A DNA stretch of 64,000 bases, taken from the IMG/VR virus record IMGVR_UViG_3300037502_002621, positions 1-64,000 of that record; one strand, given 5' to 3'. The stretch is from a virus. The notes under the pieces were generated by a model. That model was not told the origin of the DNA and ran no database searches. It was given only the letters and a program-made list of their open reading frames with translations. Numbering within the stretch: the first letter of the stretch is position 1; each line of letters begins with the position of its first letter. The translations under genes were made by a program, and so were the position numbers. Positions 1-64,000 of the stretch are shown here, one piece after another.

Positions 1-7155: not shown

Positions 7156-7355
7156 TCACGATTACCCCACAACAAATCGCTAAGTAGAAATGCCAACGGC
7201 ACAGACAATATCAATAGCACCGAGATAACCGTTGGGTTGGTAATAAAAGCGATAAAATCAAAATCGGTTAATATCGCATAGACTAACCACGCACCAAAGA
7301 TTAAACCACCGATTAAGGTGGTGATTAAATGCTCCTTTAATTTACGCACATTCAT
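7152..7355 (-). CDS. Small two-helix membrane protein, 67 aa (L1)
   Basis: Two predicted membrane helices (about residues 11-30 and 41-60) with charged ends. Size and topology suit a class II holin, but no family signature is seen. Sits between two larger membrane proteins, with the ATGA overlap typical of a coupled pair. Confidence 0.75.
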   Translation of the reverse strand: MNVRKLKEHLITTLIGGLIFGAWLVYAILTDFDFIAFITNPTVISVLLILSVPLAFLLSDLLWGNRE

Positions 7356-7356
7356 A

Positions 7357-7827
7357 TTATTTACCTAATATTTTCCTTTCTTGGTATATCTTTTCTTTAC
7401 GAATAGAATCAAACATTAACAATGTATAACCGATAGTCCCACTAATTAGAGATACGATACCAAAGGTGTATAACACCGATGATAATTGCCCAATCACATA
7501 TACTGCCCCAATCAACATAGCGAACGAAACGGCATATTCGACTAATTGAATAAATCGCCAAAACGCAGGAACGGGACGACCTTGTATGTCGCTAACATGT
7601 AATACTTGGACTAATCGTTTGCGTATGTTTAAGATATAGACCAATAACATAATTCCTAAGATAACAACAGCCCATATAGATAGCACAACTCTTGAACCAA
7701 CGCTTGTATTGGTATCGGTGACGGTGGTAATATCAATGGCAATATAACCGATATAAGCAAGTGGAACAATCCAAATAAAAACAAATCCCAATAGGGACAA
7801 CCAATTCCCTTTACGACTCTTTGCCAT
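7357..7827 (-). CDS. Four-helix membrane protein, 156 aa (L1)
   Basis: Hydrophobic segments near residues 8-31, 46-66, 92-112 and 118-138, with a charged loop around residues 67-90 (NIRKRLVQVLHVSDIQGRP). Function unknown. The L2 copy is identical over the last 100 residues but differs in the N-terminal third, particularly the first external loop. Confidence 0.75.
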   Translation of the reverse strand: MAKSRKGNWLSLLGFVFIWIVPLAYIGYIAIDITTVTDTNTSVGSRVVLSIWAVVILGIMLLVYILNIRKRLVQVLHVSDIQGRPVPAFWRFIQLVEYAVSFAMLIGAVYVIGQLSSVLYTFGIVSLISGTIGYTLLMFDSIRKEKIYQERKILGK

Positions 7828-7834
7828 AAACTAC

Positions 7835-8290
7835 CTACTCTTTCTTTTTGAGAATGGAAACGGCTTTTTGTTCAACAACTTTAACGGCACTTGCGACTTT
7901 TTCGGCAATTTGTTCTTGGATTGATAACGATTGTTTCTTTTCTTCCAAAGTCTTTAACAATTCTTTTGCTTTGGTATTGGGCGATAACTTTGCTAACTCA
8001 ATGAGTAATTGGTCATTAGCGTCTTGATATTCTTTTTGTGCTGTTTCTAATTCGGTAATCTTTAATGCGTCTAACTTAACACCTTCTTTAAGTTCATTGA
8101 TTTTATCACTTAAAGTCAATATCGCACTATTAGACGGCATAAAGGAACGAATAATCGCCACAGTCCCAGTGATCGCACCAGCACCAATTGTTGTGACCCA
8201 AGTCCAAGTGTTGTTTAACAATTCAGTTAAAAAACCCAATGATTCAGGTTGTTCGGCAACATCGGTCAATATCTTCAATAATGGATTCAT
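7835..8290 (-). CDS. Membrane-anchored coiled-coil protein, 151 aa (L1)
   Basis: One N-terminal membrane helix (about residues 28-50, Gly-rich) followed by about 90 residues of coiled coil. The fold resembles small phage spanin/Rz-like or anchor proteins, but no lipobox is present. Overlaps the previous coiled-coil gene by four bases. Confidence 0.75.
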   Translation of the reverse strand: MNPLLKILTDVAEQPESLGFLTELLNNTWTWVTTIGAGAITGTVAIIRSFMPSNSAILTLSDKINELKEGVKLDALKITELETAQKEYQDANDQLLIELAKLSPNTKAKELLKTLEEKKQSLSIQEQIAEKVASAVKVVEQKAVSILKKKE

Positions 8291-8655
8291 TCTTCTTGAC
8301 CTCCAATAAACTCTTCATATTCTTCTTCGGTAATTTCACCCTTAATTAACTTGATTTCCATTTCCAAGCGTTCTAATTGCTTTTGGGATTCAACAAGTGC
8401 TTTGGTGATGGATTGGAATTGTAATTGTAAAGCATTATCTTTTTCCACTTCTTTCTTTTTAAGTAAAGCGTGGTGTTCTTGTTTATTTAACTCGGCTTGT
8501 TTCTTCCAAGTGTCCAATGATTCGTCCGTATGCCATTCAAGTAAATGGATTTCAATGACTTTGCCATCTGGTGCTTTTTCCAAATAAACAAGTTTATCGC
8601 TAACAGCGATTTGCTTACGCACTTGATTTTTAATTTCGCTTAATGTTTGTCGCAT
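8287..8655 (-). CDS. Coiled-coil protein, 122 aa (L1)
   Basis: Soluble; a small N-terminal domain (residues 1-45) then a long coiled coil (about 46-112) and acidic end EEYEEFIGGQEE. Identical sequence in L2. An extended -10 promoter and GGAGAT site precede it, so it starts a sub-operon of membrane-module genes. Function unknown. Confidence 0.8.
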   Translation of the reverse strand: MRQTLSEIKNQVRKQIAVSDKLVYLEKAPDGKVIEIHLLEWHTDESLDTWKKQAELNKQEHHALLKKKEVEKDNALQLQFQSITKALVESQKQLERLEMEIKLIKGEITEEEYEEFIGGQEE

Positions 8656-8675
8656 AATTATAATCTCCTATATAA

Positions 8676-8684
8676 ATTATAGCA
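8676..8684 (-). promoter_or_regulatory. Extended -10 promoter of the membrane module (L1)
   Basis: TGCTATAAT on the minus strand followed by TTATATAGGAG, which gives both transcription and ribosome signals. Same arrangement at 41484-41492 in L2 and similar to the fibre and connector promoters. Confidence 0.6.
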
Positions 8685-8984
8685 TTATGATACAGTGGGT
8701 TTTACCCCAAAGAACTTTGCGTGAATCCACACACCAATAGCAAAGGTTATCGGTTTCTCAATGGTAAAAGGCAACCACAAGAACGCTTGATAACCAACAC
8801 CAATAGAGAACAATAAGTCGTTCTCAAATAACCACCCAAATAGAATTGCAATGTAAGACCACCCATTGGTGATAATCCAAGCGATTCCGAATGAGATAAA
8901 CATCTTGGGTGTTAAGTAGGGTTTTATTTTACTTTTTAAGTCTGCGATCAACTTTGGCAACCATTGTTGCTTTGTGTTCGGCAT
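8685..8984 (-). CDS. Small membrane protein, 99 aa (L1)
   Basis: Three hydrophobic segments (residues about 28-50, 55-73, 76-92), holin-like size and topology. The N-terminal 25 residues differ from the L2 copy whereas the membrane part is close to identical. Its start overlaps the 42-aa gene by 56 bases; an internal start MFISFG at residue 28 is possible. Confidence 0.7.
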   Translation of the reverse strand: MPNTKQQWLPKLIADLKSKIKPYLTPKMFISFGIAWIITNGWSYIAILFGWLFENDLLFSIGVGYQAFLWLPFTIEKPITFAIGVWIHAKFFGVKPTVS

Positions 8985-9057
8985 ATGCTTCTTTTAGTTC
9001 TTTCCATTTGGGTAGGCGTTTATATTCCCTACGCCATTGTCTATCGGTGAAAGACAT
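8929..9057 (-). CDS. Small basic protein, 42 aa (L1)
   Basis: Read directly from the sequence: MSFTDRQWRREYKRLPKWKE then a charged helix ending RRLKK. An orthologue of 47 aa with the same RLPKWKEL core lies at 41737-41880, which supports it being a real gene. It directly follows the fibre gene. Function unknown, possibly fibre assembly. Confidence 0.65.
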   Translation of the reverse strand: MSFTDRQWRREYKRLPKWKELKEAYAEHKATMVAKVDRRLKK

Positions 9058-9058
9058 A

Positions 9059-12000
9059 TTAACCTATTTTCTTTTTAACTTCATCAAGTTCCTTTTTAAG
9101 TTCTTGAATGGTCTTAACCAACATTGGGATTAGCACAGACATCTTAATTGACTTAAAGTCGGCAATATCATCTCGTTCGCTTGTAGAAACCATATTAGGG
9201 AACACTTGTTCAAACTCTTGAGCAATAAACCCTAAGTGAGTTGGTTTGTCTTGCTTTTCTTTTTTAAGCGAGTATTTAACCACACGCAACTTCATTAAAT
9301 CTTCGGTATAGTTTCTTGCTTCGACAACATTTTCTTTTATGCGAATATCACTTGCTGTTCCATAAGTTCCGTTATCGTTATAGATGTCGCCATCTGCTTC
9401 AACATAAGCGACAACACCACTATCAAACGCCCAATTTTGTATATTGCCTGTTGCAGTTGCGTTGTTTTGATTAACCGTTAATGGAACATTAGCGTCTGCA
9501 ATATCTCTTTCAATCACAACGCCTTGATTACTTAAATGAACACTTGCGTTAGCACTATTGGTTGTGTTGATTAACTTACCGATACCATTGACTGCTAATT
9601 GTGCCGTTCCTGCTTTTTGCCACACTTGTATATTGCCAGTGGCAGACGAGTTTTGTAGATTTACAATAAGGGCAGGGTTCGTAGTTGCTCTATTGTGAGA
9701 AACACGAACACCAGTAGTTAAAGTTTCTACAAACGAATCGTCTTGGTCTAAACCACCAATACCAACTGAACTTGCAAAGCGACCAGTCACTGAAACTCTT
9801 GCTAATAAAACACCATTAATTTGCCAATTTTGTAAGTTTGCCGTATGACTTGCGACCGTATCAACGATTAACGGCACACGATTTGTCGCACCCGATTTGA
9901 CTTGTAATTGGGCTGTGGGCGAGGTTTCATTGATACCAACAAGACCAGCATACTTAACAACAAAAGGTGTAATTGTAGTTGCCCCATTATAAATATCAAT
10001 TTGGAAATCATCGCCATTTTTTCTTAAATCAACATATTCATTAACAACATTACTTACACCACTTTCTGCTAATCTTATTCTTGAATCAGTAGATGAAGAA
10101 GTTGTTTCGCTATCTTGAATAATTAACATTGGGTTAGCGTCAAAGATGTGCAATTTTGCACCAGGACTACTCGTTCCAATCCCAACATTACCATCATCAC
10201 GAATACGCATTCTTTCAACAGTGACACTGTTTGAACGAGTGTAAAATTGTAAATCACTATCACCAGCAACTGCACGGTTAGTTCTTAACCCTCTTATTTC
10301 AGCAGAACTTATATCTCCATCTATTGAACTTACTCTAAAACTTAATAAAGCGTAGTCGTTATTACTATCACTATTGCTGTTTCTACGAATTTGTAATCCA
10401 AGCGTATTGCTTGAAGCAACGACCGTTAAGGGAGTTGCAGGACTCGCTGTCCCAATCCCAACTTTTCCATCAGGCATAATGGTCATCTTTTCGGTTGTTG
10501 TTCCAGCGTTGTTTGTTTGAAAAGATAATCTACCACTATTGTCAGCACCACTACGAATACCTGCGATAAAACCAAGGTTGTTTGAAACACCAGCGTCATC
10601 TTGAATATCAAAACCAAAAATAGTTCCAAACCCATCAACCATATTACCACTTGTAGTGTGTTTTAATGATAATGCCGTTCTTAATCCATCGGTAATTGTG
10701 CTTGTTCTTGTAATGGTTGTAAGATTAGGACTACTTGCCGTTATTTGTGGTGCGAGTATTGTAGCACTTGCGTTTCTATCAAACTTGAATTGCGTGACCG
10801 AAGCGTTGCCGAACACCATTTGATTACTTGCGTCAGTGAATGCTCCTTGACCTAACGCAGTAGAGTTAGTCGCAGTTGCTAATTGAGAAGCGTTCGTTCC
10901 ACTTGAACGACCTAAAAAGGTGTTGTCGCTACCAGTTGTAATTGTTTGACCACTACCATTACCAATAGCAGTGTTATTACCACCACTTGATAAATTGCTT
11001 AAAGAAGCACGACCAAGAGCAGTGTTTCTTGTTCCACTTGTAATTGCCACTAATGATTGATAACCAATACCAGTATTTTCAATACCAGTTGTAGTTGTGT
11101 TTCCACTTTCAATACCAACAAATATGTTTTGTGTTCCAAAATTTGTTAATAATCTCGTTCCATTTTGGTAGAACCAACCATTGACATCAACTTCCAACTT
11201 CTTATCGCTACTACCGACTTGTAGTTCAAGAATGTTGCCTGTTCCTTGTTGCTTACGCACGATAAGGGCAGAGTTAGTGTCATTTATGTTTCTTGAAACA
11301 AGACCACCATTATTTGTGGTTTGAAAAGATGAGTTGTTAAAATTAATCGAATTATATAAACCAAATGGTGTGTTAAAACCACCTGATACAAAAACATCTC
11401 CACCACTTCCAACTCTAAATCTTGCTGATGTGTTTAATTGGGCGACAATTAAATCGGCAGTTGTAGAAGCAACACCATTAACAATTAAAGGACTTGTTCC
11501 AACTGCACTATTCGTAATACGAGTGTTGGTTAAAGTTTGTGTGCCATCAATAATGTTTTCGGTATTATCTAATGCCGTATTCGCATTATCATATGCGTTT
11601 TGACCTAAATCACCACGATAAGCAGTCGTTGCCGTAGTTCCCAATGCTAATGATGGACTAATCACGGCATATGTAGAACCTGTCCAACGATAGATTAACC
11701 CAGTATCAATCGCACAATAGATAATATCGGCTTCACCAACAAGTGGGAATGACGCTAAATCGGCAAACTCAATATAGTCATCTTGTTCGCCACTTAAATA
11801 TTGTGAAGAAATCTTGCCATTACTGTTTAGTGGAACAACACCATTGTTTGCACCCTTTTGTGATAATGGAATATAAGTCGCACTCGCTGAACCAATCTTT
11901 AAGTATGTGGTATTGATTACATCACCATTTTGATCGCTTAATGCTTTGGTGACAACCGTAGTGCCATCTTCAATATTAAGAATATTGCTTTCGGCAGTGG

Positions 12001-13366
12001 TCATACGACCTTCAAGACTATCAATGTCGCCTTCGGCAGTCGTCATGCGTCCTTCTAACGAGTCAATATCGGATTCGGCAGTGGTTAAATCGGCAACATT
12101 TTCCCAACGACTATTTGCCGAATTATAACGCAAGACATTCTTATTGGCAACCGATGTAATATTTACATCTTGTAAATCGCCTAATTTGGGTTCAATGTTA
12201 ATACGAACTTGATAAACACCATTATTAGCAGGTCCAGATGTTTCTGCTTTGATGACGGCACACATTAAAATCTTGGCATTTGGTGCTGTCGGAATCGTAG
12301 AAGTTAATTCACCATTGTTAATACTACTACTGGAGAAATACAATAGATTACCAGCGACAAATGAACCAGTATCAACACCATCTAATTTACCAAAGTGTAA
12401 GACATAACCAAAATCATTATTGGCAATATTGTGTTTGGCAATACCCATAATCAACTTTGGGTTCGCATTAATTTCGGCAGGAACGGCTGGTTTCATTAAG
12501 ATATGGTCGCCTTGATAACCACCAAATTGAATAACTTGTCCCTTTGTGATCGTGGCACTTGCTTTACCATAATAAAACACATCTTCGCCAATTTCCATAT
12601 TTACATCGTTGTATAAACCTAATTGGACTGTGCCATTAGGTTGTTCCCAATTTAATTTACCCGTATTGGTTGTAATGTCGCCATTACCCGTTGGGGTTAA
12701 TTTTAGCGTTTCCATATTTAGTTCAACTTCTTCGGCAGTCGAACCATTGATGTAATATAACTTACCTAATGAACCATCGGCATTATTCTTGACTAAAAAC
12801 CATTGTCCGTTATACACACCACCAACTAAACTTGGTAATGAACTTGCGATAACAAATATGCCGTTATTTACATTTAACTTAGCAGACAACGCACTTAAAA
12901 ATGTGGTTACATCGCTTGGGTCAAATGGTGGCACTTCTTCGGTTGAATTTGGGGCATACGCAATTTGTAAGTGGAAAATATCGCTAACATAAACAGGGGC
13001 AGTCACCGATGTGATTACACCATCAACAATGGTAATGCCACCTTTATATGCCTTAAAAGCAATCGTCACTTTACCGACATAAGCACTATACCAATCATTC
13101 AACTCTAACTTATAGTAGGTTTCTAATCCATCAACAATCTTGGTTAATAAATCATAGCGTTTATCGCCATTTGCTCGTTTAACATCTACGGCACATTCAA
13201 CAGCACCCAAATCTTCTTCGTTGGGCATGTAGAATCGTATTTCGGTTGCTTCATTACTGCCGACAAAATCTTCGCCAAAATACGAAATGGGTTTGCCATT
13301 TGCGTCATACGGCTTTCTATCGGACTTGTAATAAACATTGATTATTTTTGCTGTGTTAAAACTCAT
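9059..13366 (-). CDS. Long tail fibre with C-terminal S74 intramolecular chaperone (L1)
   Basis: Probable trimeric host-recognition fibre, 1435 aa. Residues 1-150 attach to the tail and are shared with L2. The middle contains repeated triple-helix heptads (three 14-residue units around TTAES/GDIDSLEGRM) and head-like repeats such as NNTAIGNGSG. The last ~95 residues are a peptidase S74 chaperone: SDIRIKENV marks the self-cleavage site, followed by HLGFIAQEFEQVFP and a terminal coiled coil. The tip before the chaperone differs completely from L2, so the two copies probably bind different receptors. Confidence 0.9.
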   Translation of the reverse strand: MSFNTAKIINVYYKSDRKPYDANGKPISYFGEDFVGSNEATEIRFYMPNEEDLGAVECAVDVKRANGDKRYDLLTKIVDGLETYYKLELNDWYSAYVGKVTIAFKAYKGGITIVDGVITSVTAPVYVSDIFHLQIAYAPNSTEEVPPFDPSDVTTFLSALSAKLNVNNGIFVIASSLPSLVGGVYNGQWFLVKNNADGSLGKLYYINGSTAEEVELNMETLKLTPTGNGDITTNTGKLNWEQPNGTVQLGLYNDVNMEIGEDVFYYGKASATITKGQVIQFGGYQGDHILMKPAVPAEINANPKLIMGIAKHNIANNDFGYVLHFGKLDGVDTGSFVAGNLLYFSSSSINNGELTSTIPTAPNAKILMCAVIKAETSGPANNGVYQVRINIEPKLGDLQDVNITSVANKNVLRYNSANSRWENVADLTTAESDIDSLEGRMTTAEGDIDSLEGRMTTAESNILNIEDGTTVVTKALSDQNGDVINTTYLKIGSASATYIPLSQKGANNGVVPLNSNGKISSQYLSGEQDDYIEFADLASFPLVGEADIIYCAIDTGLIYRWTGSTYAVISPSLALGTTATTAYRGDLGQNAYDNANTALDNTENIIDGTQTLTNTRITNSAVGTSPLIVNGVASTTADLIVAQLNTSARFRVGSGGDVFVSGGFNTPFGLYNSINFNNSSFQTTNNGGLVSRNINDTNSALIVRKQQGTGNILELQVGSSDKKLEVDVNGWFYQNGTRLLTNFGTQNIFVGIESGNTTTTGIENTGIGYQSLVAITSGTRNTALGRASLSNLSSGGNNTAIGNGSGQTITTGSDNTFLGRSSGTNASQLATATNSTALGQGAFTDASNQMVFGNASVTQFKFDRNASATILAPQITASSPNLTTITRTSTITDGLRTALSLKHTTSGNMVDGFGTIFGFDIQDDAGVSNNLGFIAGIRSGADNSGRLSFQTNNAGTTTEKMTIMPDGKVGIGTASPATPLTVVASSNTLGLQIRRNSNSDSNNDYALLSFRVSSIDGDISSAEIRGLRTNRAVAGDSDLQFYTRSNSVTVERMRIRDDGNVGIGTSSPGAKLHIFDANPMLIIQDSETTSSSTDSRIRLAESGVSNVVNEYVDLRKNGDDFQIDIYNGATTITPFVVKYAGLVGINETSPTAQLQVKSGATNRVPLIVDTVASHTANLQNWQINGVLLARVSVTGRFASSVGIGGLDQDDSFVETLTTGVRVSHNRATTNPALIVNLQNSSATGNIQVWQKAGTAQLAVNGIGKLINTTNSANASVHLSNQGVVIERDIADANVPLTVNQNNATATGNIQNWAFDSGVVAYVEADGDIYNDNGTYGTASDIRIKENVVEARNYTEDLMKLRVVKYSLKKEKQDKPTHLGFIAQEFEQVFPNMVSTSERDDIADFKSIKMSVLIPMLVKTIQELKKELDEVKKKIG

Positions 13367-13386
13367 ATATATACCTACCTATATAA

Positions 13387-13395
13387 ATTATATCA
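13387..13395 (-). promoter_or_regulatory. Extended -10 promoter of the fibre gene (L1)
   Basis: TGATATAAT on the minus strand followed by TTATATAGGTAGG before the fibre ATG. Conserved in L2 at 46562-46570. It gives the fibre its own transcript in addition to read-through. Confidence 0.55.
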
Positions 13396-13406
13396 TTGTA
13401 AAAATG

Positions 13407-16118
13407 CTATATTTTCCAGTTGTTAATGTAAATGGTAATATCGTCATTATCGCCCATTGTATAATCGTTGATCGCAAATAAGAACTTGACCGTTGTGCCA
13501 TCGGTGGCATAGATACCTACATTGGTTATTGGACTTGTGTTGCGTGTGCCACTATATGTGCTATATAAGTCTAAATCCAACCGATTTGGTGTATTAACTA
13601 AATCACGATTGATAATCACACGCTTGTTGGTTGATGAACTTGGGGCATTGTCGGTATATAACTTATTGGCATTTTCAGGTGTAAATCGTGTCGTATTGTT
13701 TATAATGTAATGGTATCGTAATGTTCCAGTAAAGGTTGAGAATAAGTCATTACCAACAACGATATTGCCATTTGCGTTATAATCATCGTTTGCTTGTAGC
13801 ATATATTCAAATACGGGTATTTCAAATGCGTCTTTATCATAAGTTAATTCAGTAATTTGAAGAGAATAATTACCTTGTGTTGAAACCGAGTTTCCATAAA
13901 AGTTATCTGGGACTTGAGTTAAATCGGTAAAAGGAATAATTGGGTCAGGTGTATAAGTGCTATTGTAATGTGCGATTGCGTCCGTTAAATCATCGGTGTC
14001 CAATAAGAAAAACTCATAAGCACTTGATTTGCCAACGCTATTGGTATAAACAATCGGTGTTTGAACATAAGTCGCACCAGTGGAATCTAAACGATAACCA
14101 AGCACATTGTTATCTTGATAATTGATATTAAATAACTTTGATTTGTGTAAATCGAAAATAGAACCATTGGCAACATGTCGCACAACTTCGGTTGTAATCG
14201 AAGTTGGTTTATATCGCCATTCGGCTATGGTGGTAAAATCAAAGTCCGTTCCTGCCAAAGAACCATTGAACACAAGTGCTTTGGACATTGGCAAATATGG
14301 TGTATCGTTATTGCCGTCTGTTAAAGATAATTCAATATAATCTTTGTATAATTGATTTCGATAAACTAAATTATCATCAGGAATCTTATAAGTGATAACG
14401 GAACTGTCTGCGATAATGTTTTCGGAACGACCAATGCGATTACGAGATAATGTATAAACCACATTGTAATATTCGTTGCCATCTTTAATCGTTGCGTCAA
14501 TAGACCTTTGCGTAATTACATAAAGTTGGTTGCTATCACGCACAATTTGTCCAAGTGCTAAAATACTTGCCAACGATGTATAACGAGCGTTGCGTATCTT
14601 TGTGCCTTCTACGGAATCGTTTGTGTGCGAAGTAATTAAGCGTGAAACAGACAATGCGTCAATGACTTTACCATTTTGATTAAAGTATTTTTCATCTTGA
14701 GCATTGTTATCGTTGTCGATAGAAACTTTAATATCGGCAACAGGGTAATATGCGACTTGAATTAAAATCTTATCGTTTGGAATTTCGTTTGCGAAGAAAC
14801 CAGTTGTGCGATAAGTTGGTCTTAACCAAACTTCATTATTGGTTAATGGATCAAGATAAAGGCGATATATTTTATTGTGGTCAGTTGTGCCTTCAAGCCC
14901 ATTTCTAAAAGATAATGGCATAATGATTTGGTTTGTATTCGGCAACCAATGAACACTTCTATCTTTTAAGTCAGGGTATGTCGTTGTGTTTAGCGTATCA
15001 AATTCAAACTTGTTATAAATCGTCATCTTTTTGCCAAACATTCTAATTTGTGGGTCGGCACCAACCAAAGCGTTAATGTTATCATAAATAGAACTTATAT
15101 CGGTTTCGCCATAATTAACTTTGAAATGTTCTAATGGTTCAGGCAACTCATCGGCAATCGTTTGTTTTTGTGCTGTTGAATAAGCACCAAAATTTGTCGC
15201 AACAATTAAGTCATACCATTCTTGGCGACTTAAATAATAACCAGTCGCAATTTGCGTTAAAATTGTTCCACCACTATTGACGAACACAAGTTCCATCGGT
15301 GGGAAAATACGCATAAACTCTATCTTGTCTATTTTGCTTGGCAATAAAACCTTTGCGTCTGCTTCAACATAAGTCAATGAGTTTGGTGTAATGTTCTTAA
15401 ATCCACCTTGTTTTGGCAACACAACCAAATTAGATGACTTAGCATTTTGTATGTTAGAAACCGAACGAGTGGTAAATTGATCATTGGAATTGATATTGCG
15501 TTCATAAGAAGTTGGGAATTGCGTATTTAATGTTTCCACAATAGCCGTATCTAAACCATTACGATTGATAAATGTTAATTTTGGTTGATAACCACTACTA
15601 ATATCGACATATGCTTTGGGAATTGCGTTAATTGCTCTTGCGATGTTCTTAACGGCATTAGCGACCGTAAAGTTTTCAAAAGACATAAACGGCATTGTCT
15701 TATCTTTGTCCAAGAACGCAGGAAACACAAATTGAACATTCAACTTGGCGATGGCGAACAATCTAATTAGCATTTCTTCTAAATCATAAGTATTAGGGGC
15801 AAACGCACAATTAGGCAAGTGTTTGTAAGCATACCATTCTAAGTATTCAACCACTTGTATTTCGTGTTCGTATTCGCCTGTGTGTATATATGTGCTTTCG
15901 TCACTCTTGATAACCCACCAAGTGTTAGTGTCGGCATGGTAGATAACCGTATTGACTTCAAATTCTTCTCGATATGTAGAATCGGTCACAACCTTAAACT
16001 TGGCATTACTTGGTGTATCATTCAAATTATCTTCAATGTTAAAAATACCCGCAATGTCTAATTCAACAAGTTGGGCATTGGTTAGTTTATTGTATAAGCG
16101 TATTTTTCCGTTTGGCAT
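13407..16118 (-). CDS. Tail protein, tail-associated/baseplate type, 903 aa (L1)
   Basis: The N-terminal ~380 residues resemble the Tal/gp44-like hub proteins at the tip of phage tails (RLYNKLTNAQLVELDI, WWVIKSDEST, EYEHEIQVVEYLEWY). The C-terminal half is beta-rich and probably forms accessory domains. No peptidoglycan hydrolase motif is visible. L2 copy 901 aa; differences cluster in a few exposed loops. Located directly upstream of the fibre gene, as expected for the fibre attachment hub. Confidence 0.75.
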   Translation of the reverse strand: MPNGKIRLYNKLTNAQLVELDIAGIFNIEDNLNDTPSNAKFKVVTDSTYREEFEVNTVIYHADTNTWWVIKSDESTYIHTGEYEHEIQVVEYLEWYAYKHLPNCAFAPNTYDLEEMLIRLFAIAKLNVQFVFPAFLDKDKTMPFMSFENFTVANAVKNIARAINAIPKAYVDISSGYQPKLTFINRNGLDTAIVETLNTQFPTSYERNINSNDQFTTRSVSNIQNAKSSNLVVLPKQGGFKNITPNSLTYVEADAKVLLPSKIDKIEFMRIFPPMELVFVNSGGTILTQIATGYYLSRQEWYDLIVATNFGAYSTAQKQTIADELPEPLEHFKVNYGETDISSIYDNINALVGADPQIRMFGKKMTIYNKFEFDTLNTTTYPDLKDRSVHWLPNTNQIIMPLSFRNGLEGTTDHNKIYRLYLDPLTNNEVWLRPTYRTTGFFANEIPNDKILIQVAYYPVADIKVSIDNDNNAQDEKYFNQNGKVIDALSVSRLITSHTNDSVEGTKIRNARYTSLASILALGQIVRDSNQLYVITQRSIDATIKDGNEYYNVVYTLSRNRIGRSENIIADSSVITYKIPDDNLVYRNQLYKDYIELSLTDGNNDTPYLPMSKALVFNGSLAGTDFDFTTIAEWRYKPTSITTEVVRHVANGSIFDLHKSKLFNINYQDNNVLGYRLDSTGATYVQTPIVYTNSVGKSSAYEFFLLDTDDLTDAIAHYNSTYTPDPIIPFTDLTQVPDNFYGNSVSTQGNYSLQITELTYDKDAFEIPVFEYMLQANDDYNANGNIVVGNDLFSTFTGTLRYHYIINNTTRFTPENANKLYTDNAPSSSTNKRVIINRDLVNTPNRLDLDLYSTYSGTRNTSPITNVGIYATDGTTVKFLFAINDYTMGDNDDITIYINNWKI

Positions 16119-16127
16119 ATATGTCCT

Positions 16128-16616
16128 TTACTGGTTTTTATAAGTAATTTTACCAAATATATTTTTGCTAACTTTGTAGTCTTGTCCCAATACAGTTTGA
16201 CCTGAAACGATTTTAAGGTAGTTCGCTTGGTTTTCTTCTTTTGCTTTCTTTTGTTGTTCTCTAAACCAACGATCAAATTCCATAATCGCAAATTGTATTA
16301 AGATTAAACCACCCGTAGTTGCTAACGCACCAAGTCCTTTGGTTGAGGCTTCGTTAATAAAACCCATACCAGCACGAGCAACTCGTTGTCCCTTTTCCCA
16401 CCAACCACCAGTCCATCGGTTCATCAATGGGTTAATTGGACGCATATATCGGTTATGTTCTACACCACCACGACTACCACCGAAGTTAAATAGTCTGCCT
16501 CCACCACCACCCTTAGAACCAGCACCTTTAATGGCAACGGGATTGCCGTTAATATCAAAATTCTTTGCTTGTTGCCCAGTCATATCTTCGACTAAAAAAC
16601 GATAAATGGTTGCCAT
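16128..16616 (-). CDS. Gly-rich protein with hydrophobic segment, candidate mini tape measure or internal protein, 162 aa (L1)
   Basis: Gly-rich N-terminal part (AGSKGGGGGRLFNFGGSRGG), a hydrophobic stretch at about residues 95-112 and a charged helix after it. It occupies the place between tail-tube-type and hub genes normally held by a tape measure protein, yet is far too short for a long tail. It could be a minimal tape measure or a DNA-ejection protein. Changes from L2 cluster around residue 85. Confidence 0.6.
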   Translation of the reverse strand: MATIYRFLVEDMTGQQAKNFDINGNPVAIKGAGSKGGGGGRLFNFGGSRGGVEHNRYMRPINPLMNRWTGGWWEKGQRVARAGMGFINEASTKGLGALATTGGLILIQFAIMEFDRWFREQQKKAKEENQANYLKIVSGQTVLGQDYKVSKNIFGKITYKNQ

Positions 16617-17848
16617 TAGTAAGCACCAACCTTAAAGGACAATGTTAAAGTCAAGACATCGCCATTCGTGTTTTGAACACCTGATTCGCTTAACTTCGCA
16701 TAGAATTTATCAACAATAAGAGTCCCAAGTGAGTAGCGATATTCTTTAATCGTAAATATTTGATTTGTATATGTCGTAGCACCACTACCATAGCGAGAGA
16801 ATTTGTATAAGTCATTAAACAATGCGTTTGCTCTATCATAGACAAACGAGTAATTTAATTTATTTTGGACTGCCAAGTTTCGGTCAATAGATTGATAACC
16901 ATTTGCGTATAGTTGATATGTGTCGTCATTTAACGACAAACTTGATGGAATTTCTAATGGTTCAACATCGTAAATCGTTCCTGTATCTTTGCCAACTTGT
17001 ATTGTTGTTTTCACAATATCGTTGCCCAATGCCACATTGTTCTTTACAATGGTAGCCGAACCACCAAAGAATAATAACACTCTGTCTAAACCATTGTTGA
17101 TAAATGGTTCATCGCTTTGAACACCATTAAACGACAAAGACACTTTGTAAATAGAATCAACATTTCCAACTTCGGTTGCTACACCATAAGTGTATGTGAC
17201 GGGACTTGCCGATGATAATGTTAATCCTCGTTGATATAACTTGCCATTATAGACAAACCAAAATATCGCAGGAATGCCAGTAATTGAAAATGGTGTCGTA
17301 TTAACATAATTGTGATATTGCGTATCAATATCGTTAGACCAATCGGTTGTCGCACTTGTTGGGTTATAACTACCATTGATTGTAAAATAATTTGGAATAG
17401 CAGTCGCACCAAGTCTTAATTCTGGTTTATCACTTGTGGTGTTAATCGTGTTTGGTGTTAAGATTTTGCTTGTGCCATTCGTTAAAGCAACCATATCGTA
17501 TTTGTTGCCACGCAAGGTATCAATAAGCGTTTTAATCTTATCTAAGACATAATCACGATCACTAAGTTGAATATCAAATCGCACTTGATATTCAAGTGGG
17601 GTAATATAATTAGTTCTAATGTTTAAGATTTCGGCTTGACCACTTTGCGAGATAACACCCATCGCTTTATAATTGCTAACGGACTTCTCTTGGTTTTGTA
17701 AAGCAATCATGTCCTTAATGTTTGCCACATAACGACTAACCGATTGTTCATCTTCAATTTGTTCGTAAAAAGAAGCGAGAAAAATTGTATTGTCGTTGAG
17801 TTTATCAACAAAGATTTGTCTTAATAAATCAATATCATATATTGCCAT
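16616..17848 (-). CDS. Virion structural protein, 410 aa (L1)
   Basis: Order suggests a tail-tube or tail-adaptor protein. The N-terminal ~130 residues (MAIYDIDLLRQIFVDKL) form a helical and strand domain; the rest is a beta-rich region with long Asn/Thr loops. No family could be named. Highly conserved in L2. Overlaps the 162-aa gene by one base. Confidence 0.65.
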   Translation of the reverse strand: MAIYDIDLLRQIFVDKLNDNTIFLASFYEQIEDEQSVSRYVANIKDMIALQNQEKSVSNYKAMGVISQSGQAEILNIRTNYITPLEYQVRFDIQLSDRDYVLDKIKTLIDTLRGNKYDMVALTNGTSKILTPNTINTTSDKPELRLGATAIPNYFTINGSYNPTSATTDWSNDIDTQYHNYVNTTPFSITGIPAIFWFVYNGKLYQRGLTLSSASPVTYTYGVATEVGNVDSIYKVSLSFNGVQSDEPFINNGLDRVLLFFGGSATIVKNNVALGNDIVKTTIQVGKDTGTIYDVEPLEIPSSLSLNDDTYQLYANGYQSIDRNLAVQNKLNYSFVYDRANALFNDLYKFSRYGSGATTYTNQIFTIKEYRYSLGTLIVDKFYAKLSESGVQNTNGDVLTLTLSFKVGAY

Positions 17849-17849
17849 A

Positions 17850-18494
17850 TTATACTCCCATTATTTGTGCGACTAAATCGCTTGTGTCCATTACCATTTC
17901 TTTTGGTGCTGATTCACGCAAAGTTAATCCCTTAGAAGAAGTTAATAAGCGTAATCCACTTAATGACGCAATCTTTGGTAATTCTTTTTCTAATATGCGT
18001 TCAATGTAAGCATAGTGAATGTTATAACGGAACTTAGACTTTTCGTTGCGTGTTTCATAAGCACGATTTGTTAATCTTCTTTGTGCGTTCCAATATGAAC
18101 GCTTACCCGTATTAAATGTGCCACGATATTCTGGTGTGATAACACCATTAGAATCAACCGAACCAACCGAGTAATCACGCTTTGATAGTGGGAAAACACC
18201 TGCTTGACTACCACGAGTTTGTTTTGAACCACGAAATGGATTACGAATAACTTTTGCGTCTTCCAAAATGTGATAATAAGGTGCGACCTTTTCGGCATAA
18301 TCGTTTCCAAGTTCAAAATATTGAACCGTAGGCGAAACCACCACAATGGGATTATTGTTAAACGCAATATTCTTCATATGTGGTTTGAATTGCTTAGTGG
18401 GAAACTTTTTTCTATCGCTAAATGGGAAAATGTCGGAAGCACTCATTTCCGTTTTAAGTGTGACGGCTAACCGACTTGCGATATTGTTTATCAT
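17850..18494 (-). CDS. Head-tail connector or tail-completion protein, 214 aa (L1)
   Basis: Position (third after the capsid gene) and size suit an HK97-gp10-like or tail-completion protein. A short exposed stretch (RNPFRGSKQTRGSQAGVF, around residues 84-101) differs sharply from L2 while both sides are nearly identical, suggesting a loop facing a variable partner. Confidence 0.6.
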   Translation of the reverse strand: MINNIASRLAVTLKTEMSASDIFPFSDRKKFPTKQFKPHMKNIAFNNNPIVVVSPTVQYFELGNDYAEKVAPYYHILEDAKVIRNPFRGSKQTRGSQAGVFPLSKRDYSVGSVDSNGVITPEYRGTFNTGKRSYWNAQRRLTNRAYETRNEKSKFRYNIHYAYIERILEKELPKIASLSGLRLLTSSKGLTLRESAPKEMVMDTSDLVAQIMGV

Positions 18495-18823
18495 TCTAAA
18501 GTCACCTGTGTTTCTTGAACATATGATTTCATTAAATGTCTAATCTTAATATTGCCTTGCTTATACACAAATGTTTGATTCGTCACTTGAAGCGTTAATC
18601 CATCGTGTAAGGTAATTACATCGCCTTTTACGAAATGGTGTTCGCCCCATATACCGATTACACAAGTGGGTTTAATCGCTTGACGATTAAATTCGCTTTC
18701 AAGCGTCATTGTTAATGGTTGAATAAAGTAATAGAAAAAGCGTTCGACATTGTCGTTATCGGGACTTTGCCATTTACCTTCGTAAATATATACTCTACGA
18801 TCAACTACATTAAACTTAATCAT
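18491..18823 (-). CDS. Head-closure (stopper)-type protein, 110 aa (L1)
   Basis: Small beta-rich protein; second gene after capsid, where stopper proteins usually lie. ATGA-type overlaps with genes on both sides show coupled translation. Three or four residues differ from L2. No signature motif; assignment from position. Confidence 0.6.
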   Translation of the reverse strand: MIKFNVVDRRVYIYEGKWQSPDNDNVERFFYYFIQPLTMTLESEFNRQAIKPTCVIGIWGEHHFVKGDVITLHDGLTLQVTNQTFVYKQGNIKIRHLMKSYVQETQVTLE

Positions 18824-19194
18824 TTTTGAAATCCATTTACTTTTTTAAGTTTCAATCTATTAGCAATAACAGAATCAACTTCTTGCGTAATTGGGTTTTC
18901 ATCTAAGTTCAATAGATTAAATACAATTAACACTTGGGCATACTTAAAGGACTTTTCTCTATCGGCAATTTTAGTCGCACTAAACGCAACACCTTCGCTA
19001 TCTTCGACTAATTTATCGTATATATCGCTTTCAATATCAATATCAGGGTTTAAGTCAAAGATACGAGTGACTAATTGTTCATATGCCGTATTTAACAACG
19101 CACCAACGGCATTATCTTCAAGATAATCTTTGGGAACAATTCCATATTCTTGTAAATCGGTTTCAGTAATAATGTAATCTTTTAATGTTGGCAT
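18820..19194 (-). CDS. Head-tail adaptor protein, gp6-like, 124 aa (L1)
   Basis: All-helical predicted protein of the size and position of gp6/gp15-type connector adaptors that extend the portal. The start MPTLKDYIIT is chosen because it is shared with L2; the two-codon extension here begins with TTG and is absent in L2. Preceded by its own promoter and a GGTAGG site. Confidence 0.65.
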   Translation of the reverse strand: MPTLKDYIITETDLQEYGIVPKDYLEDNAVGALLNTAYEQLVTRIFDLNPDIDIESDIYDKLVEDSEGVAFSATKIADREKSFKYAQVLIVFNLLNLDENPITQEVDSVIANRLKLKKVNGFQK

Positions 19195-19216
19195 ATTCAA
19201 GTCCTACCTATATGTA

Positions 19217-19225
19217 ATTATATCA
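19217..19225 (-). promoter_or_regulatory. Promoter of the connector-tail genes (L1)
   Basis: Extended -10 TGATATAAT on the minus strand just after the capsid terminator. It restarts transcription of the tail genes at a level independent of the capsid transcript. Conserved at 52386-52394. Confidence 0.6.
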
Positions 19226-19231
19226 TTTATA

Positions 19232-19266
19232 AAAAACAAAAAAGGTTGTCTTACGACAACCCTTTT
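19232..19266 (-). terminator. Terminator behind the capsid gene (L1)
   Basis: Seven-base stem GGTTGTC/GACAACC (19244-19250 with 19255-19261), followed on the minus strand by TTTTTTGTTTTTT. A strong rho-independent terminator that uncouples the abundant capsid message from the tail genes. Exactly repeated at 52401-52435. Confidence 0.85.
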
Positions 19267-19290
19267 GTTATAATTAAAGTTTTAATTTAA

Positions 19291-20160
19291 TTAGGCTGCG
19301 GCTTCGGTGAATTTCATCGCATAAGAGTCGATGACTAAGATTGAAGGTTCAGAGCCGTGTGCTAATGGCAAGACTAATTCGCCTTGAACACGCACACCAA
19401 TAAAGCCTTCTGCTTCAACAGTTCTTAATGCTTGGAGAGCATATGGGAACGCAACACCTTCGTAGTTTAACAGAATGAAATCAACACCAGACACATGTTG
19501 GGAAACCACAACATTTAGACCGAATAATTGACCGATAGTGCCGGGCAACACACCTTGTCCATTAAATAAATCTTTGAACGAAGCGTCTTGTCTTAATAAC
19601 TTTTCACCAGCCGTTCCAAGAACGATCGTGGTTGGGACAATACCATTCGTTGCGTTAGAGAAACTGGTATCAACAGTTCCGTCAATCTTAGCAGACGAAC
19701 CAAGTTTGAATGTAGCAATACCTTCTGCGATGGCATCAACTAAGTCTAAACCATTCGTATAGGTTTTTGCTTGGGCAAGTCCGAGCAACGCAGTATAGAA
19801 CAATTCCCCTGCTTTGTTTGCCATTCTTAACGCACCTTTAGCAACAACATCAGCAACGATGTCGGCTTGGATTGTGTCGATAGCGACTTGTGGGACTTTT
19901 TCATCGAACTTAATGTTTCTTTCTAAGACGATGGTTGCTTTCTTAGTTCCGACATTGGAAGTTCCAAAGTCATCACCAGCAGTTCCTACTTCGACAGCAG
20001 GAGCAAGGTTATACCAAAATTCGGCAACATTTGCTTGGATTAAACCAGCGAGTTCGGGCTTAACGGTGACACCACCGATAATCCCTGAGATTGGGGCGAT
20101 CGTTTGTAATACGACATTAGTCGCAACGGTATCGCCTAAATATGATTTTGAGAATGCCAT
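19291..20160 (-). CDS. Major capsid protein, 289 aa (L1)
   Basis: Forms the head shell. It lies right after the scaffold gene and before a strong terminator, and has the even Ala/Gly/Val-rich composition of phage coat proteins (TVATNVVLQTIAPISGIIGG at the N-terminus, SILVIDSYAMKFTEAA at the end). Probably HK97/P22-type fold. Its first ~33 codons are inside the tract identical to L2; beyond that, changes are sparse. Confidence 0.85.
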   Translation of the reverse strand: MAFSKSYLGDTVATNVVLQTIAPISGIIGGVTVKPELAGLIQANVAEFWYNLAPAVEVGTAGDDFGTSNVGTKKATIVLERNIKFDEKVPQVAIDTIQADIVADVVAKGALRMANKAGELFYTALLGLAQAKTYTNGLDLVDAIAEGIATFKLGSSAKIDGTVDTSFSNATNGIVPTTIVLGTAGEKLLRQDASFKDLFNGQGVLPGTIGQLFGLNVVVSQHVSGVDFILLNYEGVAFPYALQALRTVEAEGFIGVRVQGELVLPLAHGSEPSILVIDSYAMKFTEAAA

Positions 20161-20185
20161 AGTTGTTTAGTCCTCTTTTTACTTT

Positions 20186-20749
20186 CTACTTCTTCAACAA
20201 GTTCCGTAAATGTGGGTATTTCGAGATTAACCTCGCATAGACATCAGCATTTGGACTCGTTGTGGTTGGCGATTTGGGTGCTGTGCCAACAACAGCCGAT
20301 TTAGTCGTTTCTTTCATATATTCCGAATATTCTTTTTTCAATGTTTTCACGACCGATTCAATTTGGTCAGGTTCAGCATTGACTAAGCGACTATCGTTTT
20401 GAAAGAAACTTGGTAGTTCCGATTTTTGAAGTTGGTCTTTAATCAGGAATTGCTTTTTCTCAGTTTTTAGAGTGTTCAATTCGCTATTGATCGCAGTCCA
20501 TTTTTCTTCTTGCTCGGCTTTGAGTGCTTCTTCGGCAGTCATTTTCGCCTTAGCGAGTTGTTTTTCAAACTTTTCTCGTTCGGCTTTTGACGCTTTATTC
20601 ACTCGTTCGTCAATCGAACCTTTGATAGCGTCTAACTCACGCTTTAACGCTTCGTATTCTTCGACATTGACGGATTTTGGTGTTTCCACCTTTGGTTGCT
20701 CAACGGATTTCGCTTCGCCACCACTAACTGCTTTGACTTCTTCTGCCAT
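20186..20749 (-). CDS. Capsid scaffold protein, 187 aa (L1)
   Basis: Glu/Lys-rich with a central coiled coil (about residues 26-120) and a basic C-terminal helix ending YPHLRNLLKK that would contact the coat protein. This composition and its position directly before the capsid gene mark a scaffold. DNA and protein are 100% identical to L2, unlike any other gene of its length here. Confidence 0.85.
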   Translation of the reverse strand: MAEEVKAVSGGEAKSVEQPKVETPKSVNVEEYEALKRELDAIKGSIDERVNKASKAEREKFEKQLAKAKMTAEEALKAEQEEKWTAINSELNTLKTEKKQFLIKDQLQKSELPSFFQNDSRLVNAEPDQIESVVKTLKKEYSEYMKETTKSAVVGTAPKSPTTTSPNADVYARLISKYPHLRNLLKK

Positions 20750-20859
20750 AAAACCTCTTTTCTACCTTGTTTAGCGAGTTGGTGTCCTCGTTTTGGCAAT
20801 TCTCACGCTTTAACGACATCGTGGCAGTCGATAATGTAAAAGATTTACACTACAAGAAA
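20750..20859 (-). promoter_or_regulatory. Leader of the scaffold-capsid transcript (L1)
   Basis: About 100 nt untranslated leader with the arm TTGTAGTGTAAA at the predicted start and two small hairpins (CGAC/GTCG and CGAG/CTCG) before an AGAGG ribosome site. Identical in L2. May stabilise or regulate the message. Confidence 0.4.
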
Positions 20860-20868
20860 ATAATACCA
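20860..20868 (-). promoter_or_regulatory. Promoter of scaffold-capsid genes (L1)
   Basis: Extended -10 TGGTATTAT on the minus strand, in the gap between portal and scaffold genes. A copy of the TACACTACA arm of the IG inverted repeat overlaps the predicted start, suggesting regulation. Confidence 0.5.
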
Positions 20869-20932
20869 TATATTTTCAAGCACTTTTTCACAACTCTTGT
20901 AAATTACAAACAACTATGTTAAAATGTAAAAT

Positions 20933-22435
20933 TTATTCTTCTGGATTAACTAAGTCTTGTGCTTGACCACGAGTAAAGTTGGTTTGATTATCTTGTGAAT
21001 CTTGGTTTGCTAACGCTTCTTGTTGTCTTTGGAAGTTCGTTGGGTTATTACCACCATTACGCAACATTTCGGCTTGTTGATTTGGCGATGGTTCGACATC
21101 ATTGAGATATTCGTCAATGTTTCTCACCCACGATAATTGTTGGATCGCATAGCGTTTGTTCAATAATCCGATTTGGTTTAATGCCACGAATTGGTTAATC
21201 TTGTCCATATCGTTGCTTGGTAGATTATGCGAATATTCAATTTCCATTTCGTCCATATTAAACAAATAGCGTGTGCCTTCACGACCACCATATTGTTCTA
21301 CAAAGGTTAGCGTTAAGAAAATAACTTCGGAAAGACTTGCTGTAAATTGTCTTTCTTTTTCTTTTGCTAAGTCTAAGAAGCCTTTAAGTTTTAATTTCAA
21401 CGCAGGTTCGGAACTATTTTGTGCAAACTCGGCAGAATTAAAATTTGGAACACGAGAAACCATTTCGATTTGTTCATTCAAGTCATCAACCAAGCGTTGT
21501 AAGTCCGTTTGGTCTAATGCGTTTTGTAAAAACTTTGCGTCAGCGTTATCGCCTTCGAGTGCTAATACTCTTTGGTTCTTTAACATGTTGATAAAATTTT
21601 CTTGTTCGGTTTCATTACCAATGCGAACATTCTTTAACATCAACACATACTTGACCATATCATCGACATTCGTAATCCGATTGTTTTGTAGCGAGTTGTA
21701 AGCGTCAATCAATTCATACACTGGTCTTGCGTCACCATACATCAATTCGTTGTTCTTGAATTCGATTAACGGAACAAACGCAAAGTTGTGTGGCACAGCA
21801 AATTCTATCAGTTGTAAATCGGCAGTCGTGCCAGTCATATCGGCAAACACTGTTAAATCCGTAATGGACTTCGTGCGTAAATTATAAAACATTGTGTCGG
21901 TATAAACATAAGCACGATAATATGCTGTTTCGATATTGTTTAAGTATTCGGTTTGTCTAACAAGTGTAAAAGCAAATAATGGTTTTGGTTTTACATGCGT
22001 ATCATAAACAACATTCGTTAATTCTGGGTCAAGCGAAACAAAGCGTGGGAATGTATCGCCTTGTTCGGTATATAGCAATAAATACCCAGCACCAGCAATC
22101 GAAGCGTTTAATCCGACATTGTAAAATTCTTTTGCGAAACCACTATTGCGAATCTTTTTATTGAACTCAAATAATTTCTTGCGTTCTTTTTCTTTTTCGG
22201 AATAAGTCGTGAAGTCAGGCAATTCACCAATAAACATTTCGGTTGCCATGTCGCAAATATATTTTGCTTTATTGATTGTGTGAGTAGAAACTGGTAATTC
22301 ACCACGATAATATTTTTTATCTTTGGTGACGGTTTGAATTACATCAATCGTGTGTTGTTGTAATGCTAAACGCAAAATCTCATTAAACCGATTTTGGTCT
22401 TGTAGTTCTTCTCGGCTTACATTAAGTTTAATCAT
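20933..22435 (-). CDS. Portal protein, SPP1 gp6-like, 500 aa (L1)
   Basis: Twelve-subunit ring through which DNA enters and leaves the head. Length, order (between large terminase and scaffold) and blocks such as YDTHVKPKPLFAFTLV and VYELIDAYNSLQNNRI fit SPP1-type portals. Gln/Asn-rich C-terminus (about 440-500). Overlaps the terminase by four bases. L2 copy nearly identical (V50I, N476D region). Confidence 0.9.
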   Translation of the reverse strand: MIKLNVSREELQDQNRFNEILRLALQQHTIDVIQTVTKDKKYYRGELPVSTHTINKAKYICDMATEMFIGELPDFTTYSEKEKERKKLFEFNKKIRNSGFAKEFYNVGLNASIAGAGYLLLYTEQGDTFPRFVSLDPELTNVVYDTHVKPKPLFAFTLVRQTEYLNNIETAYYRAYVYTDTMFYNLRTKSITDLTVFADMTGTTADLQLIEFAVPHNFAFVPLIEFKNNELMYGDARPVYELIDAYNSLQNNRITNVDDMVKYVLMLKNVRIGNETEQENFINMLKNQRVLALEGDNADAKFLQNALDQTDLQRLVDDLNEQIEMVSRVPNFNSAEFAQNSSEPALKLKLKGFLDLAKEKERQFTASLSEVIFLTLTFVEQYGGREGTRYLFNMDEMEIEYSHNLPSNDMDKINQFVALNQIGLLNKRYAIQQLSWVRNIDEYLNDVEPSPNQQAEMLRNGGNNPTNFQRQQEALANQDSQDNQTNFTRGQAQDLVNPEE

Positions 22436-24063
22436 ATTTTTATATTCGCACCCCTAAATGCCTTGTTAATTCTTTCAATGTTGCTACCTAATAAGATTTT
22501 ACCACTATTTACATAGCGTATTTCGTTAAGGTATTGAGTTGTGCTATCTACTTCGTCATCGTGGTCGGAATTTGGGAATCGCATAAACTCTTGAATGTAG
22601 TCCTCGATAGTTGGGTCAAGTTGTTCGTGTGGAACAAAAATGTTTCCTGCTTCAAAGTAAGGTGTGATAGCACTTGCTCTTTGAACTTTGGATTCATCAG
22701 GGTTAATCGCAACGACACCACCGACTTCTTTGTTTAGCGTTTCTATGACTGCCCCACCGTTTGCTCTCTTTTCAATATAAATTCTTCGAGCCGTTGGGTA
22801 AGTGACTGCCATTTGCTTAATCATCTCGATGGTTTCGGTAAAACTCATTCTGCGTTTGACTCTTTTTAGCAGATAATGGTTCGCACCTTTGCGTCCCCAA
22901 ACTTGTCCTGCCACATAGTCGGAAGTCTTTTTGTTATCGACTGCCAAGTCCCACGACTGCACAACTTCATCAAACACAGTGGGTAAATCGCTCTTGGTGT
23001 AAAACTTAAACATATGCCGTTGGAACAAGTTGCCGTTCTCAATACTGGGTTTGCCCATATACAAAGAGTTCCACACACGCTTACCAACCGACTTGTAAGT
23101 TGCTTCTGCCCATTGTGCGTCACGACCCAACTCTGGACATAGCATTTCGCCTTTGGAACGCTTTAAGACATCGAAACCACCATCGGCAACTTCGGGTATG
23201 TTAATCACAATCCAGTTTTGTTCTTTGGACAATTTACCAATCAAATCTTCTTCATGCCAACGAGTATGGATCACAATGATTGCGTTGCCCTTGCCTTCGG
23301 CTCGTGTTAGCACAGAGTCACGAAACATCGTTTCGACATTATCTCGTATCGTAGGGTTATACGCTTCTTGACCATTCTTGTATGGGTCATCGACAATAAT
23401 CAAGCGACCACCATTACCCGTAATACCACCCGTGATACCAACGGACATAATGCCACCACGATTGCCCTTGACTTCAAACAAGGATTTGTTATCTTGGGAA
23501 GGTGATATGTCCAAGTTCCATAGTTCTTTCCAATACTTCTTTGCCTTTTGACGATTCTTGTCGCCAAAGCGTTCGGCTAATTCCGAGTTATATGCTGTTA
23601 AAATTGCCATCGAGTTAGGATTACGACCGACAAACCAACTTGGTAATGTTTCCGTAAAGGTATAAGACTTACCAACTCGTGGTGGAACGCTTAAACAAAT
23701 GCGAACGGATTTACCTGCTTCGACTTTGGTGACGACATCTTGGACGACATTTGCTAAAAATTGATGAAACTTAGTGGGAATGAATCCTGGGATTGTATAT
23801 CTTAAATAATCCAAATAAGATATTCTCGCATTTTCTTTTTCAAGTTCTTTGCGATAGATTTGTAGATTCTCTTCGGGTATTGCCTTACGGAACTCTAACA
23901 ATTTCTTAATGCGATCATCGTCAATGATATTGTTCTTAACCTTGACTTTGTCAATTTCGGTCTTTGTCTTTAAGATAGACAAATCATTCTCGACTTCTTG
24001 CTTTTCGGAATCAATTAAAGCCTTTGCCAATTTAGATTCTAAGTCATTACTTTTTTTTGGCAT
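22432..24063 (-). CDS. terL: Terminase large subunit, 543 aa (L1)
   Basis: DNA-packaging motor. ATPase: Walker A VPPRVGKS (about 126-133), Walker B LIIVDD (about 221-226), coupling motif around VIHTRWHEEDL. Nuclease: SWDLAVDNKKTSDY (D372), EKRANGGAVIETL and the acidic DHDDEVDST segment for metal binding. All catalytic motifs intact. Starts inside the end of the zinc-ribbon gene over an A-rich stretch. In L2 a few residues differ, mainly near the N-terminus. Confidence 0.95.
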   Translation of the reverse strand: MPKKSNDLESKLAKALIDSEKQEVENDLSILKTKTEIDKVKVKNNIIDDDRIKKLLEFRKAIPEENLQIYRKELEKENARISYLDYLRYTIPGFIPTKFHQFLANVVQDVVTKVEAGKSVRICLSVPPRVGKSYTFTETLPSWFVGRNPNSMAILTAYNSELAERFGDKNRQKAKKYWKELWNLDISPSQDNKSLFEVKGNRGGIMSVGITGGITGNGGRLIIVDDPYKNGQEAYNPTIRDNVETMFRDSVLTRAEGKGNAIIVIHTRWHEEDLIGKLSKEQNWIVINIPEVADGGFDVLKRSKGEMLCPELGRDAQWAEATYKSVGKRVWNSLYMGKPSIENGNLFQRHMFKFYTKSDLPTVFDEVVQSWDLAVDNKKTSDYVAGQVWGRKGANHYLLKRVKRRMSFTETIEMIKQMAVTYPTARRIYIEKRANGGAVIETLNKEVGGVVAINPDESKVQRASAITPYFEAGNIFVPHEQLDPTIEDYIQEFMRFPNSDHDDEVDSTTQYLNEIRYVNSGKILLGSNIERINKAFRGANIKI

Positions 24064-24283
24064 GTTCTCGGCTACTTTCTGGTGGGTTTATTTCACACGC
24101 ACCATCATCACAAGCAACTTCATGTTCATAATGCGTTGCTTCAATGAGACAACCACACTTGACGCATTTAGCATATTCCACATCGCCTTTGACGAATGGG
24201 ACAAAATCGACGCTATCACACTTAGGACATTTAGTCGTTTCAGGTGGCAAATAGACAACGGTATATTTCGTATTACTTTTCAT
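24047..24283 (-). CDS. Zinc-ribbon protein between terminase genes, 78 aa (L1)
   Basis: CPKC (C19, C22) and CVKCGC (C40, C43, C45) form a zinc ribbon, followed by an acidic, Cys-containing tail (C58, C63) and basic end AKKK. The start MKSNTKYTVVY is chosen for its GGGGAGG ribosome site. Overlaps both terminase genes, so it may assist packaging or DNA recognition (inference). Confidence 0.8.
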   Translation of the reverse strand: MKSNTKYTVVYLPPETTKCPKCDSVDFVPFVKGDVEYAKCVKCGCLIEATHYEHEVACDDGACEINPPESSREHAKKK

Positions 24284-24863
24284 CGTGTATAACCTCCCCA
24301 GTTTGGGTATCGACAATCGGTGCTTCACGCTTCTTCACTTCCAAAGTCTTAATGGTTTCATTCTTTTCAATGATCATCAAAGCCTTCTTGTCGGCTTCGC
24401 TTAACGACTCGAACATCTTGGCATAATCATTTTGTTCGGACTTGGCAATATTCTTTCCATAGGTCTGTGGCACTTGATTCTCCAGTAAGAACTTTAAGGC
24501 ATTGAATCTCACATTGGGTGGTATCTCTTCTTCCAACCAAACAGGTTCGCCCTCTTTGTTTAGAATTTGTCTTTTGGTTGTTTGCTTACCCATCGCCATT
24601 TCATACATCGACATCGACAGTAGGGTATTGGCAAACTCTTTGCCCTTGACGAACGCACCCAATACCTCAGGGTATTTAACTGTCAGTTCGTCCCATTCCT
24701 TTTTGGACAGTGTTAAGAATTTAGCAATTTCAGCACTGGACTTACCAGAAGTTGCCCACATATAGACATTTGCTACCGTTTGTTTAATCACATTCGGTGT
24801 TGATTCGTCCGTATGAGTCGCAACAAAATCATGTGCCATATTTGATACAATCTTTTTAGCCAT
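24273..24863 (-). CDS. terS: Terminase small subunit, 196 aa (L1)
   Basis: Recognises the packaging site and hands DNA to the large subunit. A helix-turn-helix-like N-terminal part (about 24-60, ATSGKSSAEIAKFLTLSKKE), a central helical region for oligomer formation and an acidic C-terminal tail. First gene of the late operon with a promoter 30 bases upstream. About seven residues differ from L2. Confidence 0.8.
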   Translation of the reverse strand: MAKKIVSNMAHDFVATHTDESTPNVIKQTVANVYMWATSGKSSAEIAKFLTLSKKEWDELTVKYPEVLGAFVKGKEFANTLLSMSMYEMAMGKQTTKRQILNKEGEPVWLEEEIPPNVRFNALKFLLENQVPQTYGKNIAKSEQNDYAKMFESLSEADKKALMIIEKNETIKTLEVKKREAPIVDTQTGEVIHDEK

Positions 24864-24894
24864 TCAAAAAACCCCATTTCATCGACATATTCAA

Positions 24895-24903
24895 ATTATA
24901 CCA
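24895..24903 (-). promoter_or_regulatory. Late operon promoter (L1)
   Basis: Extended -10 TGGTATAAT on the minus strand with an A/T-rich upstream element. Drives terS onward. Conserved at 58064-58072. Confidence 0.65.
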
Positions 24904-25113
24904 TAAAAAAACATATACCCCCATTAAATCCCATATTATTCTTAAAGCACATTCAAAACCCATTGTTTTGTTTATAGAAATTTTTAATTCTTTTAGATAA
25001 ATACCCCATCGTTTATATAAGTGGGGGGTAGTTATATATAATATATGTATATATAATTATATACATAAATATTATGTATTTAAGTAAGATATATATCTAA
25101 CATATATAACATA

Positions 25114-25208
25114 TATAATCATATACTACATATATAACTAATATAATCATATAAATACATATAACATCTATAATCATATACTAATGTATACACATATAAT
25201 ATCATATA
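25114..25208. repeat. Iteron-like direct repeats beside the late promoter (slot 1)
   Basis: Four copies of TATAATCATATA or close variants at about 25114, 25142, 25169 and 25195, spaced 26-28 bases apart. The even spacing and single orientation resemble plasmid or phage iterons. The array is kept at 58307-58401. Confidence 0.6.
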
Positions 25209-25243
25209 AAGAAGATTACTTCTTTAAGTAGTATTAAATACTA
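25208..25243. repeat. Two adjacent inverted repeats next to the iterons (slot 1)
   Basis: AAAGAAG-ATTA-CTTCTTT (25208-25225) and the palindrome TAGTATTAAATACTA (25229-25243). Both are kept unchanged at 58401-58436, although surrounding sequence drifts. Likely protein-binding sites. Confidence 0.55.
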
Positions 25244-25340
25244 TGTATATTATATAATCTTTGATTGCTAACAATGACTTTGGTATTGGCTAACATAAGC
25301 ATAACTTGACGATGGTCTAAATCTAAAAAACATTGAAAAC

Positions 25341-25408
25341 TTTACGGATTACATTAGGACTCTGTCCCCCATCTTTCGGTGTGTCTATAATTTGATACCC
25401 CACACCCC
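25341..25408. other. Strongly conserved non-coding block, candidate packaging or recombination site (slot 1)
   Basis: 68 bases with one mismatch to 58534-58601, more conserved than neighbouring non-coding DNA. Contains GGACTCTGTCC (short hairpin) and ends in the GC-rich GATACCCCACACCCC. It is about 500 bases upstream of terS, where cos or pac sites are often found. Function inferred only. Confidence 0.45.
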
Positions 25409-25948
25409 ACCTATTTTCGCTATCATTTTTAGATTGGTTTGTCAATAGGCAAATAAATGCGTGTCTATCGCTACTATTTCACACACGCTATAAAATGCCG
25501 ATTCTATCGCAGTTATTTTACATAGTGTGGATCTTGTGGTTATTATTTAACAACCTCCACATAGTCCCACATAGAATGGGCCTCTTATCACAAGTGGGAA
25601 TAAATGTCAAGCGTTTCCCACCTTGTCCCACTATTGCTACATACCCCCAGGGGTATATTCTTAGCCCTTGTATTCTATATCTTGTGAAAACATATTCTAT
25701 ATAATAGCGTTTATAAGTCATTAGACAAGAGAAGAGATATTTTGATATAAACATACCCAATAAGACCTTTCGTTGATTATAGGTTATATAAACATATAAA
25801 AACGCTATATGGGGTTAATTGATTGCGATACTGTGACAAACAAGAATCAATAGACCCGAATGGGTAGAACTTGGCCGCGATTGGTTGTTGGTTGCTATTA
25901 GTTTAATGATGAAATAAAGAACCCATGTAGATATTTTGATTTTAGGTG
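25409..25948. other. Variable non-coding part of cargo slot 1
   Basis: About 540 bases unlike the corresponding part of slot 2. Short frames on both strands are not convincing. Contains several TCCCACATAG / GTCCCAC-type words that also appear in slot 2, suggesting shared but reshuffled control sequence. Confidence 0.4.
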
Positions 25949-25976
25949 TTGACATTTTATTTGATAGTGGTATATT
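25949..25976 (+). promoter_or_regulatory. Promoter of the + strand cargo genes (slot 1)
   Basis: Perfect -35 TTGACA (25949-25954), 16-base spacer and an extended -10 TGGTATATT (hexamer 25971-25976). The best consensus promoter in the window, giving a leader of about 120 bases. Being opposite to the phage operons, it is probably active outside the lytic programme. Confidence 0.8.
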
Positions 25977-26103
25977 GATGGTGTCGTTAGTTGCTCTGGG
26001 CAAGTGAGAACAAACCCAAAGCGTGGATCTTTGAAAACTCAAACCATTATCAATAAATGCTCTTTTATGTTGTGCCTTTGAATAATTAAAAGGAACAAAC
26101 AAA

Positions 26104-26463
26104 ATGAGCAAGAACAAAACATTTGAAGACAAGGTTGCAACTATCATTCACGAAATGAATCGCAGTTTATATGACTTAGGATTGGAAACAAGAATCACAA
26201 TTCACCCAATCTCGATGAGTTCGTTCGTGGTTGCTTACTCTTCCACAAACAAAGAATCAAAATTCTCTCATCAATTCATCGAGTCAAATGATATGTCAAT
26301 GACTTATGCTTTTTTATGGGCCATTGCCTCAAATCTATATTTCTTAGATAGATTTATCAAGGCAAATAAAATTAGTTTTAACTTCAAAGAAGACAAAATT
26401 CAAGCAATGATTCAAAGCAACCTCCAAGCGTTAATCAATCAAAAGACATATTTAATCAAGTAA
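26104..26463 (+). CDS. Hypothetical cargo protein, 119 aa (slot 1)
   Basis: No recognised family. Begins MSKNKTFEDKVATIIHEMNR; mixed alpha/beta with a helical C-terminus and no membrane helix. AAAGGA ribosome site. Found only in this slot; no relative in slot 2. Could be an accessory (defence, exclusion or anti-defence) gene because of its own strong promoter and opposite direction; this is inference. Confidence 0.75.
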   Translation: MSKNKTFEDKVATIIHEMNRSLYDLGLETRITIHPISMSSFVVAYSSTNKESKFSHQFIESNDMSMTYAFLWAIASNLYFLDRFIKANKISFNFKEDKIQAMIQSNLQALINQKTYLIK

Positions 26464-26561
26464 AAAAAAGAAAGGCAAAGGCACAACATATAAGGGCATT
26501 TGTTGGTAATCAGTTCGTTCCTTTATGGGTATTTGATACCCAATTAAAGGAGGTTCAACAT

Positions 26562-26930
26562 ATGAACCAATACGAAGAAGAATTTGTAAAATTGTTTAAT
26601 GAAAAGATTCAAGAAATTGAATCAATTATGAATCGCAATCACATTGAATTTGATGACTTAATAGAATCATTCAATGAATTTGCTACTGCGAACGATATGA
26701 ACGACTATATTATTCATACAAATAATAAGGCCACATGGGACTATCTAAACACCACAAATGATGAAGAAGAGATCCAAGAAGGAAAATCCGTTGAATCCTT
26801 TGACAAGTCAAAACCTTATTTCTTAATTGAATATGACGCATATTTTAGGTCGTTAAATTGTGACGAGTTAATAGAACACATTCAAAGTGTATTAGAAGAA
26901 TCTAAGATATACATCAAAGACAATTTCTAA
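26562..26930 (+). CDS. Acidic hypothetical cargo protein, 122 aa (slot 1)
   Basis: Very rich in Asp/Glu and Asn (for example TTNDEEEIQEGKSVES), predicted helical, with an excellent AAAGGAGG ribosome site. Strongly acidic small proteins in phage accessory loci include DNA mimics, but no family match can be claimed. Shares the promoter of the 119-aa gene and ends at a strong terminator. Confidence 0.75.
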   Translation: MNQYEEEFVKLFNEKIQEIESIMNRNHIEFDDLIESFNEFATANDMNDYIIHTNNKATWDYLNTTNDEEEIQEGKSVESFDKSKPYFLIEYDAYFRSLNCDELIEHIQSVLEESKIYIKDNF

Positions 26931-26975
26931 AATGTTATCTAACAAATACCCATAGAAGAACGAACAAAGAAAATT

Positions 26976-27015
26976 AACCAAGCGTGATTGAAATCGTGCT
27001 TGGTTTTTTTATTTT
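26976..27015 (+). terminator. Terminator of the + strand cargo transcript
   Basis: AACCAAGC / GCTTGGTT arms (26976-26983 and 26998-27005) followed by TTTTTATTTTG on the + strand. Confidence 0.9.
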
Positions 27016-27225
27016 GTTTAATCGTTCAACGAATGGAGGCCAGTTATTTATGCGATTTTATAGGATCTTGAGAATGATAAAATATAATTTTGATATGAAA
27101 ACAAAACCAACAAAGGCCAGCCACAATTTAACAAGGAAAAAACCTTAACCCCCCCTAAAAAAAGTGATACCCCCCATACAGTCCCATAAATTTTTGTTTC
27201 ATTTTTGTAATTAAAAATGTTGATT
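27016..27225. other. Right part of cargo slot 1, non-coding
   Basis: No gene seen. From about 27155 the sequence matches slot 2 again (CCCCTAAAAAAAGTGATACC), marking the right end of the variable slot. Confidence 0.5.
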
Positions 27226-27257
27226 AAACAAAAAACCATTACAAATCCGTAATGGTT
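27226..27257 (-). terminator. Terminator of early operon E1
   Basis: AACCATTAC / GTAATGGTT arms (27234-27242 and 27249-27257), followed on the minus strand by TTTTTTGTTT. Lies 40 bases after the last early gene. Repeated at 61768-61799. Confidence 0.85.
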
Positions 27258-27296
27258 CTTAGGATTTTAAGGGTAGGGGGTATGTTTGATTACAAT

Positions 27297-27830
27297 TTAA
27301 TCGTCATTGTCGGGTAAAAATAATTCATTATTAGACGCTTCGGTATCTTCATCAACTTTGCCAACATCGGTTTGATATTTGGTTATATCTTTTACACGCA
27401 AATCAATGTATTGTTCTAACTCGGCTTCATCGGCAGACTTGGTTTGTGCGTTATATAATTCCATGTCTAACTTAAAGTTCTTATCATCAACAATGGTTGG
27501 ACTTGGGTATTTGATAATGCCTGTGACGACATATACCCGTCTTGCTCCCCAACGATCAACTGTCCCCGTCATATGAACCATATCGTTTGGTTGTAGTGTG
27601 CCGAAGATAATACGCAAGTGCTTAAAGATAACGATTAACCATTTCTTGCGTTGGTAATAACCGAATTGAACCCACATCTCGTCATAGTTTTTATGACGCT
27701 TTACACGCCTTATTCGACCATCTCCAGACCAATTCTTAACACCCAAACCTTCTCCTGTTAAATAGAATGTCTCAGCCTCAGCAGTGCGTGGAAAAAACTT
27801 ATATTTCCTACCCTTGTCGAACTTAGCCAT
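27297..27830 (-). CDS. Hypothetical last early gene, basic with acidic tail, 177 aa (E1)
   Basis: Unknown. A basic N-terminal part (KFDKGRKYKFFPRTAEAE), a beta-rich middle that may be an OB-like barrel (MVHMTGTVDRWGARRVYVVT) and an acidic tail ending FLPDNDD. The layout (nucleic-acid-binding core plus acidic tail) is like SSB proteins, but the match is weak. Overlaps the methyltransferase by 8 bases; in E2 it overlaps the 70-aa gene instead. Confidence 0.75.
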   Translation of the reverse strand: MAKFDKGRKYKFFPRTAEAETFYLTGEGLGVKNWSGDGRIRRVKRHKNYDEMWVQFGYYQRKKWLIVIFKHLRIIFGTLQPNDMVHMTGTVDRWGARRVYVVTGIIKYPSPTIVDDKNFKLDMELYNAQTKSADEAELEQYIDLRVKDITKYQTDVGKVDEDTEASNNELFLPDNDD

Positions 27831-29553
27831 TGATTAAACTTCCAAACAATGCCATTAAGACATTAACGACAATGGAATCACCTGCTTGGTGGTATAAAGA
27901 TGAATTGCTTTGATTTGGTTGTGCCAAGTCAAACGCTTGATCACTAAATCCCATTAGTCGATAACATTCTCTTGGTGTTAATTTGCGTATGCGTAAGTTG
28001 TTATTAACTTTCTTTGGATCTTTGTAATCTCTCGCAAGTAGTGTTGGCGACAAACCATCTTGATTATAAATGTTGCCGTTTTCTCTACCATTTGCTTGAA
28101 TGTTTCCGTCTATCATTAACTTTGGTTCATTTACCACTACACCAACATCGTTGCTGTTTAACAACACATTTGGCACACCTCGTTCCATCGCAGGTATTGT
28201 GCCACTTAATCTATCTTCAAAGTAAGCACGATGGTCTTGTGTGTTCAATCTTCCTTTATCATCTTCCCAAGTAATGTAATTGGCATATTCTTTTGTTTCA
28301 ACGACTGCCGTCACGCTACCGTGATTTTCCATCACAATGGGCGATATGCCATTAGGGCTAACGATATTGGTAGCATTATGATTACTTGGACTATAATTGC
28401 CAACCACTACCACACCAACATCATTGTTTTGCGTTTTAATCGTTTGAATCATTTGCTTTTGAACTACACCACGCTTTTGTTCTGGACGATTGATATACAC
28501 ACCATCGCCTTCATACGCTAATGCGAAACCTAAATTGGTATCTTCGGGAACAACGATTGCTTGTGAATTATGATTTGGCATAGTTAAAGTTTGCGATATA
28601 TCACTAACTGTGCGATTGTATAAATCTAACGATTGTGGTTCGTTTGAATTATAATCAATCTTATCTAACATTTCTGGTAAGCGTTTGTCTTGCGACTTAA
28701 ATACATTTAACACTTTATCGCTAAGATAATATTTCTCATCAACTTCTTTTTCCAACATGTCTTTTAATCGTAATTTTAATGGAATGGGTTGTGGAAACCG
28801 ATATTGGTAATCGCCTAAAATACTAATCATAAATGCTCGTTCTCGGTTTTGTGGAATGCCATAATCTTTGGCATTTAGCACTTCAATATGGTTAGAATAC
28901 CCGAGTTGCCGTAATCGTTCGTCCCATCGCTTAAAGTCTTGTATATAACGAGAACCAATGACATCTGGGACATTTTCCATTAACAATACTTGTGGCAATT
29001 CATTACATTCCGATAAAATGCGTTCTACTTCCCATAATAAACCACTACGGGTATTGGTATCACTCATTCCTTTACCTTTACCAGCCTTTGATAGGTCTTG
29101 GCAAGGAAAAGAATAAGTTAAAATATAATCATACTTATTGGTTTCGGTTATATTCAAGTGTTCGGCTTTAACCGACATAATATTAACCTTGTTGTTGGTA
29201 TTGATAATGTTGTTATAAACATTACGCAACCATTCTTCGCCTTTTCTAAGTAGCGTTTCCAACTTGGCAGGTTCGTTATAATCAAGCGACACACCAAGTT
29301 GGTTTAACCGAAAGGCAATTTCTTCTTTGGTTAATCCTTGTGTCCAATCATCATATTTGCGAACATGTATGTCGTTATACGCTTGAATGGAATTAACTTG
29401 CCATTCAACAATCGTGCTATGAACGATATTCACACCCAAGTTTTTCAATGCTTGGTGTTGTGATCCTATACCAGCAAACAATTCGATTAACTTAACGGGC
29501 TTGGTAATCTTGTAATAAGGTATAAATCCATCAAAGATACTTACTTCGTTCAT
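27823..29553 (-). CDS. DNA cytosine-5 methyltransferase, 576 aa (E1 only)
   Basis: Transfers a methyl group from SAM to cytosine C5. Motif I ELFAGIG (about 24-30), catalytic PCQ (Cys151), motif VI ENVPDVIG (about 193), motif VIII QNRERAF (about 235), and C-terminal RKLTPRECYRLMGF with AGDSIVVNV. The long segment between VIII and IX carries the target-recognition part. No restriction enzyme is nearby, so it probably protects phage DNA. The start MNEVSIFDGF overlaps the upstream stop by ATGA. Absent from E2. Confidence 0.95.
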   Translation of the reverse strand: MNEVSIFDGFIPYYKITKPVKLIELFAGIGSQHQALKNLGVNIVHSTIVEWQVNSIQAYNDIHVRKYDDWTQGLTKEEIAFRLNQLGVSLDYNEPAKLETLLRKGEEWLRNVYNNIINTNNKVNIMSVKAEHLNITETNKYDYILTYSFPCQDLSKAGKGKGMSDTNTRSGLLWEVERILSECNELPQVLLMENVPDVIGSRYIQDFKRWDERLRQLGYSNHIEVLNAKDYGIPQNRERAFMISILGDYQYRFPQPIPLKLRLKDMLEKEVDEKYYLSDKVLNVFKSQDKRLPEMLDKIDYNSNEPQSLDLYNRTVSDISQTLTMPNHNSQAIVVPEDTNLGFALAYEGDGVYINRPEQKRGVVQKQMIQTIKTQNNDVGVVVVGNYSPSNHNATNIVSPNGISPIVMENHGSVTAVVETKEYANYITWEDDKGRLNTQDHRAYFEDRLSGTIPAMERGVPNVLLNSNDVGVVVNEPKLMIDGNIQANGRENGNIYNQDGLSPTLLARDYKDPKKVNNNLRIRKLTPRECYRLMGFSDQAFDLAQPNQSNSSLYHQAGDSIVVNVLMALFGSLING

Positions 29554-29762
29554 TCGTTTGTTCCTAACCATTTCGTAAAGTCATTGATGGTCTTAAATGT
29601 AAATGGTGCTAAATCGTTCATTGGGAACTCAACGATAATTACCCCACTACTTAATTCACGAATCTTGGCAATCCGTTTGAACAAGATACAGTTAATCACA
29701 TAACCTTCTAATCCATCTCGGTTATAAGAGCAACCAATACCCTTTTGTTTTAGTATTGGCAT
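29550..29762 (-). CDS. Hypothetical early protein, 70 aa (E1)
   Basis: Small mixed alpha/beta protein; unknown. Start MPILKQKGIG overlaps the RusA stop by TAATG; a start seven codons earlier is possible. The order RusA then this gene is kept in E2. Confidence 0.7.
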   Translation of the reverse strand: MPILKQKGIGCSYNRDGLEGYVINCILFKRIAKIRELSSGVIIVEFPMNDLAPFTFKTINDFTKWLGTNE

Positions 29763-30214
29763 TATGACGCTTTCTTTGACCATAATTCAACTTCCACCCT
29801 TTCGGTAAAAGAATAACACTTTTCGACAATAAGTTCAACTACTTGTGAATCATCGTGCCAAGCAACACCATTTAATGCGTCTAATATCGCTTTGGCAATA
29901 TTGTCTAAATCGGGTTTCTTTAATGGGAATATATACTTCTCTGCGTTTGTTGCTAATTCTTTTTTGCTAATTTTGGGTTTAACAAAACAAGCAATAACTT
30001 TAACACCAATCGGTGTGTTGGGACTAAACAATAAATTAACTTGTTCGTCTTTTGGTTTAATGATAATGGGACTAACTTCAAGAAACGAATTGCGAACATT
30101 GTTGGCATAATCCACATTTTCTTTTGGCGAATATACACCGATAAACCGACCTTTGCGATATGCTCGTGGTCGCTTTTGACCAAACGGCTTACCCAATACT
30201 GTAAATCTAATCAT
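29762..30214 (-). CDS. rusA: RusA-type Holliday junction resolvase, 150 aa (E1)
   Basis: Cuts four-way DNA junctions during recombination. The signature KKPDLDNIAKAILDALNG (D102, D104, K108) and WHDDSQVVEL (D121, D122) preserve the acidic catalytic site. The N-terminal PFGQKRPRAYRKG is also family-like. With the Sak3-like protein and SSB it completes a recombination pathway. ATGA overlap with the PP-loop gene. Confidence 0.95.
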   Translation of the reverse strand: MIRFTVLGKPFGQKRPRAYRKGRFIGVYSPKENVDYANNVRNSFLEVSPIIIKPKDEQVNLLFSPNTPIGVKVIACFVKPKISKKELATNAEKYIFPLKKPDLDNIAKAILDALNGVAWHDDSQVVELIVEKCYSFTERVEVELWSKKAS

Positions 30215-31161
30215 TTTTTTAATCTCTCTTTCTTGAAATCTTCATAATTTACAAAACAACCACAACCACCCATTCCATCAACCATTAAATTAAGTGTTCC
30301 ACCCTTTTCCATTTCTTCACGAATGGATCGTATTGGTCTTTCTTTAATGAATGAATATACTTTTAAGTCATCAACAATATGTAATTGTGGAATGTATTTG
30401 AATTTCTTTTCGTGCCATTTAATCATTTCATCTTTGTTGTGTTTCAATTTATCTTTCCATTCAGGATTTTCTTTGAACTTGTGATAAACTGCGACATAAA
30501 TAGATAACATACTTTCAATGTGTTCAATTTCATCAAATGTATTTCTATCTGTATTGTATAACAACTTGTAATGACCAACACCTGCTTTAACACATCTTGC
30601 TTTACAATTATTGTGGGCAAATCCTTTAAGATATAAACTTGGTTTTCTAATGTTGTATAACTCTAACAATTTATCATAATCATAAAATTCTTTGGCGAGT
30701 GGAAAATCACATTCATAAGGTTGCCAATTTGCTTTAATTGGTGCTAAACGATGTAATTCACCAAAAGCAATACCAAAGTATAATGTTGGATTATCTCTAA
30801 TGTTGTCGTTTTTAAGATATTGCTTGTTATACCATGTTTCAAATGGTGGTTTCTTGTTGCTCTTAATAAACCTTTTAGCAACACGCATTTTTAACACTTT
30901 TGAACATTCGCCAAACCTATTGCTAAACAAAGCCTTTCTTTCAATCATTAAACGAACTGGATCAATGCCTTCGCTATGTTTAAGTAAAGGTAATTGTAAT
31001 TTATCGCTTACTTCATCAATAAATCTATATAAATCTTCATCTTCCCACTTCGTGTCGGTAAAATATAAGACAATATTATCATTAGGAAACTTTGTTTTGA
31101 GATGATGTGCTACGGCAAACGATGATAAACCACCACTAAAAAATACGATTCTATTTTTCAT
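30211..31161 (-). CDS. PP-loop ATPase, PAPS reductase/adenine nucleotide hydrolase-like, 316 aa (E1 only)
   Basis: The N-terminal SGGLSS (residues 9-14) is the PP-loop for ATP pyrophosphate binding in the HUP-fold family (PAPS reductase, TtcA, DndC, QueC). It has a CKARC pair near residue 200 and a GGCGC cluster near the C-terminus, which could hold metal or sulfur. Phage members are mostly uncharacterised; a role in nucleic-acid modification or sulfur chemistry is possible. Flanked by ATGA overlaps on both sides and absent from E2. Confidence 0.8.
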   Translation of the reverse strand: MKNRIVFFSGGLSSFAVAHHLKTKFPNDNIVLYFTDTKWEDEDLYRFIDEVSDKLQLPLLKHSEGIDPVRLMIERKALFSNRFGECSKVLKMRVAKRFIKSNKKPPFETWYNKQYLKNDNIRDNPTLYFGIAFGELHRLAPIKANWQPYECDFPLAKEFYDYDKLLELYNIRKPSLYLKGFAHNNCKARCVKAGVGHYKLLYNTDRNTFDEIEHIESMLSIYVAVYHKFKENPEWKDKLKHNKDEMIKWHEKKFKYIPQLHIVDDLKVYSFIKERPIRSIREEMEKGGTLNLMVDGMGGCGCFVNYEDFKKERLKK

Positions 31162-31520
31162 AATTCAATCACCTCAATTTCCATTTCTTTCTTATCGCCA
31201 ACCATTTTGGCAATGGCAATATTAGCAACTTGACTAATGTCCCAATAAGCGATGTCTTTAAGTGTTTCAACCACAAAATCGGCTATGGGTATAATTTTAT
31301 TGTTAGAATACGAGAACTTAAAATCATTGGCAAACTTGGAACGCTTTTGTTGTTGATCATATAAGCGTATGTTTATCGAAACCAACTTCGTGGTGTTAAT
31401 CTTCTTAAAATCATTTTTAGTAAATTGCTTAATGATTTCATTGGTTAATAACTTACGGAACTCTGGTCTATCAATCGACATCTTCTTATAGTAATGCCAA
31501 AACGATATGTTAATGGTCAT
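31158..31520 (-). CDS. Degenerate RusA-like paralogue, 120 aa (E1)
   Basis: The C-terminal half aligns with RusA: IPIADFVVETLKDIAYWDISQV against KPDLDNIAKAILDALNGVAWHDDSQV. The first catalytic Asp and the last are replaced (I79, I95), while D81 and D94 remain. The N-terminal part lacks the Lys/Arg-rich RusA start. It is probably inactive alone, perhaps a partner or inhibitor of RusA. Alignment made by eye. Confidence 0.6.
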   Translation of the reverse strand: MTINISFWHYYKKMSIDRPEFRKLLTNEIIKQFTKNDFKKINTTKLVSINIRLYDQQQKRSKFANDFKFSYSNNKIIPIADFVVETLKDIAYWDISQVANIAIAKMVGDKKEMEIEVIEL

Positions 31521-31843
31521 TTTTTTAATCTTTCTACGGCACGAATGGTGGTAATCGTTCTAAACTCGATGTCTGCCATAAGTTCCATAAACTCTTTGCG
31601 TGATTTTAGTTTATTAACCCCTACATGTTGCCCACCACTTTGTAATGCGATGGCAACTTCATAGTTGTTATTGTTTGTGTTTTGGACTAAACGCACACCA
31701 TAAACATTGTTAAACTTATCTTCAAAAACTAAATGTCGAGCATAATAATCCCATTGTTGATTCTTGTATTTATCAGATTTTAAGACCAACATCGCAATAG
31801 ACGACAACAACTTAACCTTGCGTTCTAATTTGGTTTCTTTCAT
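31517..31843 (-). CDS. Hypothetical early protein, 108 aa (E1)
   Basis: Unknown; alpha/beta with an opening amphipathic helix. Sequence conserved in E2 except the first few residues, because here it follows MazG while in E2 it follows the phosphoesterase. Start overlaps the MazG stop (TAATG). Confidence 0.75.
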   Translation of the reverse strand: MKETKLERKVKLLSSIAMLVLKSDKYKNQQWDYYARHLVFEDKFNNVYGVRLVQNTNNNNYEVAIALQSGGQHVGVNKLKSRKEFMELMADIEFRTITTIRAVERLKK

Positions 31844-32283
31844 TATTCTTCCTTGATGAATATACCATTCACCAATTTACCCTTTCTATCTTTGATTTCG
31901 TGATACACAGAAGCAATACACGATTCAATGTCTAATCCTAATTGTTGCGACAATATCGTTAGCACAACATAGATGTCGCCAACGGAATCAATAATAACTT
32001 CTCGCTTGTTCTTGGCAATACCACTCGCTAATTCGCCTACTTCTTCCATTAACTTTACTAATTGTTTGCTTGGGTCACCTTTATCTAACCCACGATCCTT
32101 TGCCCATTGTCTAATTAAATCGGTAGTATTTGCTTCCATTAAAATTGTTTCGTAAGAAAGTTTTTTATTGATTTTTTGTTTTGGTTTCTTAAACTTTGGA
32201 ATATCAGGAAATGATTGTTCAATTACACTTTCAATATCTTTTGCTATTTTTTTAACTTCTTTTTTAGTAAGTTTCTTAATCAC
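31843..32283 (-). CDS. mazG: MazG-like nucleotide pyrophosphohydrolase, 146 aa (E1 only)
   Basis: Hydrolyses NTP/dNTP-type nucleotides. After a basic N-terminal extension of ~50 residues, the MazG core has the metal-binding helices: LMEEVGELASGIA then IDSVGDIYVVLTILSQQLG, giving the ExxE...D..D pattern. Phage MazG enzymes may adjust nucleotide pools or alarmone levels. ATGA overlap with the phosphoesterase. Missing from E2 as a clean one-gene deletion. Confidence 0.85.
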   Translation of the reverse strand: MIKKLTKKEVKKIAKDIESVIEQSFPDIPKFKKPKQKINKKLSYETILMEANTTDLIRQWAKDRGLDKGDPSKQLVKLMEEVGELASGIAKNKREVIIDSVGDIYVVLTILSQQLGLDIESCIASVYHEIKDRKGKLVNGIFIKEE

Positions 32284-33506
32284 TTAGTTAATTCCTTCCA
32301 TTGTTTCCAATCGTCTTTAATGTGCTTGAATTGGATTATTGATTCAGGAACAATGCGAGTAATCGTGCCTAATGAATCAACTTCTACGGTCACAACCCAC
32401 GCACCACTTGTGTTTTGAATACGCTTACCTTTTTCCCAGTCCGATTGACTATGTGTCGATGGAACTTCAAAGTAATGGACATTACGATACATAAAGTATA
32501 ACGACTTGTGGTGATGTCCAACAAAGATAATGTTTGGTTTATCGCCACCATTTAGTGAGTCTAAATACTTTTGACCACCATAAGATAACGCATATGACGA
32601 ACCATCTTGTGGGTGGAACAATTCCATCTTGGCATGTTCGCCTAAACGAATAACTGCTGTATTGATACCCAAGTATTTCATATCGGCTCGTTGCGATTCA
32701 ATACCTTTACCAATATTCGCACCACCATTTTGAATGTGGAAGTGATCGTGGTTGCCTGTAATAAAGTAAGTGGTAATACCATCACGCTTTGGGTAATGCT
32801 TAACGATATGTTCTAATTGTTCGTCAAACGATACAGCGTGTAATGAGAATTGATGGTCAGGTCTGCTACGCTTCCAACCTTCACTGATGTCGCCACAATG
32901 ATAGATAGTCGTAATGCCTCTACGGACTGCGTAGTCATACAAGTAATGTAAGAACGATGTTTGTTCATTAACCGAACCCATGTGTGAATCCGATAACACC
33001 ATAAAGGTATATTGGTTAGTAGCACCCACTGCGTGTTCATATTCTTTGCGTTCTTGTTTAAGAATCGTATCAACAGCATATCGTAATGTGCCATCTGCTT
33101 CTTGTAGTTTCTTAATTTGATAAATGCCATCGTTGGCAATTTCTTCAACGATACCCATTGTCGCATACTTGTCTAAATTAACACGACCCATAAGTTCGTT
33201 AATGGAACGAGAACCACTTTTTAGATAAGTGATAATCTTTTCTTTAATCGGTGCGACACTCTTGTCTTGTTGGTGTGAGCGATATGATTTCGCCCATGTT
33301 CCACCTTGATAACCACTTTCCATTTTGTTGATAAAAGCAACGGCTCTTTGATACCGTCTTTTCCAAACTTTACGACCAACGGACTCTTTGAACACTTCAT
33401 TTAATTTTTTTGAAGCACTAATCCAAGAAATCAATTTTGTCTTAGGGTCTTTGAATCCTTCGGACACTTCAATTAACAATTCTCTTTGTGTTGTTGCGTT
33501 ATACAT
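32280..33506 (-). CDS. Calcineurin-like metallophosphoesterase with winged-helix N-terminus, 408 aa (E1, complete)
   Basis: Metal-dependent phosphatase or nuclease. Motifs: LSDSHMG (D173, H175), HCGDISEG (D206), GNHDHFH (251-257) and GHHHK (330-334), giving the two-metal site. The basic N-terminal 165 residues contain a possible winged helix (about 85-150) for DNA contact. Related phage proteins are early genes next to recombinases. All catalytic residues intact. Comparable partial copies lie at both window ends. Confidence 0.9.
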   Translation of the reverse strand: MYNATTQRELLIEVSEGFKDPKTKLISWISASKKLNEVFKESVGRKVWKRRYQRAVAFINKMESGYQGGTWAKSYRSHQQDKSVAPIKEKIITYLKSGSRSINELMGRVNLDKYATMGIVEEIANDGIYQIKKLQEADGTLRYAVDTILKQERKEYEHAVGATNQYTFMVLSDSHMGSVNEQTSFLHYLYDYAVRRGITTIYHCGDISEGWKRSRPDHQFSLHAVSFDEQLEHIVKHYPKRDGITTYFITGNHDHFHIQNGGANIGKGIESQRADMKYLGINTAVIRLGEHAKMELFHPQDGSSYALSYGGQKYLDSLNGGDKPNIIFVGHHHKSLYFMYRNVHYFEVPSTHSQSDWEKGKRIQNTSGAWVVTVEVDSLGTITRIVPESIIQFKHIKDDWKQWKELTK

Positions 33507-33766
33507 TATTCATTTCCTTTTATTTCTTTTAATTGTTGGGACACTGCTTCAATTATACTACTATTGACGATGGTGATGGGGTTCGGTGTTTCAGAATGTA
33601 TTTTGTAAAATGATACATCGACACTCTTTTTATATTTATCAAAAATAATCCGTAATCCATCATCTTCGTTTTCATACGACACATAAGTTTCAAAGTTTTT
33701 TAACACACGATCACTACCTTCTCTAATCTTATAACCTAAACGGCTAAACATTTCCTTTGCGTTCAT
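33506..33766 (-). CDS. Small early phage protein, 86 aa (copy E1)
   Basis: Second copy of the 370-630 gene; one residue differs (E59). Same TAATG overlaps on both sides. Confidence 0.85.
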   Translation of the reverse strand: MNAKEMFSRLGYKIREGSDRVLKNFETYVSYENEDDGLRIIFDKYKKSVDVSFYKIHSETPNPITIVNSSIIEAVSQQLKEIKGNE

Positions 33767-34041
33767 TATTTTTTCTCCTTTAATGATTCAATCTTAAACA
33801 TAAAGTAATTCGAGGTCATAAACACATAACTTGTTTTGAACTTTTCACTAAACTCATCAAAACCATCATAGTCTTTGTTCTTTTGTAAATCTTCCCTTAC
33901 TTCAAAGTAAAGTTGCGTTGCTTCAAGGATTACTTCTTCTGCCTTAACTAAATCGTTTGAGTAATACATAAATCTATCTTCAAGTTCGGTCATAATTTTC
34001 CACGCTTCTGCGAATAAATCGTCAAGTTGTTTTGAAAACAT
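33766..34041 (-). CDS. Hypothetical helical early protein, 91 aa (copy E1)
   Basis: Counterpart of 630-905 with the same start MFSKQLDDLF. Changes cluster at residues 11-16 and 47-70, where charge is often inverted, and the rest is constant. Rapid evolution may mean contact with a variable partner. Confidence 0.8.
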   Translation of the reverse strand: MFSKQLDDLFAEAWKIMTELEDRFMYYSNDLVKAEEVILEATQLYFEVREDLQKNKDYDGFDEFSEKFKTSYVFMTSNYFMFKIESLKEKK

Positions 34042-34042
34042 A

Positions 34043-34489
34043 TTATTTAATTTCCTTTTCATATTCATTGACGAATGTTTCATAGTAATCTCTTGCCATC
34101 GAATCACCAAATACTAATTTCATTTGACCATTTAGTTTTGCTTTATGGTCTTTCCACGCCAAGCGTTTAATCATACCTTTAAGCGATTTCCAACGACTTA
34201 ATGAATATTCACGATATTCTTCTTCATTAGCAATCTTCACACCATTGGCATTGGTTAAAATAATCTTTTGAATCTCATACGATTCGTTTAAGTGGCGAAT
34301 GTCTAATGCGATTTCCATGCGTGTAATTGAATCGTGAAACACGGCTTCGTCTTGTGTGAATTGCGTATATACATTTGGGAAGTTCGTATTAAAATACCTT
34401 GCGATTTCTCTTTGGGTAATCCATTGATCGCCCAATTCCTTTAAGTAATCGTATAGTCTCCATTGTCGGCTCGTTAGTGTAATTGGCAT
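34043..34489 (-). CDS. Winged-helix DNA-binding protein, 148 aa (copy E1)
   Basis: Protein identical to the E0 copy (907-1353) despite synonymous DNA differences. See there for domain description. Confidence 0.8.
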   Translation of the reverse strand: MPITLTSRQWRLYDYLKELGDQWITQREIARYFNTNFPNVYTQFTQDEAVFHDSITRMEIALDIRHLNESYEIQKIILTNANGVKIANEEEYREYSLSRWKSLKGMIKRLAWKDHKAKLNGQMKLVFGDSMARDYYETFVNEYEKEIK

Positions 34490-34523
34490 ATGATTTCCTT
34501 TCTTTGCCTATACAGATGATAAC

Positions 34524-34763
34524 TTAATCTCGTATCGGGGTCAAGTCTTGAAAGAACAAATCTTCAATGACTGTGTTTTGAATAAAAGTGATAGTTCGTT
34601 CAATGCGTTCTAACATCGCATATATTTTCTTATCTCGTTCTCGACTTTGTGGTTGTTCCGTTAATACCAAGATAGAATTGAAGTCATCACTCATTAACTT
34701 ACTACTAACGGCTAACTTTGCGAGTGCCGTTTGTTGCTTTTCGAGTTCTTCTTCTGGACTCAT
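34524..34763 (-). CDS. Hypothetical helical protein, 79 aa (copy E1)
   Basis: Counterpart of 1394-1633, starts MSPEEELEKQQ. The gap before it is slightly shorter than in E0. The 59-base overlap with the next gene is kept. Confidence 0.7.
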   Translation of the reverse strand: MSPEEELEKQQTALAKLAVSSKLMSDDFNSILVLTEQPQSRERDKKIYAMLERIERTITFIQNTVIEDLFFQDLTPIRD

Positions 34764-34905
34764 ACAAACCTTTTAACCTTTCTTTATATTGCTTAATTTC
34801 TAACTTTAACAACTCTGCCGAACATTTGTTGTATTGTTCAATCATCTCGCCTATCGTTGCTTCGACAAACGAGATTTCTTGTTCTAAATCTTTTTTCATT
34901 TCCAA
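34705..34905 (-). CDS. Hypothetical coiled-coil protein, 66 aa (copy E1)
   Basis: Counterpart of 1575-1775. Changes fall mainly in the coiled coil and in the stretch overlapping the 79-aa gene, while the basic end KATNGTRKVSR is constant. Confidence 0.7.
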   Translation of the reverse strand: MEMKKDLEQEISFVEATIGEMIEQYNKCSAELLKLEIKQYKERLKGLYESRRRTRKATNGTRKVSR

Positions 34906-35138
34906 TATAATTCCGTTCTAATGTATTCGTCAATCACTTGGTGTAATGCGTAATTGACTAACATCAACTTTGTAATATTCTTACCCGACTTAACATAGGT
35001 CGCATATTGGTTAAAGTGGTTATTAAACTCAATGACTTCGGTAAATTGTTCGCTTAGAATATGATTCCAAACGATTGTCCCCATGTTATTAACCACTTGG
35101 ACAAAACCCATTTGCTTTAACTTTTCACTTGGTTTCAT
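34896..35138 (-). CDS. Hypothetical early protein, 80 aa (copy E1)
   Basis: Counterpart of 1766-2008. A much longer frame is open here (to 35321) but not in E0, so the shorter start MKPSEKLKQMGF is preferred. Confidence 0.75.
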   Translation of the reverse strand: MKPSEKLKQMGFVQVVNNMGTIVWNHILSEQFTEVIEFNNHFNQYATYVKSGKNITKLMLVNYALHQVIDEYIRTELYWK

Positions 35139-35139
35139 T

Positions 35140-35502
35140 TTAGATACCAATATAGTTGTCGTCAAACGATTCATATTGCTTAATTGCCCATTGTTTAATA
35201 TCGTGAGCGTATAAGTGATGAAGTAATTCGTGTAATGACTCAATAATTTCTCTTGGGTCAGTTGATCGCACTTCACTAACATCGCCACAATCTTCAAAGA
35301 ACTTTGGGAATTGTTCGCCATATTGCGTTTTCAATTCAAGGAACACTTTATCGTTTTGTTCGGTTGATAGATTAAAAAAGTCTTTTAGCATTTGGGGAAC
35401 ATCAAAGTTAGTCGTGTTAATGGAAATCAATGTGCCATCTTCATTGGTTTCAATGACGAAGTAGTAGTATTCGCTATAACACCAAAATGGTTGTTTTTCC
35501 AT
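35140..35502 (-). CDS. Hypothetical early protein, 120 aa (copy E1)
   Basis: Counterpart of 2010-2372. About nine conservative changes, including HELIH to HELLH. Same start MEKQPFWCY with a GGAA-type ribosome site. Confidence 0.75.
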   Translation of the reverse strand: MEKQPFWCYSEYYYFVIETNEDGTLISINTTNFDVPQMLKDFFNLSTEQNDKVFLELKTQYGEQFPKFFEDCGDVSEVRSTDPREIIESLHELLHHLYAHDIKQWAIKQYESFDDNYIGI

Positions 35503-35521
35503 ATTTCGTTCCTTGTCTTGC

Positions 35522-36016
35522 TTAAAAAGGTAAGTCATCATCACTCGTTTCCAATACAGGAACATTTGATGGTTTAGAAACGGCTGGTTTTCTATCAAAC
35601 ACTTTGCGTTCTTCATCGGTCTTATTGGCAACTGCTTCGGACTTCTTCGCTCTAAAACCTTCGTTTAATTCTTCAATGACTTTAACTTCAAGGGCAATTA
35701 ACTTATTGTAAGACACACGATACTTGCCTTGTTGCTTTGCTTGAATCGTAATGTTGCCAGTGACTTCTACTCTAACTTGGCGATCAAGTGTCGTTAAGAA
35801 ATCAACGGTCTTTTCGTCAAACACTAAAATTTGGAAATAGCGTTTGTATTCTTTATATTCAGCACCTGCCTCACGAGTTTGTTCCAATAAGAATGAAACA
35901 AAAGGTAGTTTCTTGGCACTGGTCGTTAAACGAGTTGGGGCGTATGGAATAGTTCCAGTCATTACGAAAAAGTTTTTTTCTTTACCAACTTTAGGGTTGT
36001 TTTTAATTTCTGCCAT
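35522..36016 (-). CDS. ssb: Single-stranded DNA-binding protein (copy E1)
   Basis: Counterpart of 2392-2883, 164 aa, one residue longer in the linker; acidic tip DDDLPF kept. A start seven codons upstream overlapping the SSB-like gene by ATGA is open here but not in E0, so MAEIKNNPK is preferred. Confidence 0.93.
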   Translation of the reverse strand: MAEIKNNPKVGKEKNFFVMTGTIPYAPTRLTTSAKKLPFVSFLLEQTREAGAEYKEYKRYFQILVFDEKTVDFLTTLDRQVRVEVTGNITIQAKQQGKYRVSYNKLIALEVKVIEELNEGFRAKKSEAVANKTDEERKVFDRKPAVSKPSNVPVLETSDDDLPF

Positions 36017-36033
36017 ATTTCTCTTTTCCTGAA

Positions 36034-36474
36034 TCATTTGAGATTCATTTGTTTTGCTTGTTGTTCTAACAAGTCAAGTTCTTTATCAAAGTCGCTAACA
36101 GTGTTCGGCTTGGAAACATTTGTGTAATCTTCGATATTTAATCCTCCTTTGGATTTAAGTAGCATGTTATATTCAACCACTGGCACTATGTTATCACACA
36201 CTAATAAATAAGTCAATTCTTTTTCGGACTTACCTAAAGACAGATGTCCCGTTATCTCAACGATCGTTTGCTTTGATAAATTGGCAACATACTTAATGAC
36301 CTTTTCATCAAACCCATAAACTTTGAAATAACGGAACGATGTATCACCACTTGGTTGTGCCAATAAAAATTGAACATATGATTTGCCACTTTTACTGGTG
36401 TTGGCAAATACCTTGTGGGAAATCAACCCACTTAAAATCAATATGTTTTTTTTATTCGACACTTCGTTTAACAT
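36034..36474 (-). CDS. Second SSB-like OB-fold protein (copy E1)
   Basis: Counterpart of 2901-3341. Differences concentrate in the last 40 residues; again no acidic tip (ends QQAKQMNLK). Confidence 0.8.
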   Translation of the reverse strand: MLNEVSNKKNILILSGLISHKVFANTSKSGKSYVQFLLAQPSGDTSFRYFKVYGFDEKVIKYVANLSKQTIVEITGHLSLGKSEKELTYLLVCDNIVPVVEYNMLLKSKGGLNIEDYTNVSKPNTVSDFDKELDLLEQQAKQMNLK

Positions 36475-36626
36475 TATTGTTTTGATTTGTCGGATTGTTC
36501 TTTGAGTTGAGTTTCGGCACTTGTCTTGATCGCTTCAATTAACACAGCACTTGTGGCATATGGTAATTGTGATAACGCATTTAAGATAAGTTGGACTTCT
36601 TCGACTTTAAGTTCTAATTTAATCAT
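36474..36626 (-). CDS. Small helical early protein, 50 aa (copy E1)
   Basis: Counterpart of 3341-3493. First 40 residues identical; end reads KEQSDKSKQ instead of KDLADKSKQ. Confidence 0.75.
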   Translation of the reverse strand: MIKLELKVEEVQLILNALSQLPYATSAVLIEAIKTSAETQLKEQSDKSKQ

Positions 36627-36804
36627 GTTCTGCTCCATTCGGTTTTTCCGATTTTAATGCTTCTTCTAATTCGTTTATCAAATTCGCAGTAATAATAACT
36701 TTAAGTCCCGATTTAAGCGATTTGATAATTTGTCGTTGGTTGATAATCATAATTGAACCATACACCAACAACAACGCTAAGATAACAATGATAATGGTTT
36801 CCAT
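36619..36804 (-). CDS. Single-pass small membrane protein, 61 aa (copy E1)
   Basis: Counterpart of 3486-3671 with the membrane helix unchanged and four changes in the tail. Confidence 0.75.
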   Translation of the reverse strand: METIIIVILALLLVYGSIMIINQRQIIKSLKSGLKVIITANLINELEEALKSEKPNGAEHD

Positions 36805-37460
36805 TATTTAGAAACCATCGAACCTTGAATGTTTAACAATAAGGTTCTTGCGACAACTTCCGTAAGTTCTTCAAACTTTAAGACACCATTTTTCAATAAG
36901 AACTTTTGAACCTTCTCTTTGTTTTCAGGTATCAATTCTTTGAACAAGTCGTTAAGTTGTTCGACTGTGTTTGGTCTTGCCTTTTGGTTTTGATCACCCA
37001 CAACACTCTTGGCAATTTGGTTTGCCTTAAAGTCGGTTGCTTTGGTTGTTGATGTGGAATCGTTATCTTCTGGTAAATCTTCACCAGCATAGATATACAA
37101 CCCTAAACCATGACGGCTAATCGCTTTGGTTAATGAGCGTTGAATAGACTTATTCACATCAAACGAAGTTAATTGTTCAAGTGGAATAGATTTATTACGG
37201 AAGTCCATAACAGGCAATTCTTCAATGTGTTCAATACCTTCTACGGTCACACCAGTCTTAACCCACGCAGTTCGACCATCGGTAAAATAGTTCCAACCAT
37301 CTTTGTTTTCGTAGATGGTGTAAGACGCATTGGGGAAATTTTCTTTTAACACACCCCAAGCCCATGCCCACGATAAGTAAGTAAGACCATTCTTCTTTTC
37401 TGCCTTATCATTAACATTGATTTTAGATAACACTTCATAGACTGATTTTGTTTCTGCCAT
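36804..37460 (-). CDS. Single-strand annealing protein, Sak3/DUF1071 type (copy E1)
   Basis: Protein identical to the E0 copy (3671-4327) while the DNA carries synonymous changes, indicating strong constraint. Confidence 0.85.
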   Translation of the reverse strand: MAETKSVYEVLSKINVNDKAEKKNGLTYLSWAWAWGVLKENFPNASYTIYENKDGWNYFTDGRTAWVKTGVTVEGIEHIEELPVMDFRNKSIPLEQLTSFDVNKSIQRSLTKAISRHGLGLYIYAGEDLPEDNDSTSTTKATDFKANQIAKSVVGDQNQKARPNTVEQLNDLFKELIPENKEKVQKFLLKNGVLKFEELTEVVARTLLLNIQGSMVSK

Positions 37461-37472
37461 ACATTTCCTTTT

Positions 37473-37631
37473 TTAGTAGCACATTAAGTGCCGATATTTT
37501 TTATAGCCAACATTTATTAAGAAACGAGTTTTGCGACCACACACTTCACATCTGCGACCACGATCATTGTTGTAGAGATAACTTATGTCGCATAATCCGT
37601 TATCGTTCCATACATATCGTGTTTTATACAT
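37473..37631 (-). CDS. Small zinc-ribbon-like protein, 52 aa (copy E1)
   Basis: Counterpart of 4341-4496 with one extra residue (Asp after YNN). All four cysteines kept. Confidence 0.7.
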   Translation of the reverse strand: MYKTRYVWNDNGLCDISYLYNNDRGRRCEVCGRKTRFLINVGYKKYRHLMCY

Positions 37632-37699
37632 AGACCACCTGCCTTTCTGTAATACATCTTAAATCAAGCATTTTATAAAGTCAAGCACTTTCGAAAAAA

Positions 37700-38014
37700 T
37701 TATTCTCCACCCCATTCATTGTCCGTATCAACCATTTTGTCTAAGTTAAAATGAAACACGTGAAATTGTAGATTTTCCCAAGACATATCAAATTTATTAT
37801 TTTGATAAAACACATAACCATTGTGTCCAGTTGCTAAACGATAACCTTGTCCGTTAAAACTAATTTCTAAATTAAGTTCATCGACACCATCTTTTTTCGC
37901 AAAAATATATTCGTCATAATTTGCGTATGGAACAATCGCTTTACAAATAAACCCAACACTTTCTACAAAAGTCAGCAACTTAATTTGATGTTCTTCTCTT
38001 TGTTTTTGGTTCAT
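37700..38014 (-). CDS. Hypothetical early protein, 104 aa (copy E1)
   Basis: Counterpart of 4555-4869 with about five substitutions. The non-coding sequence following it (37632-37699) has drifted more than the gene. Confidence 0.75.
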   Translation of the reverse strand: MNQKQREEHQIKLLTFVESVGFICKAIVPYANYDEYIFAKKDGVDELNLEISFNGQGYRLATGHNGYVFYQNNKFDMSWENLQFHVFHFNLDKMVDTDNEWGGE

Positions 38015-38052
38015 AAGAACCCCCTTTGAATATTATGTTATATCAAAACAAA

Positions 38053-38427
38053 TTATTCGTCAATACTTTTTTTGCGTTTATATTTTGGAATGTAAATAAG
38101 TCCGTCTTGAACGAGTCTAACAAGCATATAAGGGTAAATTGTTTCTTCAAAAGAAAATGCGTCTAACTCTTCTTCAAAGGTTAAATAATTTTCTTTCGTG
38201 TATTTTTTATTGTAAATACTTGGCAACTTCTTGTGATCGTTTGTGACTGATAATCTCACTTCACGAGTGGTTGCGTCAATGCGAATTGATATTTCAACAT
38301 TGTTTTTATCGGCTGTATTAGCATTCGCAACATACCAATATTCATTCGTTCCTCCCCAATATGTAAATCCATACGACTCTAATTCGGCAAACGGCACTTC
38401 TTCTTTTAACTTGATTGGCACTGCCAT
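38053..38427 (-). CDS. Hypothetical first gene of the early operon, 124 aa (copy E1)
   Basis: Counterpart of 4908-5282 with two substitutions (A26G and C59S). Same AGGAGG ribosome site. Confidence 0.8.
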   Translation of the reverse strand: MAVPIKLKEEVPFAELESYGFTYWGGTNEYWYVANANTADKNNVEISIRIDATTREVRLSVTNDHKKLPSIYNKKYTKENYLTFEEELDAFSFEETIYPYMLVRLVQDGLIYIPKYKRKKSIDE

Positions 38428-38447
38428 ATCATGTCCTCCTGAAAGAA

Positions 38448-38476
38448 ATTATAAACGATAAAATGTATTTTGTCCC
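38448..38476 (-). promoter_or_regulatory. Early operon promoter (E1)
   Basis: TATAAT (38448-38453) and GGGACA (38471-38476) with 17-base spacing on the minus strand, identical to the E0 promoter. Confidence 0.6.
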
Positions 38477-38499
38477 ACTAAAATGTCGGTCGCTTATAT

Positions 38500-38590
38500 A
38501 TTTAGTATGTTATATATATAATATATATAAAAAGAATATATAACATCTATAATCATATACATACATATAACAAATATAATCTTATAAGTC
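38500..38590. repeat. AT-rich iteron-like tract, IG2
   Basis: TATAATCATATA (38548-38559) and TATAATCTTATA (38575-38586), again 27 bases apart, as in IG1. Confidence 0.45.
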
Positions 38591-38966
38591 TTATTACTTT
38601 CTTTATCATATAAAGAGTATTGCTAACATATTATATAAAGCGATTGCTAAGATAATCATAGAAACTTGACGCTGACGCTTGGTCTGTCTCTCTAAAGATA
38701 AAAGAAGCGATTTAAGACACGATATGTGTTGGGTAATGTTCTTATAGCACCCCTACCCCATTTGTTTAACCATAGCGTTGTTTTGGTGCTTAGATTACAT
38801 TTGCCACTACCTAACAACGAGTTGCCCGTGCGATATTACACTCATAGTAGGCATTAACCTACAACTGGCGTTGAATGTGGGTTATCTTTTTAGGAACTTT
38901 ACACTACTTTTTTAAGAATTGATAGTTTGTAGTGTAATTTAGTTGTCGTCATTTTGTAGGCAACCA
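38591..38966. other. Control region IG2, non-coding
   Basis: Matches IG1 up to the inverted repeat at 38899-38937, then jumps to the structured RNA. Two segments present in IG1, including the whole toxin-like gene, are missing. No gene seen. Confidence 0.6.
38899..38937. repeat. Inverted repeat TTACACTAC / GTAGTGTAA (IG2)
   Basis: Nine-base arms at 38899-38907 and 38929-38937, counterpart of 5764-5803. Arms kept while the spacer has changed. Confidence 0.6.
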
Positions 38967-39087
38967 AATAAAAACACCCACCGAAGGAAGGGCGATGGGT
39001 GTCGGTCAATGAATTACTTTGGTGGCAATATCGGGACAACCCGAGTTTCCACAATGCTATGAGCAAGGGGTCTAATTGGTATTGCCA
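38967..39087 (-). ncRNA. Structured RNA, orphan antitoxin-like (IG2)
   Basis: Counterpart of 6148-6268 with the long-range stem, inner hairpin and terminator all kept and only a few loop changes. No toxin-like gene lies opposite in this copy. It may act in trans on the toxin message of the first copy, or its real job is different (for example late-transcript 3' end). Confidence 0.6.
38974..39002 (-). terminator. Terminator of the structured RNA / late operon L2
   Basis: Stem arms at 38974-38980 and 38996-39002 with TTTTTATTTGG following on the minus strand. Counterpart of 6155-6183. Confidence 0.75.
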
Positions 39088-39093
39088 CAATTC

Positions 39094-39102
39094 ATTATAG
39101 CA
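39094..39102 (-). promoter_or_regulatory. Extended -10 promoter of the structured RNA (IG2)
   Basis: TGCTATAAT on the minus strand, kept although the bases just upstream differ from IG1. Confidence 0.65.
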
Positions 39103-39105
39103 CAA

Positions 39106-39963
39106 TTATTTAACAACTTCGGCAGTTTCATATACACGCAATTCTTTTACGAGTGATCCATTATCATACGATTCCACAAAGCGTGATATGTAATTTCTAC
39201 GAACATCATAAATCTTCGAGTAGTCCGACATAATATCTAATCCAAGTTTATACGCAAACCCATAGGACATAATTGATAAACCAACATTAAATACCGAATC
39301 ATAAACGGCTTGTCCAACCGATATATCATCGCTAATAACGGCACTTGAAGAAATTGCTAAGGTAACGAATGTTAGAACCATCTTTGGGAATAACTCACGC
39401 AATATCGTATTTTTTTCGCTATACAAAGCCATTTGAATACGATTGCGAATATCATACGCAGACAAGTATGTTTGAGCATTCACAAATGGGAAATAGAAAT
39501 CGCCATGTTTAAGTTTCTTAATCAACTTGTAGTGCCAATGATTTAATGAGTAATCATTTAACTTTACTCGTATATCTCGCAATGGCAACGCATATAATTC
39601 GTTTGGTATGCCGTTAGCAAACAACACATCTTTAATGTATTGTTCTCGTTGTTTCTCATAATCCATTTTCACAAATAAACCGAATGTGGTTAATAAACCT
39701 TTGTCTTTAATTAGCGTGATGGCACGAACTAACAATGACTTTGATTCTTTGTGTTGGTCTTTGTTTTCACCACTTAATTTACCATCAGGAATACCAAAGT
39801 AAATCCAAGCAACTTGTAGTAAATACTTGAAGAATAATTCTAACCAAAAGCGTTCGGTTAAAATCTTCGACATATCTAAACCGACTTGTAAAATCGAATA
39901 GATAATTAAGATTGCTAATACGAGTGGGTAAAGAATTAACTTGTAGGTATCAATCTTTTTCAT
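39106..39963 (-). CDS. Multi-pass membrane protein, 285 aa (L2)
   Basis: Counterpart of 6298-7155; about five substitutions, including I131R and R142H region in the soluble loop. Last gene of L2. Confidence 0.8.
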   Translation of the reverse strand: MKKIDTYKLILYPLVLAILIIYSILQVGLDMSKILTERFWLELFFKYLLQVAWIYFGIPDGKLSGENKDQHKESKSLLVRAITLIKDKGLLTTFGLFVKMDYEKQREQYIKDVLFANGIPNELYALPLRDIRVKLNDYSLNHWHYKLIKKLKHGDFYFPFVNAQTYLSAYDIRNRIQMALYSEKNTILRELFPKMVLTFVTLAISSSAVISDDISVGQAVYDSVFNVGLSIMSYGFAYKLGLDIMSDYSKIYDVRRNYISRFVESYDNGSLVKELRVYETAEVVK

Positions 39964-40163
39964 TCACGATTACCCCATAACAAATCGCTAATTAGAAATG
40001 CCAATGGCACAGACAATATCAATAGCACCGAGATAACCGTTGGGTTGGTAATAAAAGCGATAAAATCGAAATCGGTTAATATCGCATAGACTAACCACGC
40101 ACCAAAGATTAAACCACCGATAATGGTGGTGATCAAGTGTTCCTTTAATTTGCGAATATTCAT
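39960..40163 (-). CDS. Small two-helix membrane protein, 67 aa (L2)
   Basis: Counterpart of 7152-7355 with three conservative changes. Confidence 0.75.
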   Translation of the reverse strand: MNIRKLKEHLITTIIGGLIFGAWLVYAILTDFDFIAFITNPTVISVLLILSVPLAFLISDLLWGNRE

Positions 40164-40164
40164 A

Positions 40165-40635
40165 TTACTTACCTAATATTTTCCTTTCTTGGTATATCTT
40201 TTCTTTACGAATAGAATCAAACATTAACAATGTATAACCAATTGTGCCACTAATTAGCGATACAATGCCAAAGGTGTATAACACCGATGATAATTGCCCA
40301 ATCACATAAACAGCACCAATCAACATAGCGAACGATACGGCATATTCGACTAACTGAATAAATCGCCAAAAAGCAGGAACTGGACGACCTTGTATGTCGC
40401 TAACATGTAAGACTTGGACTAATCGTTTGCGAATGTTTAAGATATAGACCAATAACATAATTCCTAAGATAACAACAGCCCATATGGACGCAACCAACCT
40501 TGAACCACTTGGGGTATCGGTTGGTGTAATCGTGGTAATATCAATGGCAATATAACCGATATAAACAAGTGGAACAACCCAAATGAAAATAAAACCTAAG
40601 GTTGCTAACCAGTTGCCTTTACGACTTTTAGACAT
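40165..40635 (-). CDS. Four-helix membrane protein, 156 aa (L2)
   Basis: Counterpart of 7357-7827. The region of residues 10-50 differs at many positions (TPTDTPSGSRLVA against TDTNTSVGSRVVL), while residues 51-156 are identical, a sharp boundary that suggests recombination or selection on the first outer loop. Confidence 0.75.
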   Translation of the reverse strand: MSKSRKGNWLATLGFIFIWVVPLVYIGYIAIDITTITPTDTPSGSRLVASIWAVVILGIMLLVYILNIRKRLVQVLHVSDIQGRPVPAFWRFIQLVEYAVSFAMLIGAVYVIGQLSSVLYTFGIVSLISGTIGYTLLMFDSIRKEKIYQERKILGK

Positions 40636-40642
40636 AGATTAC

Positions 40643-41098
40643 CTACTCTTTCTTTTTAAGAATGGAAACGGCTTTTTGTTCAACAATTTTAACGGCACTT
40701 GCTACTTTGTCGGCAATTTGTTCTTGGATTGATAACGATTGTTTCTTCTCTTCCAAAGTCTTTAACAATTCTTTTGCCTTGGTGTTGGGCGATAACTTTG
40801 CTAATTCAATAAGTAATTGGTCATTAGCGTCTTGATATTCTTTTTGTGCTGTTTCTAATTCGGTAATCTTTAATGCGTCCAATTTAACACCTTCTTTAAG
40901 TTCATTAATTTTATCGCTTAAAGTTAATATCGCAGTGTTAGAAGGCATAAAGGAACGAATAATCGCCACAGTCCCAGTGATCGCACCAGCACCAATAGTA
41001 GTCACCCAAGTCCAAGTGTTGTTTAACAACTCGGTTAAGAAACCCAATGATTCGGGTTGTTCGGCAACATCGGTCAATAGTTTAATAAACGGATTCAT
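40643..41098 (-). CDS. Membrane-anchored coiled-coil protein, 151 aa (L2)
   Basis: Counterpart of 7835-8290; about five conservative changes. Confidence 0.75.
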   Translation of the reverse strand: MNPFIKLLTDVAEQPESLGFLTELLNNTWTWVTTIGAGAITGTVAIIRSFMPSNTAILTLSDKINELKEGVKLDALKITELETAQKEYQDANDQLLIELAKLSPNTKAKELLKTLEEKKQSLSIQEQIADKVASAVKIVEQKAVSILKKKE

Positions 41099-41463
41099 TC
41101 TTCTTGACCTCCAATAAACTCTTCATATTCTTCTTCGGTAATTTCACCCTTAATTAACTTGATTTCCATTTCTAAGCGTTCTAATTGCTTTTGAGATTCA
41201 ACCAACGCTTTGGTGATGGATTGGAATTGTAATTGTAGGGCATTATCTTTTTCCACTTCTTTTTTCTTCAATAAAGCATGGTGTTCTTGTTTGTTCAACT
41301 CGGCTTGTTTCTTCCAAGTGTCCAATGATTCGTCCGTATGCCATTCAAGTAAATGGATTTCAATGACTTTGCCATCTGGTGCTTTTTCAAGATAAACAAG
41401 TTTATCGCTAACTGCGATTTGCTTACGCACTTGATTTTTAATTTCGCTTAATGTTTGTCGCAT
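41095..41463 (-). CDS. Coiled-coil protein, 122 aa (L2)
   Basis: Protein identical to 8287-8655, with synonymous DNA changes only. Confidence 0.8.
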   Translation of the reverse strand: MRQTLSEIKNQVRKQIAVSDKLVYLEKAPDGKVIEIHLLEWHTDESLDTWKKQAELNKQEHHALLKKKEVEKDNALQLQFQSITKALVESQKQLERLEMEIKLIKGEITEEEYEEFIGGQEE

Positions 41464-41483
41464 AATTATAATCTCCTATATAA

Positions 41484-41492
41484 ATTATAGCA
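41484..41492 (-). promoter_or_regulatory. Extended -10 promoter of the membrane module (L2)
   Basis: TGCTATAAT on the minus strand, counterpart of 8676-8684. Confidence 0.6.
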
Positions 41493-41774
41493 TTATGATA
41501 TAGTGGGTTTTACCCCAAAGAACTTCTTATGAATAAAGACACCAATGGCGAATGTTATCGGTTTCTCAATGGTAAATGGCAACCACAAAAAAGTTTGATA
41601 ACCAATACCGATTGATAACAATAAGTCATTCTCGAATAACCACCCAATTAGAATGGCGATATAAGACCAACCATTTGTGATAATCCAAGCGATTCCGAAT
41701 GATATTAACATCTTGTATGTTAAGTATGGTTTTAGTTTATTTAACCACTTCTTTGTCTTTAAGATTATGTTCAT
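41493..41774 (-). CDS. Small membrane protein, 93 aa (L2)
   Basis: Counterpart of 8685-8984. Membrane part conserved; N-terminus (MNIILKTKKWLNKL) unrelated to that of L1, the left edge of the exchanged fibre-tip block. Confidence 0.7.
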   Translation of the reverse strand: MNIILKTKKWLNKLKPYLTYKMLISFGIAWIITNGWSYIAILIGWLFENDLLLSIGIGYQTFLWLPFTIEKPITFAIGVFIHKKFFGVKPTIS

Positions 41775-41880
41775 GCGATTTCATTAACTGGGACTTATGT
41801 TCGTCTTTTGCCAAGCGTAATTCTTTCCACTTGGGTAATCTACGGGTATCTCTACGATATGCCCTATCGGTCATTTTCAT
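41737..41880 (-). CDS. Small basic protein, 47 aa (L2)
   Basis: Read directly: MKMTDRAYRRDTRRLPKWKE, followed by a charged helix. Diverged relative of 8929-9057 sharing RLPKWKEL. Overlaps the upstream gene by ATGA. Confidence 0.65.
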   Translation of the reverse strand: MKMTDRAYRRDTRRLPKWKELRLAKDEHKSQLMKSHEHNLKDKEVVK

Positions 41881-42050
41881 AAATATATCTTTTCTTCGCC
41901 ATTAAAGATTTGATAACGATAAGTCAATATCTTTTCCATTGACCAACTTGATGGAAATGGTGATTTTTCTAATTCATACATAAACGCAAATGATTGTGGT
42001 TCTACATCAATGGCAATAATCTTAAAGTTAATATCGGTATATATTTTCAT
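41877..42050 (-). CDS. Small fibre-associated protein, 57 aa (L2 only)
   Basis: Starts MKIYTDINFKIIAIDVE, ends FNGEEKIYL. Placement after a fibre-tip gene and size resemble small tail-fibre assembly or XkdX/XkdW-type proteins, but this is only positional. ATGA overlaps on both sides. No counterpart in L1. Confidence 0.65.
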   Translation of the reverse strand: MKIYTDINFKIIAIDVEPQSFAFMYELEKSPFPSSWSMEKILTYRYQIFNGEEKIYL

Positions 42051-42550
42051 TTTTCTAACCATACCCTATGAATACGGATTTCGGTATATTCTACATCTGG
42101 TCCAGTTGTTGCTTGATAAGCATTAACACGAATGTATTTACTACCCGTTAATGCGTTAATTGCCAATACCGATGTTTTACGACCAGTTCCAGCACCATAA
42201 CTAACTCTTGCGTCAAAGTTATTGTAATCACCATTTTTATCGCCATCTACAATCAAATAAAAAGAACCTTCGTTGATTACTTCCCAATCTACATACACAC
42301 GCTTATAATCGGTTATATCAACTGTGCTATTGGTCACATAAGCAATATTAGTGGTCATAAACCCAGTAGGTTGATTATCAATAACCAAAGTGGCATAAGA
42401 ACCACCTTCGGTTAATGTTCCACCACCAACTGTGCCACTACCAGTGACGCTATCAATACCTTTAACCCACGACACATCTTCTGTGCCACTTGTGTATAGT
42501 TTTAGCGTTATCGGTGAAGCCGTCCCAAATTGTGAGAATATTGTTTTCAT
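42047..42550 (-). CDS. Beta-sandwich fibre-tip protein, 167 aa (L2 only)
   Basis: All-beta, Gly/Thr/Val-rich (SVTGSGTVGGGTLTEGG), ending VEYTEIRIHRVWLEK. Resembles carbohydrate-binding or tail-tip sandwich domains, so it probably binds the host surface together with the fibre. The start MKTIFSQFG is chosen; the longer frame would begin at TTG inside the fibre gene. No counterpart in L1. Confidence 0.65.
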   Translation of the reverse strand: MKTIFSQFGTASPITLKLYTSGTEDVSWVKGIDSVTGSGTVGGGTLTEGGSYATLVIDNQPTGFMTTNIAYVTNSTVDITDYKRVYVDWEVINEGSFYLIVDGDKNGDYNNFDARVSYGAGTGRKTSVLAINALTGSKYIRVNAYQATTGPDVEYTEIRIHRVWLEK

Positions 42551-42557
42551 GTTATCA

Positions 42558-45500
42558 CTATGCTTCAAGCGATCCAACTAACACCCATTCATCAGTGCCA
42601 ATTTTCTTTAATGCGACAGAACCATATTGCCCACTAATCTTGCGTTCCGAGTTCTTTGAGTTTAAGGTCACACCACTTGTTGGGGAAATCGACACTGTGC
42701 CAGTTCCATATCTTAATATAGCAAGTTCGGTATCGATTGGGAAAGCAACGCTACTATTAAGTGGAATTGTGACCGTTAAGTTAGACGATGAGTTAATACG
42801 GACAACTTTACCCTTGTCTGATAAGACCAGTGTGTAATCAACCGTTTGTGCGTTAGATGGCGTTCCAGTAAAGTTAGCAATACCATCTTTTTCAACACTT
42901 GAAACAACATCTGAACCATAAATCCATTCTTGTAAGCGACCAGTGGCACTAACATTTTGTTGTCTAACTTTAAGCGTCACATTAGCGTCATTAATGTTTC
43001 TTAATATAGTAATTCCAGTTGAAGCAACATTAACACTTGCTTGATTTGCGTTGGTAGTAAAATATAAACCAAAACTTCCAGTAGAACCATAACCTTGTGT
43101 GGTTTGGAAATAACCACTATCGGTAATGTTAGCAACTGCCACACCTGCTTTTTGCCATACTTGAATGTTGCCAGTGGCAGACGAGTTCGCTAAATTAACG
43201 ATTAACGCAGGGTTTGCGTCATTGATATTGCGAGAGATAATAGCACCATTATTTGTTAATTCTAATTGTGCGTTATTTACAGTAACCAAATTTGAAATTC
43301 TTGGAAATCTTGCTAAACCATCACTTGCTACAAGACCAACAGCACTTCCATTAACTCTCCATTCGGCAAGGTTTGCCGTTTGCGAAGCCAGTGTATCAAT
43401 AATAAGTGGTATTCTATTTGTCGCACCCGATTTGACTTGTAATTGGGCTGTGGGAGATGTTTCGTTAATACCCACAAGACCATCATCACGAATACGCAAC
43501 TTTTCCGTTAGAGAACCATTTGTAAATGAGTGTAAAGAAATATCAGTATCACCACTTATAGCACGATTAGTTCTAACTGCTCTCATTTCGGCAAAGTTTG
43601 TAGTTCCTTCGCTATTAGTCACTCTAAAACCTAACAAAGCATAATCGTTTGTTGTTGTTGAGTTTCTACGGATTTGAAAACCATCGGTGTTTCCAATGGT
43701 TAAAATTGATAAAGTATTGGTAGGACTCGCCGTCCCAATCCCAACCTTGCCATCGGGTAAAATGGTCATTTTTTCCCCAAAAACACCAGTATTTACGGTT
43801 TCAAATACTAATCTACCACTATTGTCAGCACCACTTCTTAACGCACGAATAGTTGAAATTGTGTTATCTACATTGGCGTTATCTCTAATTTGAAAAGCAA
43901 CATTTGAACCAAATCCATCTACCATATCGCCACTTGAAGTTCTCTTAAAACTAACAATAGCACCACTTGTATTTATGTCAGTAGTTGTTCTTTCAAATAA
44001 ATGAAAATTAGAACTTGACGCAGTTAAGTTCGGTAGCAACGCTACAGCACTCGCATTTCTATCAAACTTGAACTCGGTGACACTCGCATTACCGAACACC
44101 ATTTGGTTGGACTTGTCGGTGTATGATTGATAACCAATAGCAGTAGAGTTAGTCGCAGTCGCTAATTGAGTTCCCCACGCACCAGTAAAACCAGAGTTAA
44201 AACCAATAAATGTATTTCTACCAGTTCCAGTTGTAATTGAACGACCACCATTCATTCCAACACCAACGTTTTCATTACTTGTAGTCAATGAACTTAATGC
44301 CGTTCTACCAACTGCGACATTATCATTTCCACTTGTTAAACTCTCTAATGAAAAACTACCAACACCAGTGTTATTTGTTCCAGTGTTATTTAATGTTCCA
44401 CTTGTTAAACCAACAAAAACGCTTGAAGTTCCTGTTGTATGTAGTAATCTCGTTCCATTTTGGTTGATGAACCCATCTTTCGTGATTTCTAACTTGTTCG
44501 CACCAGCCGATTGTAAGCGTAAAATATCGCCAAGACCTTGAATTTGGTTAATCGTTAATGCTGGGTTTATATTAGTTAAATCATTTACATCTCTTTGAAT
44601 TAAAGTTCCGTTATTGCCCATATCTAAACGAGAGTTAGAACCAGTGGTTAAGTTTAACAACCCAGTTCCCCTAAAATAACCAGCACTTGTTAAAGTTGAT
44701 AAATTAGAATTGTTTATTTTCCACTCTTGTAAATTAGCAGTCGTTGAAGCAATCCCATTAACGATTAACGGACTTGTTCCAACAGCACTATTTGTGATAC
44801 GAGTGTTGGTTAGCGTTTGTGTGCCATTAACGATATTGTTAGATTGTGTTTCCGTTGCTAAACCTCTATCGCCAGGAAACGCAGTCGTATTTGTCGTTCC
44901 CAAAGCAAGTGAAGAACTAATTTCCACATAAGCACTACCAGACCAACGATATATCTTATTGGTATCTAATGCGACATAGATAATACTTGCTTCGCCAACA
45001 AGTGGAAAATTTGCCAACGAGGCAAACTCTTTAATATCATCAACACCACCAGGCAAGTGAATACTTGGTATTTTATTTGAAGAATCTAATGGGGCAACAC
45101 CATTTGCCACACCTTTTGAAGATAACGGCACATAGGTCGAAGAAGCCGTTGCTAATTTGAGATATGTGGTATCAATTACATCGCCATTTTGGTCGGCTAA
45201 CGCTTTACCCACAGTTGTAGTGCCATCTTCAATATTAAGAATATTGCTTTCGGCAGTGGTTAAATCGGCAACATTTTCCCAACGAGAATTCGTAGAATTA
45301 TAACGCAAGACATTTTTATTGGCAACCGATGTAATATTTACATCTTGTAAATCGCCTAACTTGGGTTCAATGTTAATACGAACTTGATAAACACCATTAT
45401 TCGATGGATTACTTGTTTCTGCTTTGATGACGGCACACATTAAAATCTTAGCATTTGGTGCTGTCGGAATCGTAGAAGTTAATTCACCATTGTTAATACT

Positions 45501-46541
45501 ACTGCTGGAAAAATACAATAGATTACCAGCGACAAATGAACCCGTATCAACACCATCTAATTTACCAAAGTGTAAGACATAACCAAAATCATTATTGGCA
45601 ATATTGTGTTTGGCAATACCCATAATTAATTTTGGGTTCGCATTGATTTCGGCAGGAACGGCTGGTTTCATTAAGATATGGTCGCCTTGATAACCACCAA
45701 ATTGAATAACTTGTCCCTTTGTGATCGTGGCACTGGCTTTACCATAATAAAACACATCTTCGCCAATTTCCATATTTACATCGTTGTATAAACCTAATTG
45801 GACTGTGCCATTGGGTTGTTCCCAATTTAATTTACCCGTATTGGTTGTAATGTCGCCATTACCCGTTGGGGTTAATTTTAGCGTTTCCATATTAAGTTCA
45901 ACTTCTTCGGCAGTCGAACCATTGATGTAATATAACTTACCTAATGAACCATCGGCATTATTCTTGACTAAGAACCATTGTCCGTTATACACACCACCAA
46001 CTAAACTTGGTAATGAACTTGCGATAACAAATATGCCGTTATTTACATTTAACTTCGCAGATAACGCACTTAAAAAAGTCGTCACATCGCTTGGGTCAAA
46101 TGGTGGCACTTCTTCGGTTGAATTTGGGGCATACGCAATTTGTAAGTGGAAAATGTCGCTAACATAAACAGGGGCAGTCACCGATGTAATTACACCATCA
46201 ACAATTGTAATGCCACCTTTATATGCCTTGAAAGCAATCGTCACTTTACCGACATAAGCACTATACCAATCATTCAATTCTAACTTATAGTAGGTTTCCA
46301 ATCCAGCAACAACTTTGGTTAAAATATCATAGCGTTTATCGCCATTTGCTCGTTTAACATCTACGGCACATTGAACAGCACCCAAATCTTCTTCGTTGGG
46401 CATGTAGAATCGTATTTCGGTTGCTTCATTCGCACCGATAAAATCTTCGCCAAAATAAGAAATGGGTTTGCCATTTGCGTCATACGGCTTTCTATCGGAC
46501 TTGTAATAAACATTGATTATTTTTGCTGTGTTAAAACTCAT
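42558..46541 (-). CDS. Long tail fibre without S74 domain, 1327 aa (L2)
   Basis: First ~440 residues almost the same as L1 (attachment part), but with one instead of three 14-residue heptad units. The middle carries the same kind of NNTGVGSFSL / NENVGVGMNG head repeats with different sequence. The end is a beta domain (TVDYTLVLSDKGKVVRIN ... WVLVGSLEA) in place of the S74 chaperone, and is followed by two extra tip genes. Confidence 0.88.
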   Translation of the reverse strand: MSFNTAKIINVYYKSDRKPYDANGKPISYFGEDFIGANEATEIRFYMPNEEDLGAVQCAVDVKRANGDKRYDILTKVVAGLETYYKLELNDWYSAYVGKVTIAFKAYKGGITIVDGVITSVTAPVYVSDIFHLQIAYAPNSTEEVPPFDPSDVTTFLSALSAKLNVNNGIFVIASSLPSLVGGVYNGQWFLVKNNADGSLGKLYYINGSTAEEVELNMETLKLTPTGNGDITTNTGKLNWEQPNGTVQLGLYNDVNMEIGEDVFYYGKASATITKGQVIQFGGYQGDHILMKPAVPAEINANPKLIMGIAKHNIANNDFGYVLHFGKLDGVDTGSFVAGNLLYFSSSSINNGELTSTIPTAPNAKILMCAVIKAETSNPSNNGVYQVRINIEPKLGDLQDVNITSVANKNVLRYNSTNSRWENVADLTTAESNILNIEDGTTTVGKALADQNGDVIDTTYLKLATASSTYVPLSSKGVANGVAPLDSSNKIPSIHLPGGVDDIKEFASLANFPLVGEASIIYVALDTNKIYRWSGSAYVEISSSLALGTTNTTAFPGDRGLATETQSNNIVNGTQTLTNTRITNSAVGTSPLIVNGIASTTANLQEWKINNSNLSTLTSAGYFRGTGLLNLTTGSNSRLDMGNNGTLIQRDVNDLTNINPALTINQIQGLGDILRLQSAGANKLEITKDGFINQNGTRLLHTTGTSSVFVGLTSGTLNNTGTNNTGVGSFSLESLTSGNDNVAVGRTALSSLTTSNENVGVGMNGGRSITTGTGRNTFIGFNSGFTGAWGTQLATATNSTAIGYQSYTDKSNQMVFGNASVTEFKFDRNASAVALLPNLTASSSNFHLFERTTTDINTSGAIVSFKRTSSGDMVDGFGSNVAFQIRDNANVDNTISTIRALRSGADNSGRLVFETVNTGVFGEKMTILPDGKVGIGTASPTNTLSILTIGNTDGFQIRRNSTTTNDYALLGFRVTNSEGTTNFAEMRAVRTNRAISGDTDISLHSFTNGSLTEKLRIRDDGLVGINETSPTAQLQVKSGATNRIPLIIDTLASQTANLAEWRVNGSAVGLVASDGLARFPRISNLVTVNNAQLELTNNGAIISRNINDANPALIVNLANSSATGNIQVWQKAGVAVANITDSGYFQTTQGYGSTGSFGLYFTTNANQASVNVASTGITILRNINDANVTLKVRQQNVSATGRLQEWIYGSDVVSSVEKDGIANFTGTPSNAQTVDYTLVLSDKGKVVRINSSSNLTVTIPLNSSVAFPIDTELAILRYGTGTVSISPTSGVTLNSKNSERKISGQYGSVALKKIGTDEWVLVGSLEA

Positions 46542-46561
46542 ATATATACCTACCTATATCA

Positions 46562-46570
46562 ATTATATCA
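46562..46570 (-). promoter_or_regulatory. Extended -10 promoter of the fibre gene (L2)
   Basis: TGATATAAT on the minus strand, counterpart of 13387-13395. Confidence 0.55.
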
Positions 46571-46581
46571 TTGTAAAAATG

Positions 46582-49287
46582 CTATATTTTCCAGTTGTTA
46601 ATGTAAATGGTAATATCGTCATTATCGCCCATTGTATAATCGTTGATCGCAAATAAGAACTTGACCGTTGTGCCATCGGTGGCATAGATACCAACATTGG
46701 TTATGGCACTTGTGTTGCGTGTGCCACTATATGTGCTAAACAAATCTAAATCTAATCTTGTCGCACTTACACGAGTAATATCAACACGCTTGTTGGTTGA
46801 TGAACTTGGGGCATTATCGGTGTATAACTTATTGGCATTTTCGGGTGTAAATCTTGTCGTATTGTTGATAATGTAATGGTATCGTAATGTTCCAGTAAAA
46901 GTTGAGAACAAATCATTACCAACAATAATGTTGCCATTTGCGTTATAATCATCGTTTGCTTGTAGCATATATTCAAATACGGGTATTTCAAATGCGTCTT
47001 TATCATAAGTATTTTCGGTAATCTTAACGGAATAATTGCCTTGTGTTGAAACCGAGTTGCCATAGAAGTTATCTGGAACTTGGGTTAAATCGGTAAAAGG
47101 AATAATTGGGTCAGGTGTATAAGTGCTATTGTAATGTGCGATTGCGTCCGTTAAATCATCGGTGTCTAATAAGAAAAACTCATAGGCACTTGACTTACCA
47201 ACGCTATTGGTATAAACGATTGGTGTTTGAACATAAGTCGCACCAGTGGAATCTAAACGATAACCAAGCACATTGTTATCTTGATAGTTAATGTTAAACA
47301 ACTTTGCTTTGTGTAAATCAAAGATAGAACCATTGGCAACATGTCGCACAATTTCGGTTGTAATCGAAGTTGGTTTATATCGCCATTCGGCTATGGTGGT
47401 AAAATCAAAATCTGTTCCTGCCAAAGAACCATTGAACACAAGTGCTTTGGACATTGGTAAATATGGTGTATCTTTTGGTGTAATGTTAGTTAAAGATAAT
47501 TCAATATAATCTTTGTATAATTGGTTTCGATAAACCAAGTTATCATCAGGTATCTTATAAGTGATAACGGAACTGTCTGCGACTATGTTTTCGGAACGAC
47601 CAATGCGATTACGAGATAATGTATAAACCACATTGTAATATTCGTTGCCATCTTTAATTGTTGCGTCAATAGACCTTTGGGTTATGACGTATAGTTGGTT
47701 GCTATCACGCACAATTTGACCAAGTGCTAAAATACTTGCCAACGATGTATAACGAGCGTTGCGTATCTTTGTGCCTTCTACGGAATCGTTAGTGTGTGAA
47801 GTGATCAAGCGTGAAACCGACAATGCGTCAATTACTTTACCATTTTGATTAAAGTATTTTTCATCTTGGGCATTGTTATCGTTATCAATGGAAACTTTAA
47901 TATCGGCAACTGGGTAATATGCGACTTGAATTAAAATCTTATCGTTTGGAATTTCGTTTGCGAAAAAACCAGTTGTGCGATAAGTTGGTCTTAACCAAAC
48001 TTCATTTTCGGTAATGCCATCTCTATACAAACGATATATTTTGTTATGGTCGGTTGTGCCTTCAAGCCCATTTCTAAAAGACAATGGCATAATGATTTGG
48101 TTTGTATTTGGCAACCAATGAACACTTCTATCTTTTAAGTCAGGGTATGTCGTTGTGTTTAGCGTATCAAATTCAAACTTGTTATAAATCGTCATCTTTT
48201 TGCCAAACATTCTTATTTTAGGATTAGCACCAACCAAAGCGTTAATGTTATCATAAATAGAACTTATATCGGTTTCGCCATAATTAACTTTGAAATGTTC
48301 TAATGGTTCAGGCAACTCATCGGCAATATCTTCTTTTTGTGCCGTTGAATAACCACCAAAACTTGTGGAAACAATTAAGTCATACCATTCTTGGCGACTT
48401 AAATAATAACCACTCGCAAATGTGGTTAAAATTGTGCCAGCACTACTAACAAACACAAGTTCCATCGGTGGGAAAATACGCATAAACTCTATCTTGTCTA
48501 TTTTGCTTGGCAATAAAACCTTTGCGTCTGCTTCAACATAAGTGAGTGAGTTTGGTGTAATGTTCTTAAATCCACCTTGTTTTGGCAATACAACTAAATT
48601 AGAAGATTTAGCATTTTGTATGTTAGAAACTGAGCGAGTCGTAAATTGATCGTTAGAGTTGATATTGCGTTCATAAGAAGTCGGGAATTGTGTGTTTAAT
48701 GTTTCCACAATAGCCGTATCTAAACCATTACGATTAACAAATGTTAATTTTGGTTGATAACCACTACTAATATCGACATATGCTTTGGGAATTGCGTTAA
48801 TGGCTCTTGCGATGTTCTTAACGGCATTAGCGACCGTAAAGTTTTCAAAAGACATAAACGGCATTGTCTTATCTTTGTCCAAGAACGCAGGAAAAACAAA
48901 TTGAACATTTAACTTAGCGATGGCAAATAGTCTTGTTAGCATTTCTTCTAAATCGTAAGTATTGGGGGCAAACGCACAATTAGGCAAGTGTTTGTAAGCA
49001 TACCATTCTAAGTATTCAACCACTTGGATTTCGTGTTCGTATTCGCCTGTGTGTAGATAAGTTGATTCGTCTGACTTAATAACCCACCAAGTGTTAGTAT
49101 CGGCATGGTAGATAACCGTATTGACTTCAAATTCTTCTCGATATGTAGAATCGGTCACAACCTTGAATTTGGCATTACTTGGTGTGTCGTTCAAATTATC
49201 TTCAATGTTAAAAATACCTGTAATGTCTAATTCAACAAGTTGGGCATTAGTTAATTTGTTGTATAAGCGAATTTTTCCGTTTGGCAT
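46582..49287 (-). CDS. Tail protein, tail-associated/baseplate type, 901 aa (L2)
   Basis: Counterpart of 13407-16118. Main changes are in short loops, for example SSAGTILTTFASGYY, TNITPKDTPYL and KRVDITRVSATRLDLD, which look like small replacement patches in exposed positions. Confidence 0.75.
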   Translation of the reverse strand: MPNGKIRLYNKLTNAQLVELDITGIFNIEDNLNDTPSNAKFKVVTDSTYREEFEVNTVIYHADTNTWWVIKSDESTYLHTGEYEHEIQVVEYLEWYAYKHLPNCAFAPNTYDLEEMLTRLFAIAKLNVQFVFPAFLDKDKTMPFMSFENFTVANAVKNIARAINAIPKAYVDISSGYQPKLTFVNRNGLDTAIVETLNTQFPTSYERNINSNDQFTTRSVSNIQNAKSSNLVVLPKQGGFKNITPNSLTYVEADAKVLLPSKIDKIEFMRIFPPMELVFVSSAGTILTTFASGYYLSRQEWYDLIVSTSFGGYSTAQKEDIADELPEPLEHFKVNYGETDISSIYDNINALVGANPKIRMFGKKMTIYNKFEFDTLNTTTYPDLKDRSVHWLPNTNQIIMPLSFRNGLEGTTDHNKIYRLYRDGITENEVWLRPTYRTTGFFANEIPNDKILIQVAYYPVADIKVSIDNDNNAQDEKYFNQNGKVIDALSVSRLITSHTNDSVEGTKIRNARYTSLASILALGQIVRDSNQLYVITQRSIDATIKDGNEYYNVVYTLSRNRIGRSENIVADSSVITYKIPDDNLVYRNQLYKDYIELSLTNITPKDTPYLPMSKALVFNGSLAGTDFDFTTIAEWRYKPTSITTEIVRHVANGSIFDLHKAKLFNINYQDNNVLGYRLDSTGATYVQTPIVYTNSVGKSSAYEFFLLDTDDLTDAIAHYNSTYTPDPIIPFTDLTQVPDNFYGNSVSTQGNYSVKITENTYDKDAFEIPVFEYMLQANDDYNANGNIIVGNDLFSTFTGTLRYHYIINNTTRFTPENANKLYTDNAPSSSTNKRVDITRVSATRLDLDLFSTYSGTRNTSAITNVGIYATDGTTVKFLFAINDYTMGDNDDITIYINNWKI

Positions 49288-49296
49288 ATATGTCCT

Positions 49297-49785
49297 TTAC
49301 TGGTTTTTATAAGTAATTTTACCAAATATATTCTTGCTAACTTTGTAATCTTGTCCCAATACTGTTTGCCCACTCACTATCTTCAAATAGTTCGCTTGGT
49401 TTTCTTCTTTTGCTTTCTTTTGTTGTTCTCTAAACCAACGATCAATTTCCATAATCGCAAATTGAATTAAGATTAAACCACCCGTAGTTGCTAACGCACC
49501 AAGTCCTTTGGTTTGTAATTCACTAAAAAAACCAACACCAGCCCGAGCAACTCGTTGTCCTTTTTCCCACCAACCACCAGTCCATCGGTTCATCAATGGG
49601 TTAATTGGACGCATATATCGGTTGTGTTCTACACCACCACGACTACCACCGAAGTTAAATAGTCTGCCACCACCACCACCCTTAGAACCAGCACCTTTAA
49701 TGGCAACAGGGTTGCCGTTAATATCAAAATTCTTTGCTTGTTGCCCAGTCATATCTTCGACTAAGAAACGATAAATGGTTGCCAT
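49297..49785 (-). CDS. Gly-rich protein with hydrophobic segment, 162 aa (L2)
   Basis: Counterpart of 16128-16616. Differs mainly at GVGFFSELQTKG against GMGFINEASTKG, next to the hydrophobic segment. Confidence 0.6.
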   Translation of the reverse strand: MATIYRFLVEDMTGQQAKNFDINGNPVAIKGAGSKGGGGGRLFNFGGSRGGVEHNRYMRPINPLMNRWTGGWWEKGQRVARAGVGFFSELQTKGLGALATTGGLILIQFAIMEIDRWFREQQKKAKEENQANYLKIVSGQTVLGQDYKVSKNIFGKITYKNQ

Positions 49786-51017
49786 TAGTAAGCACCCACC
49801 TTAAAAGACAAGGTTAAAGTCAAGACATCACCATTGGTGTTTTGAACACCACTTTCACTTAACTTGGCATAGAACTTATCGACAATAAGCGTCCCAAGTG
49901 AATAGCGATATTCTTTAATCGTAAAGATTTGATTCGTATATGTCGTAGCACCACTACCATAGCGAGAGAATTTGTATAGGTCATTAAACAATGCGTTAGC
50001 ACGATCATAAACAAACGAGTAATTTAATTTGTTTTGGACTGCTAAGTTTCGGTCAATAGATTGATAACCATTTGCGTATAGTTGGTATGAATCGTCATTA
50101 AGAGATAAACTTGATGGTATTTCTAATGGTTCAACATCATAAATCGTTCCTGTATCTTTGCCGACTTGTATGGTTGTTTTCACAATATCGTTGCCCAATG
50201 CCACATTGTTCTTTACAATCGTAGCCGAACCACCAAAAAATAATAACACTCGGTCTAAACCATTGTTGATAAATGGTTCATCGCTTTGAACACCATTGAA
50301 CGATAAAGACACTTTGTAAATGCTATCAACTGTTCCAACTTCTGTTGCTACACCATAAGTGTATGTGACTGGACTTGCCGATGATAATGTTAAACCTCGT
50401 TGATATAACTTACCATTATACACAAACCAAAATATCGCAGGAATACCAGTGGTTGAGAATGGTGTCGTATTAGCGTAATTGTGATATTGCGTATCAACAT
50501 CGTTAGACCAATCGGTTGTCGCACTTGTTGGGTTATAACTACCATTGATTGTAAAATAGTTTGGAATCGCAGTCGCACCAAGTCTTAATTCGGGTTTATC
50601 GCTTGTGGTGTTAATCGTATTTGGTGTTAAGATTTTGCTTGTGCCATTCGTTAAAGCAACCATATCGTATTTGTTGCCACGCAAGGTATCAATTAGCGTT
50701 TTAATCTTATCTAACACATAATCACGATCACTAAGTTGAATATCAAATCGCACTTGGTATTCAAGTGGTGTAATGTAATTGGTTCTAATGTTTAAGATTT
50801 CGGCTTGACCACTTTGTGAGATAACACCCATCGCTTTGTAATTGCTAACGGACTTCTCTTGGTTTTGTAAAGCAATCATATCTTTAATGTTTGCCACATA
50901 ACGACTAACCGATTGTTCATCTTCGATTTGTTCGTAAAAAGAAGCAAGGAAAATTGTATTGTCGTTGAGTTTATCAACGAAGATTTGTCTTAGTAAATCA
51001 ATATCATATATTGCCAT
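49785..51017 (-). CDS. Virion structural protein, 410 aa (L2)
   Basis: Counterpart of 16616-17848 with about six substitutions in 410 residues. Confidence 0.65.
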   Translation of the reverse strand: MAIYDIDLLRQIFVDKLNDNTIFLASFYEQIEDEQSVSRYVANIKDMIALQNQEKSVSNYKAMGVISQSGQAEILNIRTNYITPLEYQVRFDIQLSDRDYVLDKIKTLIDTLRGNKYDMVALTNGTSKILTPNTINTTSDKPELRLGATAIPNYFTINGSYNPTSATTDWSNDVDTQYHNYANTTPFSTTGIPAIFWFVYNGKLYQRGLTLSSASPVTYTYGVATEVGTVDSIYKVSLSFNGVQSDEPFINNGLDRVLLFFGGSATIVKNNVALGNDIVKTTIQVGKDTGTIYDVEPLEIPSSLSLNDDSYQLYANGYQSIDRNLAVQNKLNYSFVYDRANALFNDLYKFSRYGSGATTYTNQIFTIKEYRYSLGTLIVDKFYAKLSESGVQNTNGDVLTLTLSFKVGAY

Positions 51018-51018
51018 A

Positions 51019-51663
51019 TTATACCCCTATCATTTGTGCGACCAAATCAGACAAGTCCATTCGCATTTCTTTTGGTGCTGTTTCACGCAAAGTTAATCCC
51101 TTAGAAGATGTTAATAAGCGTAATCCACTTAATGACGCAATCTTTGGTAATTCTTTTTCTAATATGCGTTCAATGTAAGCATAATGAATGTTATAACGGA
51201 ACTTAGACTTTTCGTTGCGTGTTTCGTAAGCACGATTTGTTAATCTTCTTTGTGCGTTCCAATATGAACGCTTACCCGTATTAAATGTGCCACGATATTC
51301 GGGTGTAATGTAGCCACTACTATCAACCGAACCAACAGAGTAATCACGCTTTGATAATGGTCTTACATTTGCTTGACTGCCTTTGGAACGAATTGTGCCT
51401 TTATTGGGATTAGAAATAACTTTTGCGTCTTCCAAAATGTGATAATAAGGTGCTACTTTTTCGGCATAATCATTTCCAAGTTCAAAGTATTGAACCGTAG
51501 GTGAAACCACCACAATCGGATTATTGTTAAACGCAATATTCTTCATATGTGGTTTGAATTGCTTGGTGGGAAACTTTTTTCTATCGCTAAATGGAAAAAT
51601 GTCGGAAGCACTCATTTCCGTTTTAAGTGTGACGGCTAACCGACTTGCGATATTGTTTATCAT
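51019..51663 (-). CDS. Head-tail connector or tail-completion protein, 214 aa (L2)
   Basis: Counterpart of 17850-18494. The local patch reads SNPNKGTIRSKGSQANVR; C-terminus also changed (RMDLSDLVAQMIGV). Confidence 0.6.
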   Translation of the reverse strand: MINNIASRLAVTLKTEMSASDIFPFSDRKKFPTKQFKPHMKNIAFNNNPIVVVSPTVQYFELGNDYAEKVAPYYHILEDAKVISNPNKGTIRSKGSQANVRPLSKRDYSVGSVDSSGYITPEYRGTFNTGKRSYWNAQRRLTNRAYETRNEKSKFRYNIHYAYIERILEKELPKIASLSGLRLLTSSKGLTLRETAPKEMRMDLSDLVAQMIGV

Positions 51664-51992
51664 TCCAAAGTCACCTGCGTTTCTTGAACATACGATTTCA
51701 TTAAATGTCTAATCTTAATATTGCCTTGCTTATACACAAATGTTTGGTTCGTCACTTGTAGCGTTAATCCATCGTGTAAAGTGATCACATCGCCTTTAAC
51801 GAAGTTGTGTTCGCCCCATATACCAATCACGCAAGTTGGTTTAATCGCTTGACGATTAAATTCACTTTCAAGCGTCATTGTTAATGGTTGAATAAAATAA
51901 TAAAAAATGCGTTCGACATTGTCGTTATCGGGACTTTGCCATTTACCTTCGTGAATATATACTCTACGATCAACTACATTAAACTTAATCAT
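51660..51992 (-). CDS. Head-closure (stopper)-type protein, 110 aa (L2)
   Basis: Counterpart of 18491-18823 with three or four substitutions (for example Y14H, H63N). Confidence 0.6.
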   Translation of the reverse strand: MIKFNVVDRRVYIHEGKWQSPDNDNVERIFYYFIQPLTMTLESEFNRQAIKPTCVIGIWGEHNFVKGDVITLHDGLTLQVTNQTFVYKQGNIKIRHLMKSYVQETQVTLE

Positions 51993-52363
51993 TTTTGGAA
52001 TCCATTTACTTTTTTAAGTTTTAATCTGTTAGCAATAACGGAATCAACTTCTTGCGTAATTGGGTTTTCATCTAAGTTCAATAGATTAAATACAATTAAC
52101 ACTTGGGCATATCGAAATGACTTTTCTCTATCGGCAATTTTAGTCGCACTAAACGCAACACCTTCGCTATCTTCGACCAGTTTATCGTATATATCGCTTT
52201 CAATATCAATATCGGGGTTTAAGTCAAAGATACGAGTGACTAATTGTTCATATGCCGTATTTAACAACGCACCAACGGCATTATCTTCAAGATAATCTTT
52301 GGGAACAATTCCATATTCTTGTAAATCGTTTTCGGTGATAATGTAATCTTTTAATGTTGGCAT
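51989..52363 (-). CDS. Head-tail adaptor protein, gp6-like, 124 aa (L2)
   Basis: Counterpart of 18820-19194 with two substitutions; its only in-frame start is MPTLKDYII, which fixes the start for both copies. Confidence 0.65.
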   Translation of the reverse strand: MPTLKDYIITENDLQEYGIVPKDYLEDNAVGALLNTAYEQLVTRIFDLNPDIDIESDIYDKLVEDSEGVAFSATKIADREKSFRYAQVLIVFNLLNLDENPITQEVDSVIANRLKLKKVNGFQK

Positions 52364-52385
52364 ATTTTAGTCCTACCTATATGTA

Positions 52386-52394
52386 ATTATATCA
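52386..52394 (-). promoter_or_regulatory. Promoter of the connector-tail genes (L2)
   Basis: TGATATAAT on the minus strand, counterpart of 19217-19225. Confidence 0.6.
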
Positions 52395-52400
52395 TTTATA

Positions 52401-52435
52401 AAAAACAAAAAAGGTTGTCTTACGACAACCCTTTT
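52401..52435 (-). terminator. Terminator behind the capsid gene (L2)
   Basis: GGTTGTC/GACAACC stem with TTTTTTGTTTTTT on the minus strand; same sequence as in L1. Confidence 0.85.
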
Positions 52436-52456
52436 GTTATAATATAGGATTTAAGA

Positions 52457-53329
52457 TTAAGCCCCTGCTGCTTCGGTGAACTTCATCGCATACGAGTCGA
52501 TGACTAAGATTGAAGGTTCAGAACCATGTGCTAATGGCAAGACTAATTCGCCTTGAACACGCACACCGATAAATCCTTCTGCTTCAACAGTTCTTAATGC
52601 TTGGAGAGCATATGGGAACGCAACACCTTCGTAGTTCAATAAAATGAAATCAACACCAGTCACATGTTGGGAAACCACAACATTTAGACCGAATAATTGA
52701 CCGATAGTGCCAGGCAACGCACCTTGACCACTAAATAAGTCTTTGAAACTTGGGTCTTGACGCATTAACTTTTCACCAGCCGTTCCAAGAACGATCGTGG
52801 TTGGAACAATACCATTCGTTGCGTTGGAGAATGTGGTATCAACGACACCATCAATCTTAGCAGACGAACCTAATTTGAATGTAGCAATACCTTCTGCGAT
52901 GGCATCAACTAAGTCTAAACCATTCGTATAGGTTTTTGCTTGAGCAAGTCCGAGCAACGCAGTAAAGAATAATTCCCCTGCTTTGTTTGCCATTCTTAAC
53001 GCACCTTTAGCAACAACATCAGCAACGATGTCGGCTTGGATTGTGTCGATAGCGACTTGTGGGACTTTTTCATCGAACTTAATGTTTCTTTCTAAAACGA
53101 TGGTTGCTTTCTTGGTTCCGACATTGGAAGTTCCAAAGTCATCACCAGCAGTTCCTACTTCGACAGCAGGAGCAAGGTTATACCAAAATTCGGCAACATT
53201 TGCTTGGATTAAACCAGCGAGTTCGGGCTTGACGGTGACACCACCGATAATCCCTGAGATTGGGGCGATCGTTTGTAATACGACATTAGTCGCAACGGTA
53301 TCGCCTAAATATGATTTTGAGAATGCCAT
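52457..53329 (-). CDS. Major capsid protein, 290 aa (L2)
   Basis: Counterpart of 19291-20160, one residue longer at the C-terminus (EAAGA). Substitutions cluster at residues 160-215 (for example KIDGVVDTTFS, MRQDPSFKDLFSGQGALPG), probably one surface domain. Confidence 0.85.
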   Translation of the reverse strand: MAFSKSYLGDTVATNVVLQTIAPISGIIGGVTVKPELAGLIQANVAEFWYNLAPAVEVGTAGDDFGTSNVGTKKATIVLERNIKFDEKVPQVAIDTIQADIVADVVAKGALRMANKAGELFFTALLGLAQAKTYTNGLDLVDAIAEGIATFKLGSSAKIDGVVDTTFSNATNGIVPTTIVLGTAGEKLMRQDPSFKDLFSGQGALPGTIGQLFGLNVVVSQHVTGVDFILLNYEGVAFPYALQALRTVEAEGFIGVRVQGELVLPLAHGSEPSILVIDSYAMKFTEAAGA

Positions 53330-53354
53330 AGTTGTTTAGTCCTCTTTTTACTTT

Positions 53355-53918
53355 CTACTTCTTCAACAAGTTCCGTAAATGTGGGTATTTCGAGATTAAC
53401 CTCGCATAGACATCAGCATTTGGACTCGTTGTGGTTGGCGATTTGGGTGCTGTGCCAACAACAGCCGATTTAGTCGTTTCTTTCATATATTCCGAATATT
53501 CTTTTTTCAATGTTTTCACGACCGATTCAATTTGGTCAGGTTCAGCATTGACTAAGCGACTATCGTTTTGAAAGAAACTTGGTAGTTCCGATTTTTGAAG
53601 TTGGTCTTTAATCAGGAATTGCTTTTTCTCAGTTTTTAGAGTGTTCAATTCGCTATTGATCGCAGTCCATTTTTCTTCTTGCTCGGCTTTGAGTGCTTCT
53701 TCGGCAGTCATTTTCGCCTTAGCGAGTTGTTTTTCAAACTTTTCTCGTTCGGCTTTTGACGCTTTATTCACTCGTTCGTCAATCGAACCTTTGATAGCGT
53801 CTAACTCACGCTTTAACGCTTCGTATTCTTCGACATTGACGGATTTTGGTGTTTCCACCTTTGGTTGCTCAACGGATTTCGCTTCGCCACCACTAACTGC
53901 TTTGACTTCTTCTGCCAT
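53355..53918 (-). CDS. Capsid scaffold protein, 187 aa (L2)
   Basis: Base-for-base identical to 20186-20749, at the centre of the 879-bp identical tract. Confidence 0.85.
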   Translation of the reverse strand: MAEEVKAVSGGEAKSVEQPKVETPKSVNVEEYEALKRELDAIKGSIDERVNKASKAEREKFEKQLAKAKMTAEEALKAEQEEKWTAINSELNTLKTEKKQFLIKDQLQKSELPSFFQNDSRLVNAEPDQIESVVKTLKKEYSEYMKETTKSAVVGTAPKSPTTTSPNADVYARLISKYPHLRNLLKK

Positions 53919-54028
53919 AAAACCTCTTTTCTACCTTGTTTAGCGAGTTGGTGTCCTCGTTTTGGCAATTCTCACGCTTTAACGACATCGTGGCAGTCGA
54001 TAATGTAAAAGATTTACACTACAAGAAA

Positions 54029-54037
54029 ATAATACCA
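54029..54037 (-). promoter_or_regulatory. Promoter of scaffold-capsid genes (L2)
   Basis: TGGTATTAT on the minus strand, inside the identical tract; counterpart of 20860-20868. Confidence 0.5.
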
Positions 54038-54101
54038 TATATTTTCAAGCACTTTTTCACAACTCTTGTAAATTACAAACAACTATGTTAAAATGTAAAA
54101 T

Positions 54102-55604
54102 TTATTCTTCGGGATTAACTAAGTCTTGTGCTTGACCACGAGTAAAGTTGGTTTGATTATCTTGTGAATCTTGGTCTGCTAACGCTTCTTGTTGTCTTTG
54201 GAAGTTCGTTGGGTTATTACCACCATTACGCAACATTTCGGCTTGTTGATTTGGTGATGGTTCGACATCATTGAGATATTCGTCAATGTTTCTCACCCAC
54301 GATAATTGTTGGATCGCATAGCGTTTATTCAACAATCCAATTTGGTTCAATGCGACAAATTGGTTAATCTTGTCCATGTCGTTGCTGGGAAGATTATGCG
54401 AATATTCAATTTCCATTTCGTCCATATTGAACAAATAGCGTGTGCCTTCACGACCACCATATTGTTCTACAAAGGTTAGCGTTAAGAAAATAACTTCGGA
54501 AAGACTTGCTGTAAATTGTCTTTCTTTTTCTTTTGCTAAGTCGAGAAAACCTTTAAGTTTTAATTTCAACGCAGGTTCGGAACTATTTTGTGCGAACTCG
54601 GCAGAGTTAAAATTAGGAACTCTTGAAACCATTTCGATTTGTTCATTCAAGTCATCAACCAAGCGTTGTAAGTCCGTTTGGTCTAATGCGTTTTGTAAAA
54701 ACTTTGCGTCAGCGTTATCACCTTCAAGGGCAAGAACTCGTTGGTTCTTTAACATATTGATAAAATTTTCTTGTTCGGTTTCATTACCAATGCGAACATT
54801 CTTTAACATCAACACATACTTGACCATATCATCGACATTCGTAATCCGATTATTTTGTAGTGAGTTGTAAGCGTCAATCAATTCATACACTGGTCTTGCG
54901 TCACCATACATCAATTCGTTATTCTTAAATTCGATTAACGGAACAAACGCAAAATTGTGTGGAACGGCAAATTCAATAAGTTGTAAATCAGCAGTCGTGC
55001 CAGTCATATCGGCAAACACCGTTAAATCCGTAATGGACTTCGTGCGTAAATTATAAAACATTGTGTCGGTATAAACATAAGCACGATAATATGCTGTTTC
55101 GATATTGTTTAAGTATTCGGTTTGTCTAACAAGTGTAAAAGCAAATAATGGTTTTGGTTTCACATGCGTATCATAAACGACATTCGTTAATTCAGGATCA
55201 AGTGAAACAAAGCGTGGGAATGTATCGCCTTGTTCGGTATATAACAATAAATACCCAGCACCAGCAATCGAAGCATTTAATCCGACATTGTAAAATTCTT
55301 TTGCGAATCCACTATTGCGAATCTTTTTATTGAACTCAAATAATTTCTTGCGTTCTTTTTCTTTTTCGGAATAAGTCGTGAAGTCAGGCAATTCACCAAT
55401 AAACATTTCGGTTGCCATATCGCAAATATATTTTGCTTTGTTGATGGTGTGCGTAGAGATAGGTAATTCACCACGATAATATTTTTTATCTTTGGTGACG
55501 GTTTGAATTACATCAATCGTGTGTTGTTGTAATGCTAAACGCAAAATCTCATTAAACCGATTTTGGTCTTGTAGTTCTTCTCGGCTTACATTAAGTTTAA
55601 TCAT
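54102..55604 (-). CDS. Portal protein, SPP1 gp6-like, 500 aa (L2)
   Basis: Counterpart of 20933-22435; only about two residues differ although many synonymous bases do. Confidence 0.9.
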   Translation of the reverse strand: MIKLNVSREELQDQNRFNEILRLALQQHTIDVIQTVTKDKKYYRGELPISTHTINKAKYICDMATEMFIGELPDFTTYSEKEKERKKLFEFNKKIRNSGFAKEFYNVGLNASIAGAGYLLLYTEQGDTFPRFVSLDPELTNVVYDTHVKPKPLFAFTLVRQTEYLNNIETAYYRAYVYTDTMFYNLRTKSITDLTVFADMTGTTADLQLIEFAVPHNFAFVPLIEFKNNELMYGDARPVYELIDAYNSLQNNRITNVDDMVKYVLMLKNVRIGNETEQENFINMLKNQRVLALEGDNADAKFLQNALDQTDLQRLVDDLNEQIEMVSRVPNFNSAEFAQNSSEPALKLKLKGFLDLAKEKERQFTASLSEVIFLTLTFVEQYGGREGTRYLFNMDEMEIEYSHNLPSNDMDKINQFVALNQIGLLNKRYAIQQLSWVRNIDEYLNDVEPSPNQQAEMLRNGGNNPTNFQRQQEALADQDSQDNQTNFTRGQAQDLVNPEE

Positions 55605-57232
55605 ATTTTTATATTCGCACCCCTAAATGCCTTGTTAATTCTTTCAATGTTGCTACCTAATAAGATTTTACCACTATTTACATAGCGTATTTCGTTAAGG
55701 TATTGAGTTGTGCTATCAACTTCGTCATCGTGGTCAGAATTTGGGAATCGCATAAACTCTTGTATATAGTCCTCGATGGTCGAGTCAAGTTGTTCGTGTG
55801 GAACAAAAATGTTTCCTGCTTCAAAGTAAGGTGTGATAGCACTTGCTCTTTGGACTTTGGATTCATCAGGGTTAATCGCAACGACACCACCGACTTCTTT
55901 GTTTAGCGTTTCGATGACTGCCCCACCGTTTGCTCTCTTTTCAATGTAAATTCTTCGAGCCGTTGGGTAAGTGACTGCCATTTGCTTAATCATTTCAATC
56001 GTTTCCGTAAAGGACATTCGTCTTTTAACACGCTTTAACAAATAATGATTCGCACCTTTGCGTCCCCAAACTTGTCCTGCCACATAGTCACTGGTCTTTT
56101 TGTTATCGACTGCCAAGTCCCACGATTGGACAACTTCATCAAACACAGTGGGTAAATCGCTCTTGGTGTAAAACTTAAACATATGCCGTTGGAACAAGTT
56201 TCCGTTCTCGATAGAAGGTTTGCCCATATACAAAGAGTTCCACACACGCTTACCAACCGACTTGTAAGTTGCTTCTGCCCATTGTGCGTCACGACCCAAC
56301 TCAGGACATAGCATTTCGCCTTTGTTGCGTTTGAGAACATCGAAGCCACCATCGGCAACTTCGGGTATGTTAATCACAATCCAATTTTGTTCCTTGGACA
56401 ATTTACCAATCAAATCTTCTTCATGCCAACGAGTGTGGATCACAATGATTGCGTTGCCCTTGCCTTCGGCTCGTGTAAGCACAGAGTCACGAAACATCGT
56501 TTCGACATTATCTCTTATCGTAGGATTATACGCTTCTTGACCATTCTTGTATGGGTCATCAACAATAATCAAGCGACCACCATTACCCGTAATACCACCA
56601 GTGATACCAACGGACATAATGCCACCACGATTGCCTTTGACTTCAAACAAGGACTTGTTATCTTGGGACGGTGATATGTCCAAGTTCCATAGTTCTTTCC
56701 AATACTTTTTAGCCTTTTGCCGATTCTTGTCGCCAAAGCGTTCGGCTAATTCCGAGTTATATGCCGTTAAAATTGCCATCGAGTTAGGATTACGACCGAC
56801 AAACCAAGATGGTAATGTTTCCGTAAATGTATAAGACTTACCGACTCGTGGTGGAACGCTTAAACAAATACGAACGGATTTACCTGCTTCGACTTTAAGA
56901 ACAACATCTTGGACGACATTTGCCAAGAATTGATGAAACTTAGTGGGAATGAATCCTGGAATTGTATAGCGTAAATAATCCAAATAAGATATTCTCGCAT
57001 TTTCTTTTTCAAGTTCTTTGCGATAGATTTGTAGATTCTCTTCGGGTATCGCCTTACGGAACTCTAACAATTTCTTAATGCGATCATCGTCAATGATATT
57101 GTTCTTAACTTTGACTTTATCGATTTCAGTCTTGGTTTTTAAGATAGACAAATCATTTTCAACTTCTTGTTTCTCGGCATTAACCAATGCTTGTGCCAAA
57201 CGACTTTCTAAGTCATTACTTTTTTTTGGCAT
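55601..57232 (-). CDS. terL: Terminase large subunit, 543 aa (L2)
   Basis: Counterpart of 22432-24063. Catalytic motifs identical; differences at residues 11-20 (RLAQALVNAE), 112 (T to L) and three or so others. Confidence 0.95.
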   Translation of the reverse strand: MPKKSNDLESRLAQALVNAEKQEVENDLSILKTKTEIDKVKVKNNIIDDDRIKKLLEFRKAIPEENLQIYRKELEKENARISYLDYLRYTIPGFIPTKFHQFLANVVQDVVLKVEAGKSVRICLSVPPRVGKSYTFTETLPSWFVGRNPNSMAILTAYNSELAERFGDKNRQKAKKYWKELWNLDISPSQDNKSLFEVKGNRGGIMSVGITGGITGNGGRLIIVDDPYKNGQEAYNPTIRDNVETMFRDSVLTRAEGKGNAIIVIHTRWHEEDLIGKLSKEQNWIVINIPEVADGGFDVLKRNKGEMLCPELGRDAQWAEATYKSVGKRVWNSLYMGKPSIENGNLFQRHMFKFYTKSDLPTVFDEVVQSWDLAVDNKKTSDYVAGQVWGRKGANHYLLKRVKRRMSFTETIEMIKQMAVTYPTARRIYIEKRANGGAVIETLNKEVGGVVAINPDESKVQRASAITPYFEAGNIFVPHEQLDSTIEDYIQEFMRFPNSDHDDEVDSTTQYLNEIRYVNSGKILLGSNIERINKAFRGANIKI

Positions 57233-57452
57233 GTTCTCGGCTACTTTCTGGTGGGGTTATTTCACACGCACCATCTTCACACGCAACTTCGTGTTCATAA
57301 TGCGTTGCTTCAATTAGACAACCACACTTGACGCACTTGGCATATTCCACATCGCTTTTAACGAATGGGACAAAATCAACCCCATCACATTTAGGACATT
57401 TCGTTGTTTCAGGTGGCAAATAGACAACGGTATATTTCGTATTACTTTTCAT
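57216..57452 (-). CDS. Zinc-ribbon protein between terminase genes, 78 aa (L2)
   Basis: Counterpart of 24047-24283 with all cysteines kept and about five changes elsewhere. Confidence 0.8.
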   Translation of the reverse strand: MKSNTKYTVVYLPPETTKCPKCDGVDFVPFVKSDVEYAKCVKCGCLIEATHYEHEVACEDGACEITPPESSREHAKKK

Positions 57453-58032
57453 CGTGTATAACCTCCCCAGTTTGGGTATCGACAATCGGTGCTTCTTTCT
57501 TCTTCACTTCCAAAGTCTTAATGGTTTCATTCTTCTCGATAATCATTAACGCTTTCTTATCAGCGTCCGACAATTCGCCAAACATCTTGGCATAATCATT
57601 CTGCTCGGACTTAGCAATATTCTTCCCATAGGTCTGTGGCACTTGATTCTCCAGTAAGAACTTCAAGGCATTGAATCGGACATTGGGTGGGATTTCTTCT
57701 TCCAACCAAACAGGTTCGCCCTCTTTGTTTAGAATTTGTCTTTTGGTTGTTTGCTTACCAATCGCCATTTCATACATCGACATCGACAACAAGGTATTGG
57801 CAAACTCTTTGCCCTTAACGAAGGCACCCAAGACTTCAGGGTATTTAACCGTTAATTCGTCCCATTCTTTCTTTGATAGTGTTAAGAATTTAGCAATTTC
57901 AGCACTGGACTTACCAGAAGTTGCCCACATATAGACATTTGCCACTGTTTGTTTGATCACATTCGGTGTTGATTCGTCCGTATTGGTCGCAACAAAATCA
58001 TTTGCCATATTTGATACAATCTTTTTAGCCAT
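57442..58032 (-). CDS. terS: Terminase small subunit, 196 aa (L2)
   Basis: Counterpart of 24273-24863, about seven substitutions, mostly in the last third (FGELSDADKK). Confidence 0.8.
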   Translation of the reverse strand: MAKKIVSNMANDFVATNTDESTPNVIKQTVANVYMWATSGKSSAEIAKFLTLSKKEWDELTVKYPEVLGAFVKGKEFANTLLSMSMYEMAIGKQTTKRQILNKEGEPVWLEEEIPPNVRFNALKFLLENQVPQTYGKNIAKSEQNDYAKMFGELSDADKKALMIIEKNETIKTLEVKKKEAPIVDTQTGEVIHDEK

Positions 58033-58063
58033 TCAAAAAACCCCATTTCATCGACATATTCAA

Positions 58064-58072
58064 ATTATACCA
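58064..58072 (-). promoter_or_regulatory. Late operon promoter (L2)
   Basis: TGGTATAAT on the minus strand, counterpart of 24895-24903. Confidence 0.65.
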
Positions 58073-58306
58073 CAAATAAATACATAACCCCCATTGAATC
58101 CCATATCATTCTTAAAGCATATATAAAACCCATTGTTTTGTTTATAGAAATTTTTAATTGTTTTAGACAAATACCCCATTGCTTATATAAGTGGGGGGGT
58201 CTTTAAGAATACAGACCGTTGGTCTTATATATAATATATGTATATATAATTATATACATAAATATTATGTATTTAAGTAAGATATATATCTAACATATAT
58301 AACATA

Positions 58307-58401
58307 TATAATCATATACTACATATATAACTAATATAATCATATACATACATATAACAAATATAATCTTATACGGATATATACACATATAATATCATAT
58401 A
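58307..58401. repeat. Iteron-like direct repeats beside the late promoter (slot 2)
   Basis: TATAATCATATA or variants at about 58307, 58335, 58362 and 58388, spaced 26-28 bases. Counterpart of 25114-25208. Confidence 0.6.
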
Positions 58402-58436
58402 AAGAAGATTACTTCTTTAAGTAGTATTAAATACTA
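58401..58436. repeat. Two adjacent inverted repeats next to the iterons (slot 2)
   Basis: AAAGAAG-ATTA-CTTCTTT and TAGTATTAAATACTA, unchanged from slot 1. Confidence 0.55.
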
Positions 58437-58533
58437 TGTATATTATATAATCTCTAATCACTAACAATGACTTTGGTATTGGCTAACATACACTTGAATT
58501 GACTGTTTTGTAAAACCAAAAGGCATTAAAAAT

Positions 58534-58601
58534 TTTACGGATTACATTAGGACTCTGTCCCCCATCTTTCGGTGTGTTTATAATTTGATACCCCACACCC
58601 C
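58534..58601. other. Strongly conserved non-coding block, candidate packaging or recombination site (slot 2)
   Basis: 68 bases with one mismatch to 25341-25408, again about 500 bases upstream of terS. Similarity between the two copies stops right after it. Confidence 0.45.
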
Positions 58602-59091
58602 CCTTCATCTCTTTATCGCTTTACCATGCTAAAGTATATTCGGGCTATCATATAATCGCCTTAAAGTCAAGCCCCTATATAACGCAAGTGATCCACCCTA
58701 TGAAATTTATAACCCCTATTCAATCCCACATAGGAACATTGGTATATCGTGGGAATGGTAAAGGAATATATAATTCCCACATTGTCCCATATGGGGAACG
58801 GAGAGCCAACACCCCCATATTGCTGTATGTTGCCCTATACTGTACGACATAGACTATAATGTAATAGCCTTATTGGTATCGCCATTTAGTAGTTAATTAG
58901 TAGTTATATTGGTAATGGTAGTTATATTCCCAAATGATTTTAAGCGTTTTAAGGCGTGTAATTCATTGGGTGATAATAACATACCCTAAACATATTAAAA
59001 TGTCTGTAATGAGTTATAAATGCCATTAGAATTGATTTGACTATATGGAATTGGTTAAACCATAACGAATATATGCTAAATGGATCATAAG
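58602..59091. other. Variable non-coding part of cargo slot 2
   Basis: No gene seen. Contains TCCCACATAGGAAC, TTCCCACATTGTCCCATATGGGG-type words reminiscent of slot 1, but no alignable homology. Confidence 0.4.
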
Positions 59092-59130
59092 CAAATAAAA
59101 AACCCGTAAAGGTTTTAATTCCTACGGGTT
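59092..59130 (-). terminator. Terminator of the cargo operon (slot 2)
   Basis: AACCCGTA / TACGGGTT arms (59101-59108 and 59123-59130), followed by TTTTTTATTTG on the minus strand. Confidence 0.85.
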
Positions 59131-59154
59131 ATGGGTTAATTGGTTATATGTGGT

Positions 59155-59403
59155 TTATTGGTTCATACAATCATAATAAGATTGTTCTATTTGGCTTAAG
59201 TCTAATTGTTTCCCATTCATTCGCACTGTAATATCGTGTTTTGGGTTTTGTTCCATAATTGGCAATATGATTTCGTAAATATGATCAACCAAATAGCGTG
59301 TATCTGTTGATTTGGTTAATTCGCCCTTACGGTCATAATAATCAATGTTGGTTGCTAATGCTTGAATTTGTGGGTATAGTCTAATTTCTATGTATGGTTT
59401 CAT
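59155..59403 (-). CDS. Hypothetical cargo protein, 82 aa (slot 2)
   Basis: Unknown; starts MKPYIEIRLYPQIQAL, ends QSYYDCMNQ. Last gene of the cargo operon. Its leader GGAAACACGCTAACATGAA is nearly the same as that of the preceding gene. Confidence 0.7.
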   Translation of the reverse strand: MKPYIEIRLYPQIQALATNIDYYDRKGELTKSTDTRYLVDHIYEIILPIMEQNPKHDITVRMNGKQLDLSQIEQSYYDCMNQ

Positions 59404-59404
59404 G

Positions 59405-59605
59405 TTAGCGTGTTTCCTGTTCTATACTATCGCATAATTTGGTATGTAATTGCTCTAAAGTCTCATAGCCTTCTAATAATGTAAAGTAGCCGTTATTCGT
59501 TGGGCTAACTGCTTTATAGCCGTTATCGTCTTTTAATATAGTAAAATTATGATATTCGCCCAAATGATTTTTTAATTCAATAATGCCTATATATTGATCA
59601 TTCAT
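59405..59605 (-). CDS. Hypothetical cargo protein, 66 aa (slot 2)
   Basis: Unknown alpha/beta protein starting MNDQYIGIIELKNHLG. Start chosen by the AAGGAA site ten bases upstream; a start nine codons earlier would overlap the preceding gene. Confidence 0.65.
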   Translation of the reverse strand: MNDQYIGIIELKNHLGEYHNFTILKDDNGYKAVSPTNNGYFTLLEGYETLEQLHTKLCDSIEQETR

Positions 59606-59618
59606 GTTAGCGTGTTCC

Positions 59619-59864
59619 TTAATATAAGACAATCATCACGAAATCATTAAACACAGCATAGACATAACCATTCCAAATCATGCCGTCATCATTTAGAAAT
59701 TGATTTGCTTCATCGTTCCATTTAATCACTGTTCCCGTTTCTAATTGATTCATGGTTTCATCATCTATGTTATAAATACATACTACATTTTGCCCGTCTT
59801 GATTTGCGTCAATGCTAAATTCGGCATATTCGTAATTGTTAATCATTACTGGTGCTTTACTCAT
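59619..59864 (-). CDS. Acidic hypothetical cargo protein, 81 aa (slot 2)
   Basis: Unknown; Asp/Glu/Asn-rich, with hydrophobic C-terminus YAVFNDFVMIVLY. ATGA overlap with the ribbon-helix-helix gene upstream shows coupled translation. Confidence 0.7.
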   Translation of the reverse strand: MSKAPVMINNYEYAEFSIDANQDGQNVVCIYNIDDETMNQLETGTVIKWNDEANQFLNDDGMIWNGYVYAVFNDFVMIVLY

Positions 59865-60004
59865 TTTGTTTCTCCCTTTAATTGTTGTTTGATCGTAAAT
59901 TGAATTTGTTTGGCAATCGTGCGTTCGTTTGCGTTCGCCTGTTGTCTAATCGTTTCTAAAATATCGTTATCTAATCGAATGCGAATAACTGTGCTTTTAT
60001 TCAT
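59861..60004 (-). CDS. Ribbon-helix-helix protein, 47 aa (slot 2)
   Basis: Short gene read directly: MNKSTVIRIRLDNDILETI with a beta strand (TVIRIRL) followed by two helices, the Arc/MetJ/CopG pattern of small dimeric repressors. Probably regulates its own operon or acts as an antitoxin-like regulator. Overlaps the 160-aa gene by 8 bases and the 81-aa gene by ATGA. Confidence 0.75.
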   Translation of the reverse strand: MNKSTVIRIRLDNDILETIRQQANANERTIAKQIQFTIKQQLKGETK

Positions 60005-60479
60005 TTTGATACGCTTTAAACATTTCATCAATTTTACTAAATAATACGGGCAACATAATTTCGTTTATTGTTTTAACCATTTCTAAATCTTTAAGCGTTT
60101 CTAATTTTGCCCGTTCTGTTATATAGGAATAACCACGCCCAACAATAGAAGCCGTTTCCCGTAGGTTGTAAAATGTTTTCATAAAATCGCATAATTTCCA
60201 AATGTCGTTATCACTTAAAGATGAACGGCTAAAAAAACTTTTATATGTATCAAATGCCGTTTGACCATTTCCAAAAAATAAACCATCAAAATGCTCATGC
60301 GATCTAATATCACGGCTCAAATTTGGTTTTTTGTTGTTGGTGTAAGTTTCTACATAACCGAAACCCCAATACCAACCACAATCAAATGAAGGGGCTTCAA
60401 GGTAATAATTCGCCCCATTTTTGCCCGTTCCTAAAAAATAGATTTTTTTACCAAACGCTTCACCAATTAAACTTTTCAT
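59997..60479 (-). CDS. Hypothetical cargo protein, 160 aa (slot 2)
   Basis: Unknown. N-terminal beta-rich part with CGWYWGFGYVET and SHEHFDGLFFGNG, C-terminal helical part. The Trp/His/Gly pattern looks like a distinct conserved family, but no function is known to me. Start MKSLIGEAFGKK chosen by an AAAAGGAAAT site; the longer frame adds a hydrophobic leader of doubtful reality. Confidence 0.7.
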   Translation of the reverse strand: MKSLIGEAFGKKIYFLGTGKNGANYYLEAPSFDCGWYWGFGYVETYTNNKKPNLSRDIRSHEHFDGLFFGNGQTAFDTYKSFFSRSSLSDNDIWKLCDFMKTFYNLRETASIVGRGYSYITERAKLETLKDLEMVKTINEIMLPVLFSKIDEMFKAYQNE

Positions 60480-60538
60480 ATTTCCTTTTATCTTACAGGG
60501 CTCTACAAGTAAGATTAACAACAACAGCAACGGCTAAC

Positions 60539-60775
60539 CTAAACATTATCACCCCCCTTATAATCCACATTGAACCATGTCGCACCAATCCACGATATAT
60601 ATTGAATGGCTTTTACATAGCCCAATTTGATCGCCTGTGCTAATTCCACGCTGTCGCAATCTTTTAATTTTAAGCGTTTCGCACCCTTGCTGTTTAGTTG
60701 AAACCCAATCACTTGATACGCTAACGCCCTTTTGATCGCCCACGCTTTAGAAACCTTAACGGAAAACGATTTCAT
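60539..60775 (-). CDS. Hypothetical basic cargo protein, 78 aa (slot 2)
   Basis: Unknown, basic: MKSFSVKVSKAWAIKRALAY, with a GYVKAIQYISWIGATWF segment. Conserved-looking but unplaced. Separated from the next gene by about 60 bases. Confidence 0.65.
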   Translation of the reverse strand: MKSFSVKVSKAWAIKRALAYQVIGFQLNSKGAKRLKLKDCDSVELAQAIKLGYVKAIQYISWIGATWFNVDYKGGDNV

Positions 60776-60776
60776 G

Positions 60777-61031
60777 TTATCTGTTCCCCGTTTCTATAAT
60801 GTCGTATGTTTCATTTGCTTTAATATCTATTTCACTTTTACTGTTATCTAATTCAATCAAAATCGCCAACGCTCTACCATAATTGGCAAATGTGGTTGCT
60901 GTGTTAATCGTGCGTTCGTATCTACTCGACCATGTCATTTTAACGCCATTACCTTTTACGATCCTATGAGATAAATAAGTGATAACCCCATTTCTATTAA
61001 CTTGAATAACATAACCTTTATTTGATTTCAT
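60777..61031 (-). CDS. Hypothetical cargo protein, 84 aa (slot 2)
   Basis: Unknown; beta-rich N-terminal half (YVIQVNRNGVITYLSHRI) and helical middle. One-base overlap with the first gene. Confidence 0.65.
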   Translation of the reverse strand: MKSNKGYVIQVNRNGVITYLSHRIVKGNGVKMTWSSRYERTINTATTFANYGRALAILIELDNSKSEIDIKANETYDIIETGNR

Positions 61032-61258
61032 TATTTTAACCCCTTTTCGATTTCGCCCATAGCGTTGATAATATCAATTTGAATATGTAGGGCTTTTGTA
61101 TATTCGTCTGTTCCGTCAAATCCATTATTGAATAACTTTTCAATTAGCGTTTCAAATTGGCAATATAAATTATTTAGATCGCCATATTCTAAACCTTTAA
61201 TAAATTGCCCTAACTTACTATAATCTGCTCCCCGTAGTTGCTTGATGGTGATTGCCAT
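61031..61258 (-). CDS. Hypothetical first cargo gene, 75 aa (slot 2)
   Basis: Unknown, helical: MAITIKQLRGADYSKLGQF. Preceded by an AGGAGGG ribosome site and a promoter. Confidence 0.7.
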   Translation of the reverse strand: MAITIKQLRGADYSKLGQFIKGLEYGDLNNLYCQFETLIEKLFNNGFDGTDEYTKALHIQIDIINAMGEIEKGLK

Positions 61259-61288
61259 TTTATAACCCTCCTATTTGGTTATGCCATT

Positions 61289-61317
61289 ATCTTATAACTA
61301 TCATTTTGAAAAGTCAA
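61289..61317 (-). promoter_or_regulatory. Promoter of the cargo operon (slot 2)
   Basis: TTGACT (61312-61317) and TAAGAT (61289-61294) with 17-base spacing on the minus strand, just ahead of the AGGAGGG site. Confidence 0.6.
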
Positions 61318-61767
61318 ATAATTTTATTCACAAAATAACACACGATAAAAAAACACACACAGAAACGCATTATTTAGAATTGTAAAGTTTTTTTAATTTT
61401 ACTTGCTATTTGTAAAATTCACAAAATAAAACACAGTGCCACATTTTGCCCAATTATATAAAACACGATCGCCCCATAACATATAGACATGAAACCAAAA
61501 CAATCCCACACAGTTTCAAGTCTTACAGAAAACACGATCATTCAAAATGCTAAAATAATTTTGTGGTGCGTGAGTATAACACATTTGTTTTGTTTAGTCA
61601 ATAGGACAAAAAAAGCCGATATGATCGCACTTTTTAGAAAACCTCGTATTTATCGCACTTTTAGGCACACCCCTCCCCCCATGGGGTAAATGACCCCTAA
61701 AAAAAGTGATACCCCCTAATTAGTCCCATAAATTTTTGTTTCATTTTTGTAATTAAAAATGTCGTCT
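61318..61767. other. Right part of cargo slot 2, non-coding
   Basis: No convincing gene. Similarity to slot 1 resumes near 61693 (CCCCTAAAAAAAGTGATACC), giving the right edge of the slot. Confidence 0.5.
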
Positions 61768-61799
61768 AAACAAAAAACCATTACAAATCGGTAATGGTT
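61768..61799 (-). terminator. Terminator of early operon E2
   Basis: AACCATTAC / GTAATGGTT stem (61776-61784 and 61791-61799) with T-run on the minus strand. Confidence 0.85.
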
Positions 61800-61838
61800 C
61801 TTAGGATTTTAGAAGTGGGGGGACTATTTGATTACAAT

Positions 61839-62372
61839 TTAATCGTCATTGTCGGGTAAAAACAATTCGTTATTAGACGCTTCGGTATCTACGTCCGATT
61901 TACCAACATCGGTTTGGTATTTGGTTATATCTTTTACACGCAAATCAATGTATTGTTCTAACTCGGCTTCATCGGCAGACTTCGTTTGTGCGTTATATAA
62001 TTCCATGTCTAATTTGAAATTCTTATCATCGACAATGGTTGGACTTGGGTATTTGATAATGCCTGTGACGACATATACCCGTCTTGCTCCCCAACGATCA
62101 ACTGTTCCAGTCATATGAACCATATCGTTAGGTTGTAATGTGCCAAATATAATTCGCAAATGTTTGAATATCACGATTAACCATTTCTTGCGTTGGTAAT
62201 AACCGAATTGAACCCACATCTCGTCATAGTTCTTATGACGCTTTACACGCCTAATGCGTCCATCGCCAGACCAATTCTTAACACCCAAACCTTCACCAGT
62301 TAGATAAAAGGTTTCTGCTTCGGCAGTGCGTGGGAAGAACTTATATTTTCTACCCTTATCAAACTTACTCAT
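61839..62372 (-). CDS. Hypothetical last early gene, 177 aa (E2)
   Basis: Counterpart of 27297-27830 with few changes (A2S; VGKSDVDTEAS near the end). Here it directly overlaps the 70-aa gene by 8 bases because the methyltransferase is absent. Confidence 0.75.
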   Translation of the reverse strand: MSKFDKGRKYKFFPRTAEAETFYLTGEGLGVKNWSGDGRIRRVKRHKNYDEMWVQFGYYQRKKWLIVIFKHLRIIFGTLQPNDMVHMTGTVDRWGARRVYVVTGIIKYPSPTIVDDKNFKLDMELYNAQTKSADEAELEQYIDLRVKDITKYQTDVGKSDVDTEASNNELFLPDNDD

Positions 62373-62577
62373 TTGTTCCTAACCACTTTGTAAATTCGTC
62401 TATTCTCTTAAATGTAAGTGGTGCTAAATCGTTCATTGGGAACTCAACGATAATTAACCCACTACTTAATTCACGAATCTTGGCGATTCTTTTGAACAAG
62501 ACACAGTTAATCACAAATCCATCAAGTGAATCTCGGTTGTATGAACAACCAATACTCTTTTGTTTTAATATAGGCAT
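62365..62577 (-). CDS. Hypothetical early protein, 70 aa (E2)
   Basis: Counterpart of 29550-29762 with about nine substitutions. Followed at once by the 177-aa gene. Confidence 0.7.
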   Translation of the reverse strand: MPILKQKSIGCSYNRDSLDGFVINCVLFKRIAKIRELSSGLIIVEFPMNDLAPLTFKRIDEFTKWLGTNE

Positions 62578-63029
62578 TATGACGCTTTCTTTGACCATAA
62601 CTCAACTTCCACCCTTTCGGTAAAAGAATAACACTTTTCAACGATTAGTTCAACTACTTGTGAATCGTCATGCCAAGCAATACCATTTAATGCGTCTAAT
62701 ATTGCTTTGGCAATATTGTCTAAATCGGGTTTCTTTAACGGGAACACATATTTTTCTGGATTAGTTGCTAATTCTTTTTTGCTAATTTTAGGTTTAACAA
62801 AATAAGCAATAACTTTAACACCAATCGGTGTATTAGGACTAAACAACAAATTAACTTGTTCGTCTTTTGGTTTGATCACAATGGGACTTACTTCAAGAAA
62901 CGAATTGCGAACATTGTTGGCATAATCCACATTTTCTTTTGGCGAATATACACCAATAAACCGACCTTTACGATATGCTCGTGGTCGCTTTTGACCAAAC
63001 GGCTTACCTATAACGACAAACTTAATCAT
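62577..63029 (-). CDS. rusA: RusA-type Holliday junction resolvase, 150 aa (E2)
   Basis: Counterpart of 29762-30214. Catalytic residues kept; first six residues differ (MIKFVVIGKP). Confidence 0.95.
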   Translation of the reverse strand: MIKFVVIGKPFGQKRPRAYRKGRFIGVYSPKENVDYANNVRNSFLEVSPIVIKPKDEQVNLLFSPNTPIGVKVIAYFVKPKISKKELATNPEKYVFPLKKPDLDNIAKAILDALNGIAWHDDSQVVELIVEKCYSFTERVEVELWSKKAS

Positions 63030-63388
63030 AATTCAATTACCTCAATTTCTATTCTACGAGTTTCACCAGATAGTCTTGCGATAGATATATTAGCAATTTG
63101 TCTTAAAGAAGTATAAGCAACATTGACTAACGCTTCACTAATAAAATCGGCAATGGGCGATAAGATAACATTACTGCCCGAGAACTCAAAATGTTGGGCA
63201 AACTTAGACTTGACGATTTTTTGATCATATACTCTTATGTTGAGTGATACCAACTTATCGTTCGAAAACTTATCTTGATTTGCTTTTACATATTGCTTAA
63301 TCAAGTTTGTTTGTAGATAATGTCTAAACACCTTGGTTGATATGTCTAACTTACGATTAAAGTGGTGTAATGATATGGTGGTAATCAT
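63026..63388 (-). CDS. Degenerate RusA-like paralogue, 120 aa (E2)
   Basis: Equivalent of 31158-31520 but strongly diverged (identity by eye well under one half outside the ends), unlike all neighbours. RusA-like block SPIADFISEALVNVAYTSLR with both Asp of the second motif lost (S94, L95) and D81 kept. Here it touches rusA directly by an ATGA overlap. Confidence 0.6.
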   Translation of the reverse strand: MITTISLHHFNRKLDISTKVFRHYLQTNLIKQYVKANQDKFSNDKLVSLNIRVYDQKIVKSKFAQHFEFSGSNVILSPIADFISEALVNVAYTSLRQIANISIARLSGETRRIEIEVIEL

Positions 63389-63714
63389 TTCTTTAATCTT
63401 TCTACGGCACGAATGGTGGTAATCGTTCTAAACTCGATGTCTGCCATTAGTTCCATAAACTCTTTGCGTGATTTAAGTTTATTAACCCCTACATGTTGCC
63501 CACCACTTTGTAATGCGATAGCAACTTCATAGTTGTTATTGTTGGTATTTTGGACTAAACGCACACCATACACATTGTTAAACTTATCTTCAAACACTAA
63601 ATGTCGAGCAAAGTAGTCCCATCGTTGATTCTTGTATTTATCGGATTTTAAGACCAACATCGCAATAGACGACAATAACTTAACCTTGCGTTCTAATTTG
63701 GTTGTATTACTCAC
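63385..63714 (-). CDS. Hypothetical early protein, 109 aa, GTG start (E2)
   Basis: Counterpart of 31517-31843. The likely start is GTG overlapping the phosphoesterase stop (GTGA), giving MSNTTKLERKVK; an ATG nine codons upstream lies inside the phosphoesterase gene. MazG is absent between them. Confidence 0.7.
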   Translation of the reverse strand: MSNTTKLERKVKLLSSIAMLVLKSDKYKNQRWDYFARHLVFEDKFNNVYGVRLVQNTNNNNYEVAIALQSGGQHVGVNKLKSRKEFMELMADIEFRTITTIRAVERLKK

Positions 63715-64000
63715 TTGGTTAATTCCTTCCATTGTTTCCAATCGTCTTTAATATGCTTGAATTGGATTATTGATTCAGGAACAATGCGAGTAATCGTGCC
63801 TAATGAATCAACTTCTACGGTCACAACCCACGCACCACTTGTGTTTTGAATACGCTTACCTTTTTCCCAGTCCGATTGACTATGTGTCGATGGAACTTCA
63901 AAGTAATGGACATTACGATACATAAAGTATAACGACTTGTGGTGATGTCCAACAAAGATAATGTTTGGTTTATCGCCACCATTTAGTGAGTCTAAATACT
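63711..64000 (-). CDS. Calcineurin-like phosphoesterase, C-terminal part (E2, cut by window edge)
   Basis: Residues about 314-408 of the protein complete at 32280-33506, including GHHHK. Only one or two bases near the stop differ from the E1 copy; the last ~240 bases before the window edge are identical. The rest lies beyond the right edge. Confidence 0.9.
   Translation of the reverse strand, partial: YLDSLNGGDKPNIIFVGHHHKSLYFMYRNVHYFEVPSTHSQSDWEKGKRIQNTSGAWVVTVEVDSLGTITRIVPESIIQFKHIKDDWKQWKELTK

What the first reader, a model, noticed from the sequence alone, without database searches (positions are those of the whole stretch)
20063..20941. 879-bp tract with no differences between copies
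From the capsid start through the scaffold and a non-coding leader to the portal end, 20063-20941 and 53232-54110 match base for base, while flanking genes differ every few dozen bases. Silent and non-coding sites are included, so selection on protein cannot explain it. It points to recent gene conversion, or to the place where an assembler could cross between two strain genomes.
Basis: seen in the sequence. Interest (0 to 1): 0.7.

Follow-up and report, generated by a model that had tools for sequence, protein, structure and literature searches.

The report
Recent gene swap between phage strains
The assembled DNA holds two related copies of one bacterial-virus genome joined end to end, and an 879-base stretch around the head-scaffold gene is identical in both, most likely because the two strains swapped it recently; it is also the likeliest place where the assembly program jumped from one strain to the other.

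Summary
In detail: 20063-20941 and 53232-54110 are identical over 879 bp in copies that otherwise differ about every 16 bases; the next longest identical run is 256 bp. Constraint does not explain it: the scaffold gene has 0 changes at 119 synonymous sites (neighbours dS 0.15-0.43), and scaffold is poorly conserved in the only close relative. The tract is the core of a 1.36-kb low-divergence segment, as expected after recent allelic exchange; the phage encodes a Sak annealing protein.

The setting matters more. G000 (64,576 bp) is two whole ~31-33 kb units head to tail, whose ends are homologous neighbours inside a second, 242-bp identical tract, so it behaves as a closed two-genome circle. 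The relative G001 is a single, permuted unit. The two-unit circle and two single circles cut at the 879-bp tract have identical k-mer sets up to k=880. Best reading: two co-occurring strains, one recent homologous exchange, probably concatenated by the assembler, most plausibly at this tract. Reads are needed to prove the crossing. Both processes are well known; interest is low.

The parts
20063..20941 (.). 879-bp identical tract T, copy 1
   Evidence: exact match to 53232-54110
53232..54110 (.). 879-bp identical tract T, copy 2
19802..21157 (.). Low-divergence segment (6 differences in 1356 bp) of which T is the difference-free core
   Evidence: change-point fit
20186..20749 (-). Head scaffolding protein gene (187 aa), wholly inside T
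   Evidence: phrog_172 E=1.3e-9; dS=0 between copies
20750..20932 (-). Non-coding leader between portal stop and scaffold start, inside T
   Evidence: no Rfam match, no unusual fold (z=0.02)
19291..20160 (-). Probable major capsid gene (289 aa); its first 98 nt lie in T
   Evidence: gene order; homologue in G001, 68% aa; no PHROG hit
20933..22435 (-). Portal gene (500 aa); its last 9 nt lie in T
   Evidence: phrog_64 E=1.7e-65
22432..24063 (-). Terminase large subunit gene
   Evidence: phrog_38 E=5e-106
3671..4327 (-). Sak single-strand annealing protein (second copy 36804-37460): candidate recombinase for the exchange
   Evidence: PF06378 E=9e-44
33022..33263 (.). Second identical tract R (242 bp); the contig's two ends both lie in its other copy
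1..33136 (.). Genome unit 1 as laid out in the contig
33137..64000 (.). Genome unit 2 as laid out in the contig (continues to 64576 in G000)

Best explanation
The contig joins the genomes of two co-occurring strains (about 94% identical) of one circularly permuted or circular, roughly 31-33 kb tailed phage. In a recent co-infection one strain received the other's portal-end/leader/scaffold/capsid-start segment by homologous recombination, plausibly through the phage's own Sak annealing protein, which leaves an 879-bp difference-free core in a 1.36-kb low-divergence segment. Because that core is the longest exact repeat between the strains, it is also where an assembly graph takes the shape of a figure of eight; walking both loops in turn gives the head-to-tail two-genome contig. 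Shown: the identity, its excess over chance, dS of zero, the closed two-unit layout, the identical k-mer sets, the Sak gene. Inferred: recency and direction of the exchange, the role of Sak, and that the strain switch happened at this tract.
For: Identity and uniqueness. Zero of 119 synonymous sites changed in scaffold against dS 0.15-0.43 in the adjoining head and packaging genes. Scaffold is only 50% identical to the relative's, against 63% portal, 68% capsid, 83% TerL, so constraint is not the cause. Two units: the genes shared with G001 occur in both units in the same order. Contig end 64576 aligns to 33145 and contig start to 33137, with a 9-bp overlap, both inside a 242-bp identical tract. 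The contig starts exactly 127 nt before the first difference; COBRA (PMC10914622) reports that metaSPAdes ends contigs at branches with maxK bases, and uses maxK 127. The two-genome circle and two circles of 33,169 and 31,398 bp cut at T have the same k-mers up to k=880. G001 is a single unit of 31,627 bp opened in the tail-fibre gene, its own ends overlapping 146 bp at 97.9%. CheckV (PMC8116208) documents assemblers concatenating copies of one genome; PenguiN (PMC11443906) explains why de Bruijn assemblers cannot phase strains across conserved stretches longer than k. Phage Rad52-like recombinases exchange diverged DNA (PMC3945230).
Against: A pure short-read assembler would normally stop at an 879-bp shared tract rather than pass it twice, so either coverage or pair rules were used, or the linkage is real. 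The contig end stops 124, not 127, nt into tract R, so the k=127 signature is exact at one end only. Outgroup polarisation shows no strain flip across T (205:210 against 108:97, p=0.44), though this test has little power. No third strain was found, so the donor cannot be named. Sequencing technology and assembler of G000 are unknown.
Confidence: 0.6

Rival explanations
1. Real allelic exchange, but the assembly switched strains elsewhere (for example at the 242-bp tract R where the contig also ends, or the 251/256-bp tracts), so the flanks of T are correctly linked.
For: Contig ends lie in R; the two-genome circle also equals two circles cut at R up to k=243; an odd number of switches anywhere gives the same layout.
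Against: Tracts of 242-256 bp can be spanned by ordinary read pairs; 879 bp usually cannot.
Confidence: 0.2
2. Assembly collapse: the strains differ in the interior of T, but the assembler kept one version and reused it for both.
For: Assemblers simplify strain bubbles by keeping one path (PMC10563150).
Against: A shorter bubble bounded by shared tracts over 127 bp was kept in both alleles (3757-3780); all other differences, about 6%, were kept; at k=127 both edges need reads that join each strain's flank to at least 127 bp of T.
Confidence: 0.1
3. A real two-genome molecule: a recombined dimer, concatemer or phage-plasmid dimer made from two strains, with T made identical by conversion within the molecule.
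For: The contig closes on itself as a two-unit circle; conversion between tandem copies would give such tracts.
Against: The relative is a single unit; ongoing conversion in one molecule should leave more than one long tract, and only one is seen.
Confidence: 0.07
4. Two related prophages integrated in tandem in a bacterial chromosome.
For: Head-to-tail order on one strand.
Against: No tyrosine or serine integrase match, no flanking host DNA seen, and the ends meet inside a phage gene at homologous positions.
Confidence: 0.02
5. Extreme nucleotide-level constraint (overlapping regulatory or packaging signals) keeps the tract identical.
For: The leader holds a short block conserved with G001 (about 20793-20828).
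Against: Scaffold is 50% identical to G001's protein and most of the leader aligns poorly; constraint would have to act on all 879 sites.
Confidence: 0.01

Closest known systems
Concatenated-genome (high k-mer frequency) contigs of IMG/VR described with CheckV
   Same: One contig holds more than one copy of a phage genome head to tail (PMC8116208)
   Different: Here the two copies are different strains (94%), so it is not a repeat of one identical genome and a k-mer duplication signal would be weak
Homologous-recombination mosaics of phages with Rad52-like recombinases (De Paepe 2014, PMC3945230)
   Same: Near-identical segment between otherwise diverged phages, with intermediate-identity flanks, and a Sak annealing-protein gene in the genome
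   Different: Between strains of one uncultivated phage species; donor and direction unknown; no experiment
IMGVR_UViG_3300025646_000198 (G001), the only close relative found
   Same: Same gene order, single unit of 31.6 kb; scaffold, portal, terminase, Sak and SbcD-like genes shared
   Different: About 50-83% protein identity in the head genes, single copy, opened at another point

Membership tests
Recent phage homologous-recombination mosaic | A segment of near-total identity between genomes of lower overall identity | tested here: met
   879 bp at 100% in a 94% background
Recent phage homologous-recombination mosaic | Silent and non-coding sites equally free of change | tested here: met
   0/119 synonymous sites in scaffold; leader identical
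Recent phage homologous-recombination mosaic | Flanks of intermediate identity (traces of homologous recombination) | tested here: met
   3 differences in 261 bp left and 3 in 216 bp right, about 1.3% against 6% background
Recent phage homologous-recombination mosaic | An identified donor lineage | tested here: inconclusive
   no further strain found; near-identical records may be left out of the searches
Assembly-concatenated two-genome contig | Whole genome present twice in the same order | tested here: met
Assembly-concatenated two-genome contig | Shared exact tract longer than the phasing length of the data | tested here: inconclusive
   879 bp; library insert length and read type unknown
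Assembly-concatenated two-genome contig | Summed read depth on the tract and no reads linking the flanks as laid out | not testable with these tools
   no reads held
Tandem prophages | Integrase and attachment-site junctions with host DNA | tested here: not met
   no tyrosine or serine integrase; ends close on each other inside a phage gene

The most novel reading that the evidence does not exclude
The two-strain molecule is real: a stable double-genome phage or phage-plasmid circle in which gene conversion makes stretches of the two genomes identical.
Probability: 0.04. Interest if true: 0.7.

Novelty: new member of a known kind. Interest (0 to 1): 0.2.

Why it matters
It warns that this record is two strain genomes, not one 64-kb phage, and that gene linkage across 20063-20941 should not be trusted. 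It also gives a clear natural case of short-tract exchange in the head-gene module of a little-known phage group, and a worked example of why k-mer data cannot tell a two-genome circle from two single genomes.

Tried and rejected
Named phage relatives by DNA: none. Other strains through portal, terminase, a structural protein, a 285-aa conserved protein and exact DNA patterns: only G001 came back, plus distant terminases. Leader as a known RNA or stable structure: no Rfam match, z-score 0.02. Outgroup polarisation to detect a strain flip at T: no signal. Integrase search for the prophage reading: negative.

Full report
OBSERVATION. Positions 20063-20941 and 53232-54110 are identical over all 879 bases. 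In the surrounding collinear block (12065-25408 against 45240-58601, 94% identical) differences come every 16 bases on average and the next longest identical runs are 256, 140 and 132 bp. Taking the whole contig as a circle, there are eight other exact tracts longer than 127 bp, all of 132-256 bp (the 127-bp run at position 1 is the end of tract R). At the local rate of 4% the number of such runs expected in the block is about 1e-13, and even at 2% about 5e-6. The tract sits in a wider segment, 19802-21157, with 6 differences in 1356 bp, so its edges are graded rather than abrupt.

NOT CONSTRAINT. The scaffold gene, wholly inside the tract, has 0 changes at 119 synonymous sites, while dS in neighbouring genes is 0.15 (capsid), 0.20 (portal), 0.26 (TerL), 0.43 (TerS) and 0.27-0.29 in the 903-aa and 410-aa genes downstream. 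Against the only close relative, G001, the scaffold protein is 50% identical, below portal 63%, capsid 68% and TerL 83%, and most of the non-coding leader aligns poorly. Selection on protein or on DNA signals cannot plausibly hold 879 sites fixed here.

WHAT THE CONTIG IS. G000 is a virus record of 64,576 bp. It holds the same core gene set twice in the same order and on the same strand. Its last base aligns to 33145 and its first to 33137, with a 9-bp overlap and no gap, and both ends lie within the second copy of a 242-bp identical tract, R, 33022-33263. Taken as a circle it is 64,567 bp and exactly two units. G001 (IMGVR_UViG_3300025646_000198, 31,627 bp) is one unit with the same order, opened within the tail-fibre gene, and its own ends overlap by 146 bp at 97.9%; so the natural genome is most simply one unit, circular or circularly permuted. 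No tyrosine or serine integrase was found, which argues against tandem prophages.

WHY THE TRACT MATTERS FOR ASSEMBLY. The two-unit circle has the same k-mer set as two single circles of 33,169 and 31,398 bp cut at T, for every k tested up to 880, and as two circles cut at R up to 243. T is thus the one place where ordinary short reads and pairs cannot tell the two topologies apart. The contig starts exactly 127 nt before the first difference from the internal copy, which is what a metaSPAdes graph with maxK 127 leaves at a branch (PMC10914622); at the other end the distance is 124, which remains unexplained. CheckV describes contigs in which assemblers concatenate copies of one genome (PMC8116208), and the general failure to phase strains across conserved stretches longer than k is described with PenguiN (PMC11443906). 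Against this, such assemblers usually break at a long shared tract instead of passing it twice, so coverage or pairing rules, or real linkage, must have carried the path through.

WHY COLLAPSE ALONE IS UNLIKELY. A short bubble at 3757-3780, bounded by identical tracts of 172 and 134 bp, is kept as two alleles. An assembler that kept that bubble and all other differences is unlikely to have merged the 35-50 differences expected in T at 4-6%. The identity is therefore most likely real in the sample and the result of recent homologous exchange. The phage carries a Sak single-strand annealing protein (PF06378, E=9e-44), whose kind promotes exchange between diverged phages (Rad52-like recombinases; PMC3945230). 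Its part in this event is inference.

LIMITS. No reads, no assembly graph, and no third strain were available; near-identical records may be hidden from the searches. The direction of exchange, the true linkage across T, and the assembler are unknown. An attempt to detect a strain flip across T by polarising differences against G001 gave no signal and has little power.

VERDICT. Known phenomena in a little-known phage; low interest.

Noticed in passing
33022-33263, contig start 1-127 and contig end 64453-64576 (L003): The contig's ends are homologous neighbours inside a 242-bp identical tract, overlapping 9 bp; start is 127 nt and end 124 nt from the nearest difference. The 3-nt shortfall is unexplained.
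   Followed up: partly
L008:1-146 and L009:11482-11627 (G001 ends): The relative's contig has an imperfect 146-bp terminal overlap (97.9%), so it is probably a complete circular or permuted genome missed by exact-repeat tests.
   Followed up: partly
20793-20828 and 53962-53997: A short block in the non-coding leader upstream of scaffold (ACTGCCACnATGT ... GTGAGAATTGCCAAA) is conserved with G001 while the rest of the leader is not; possible regulatory site or leader peptide.
   Followed up: partly
5349-5488, 25072-25226, 38494-38624, 58265-58419: Very AT-rich intergenic regions share an iterated TATATGATTATA-like motif at two distant places of each unit; possible origin or protein-binding array.
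   Followed up: no
9059-12065 against 42558-45240: The C-terminal part of the tail-fibre gene differs strongly between strains (about 68% DNA identity where alignable), typical of receptor-binding variation.
   Followed up: no
25400-32280 against 58600-63700: Accessory region differs in content between units: unit 1 has a DNA methyltransferase (27823-29571) between its 177-aa gene and RusA and a PAPS-reductase-domain gene (30211-31161) after RusA; unit 2 lacks both.
   Followed up: no
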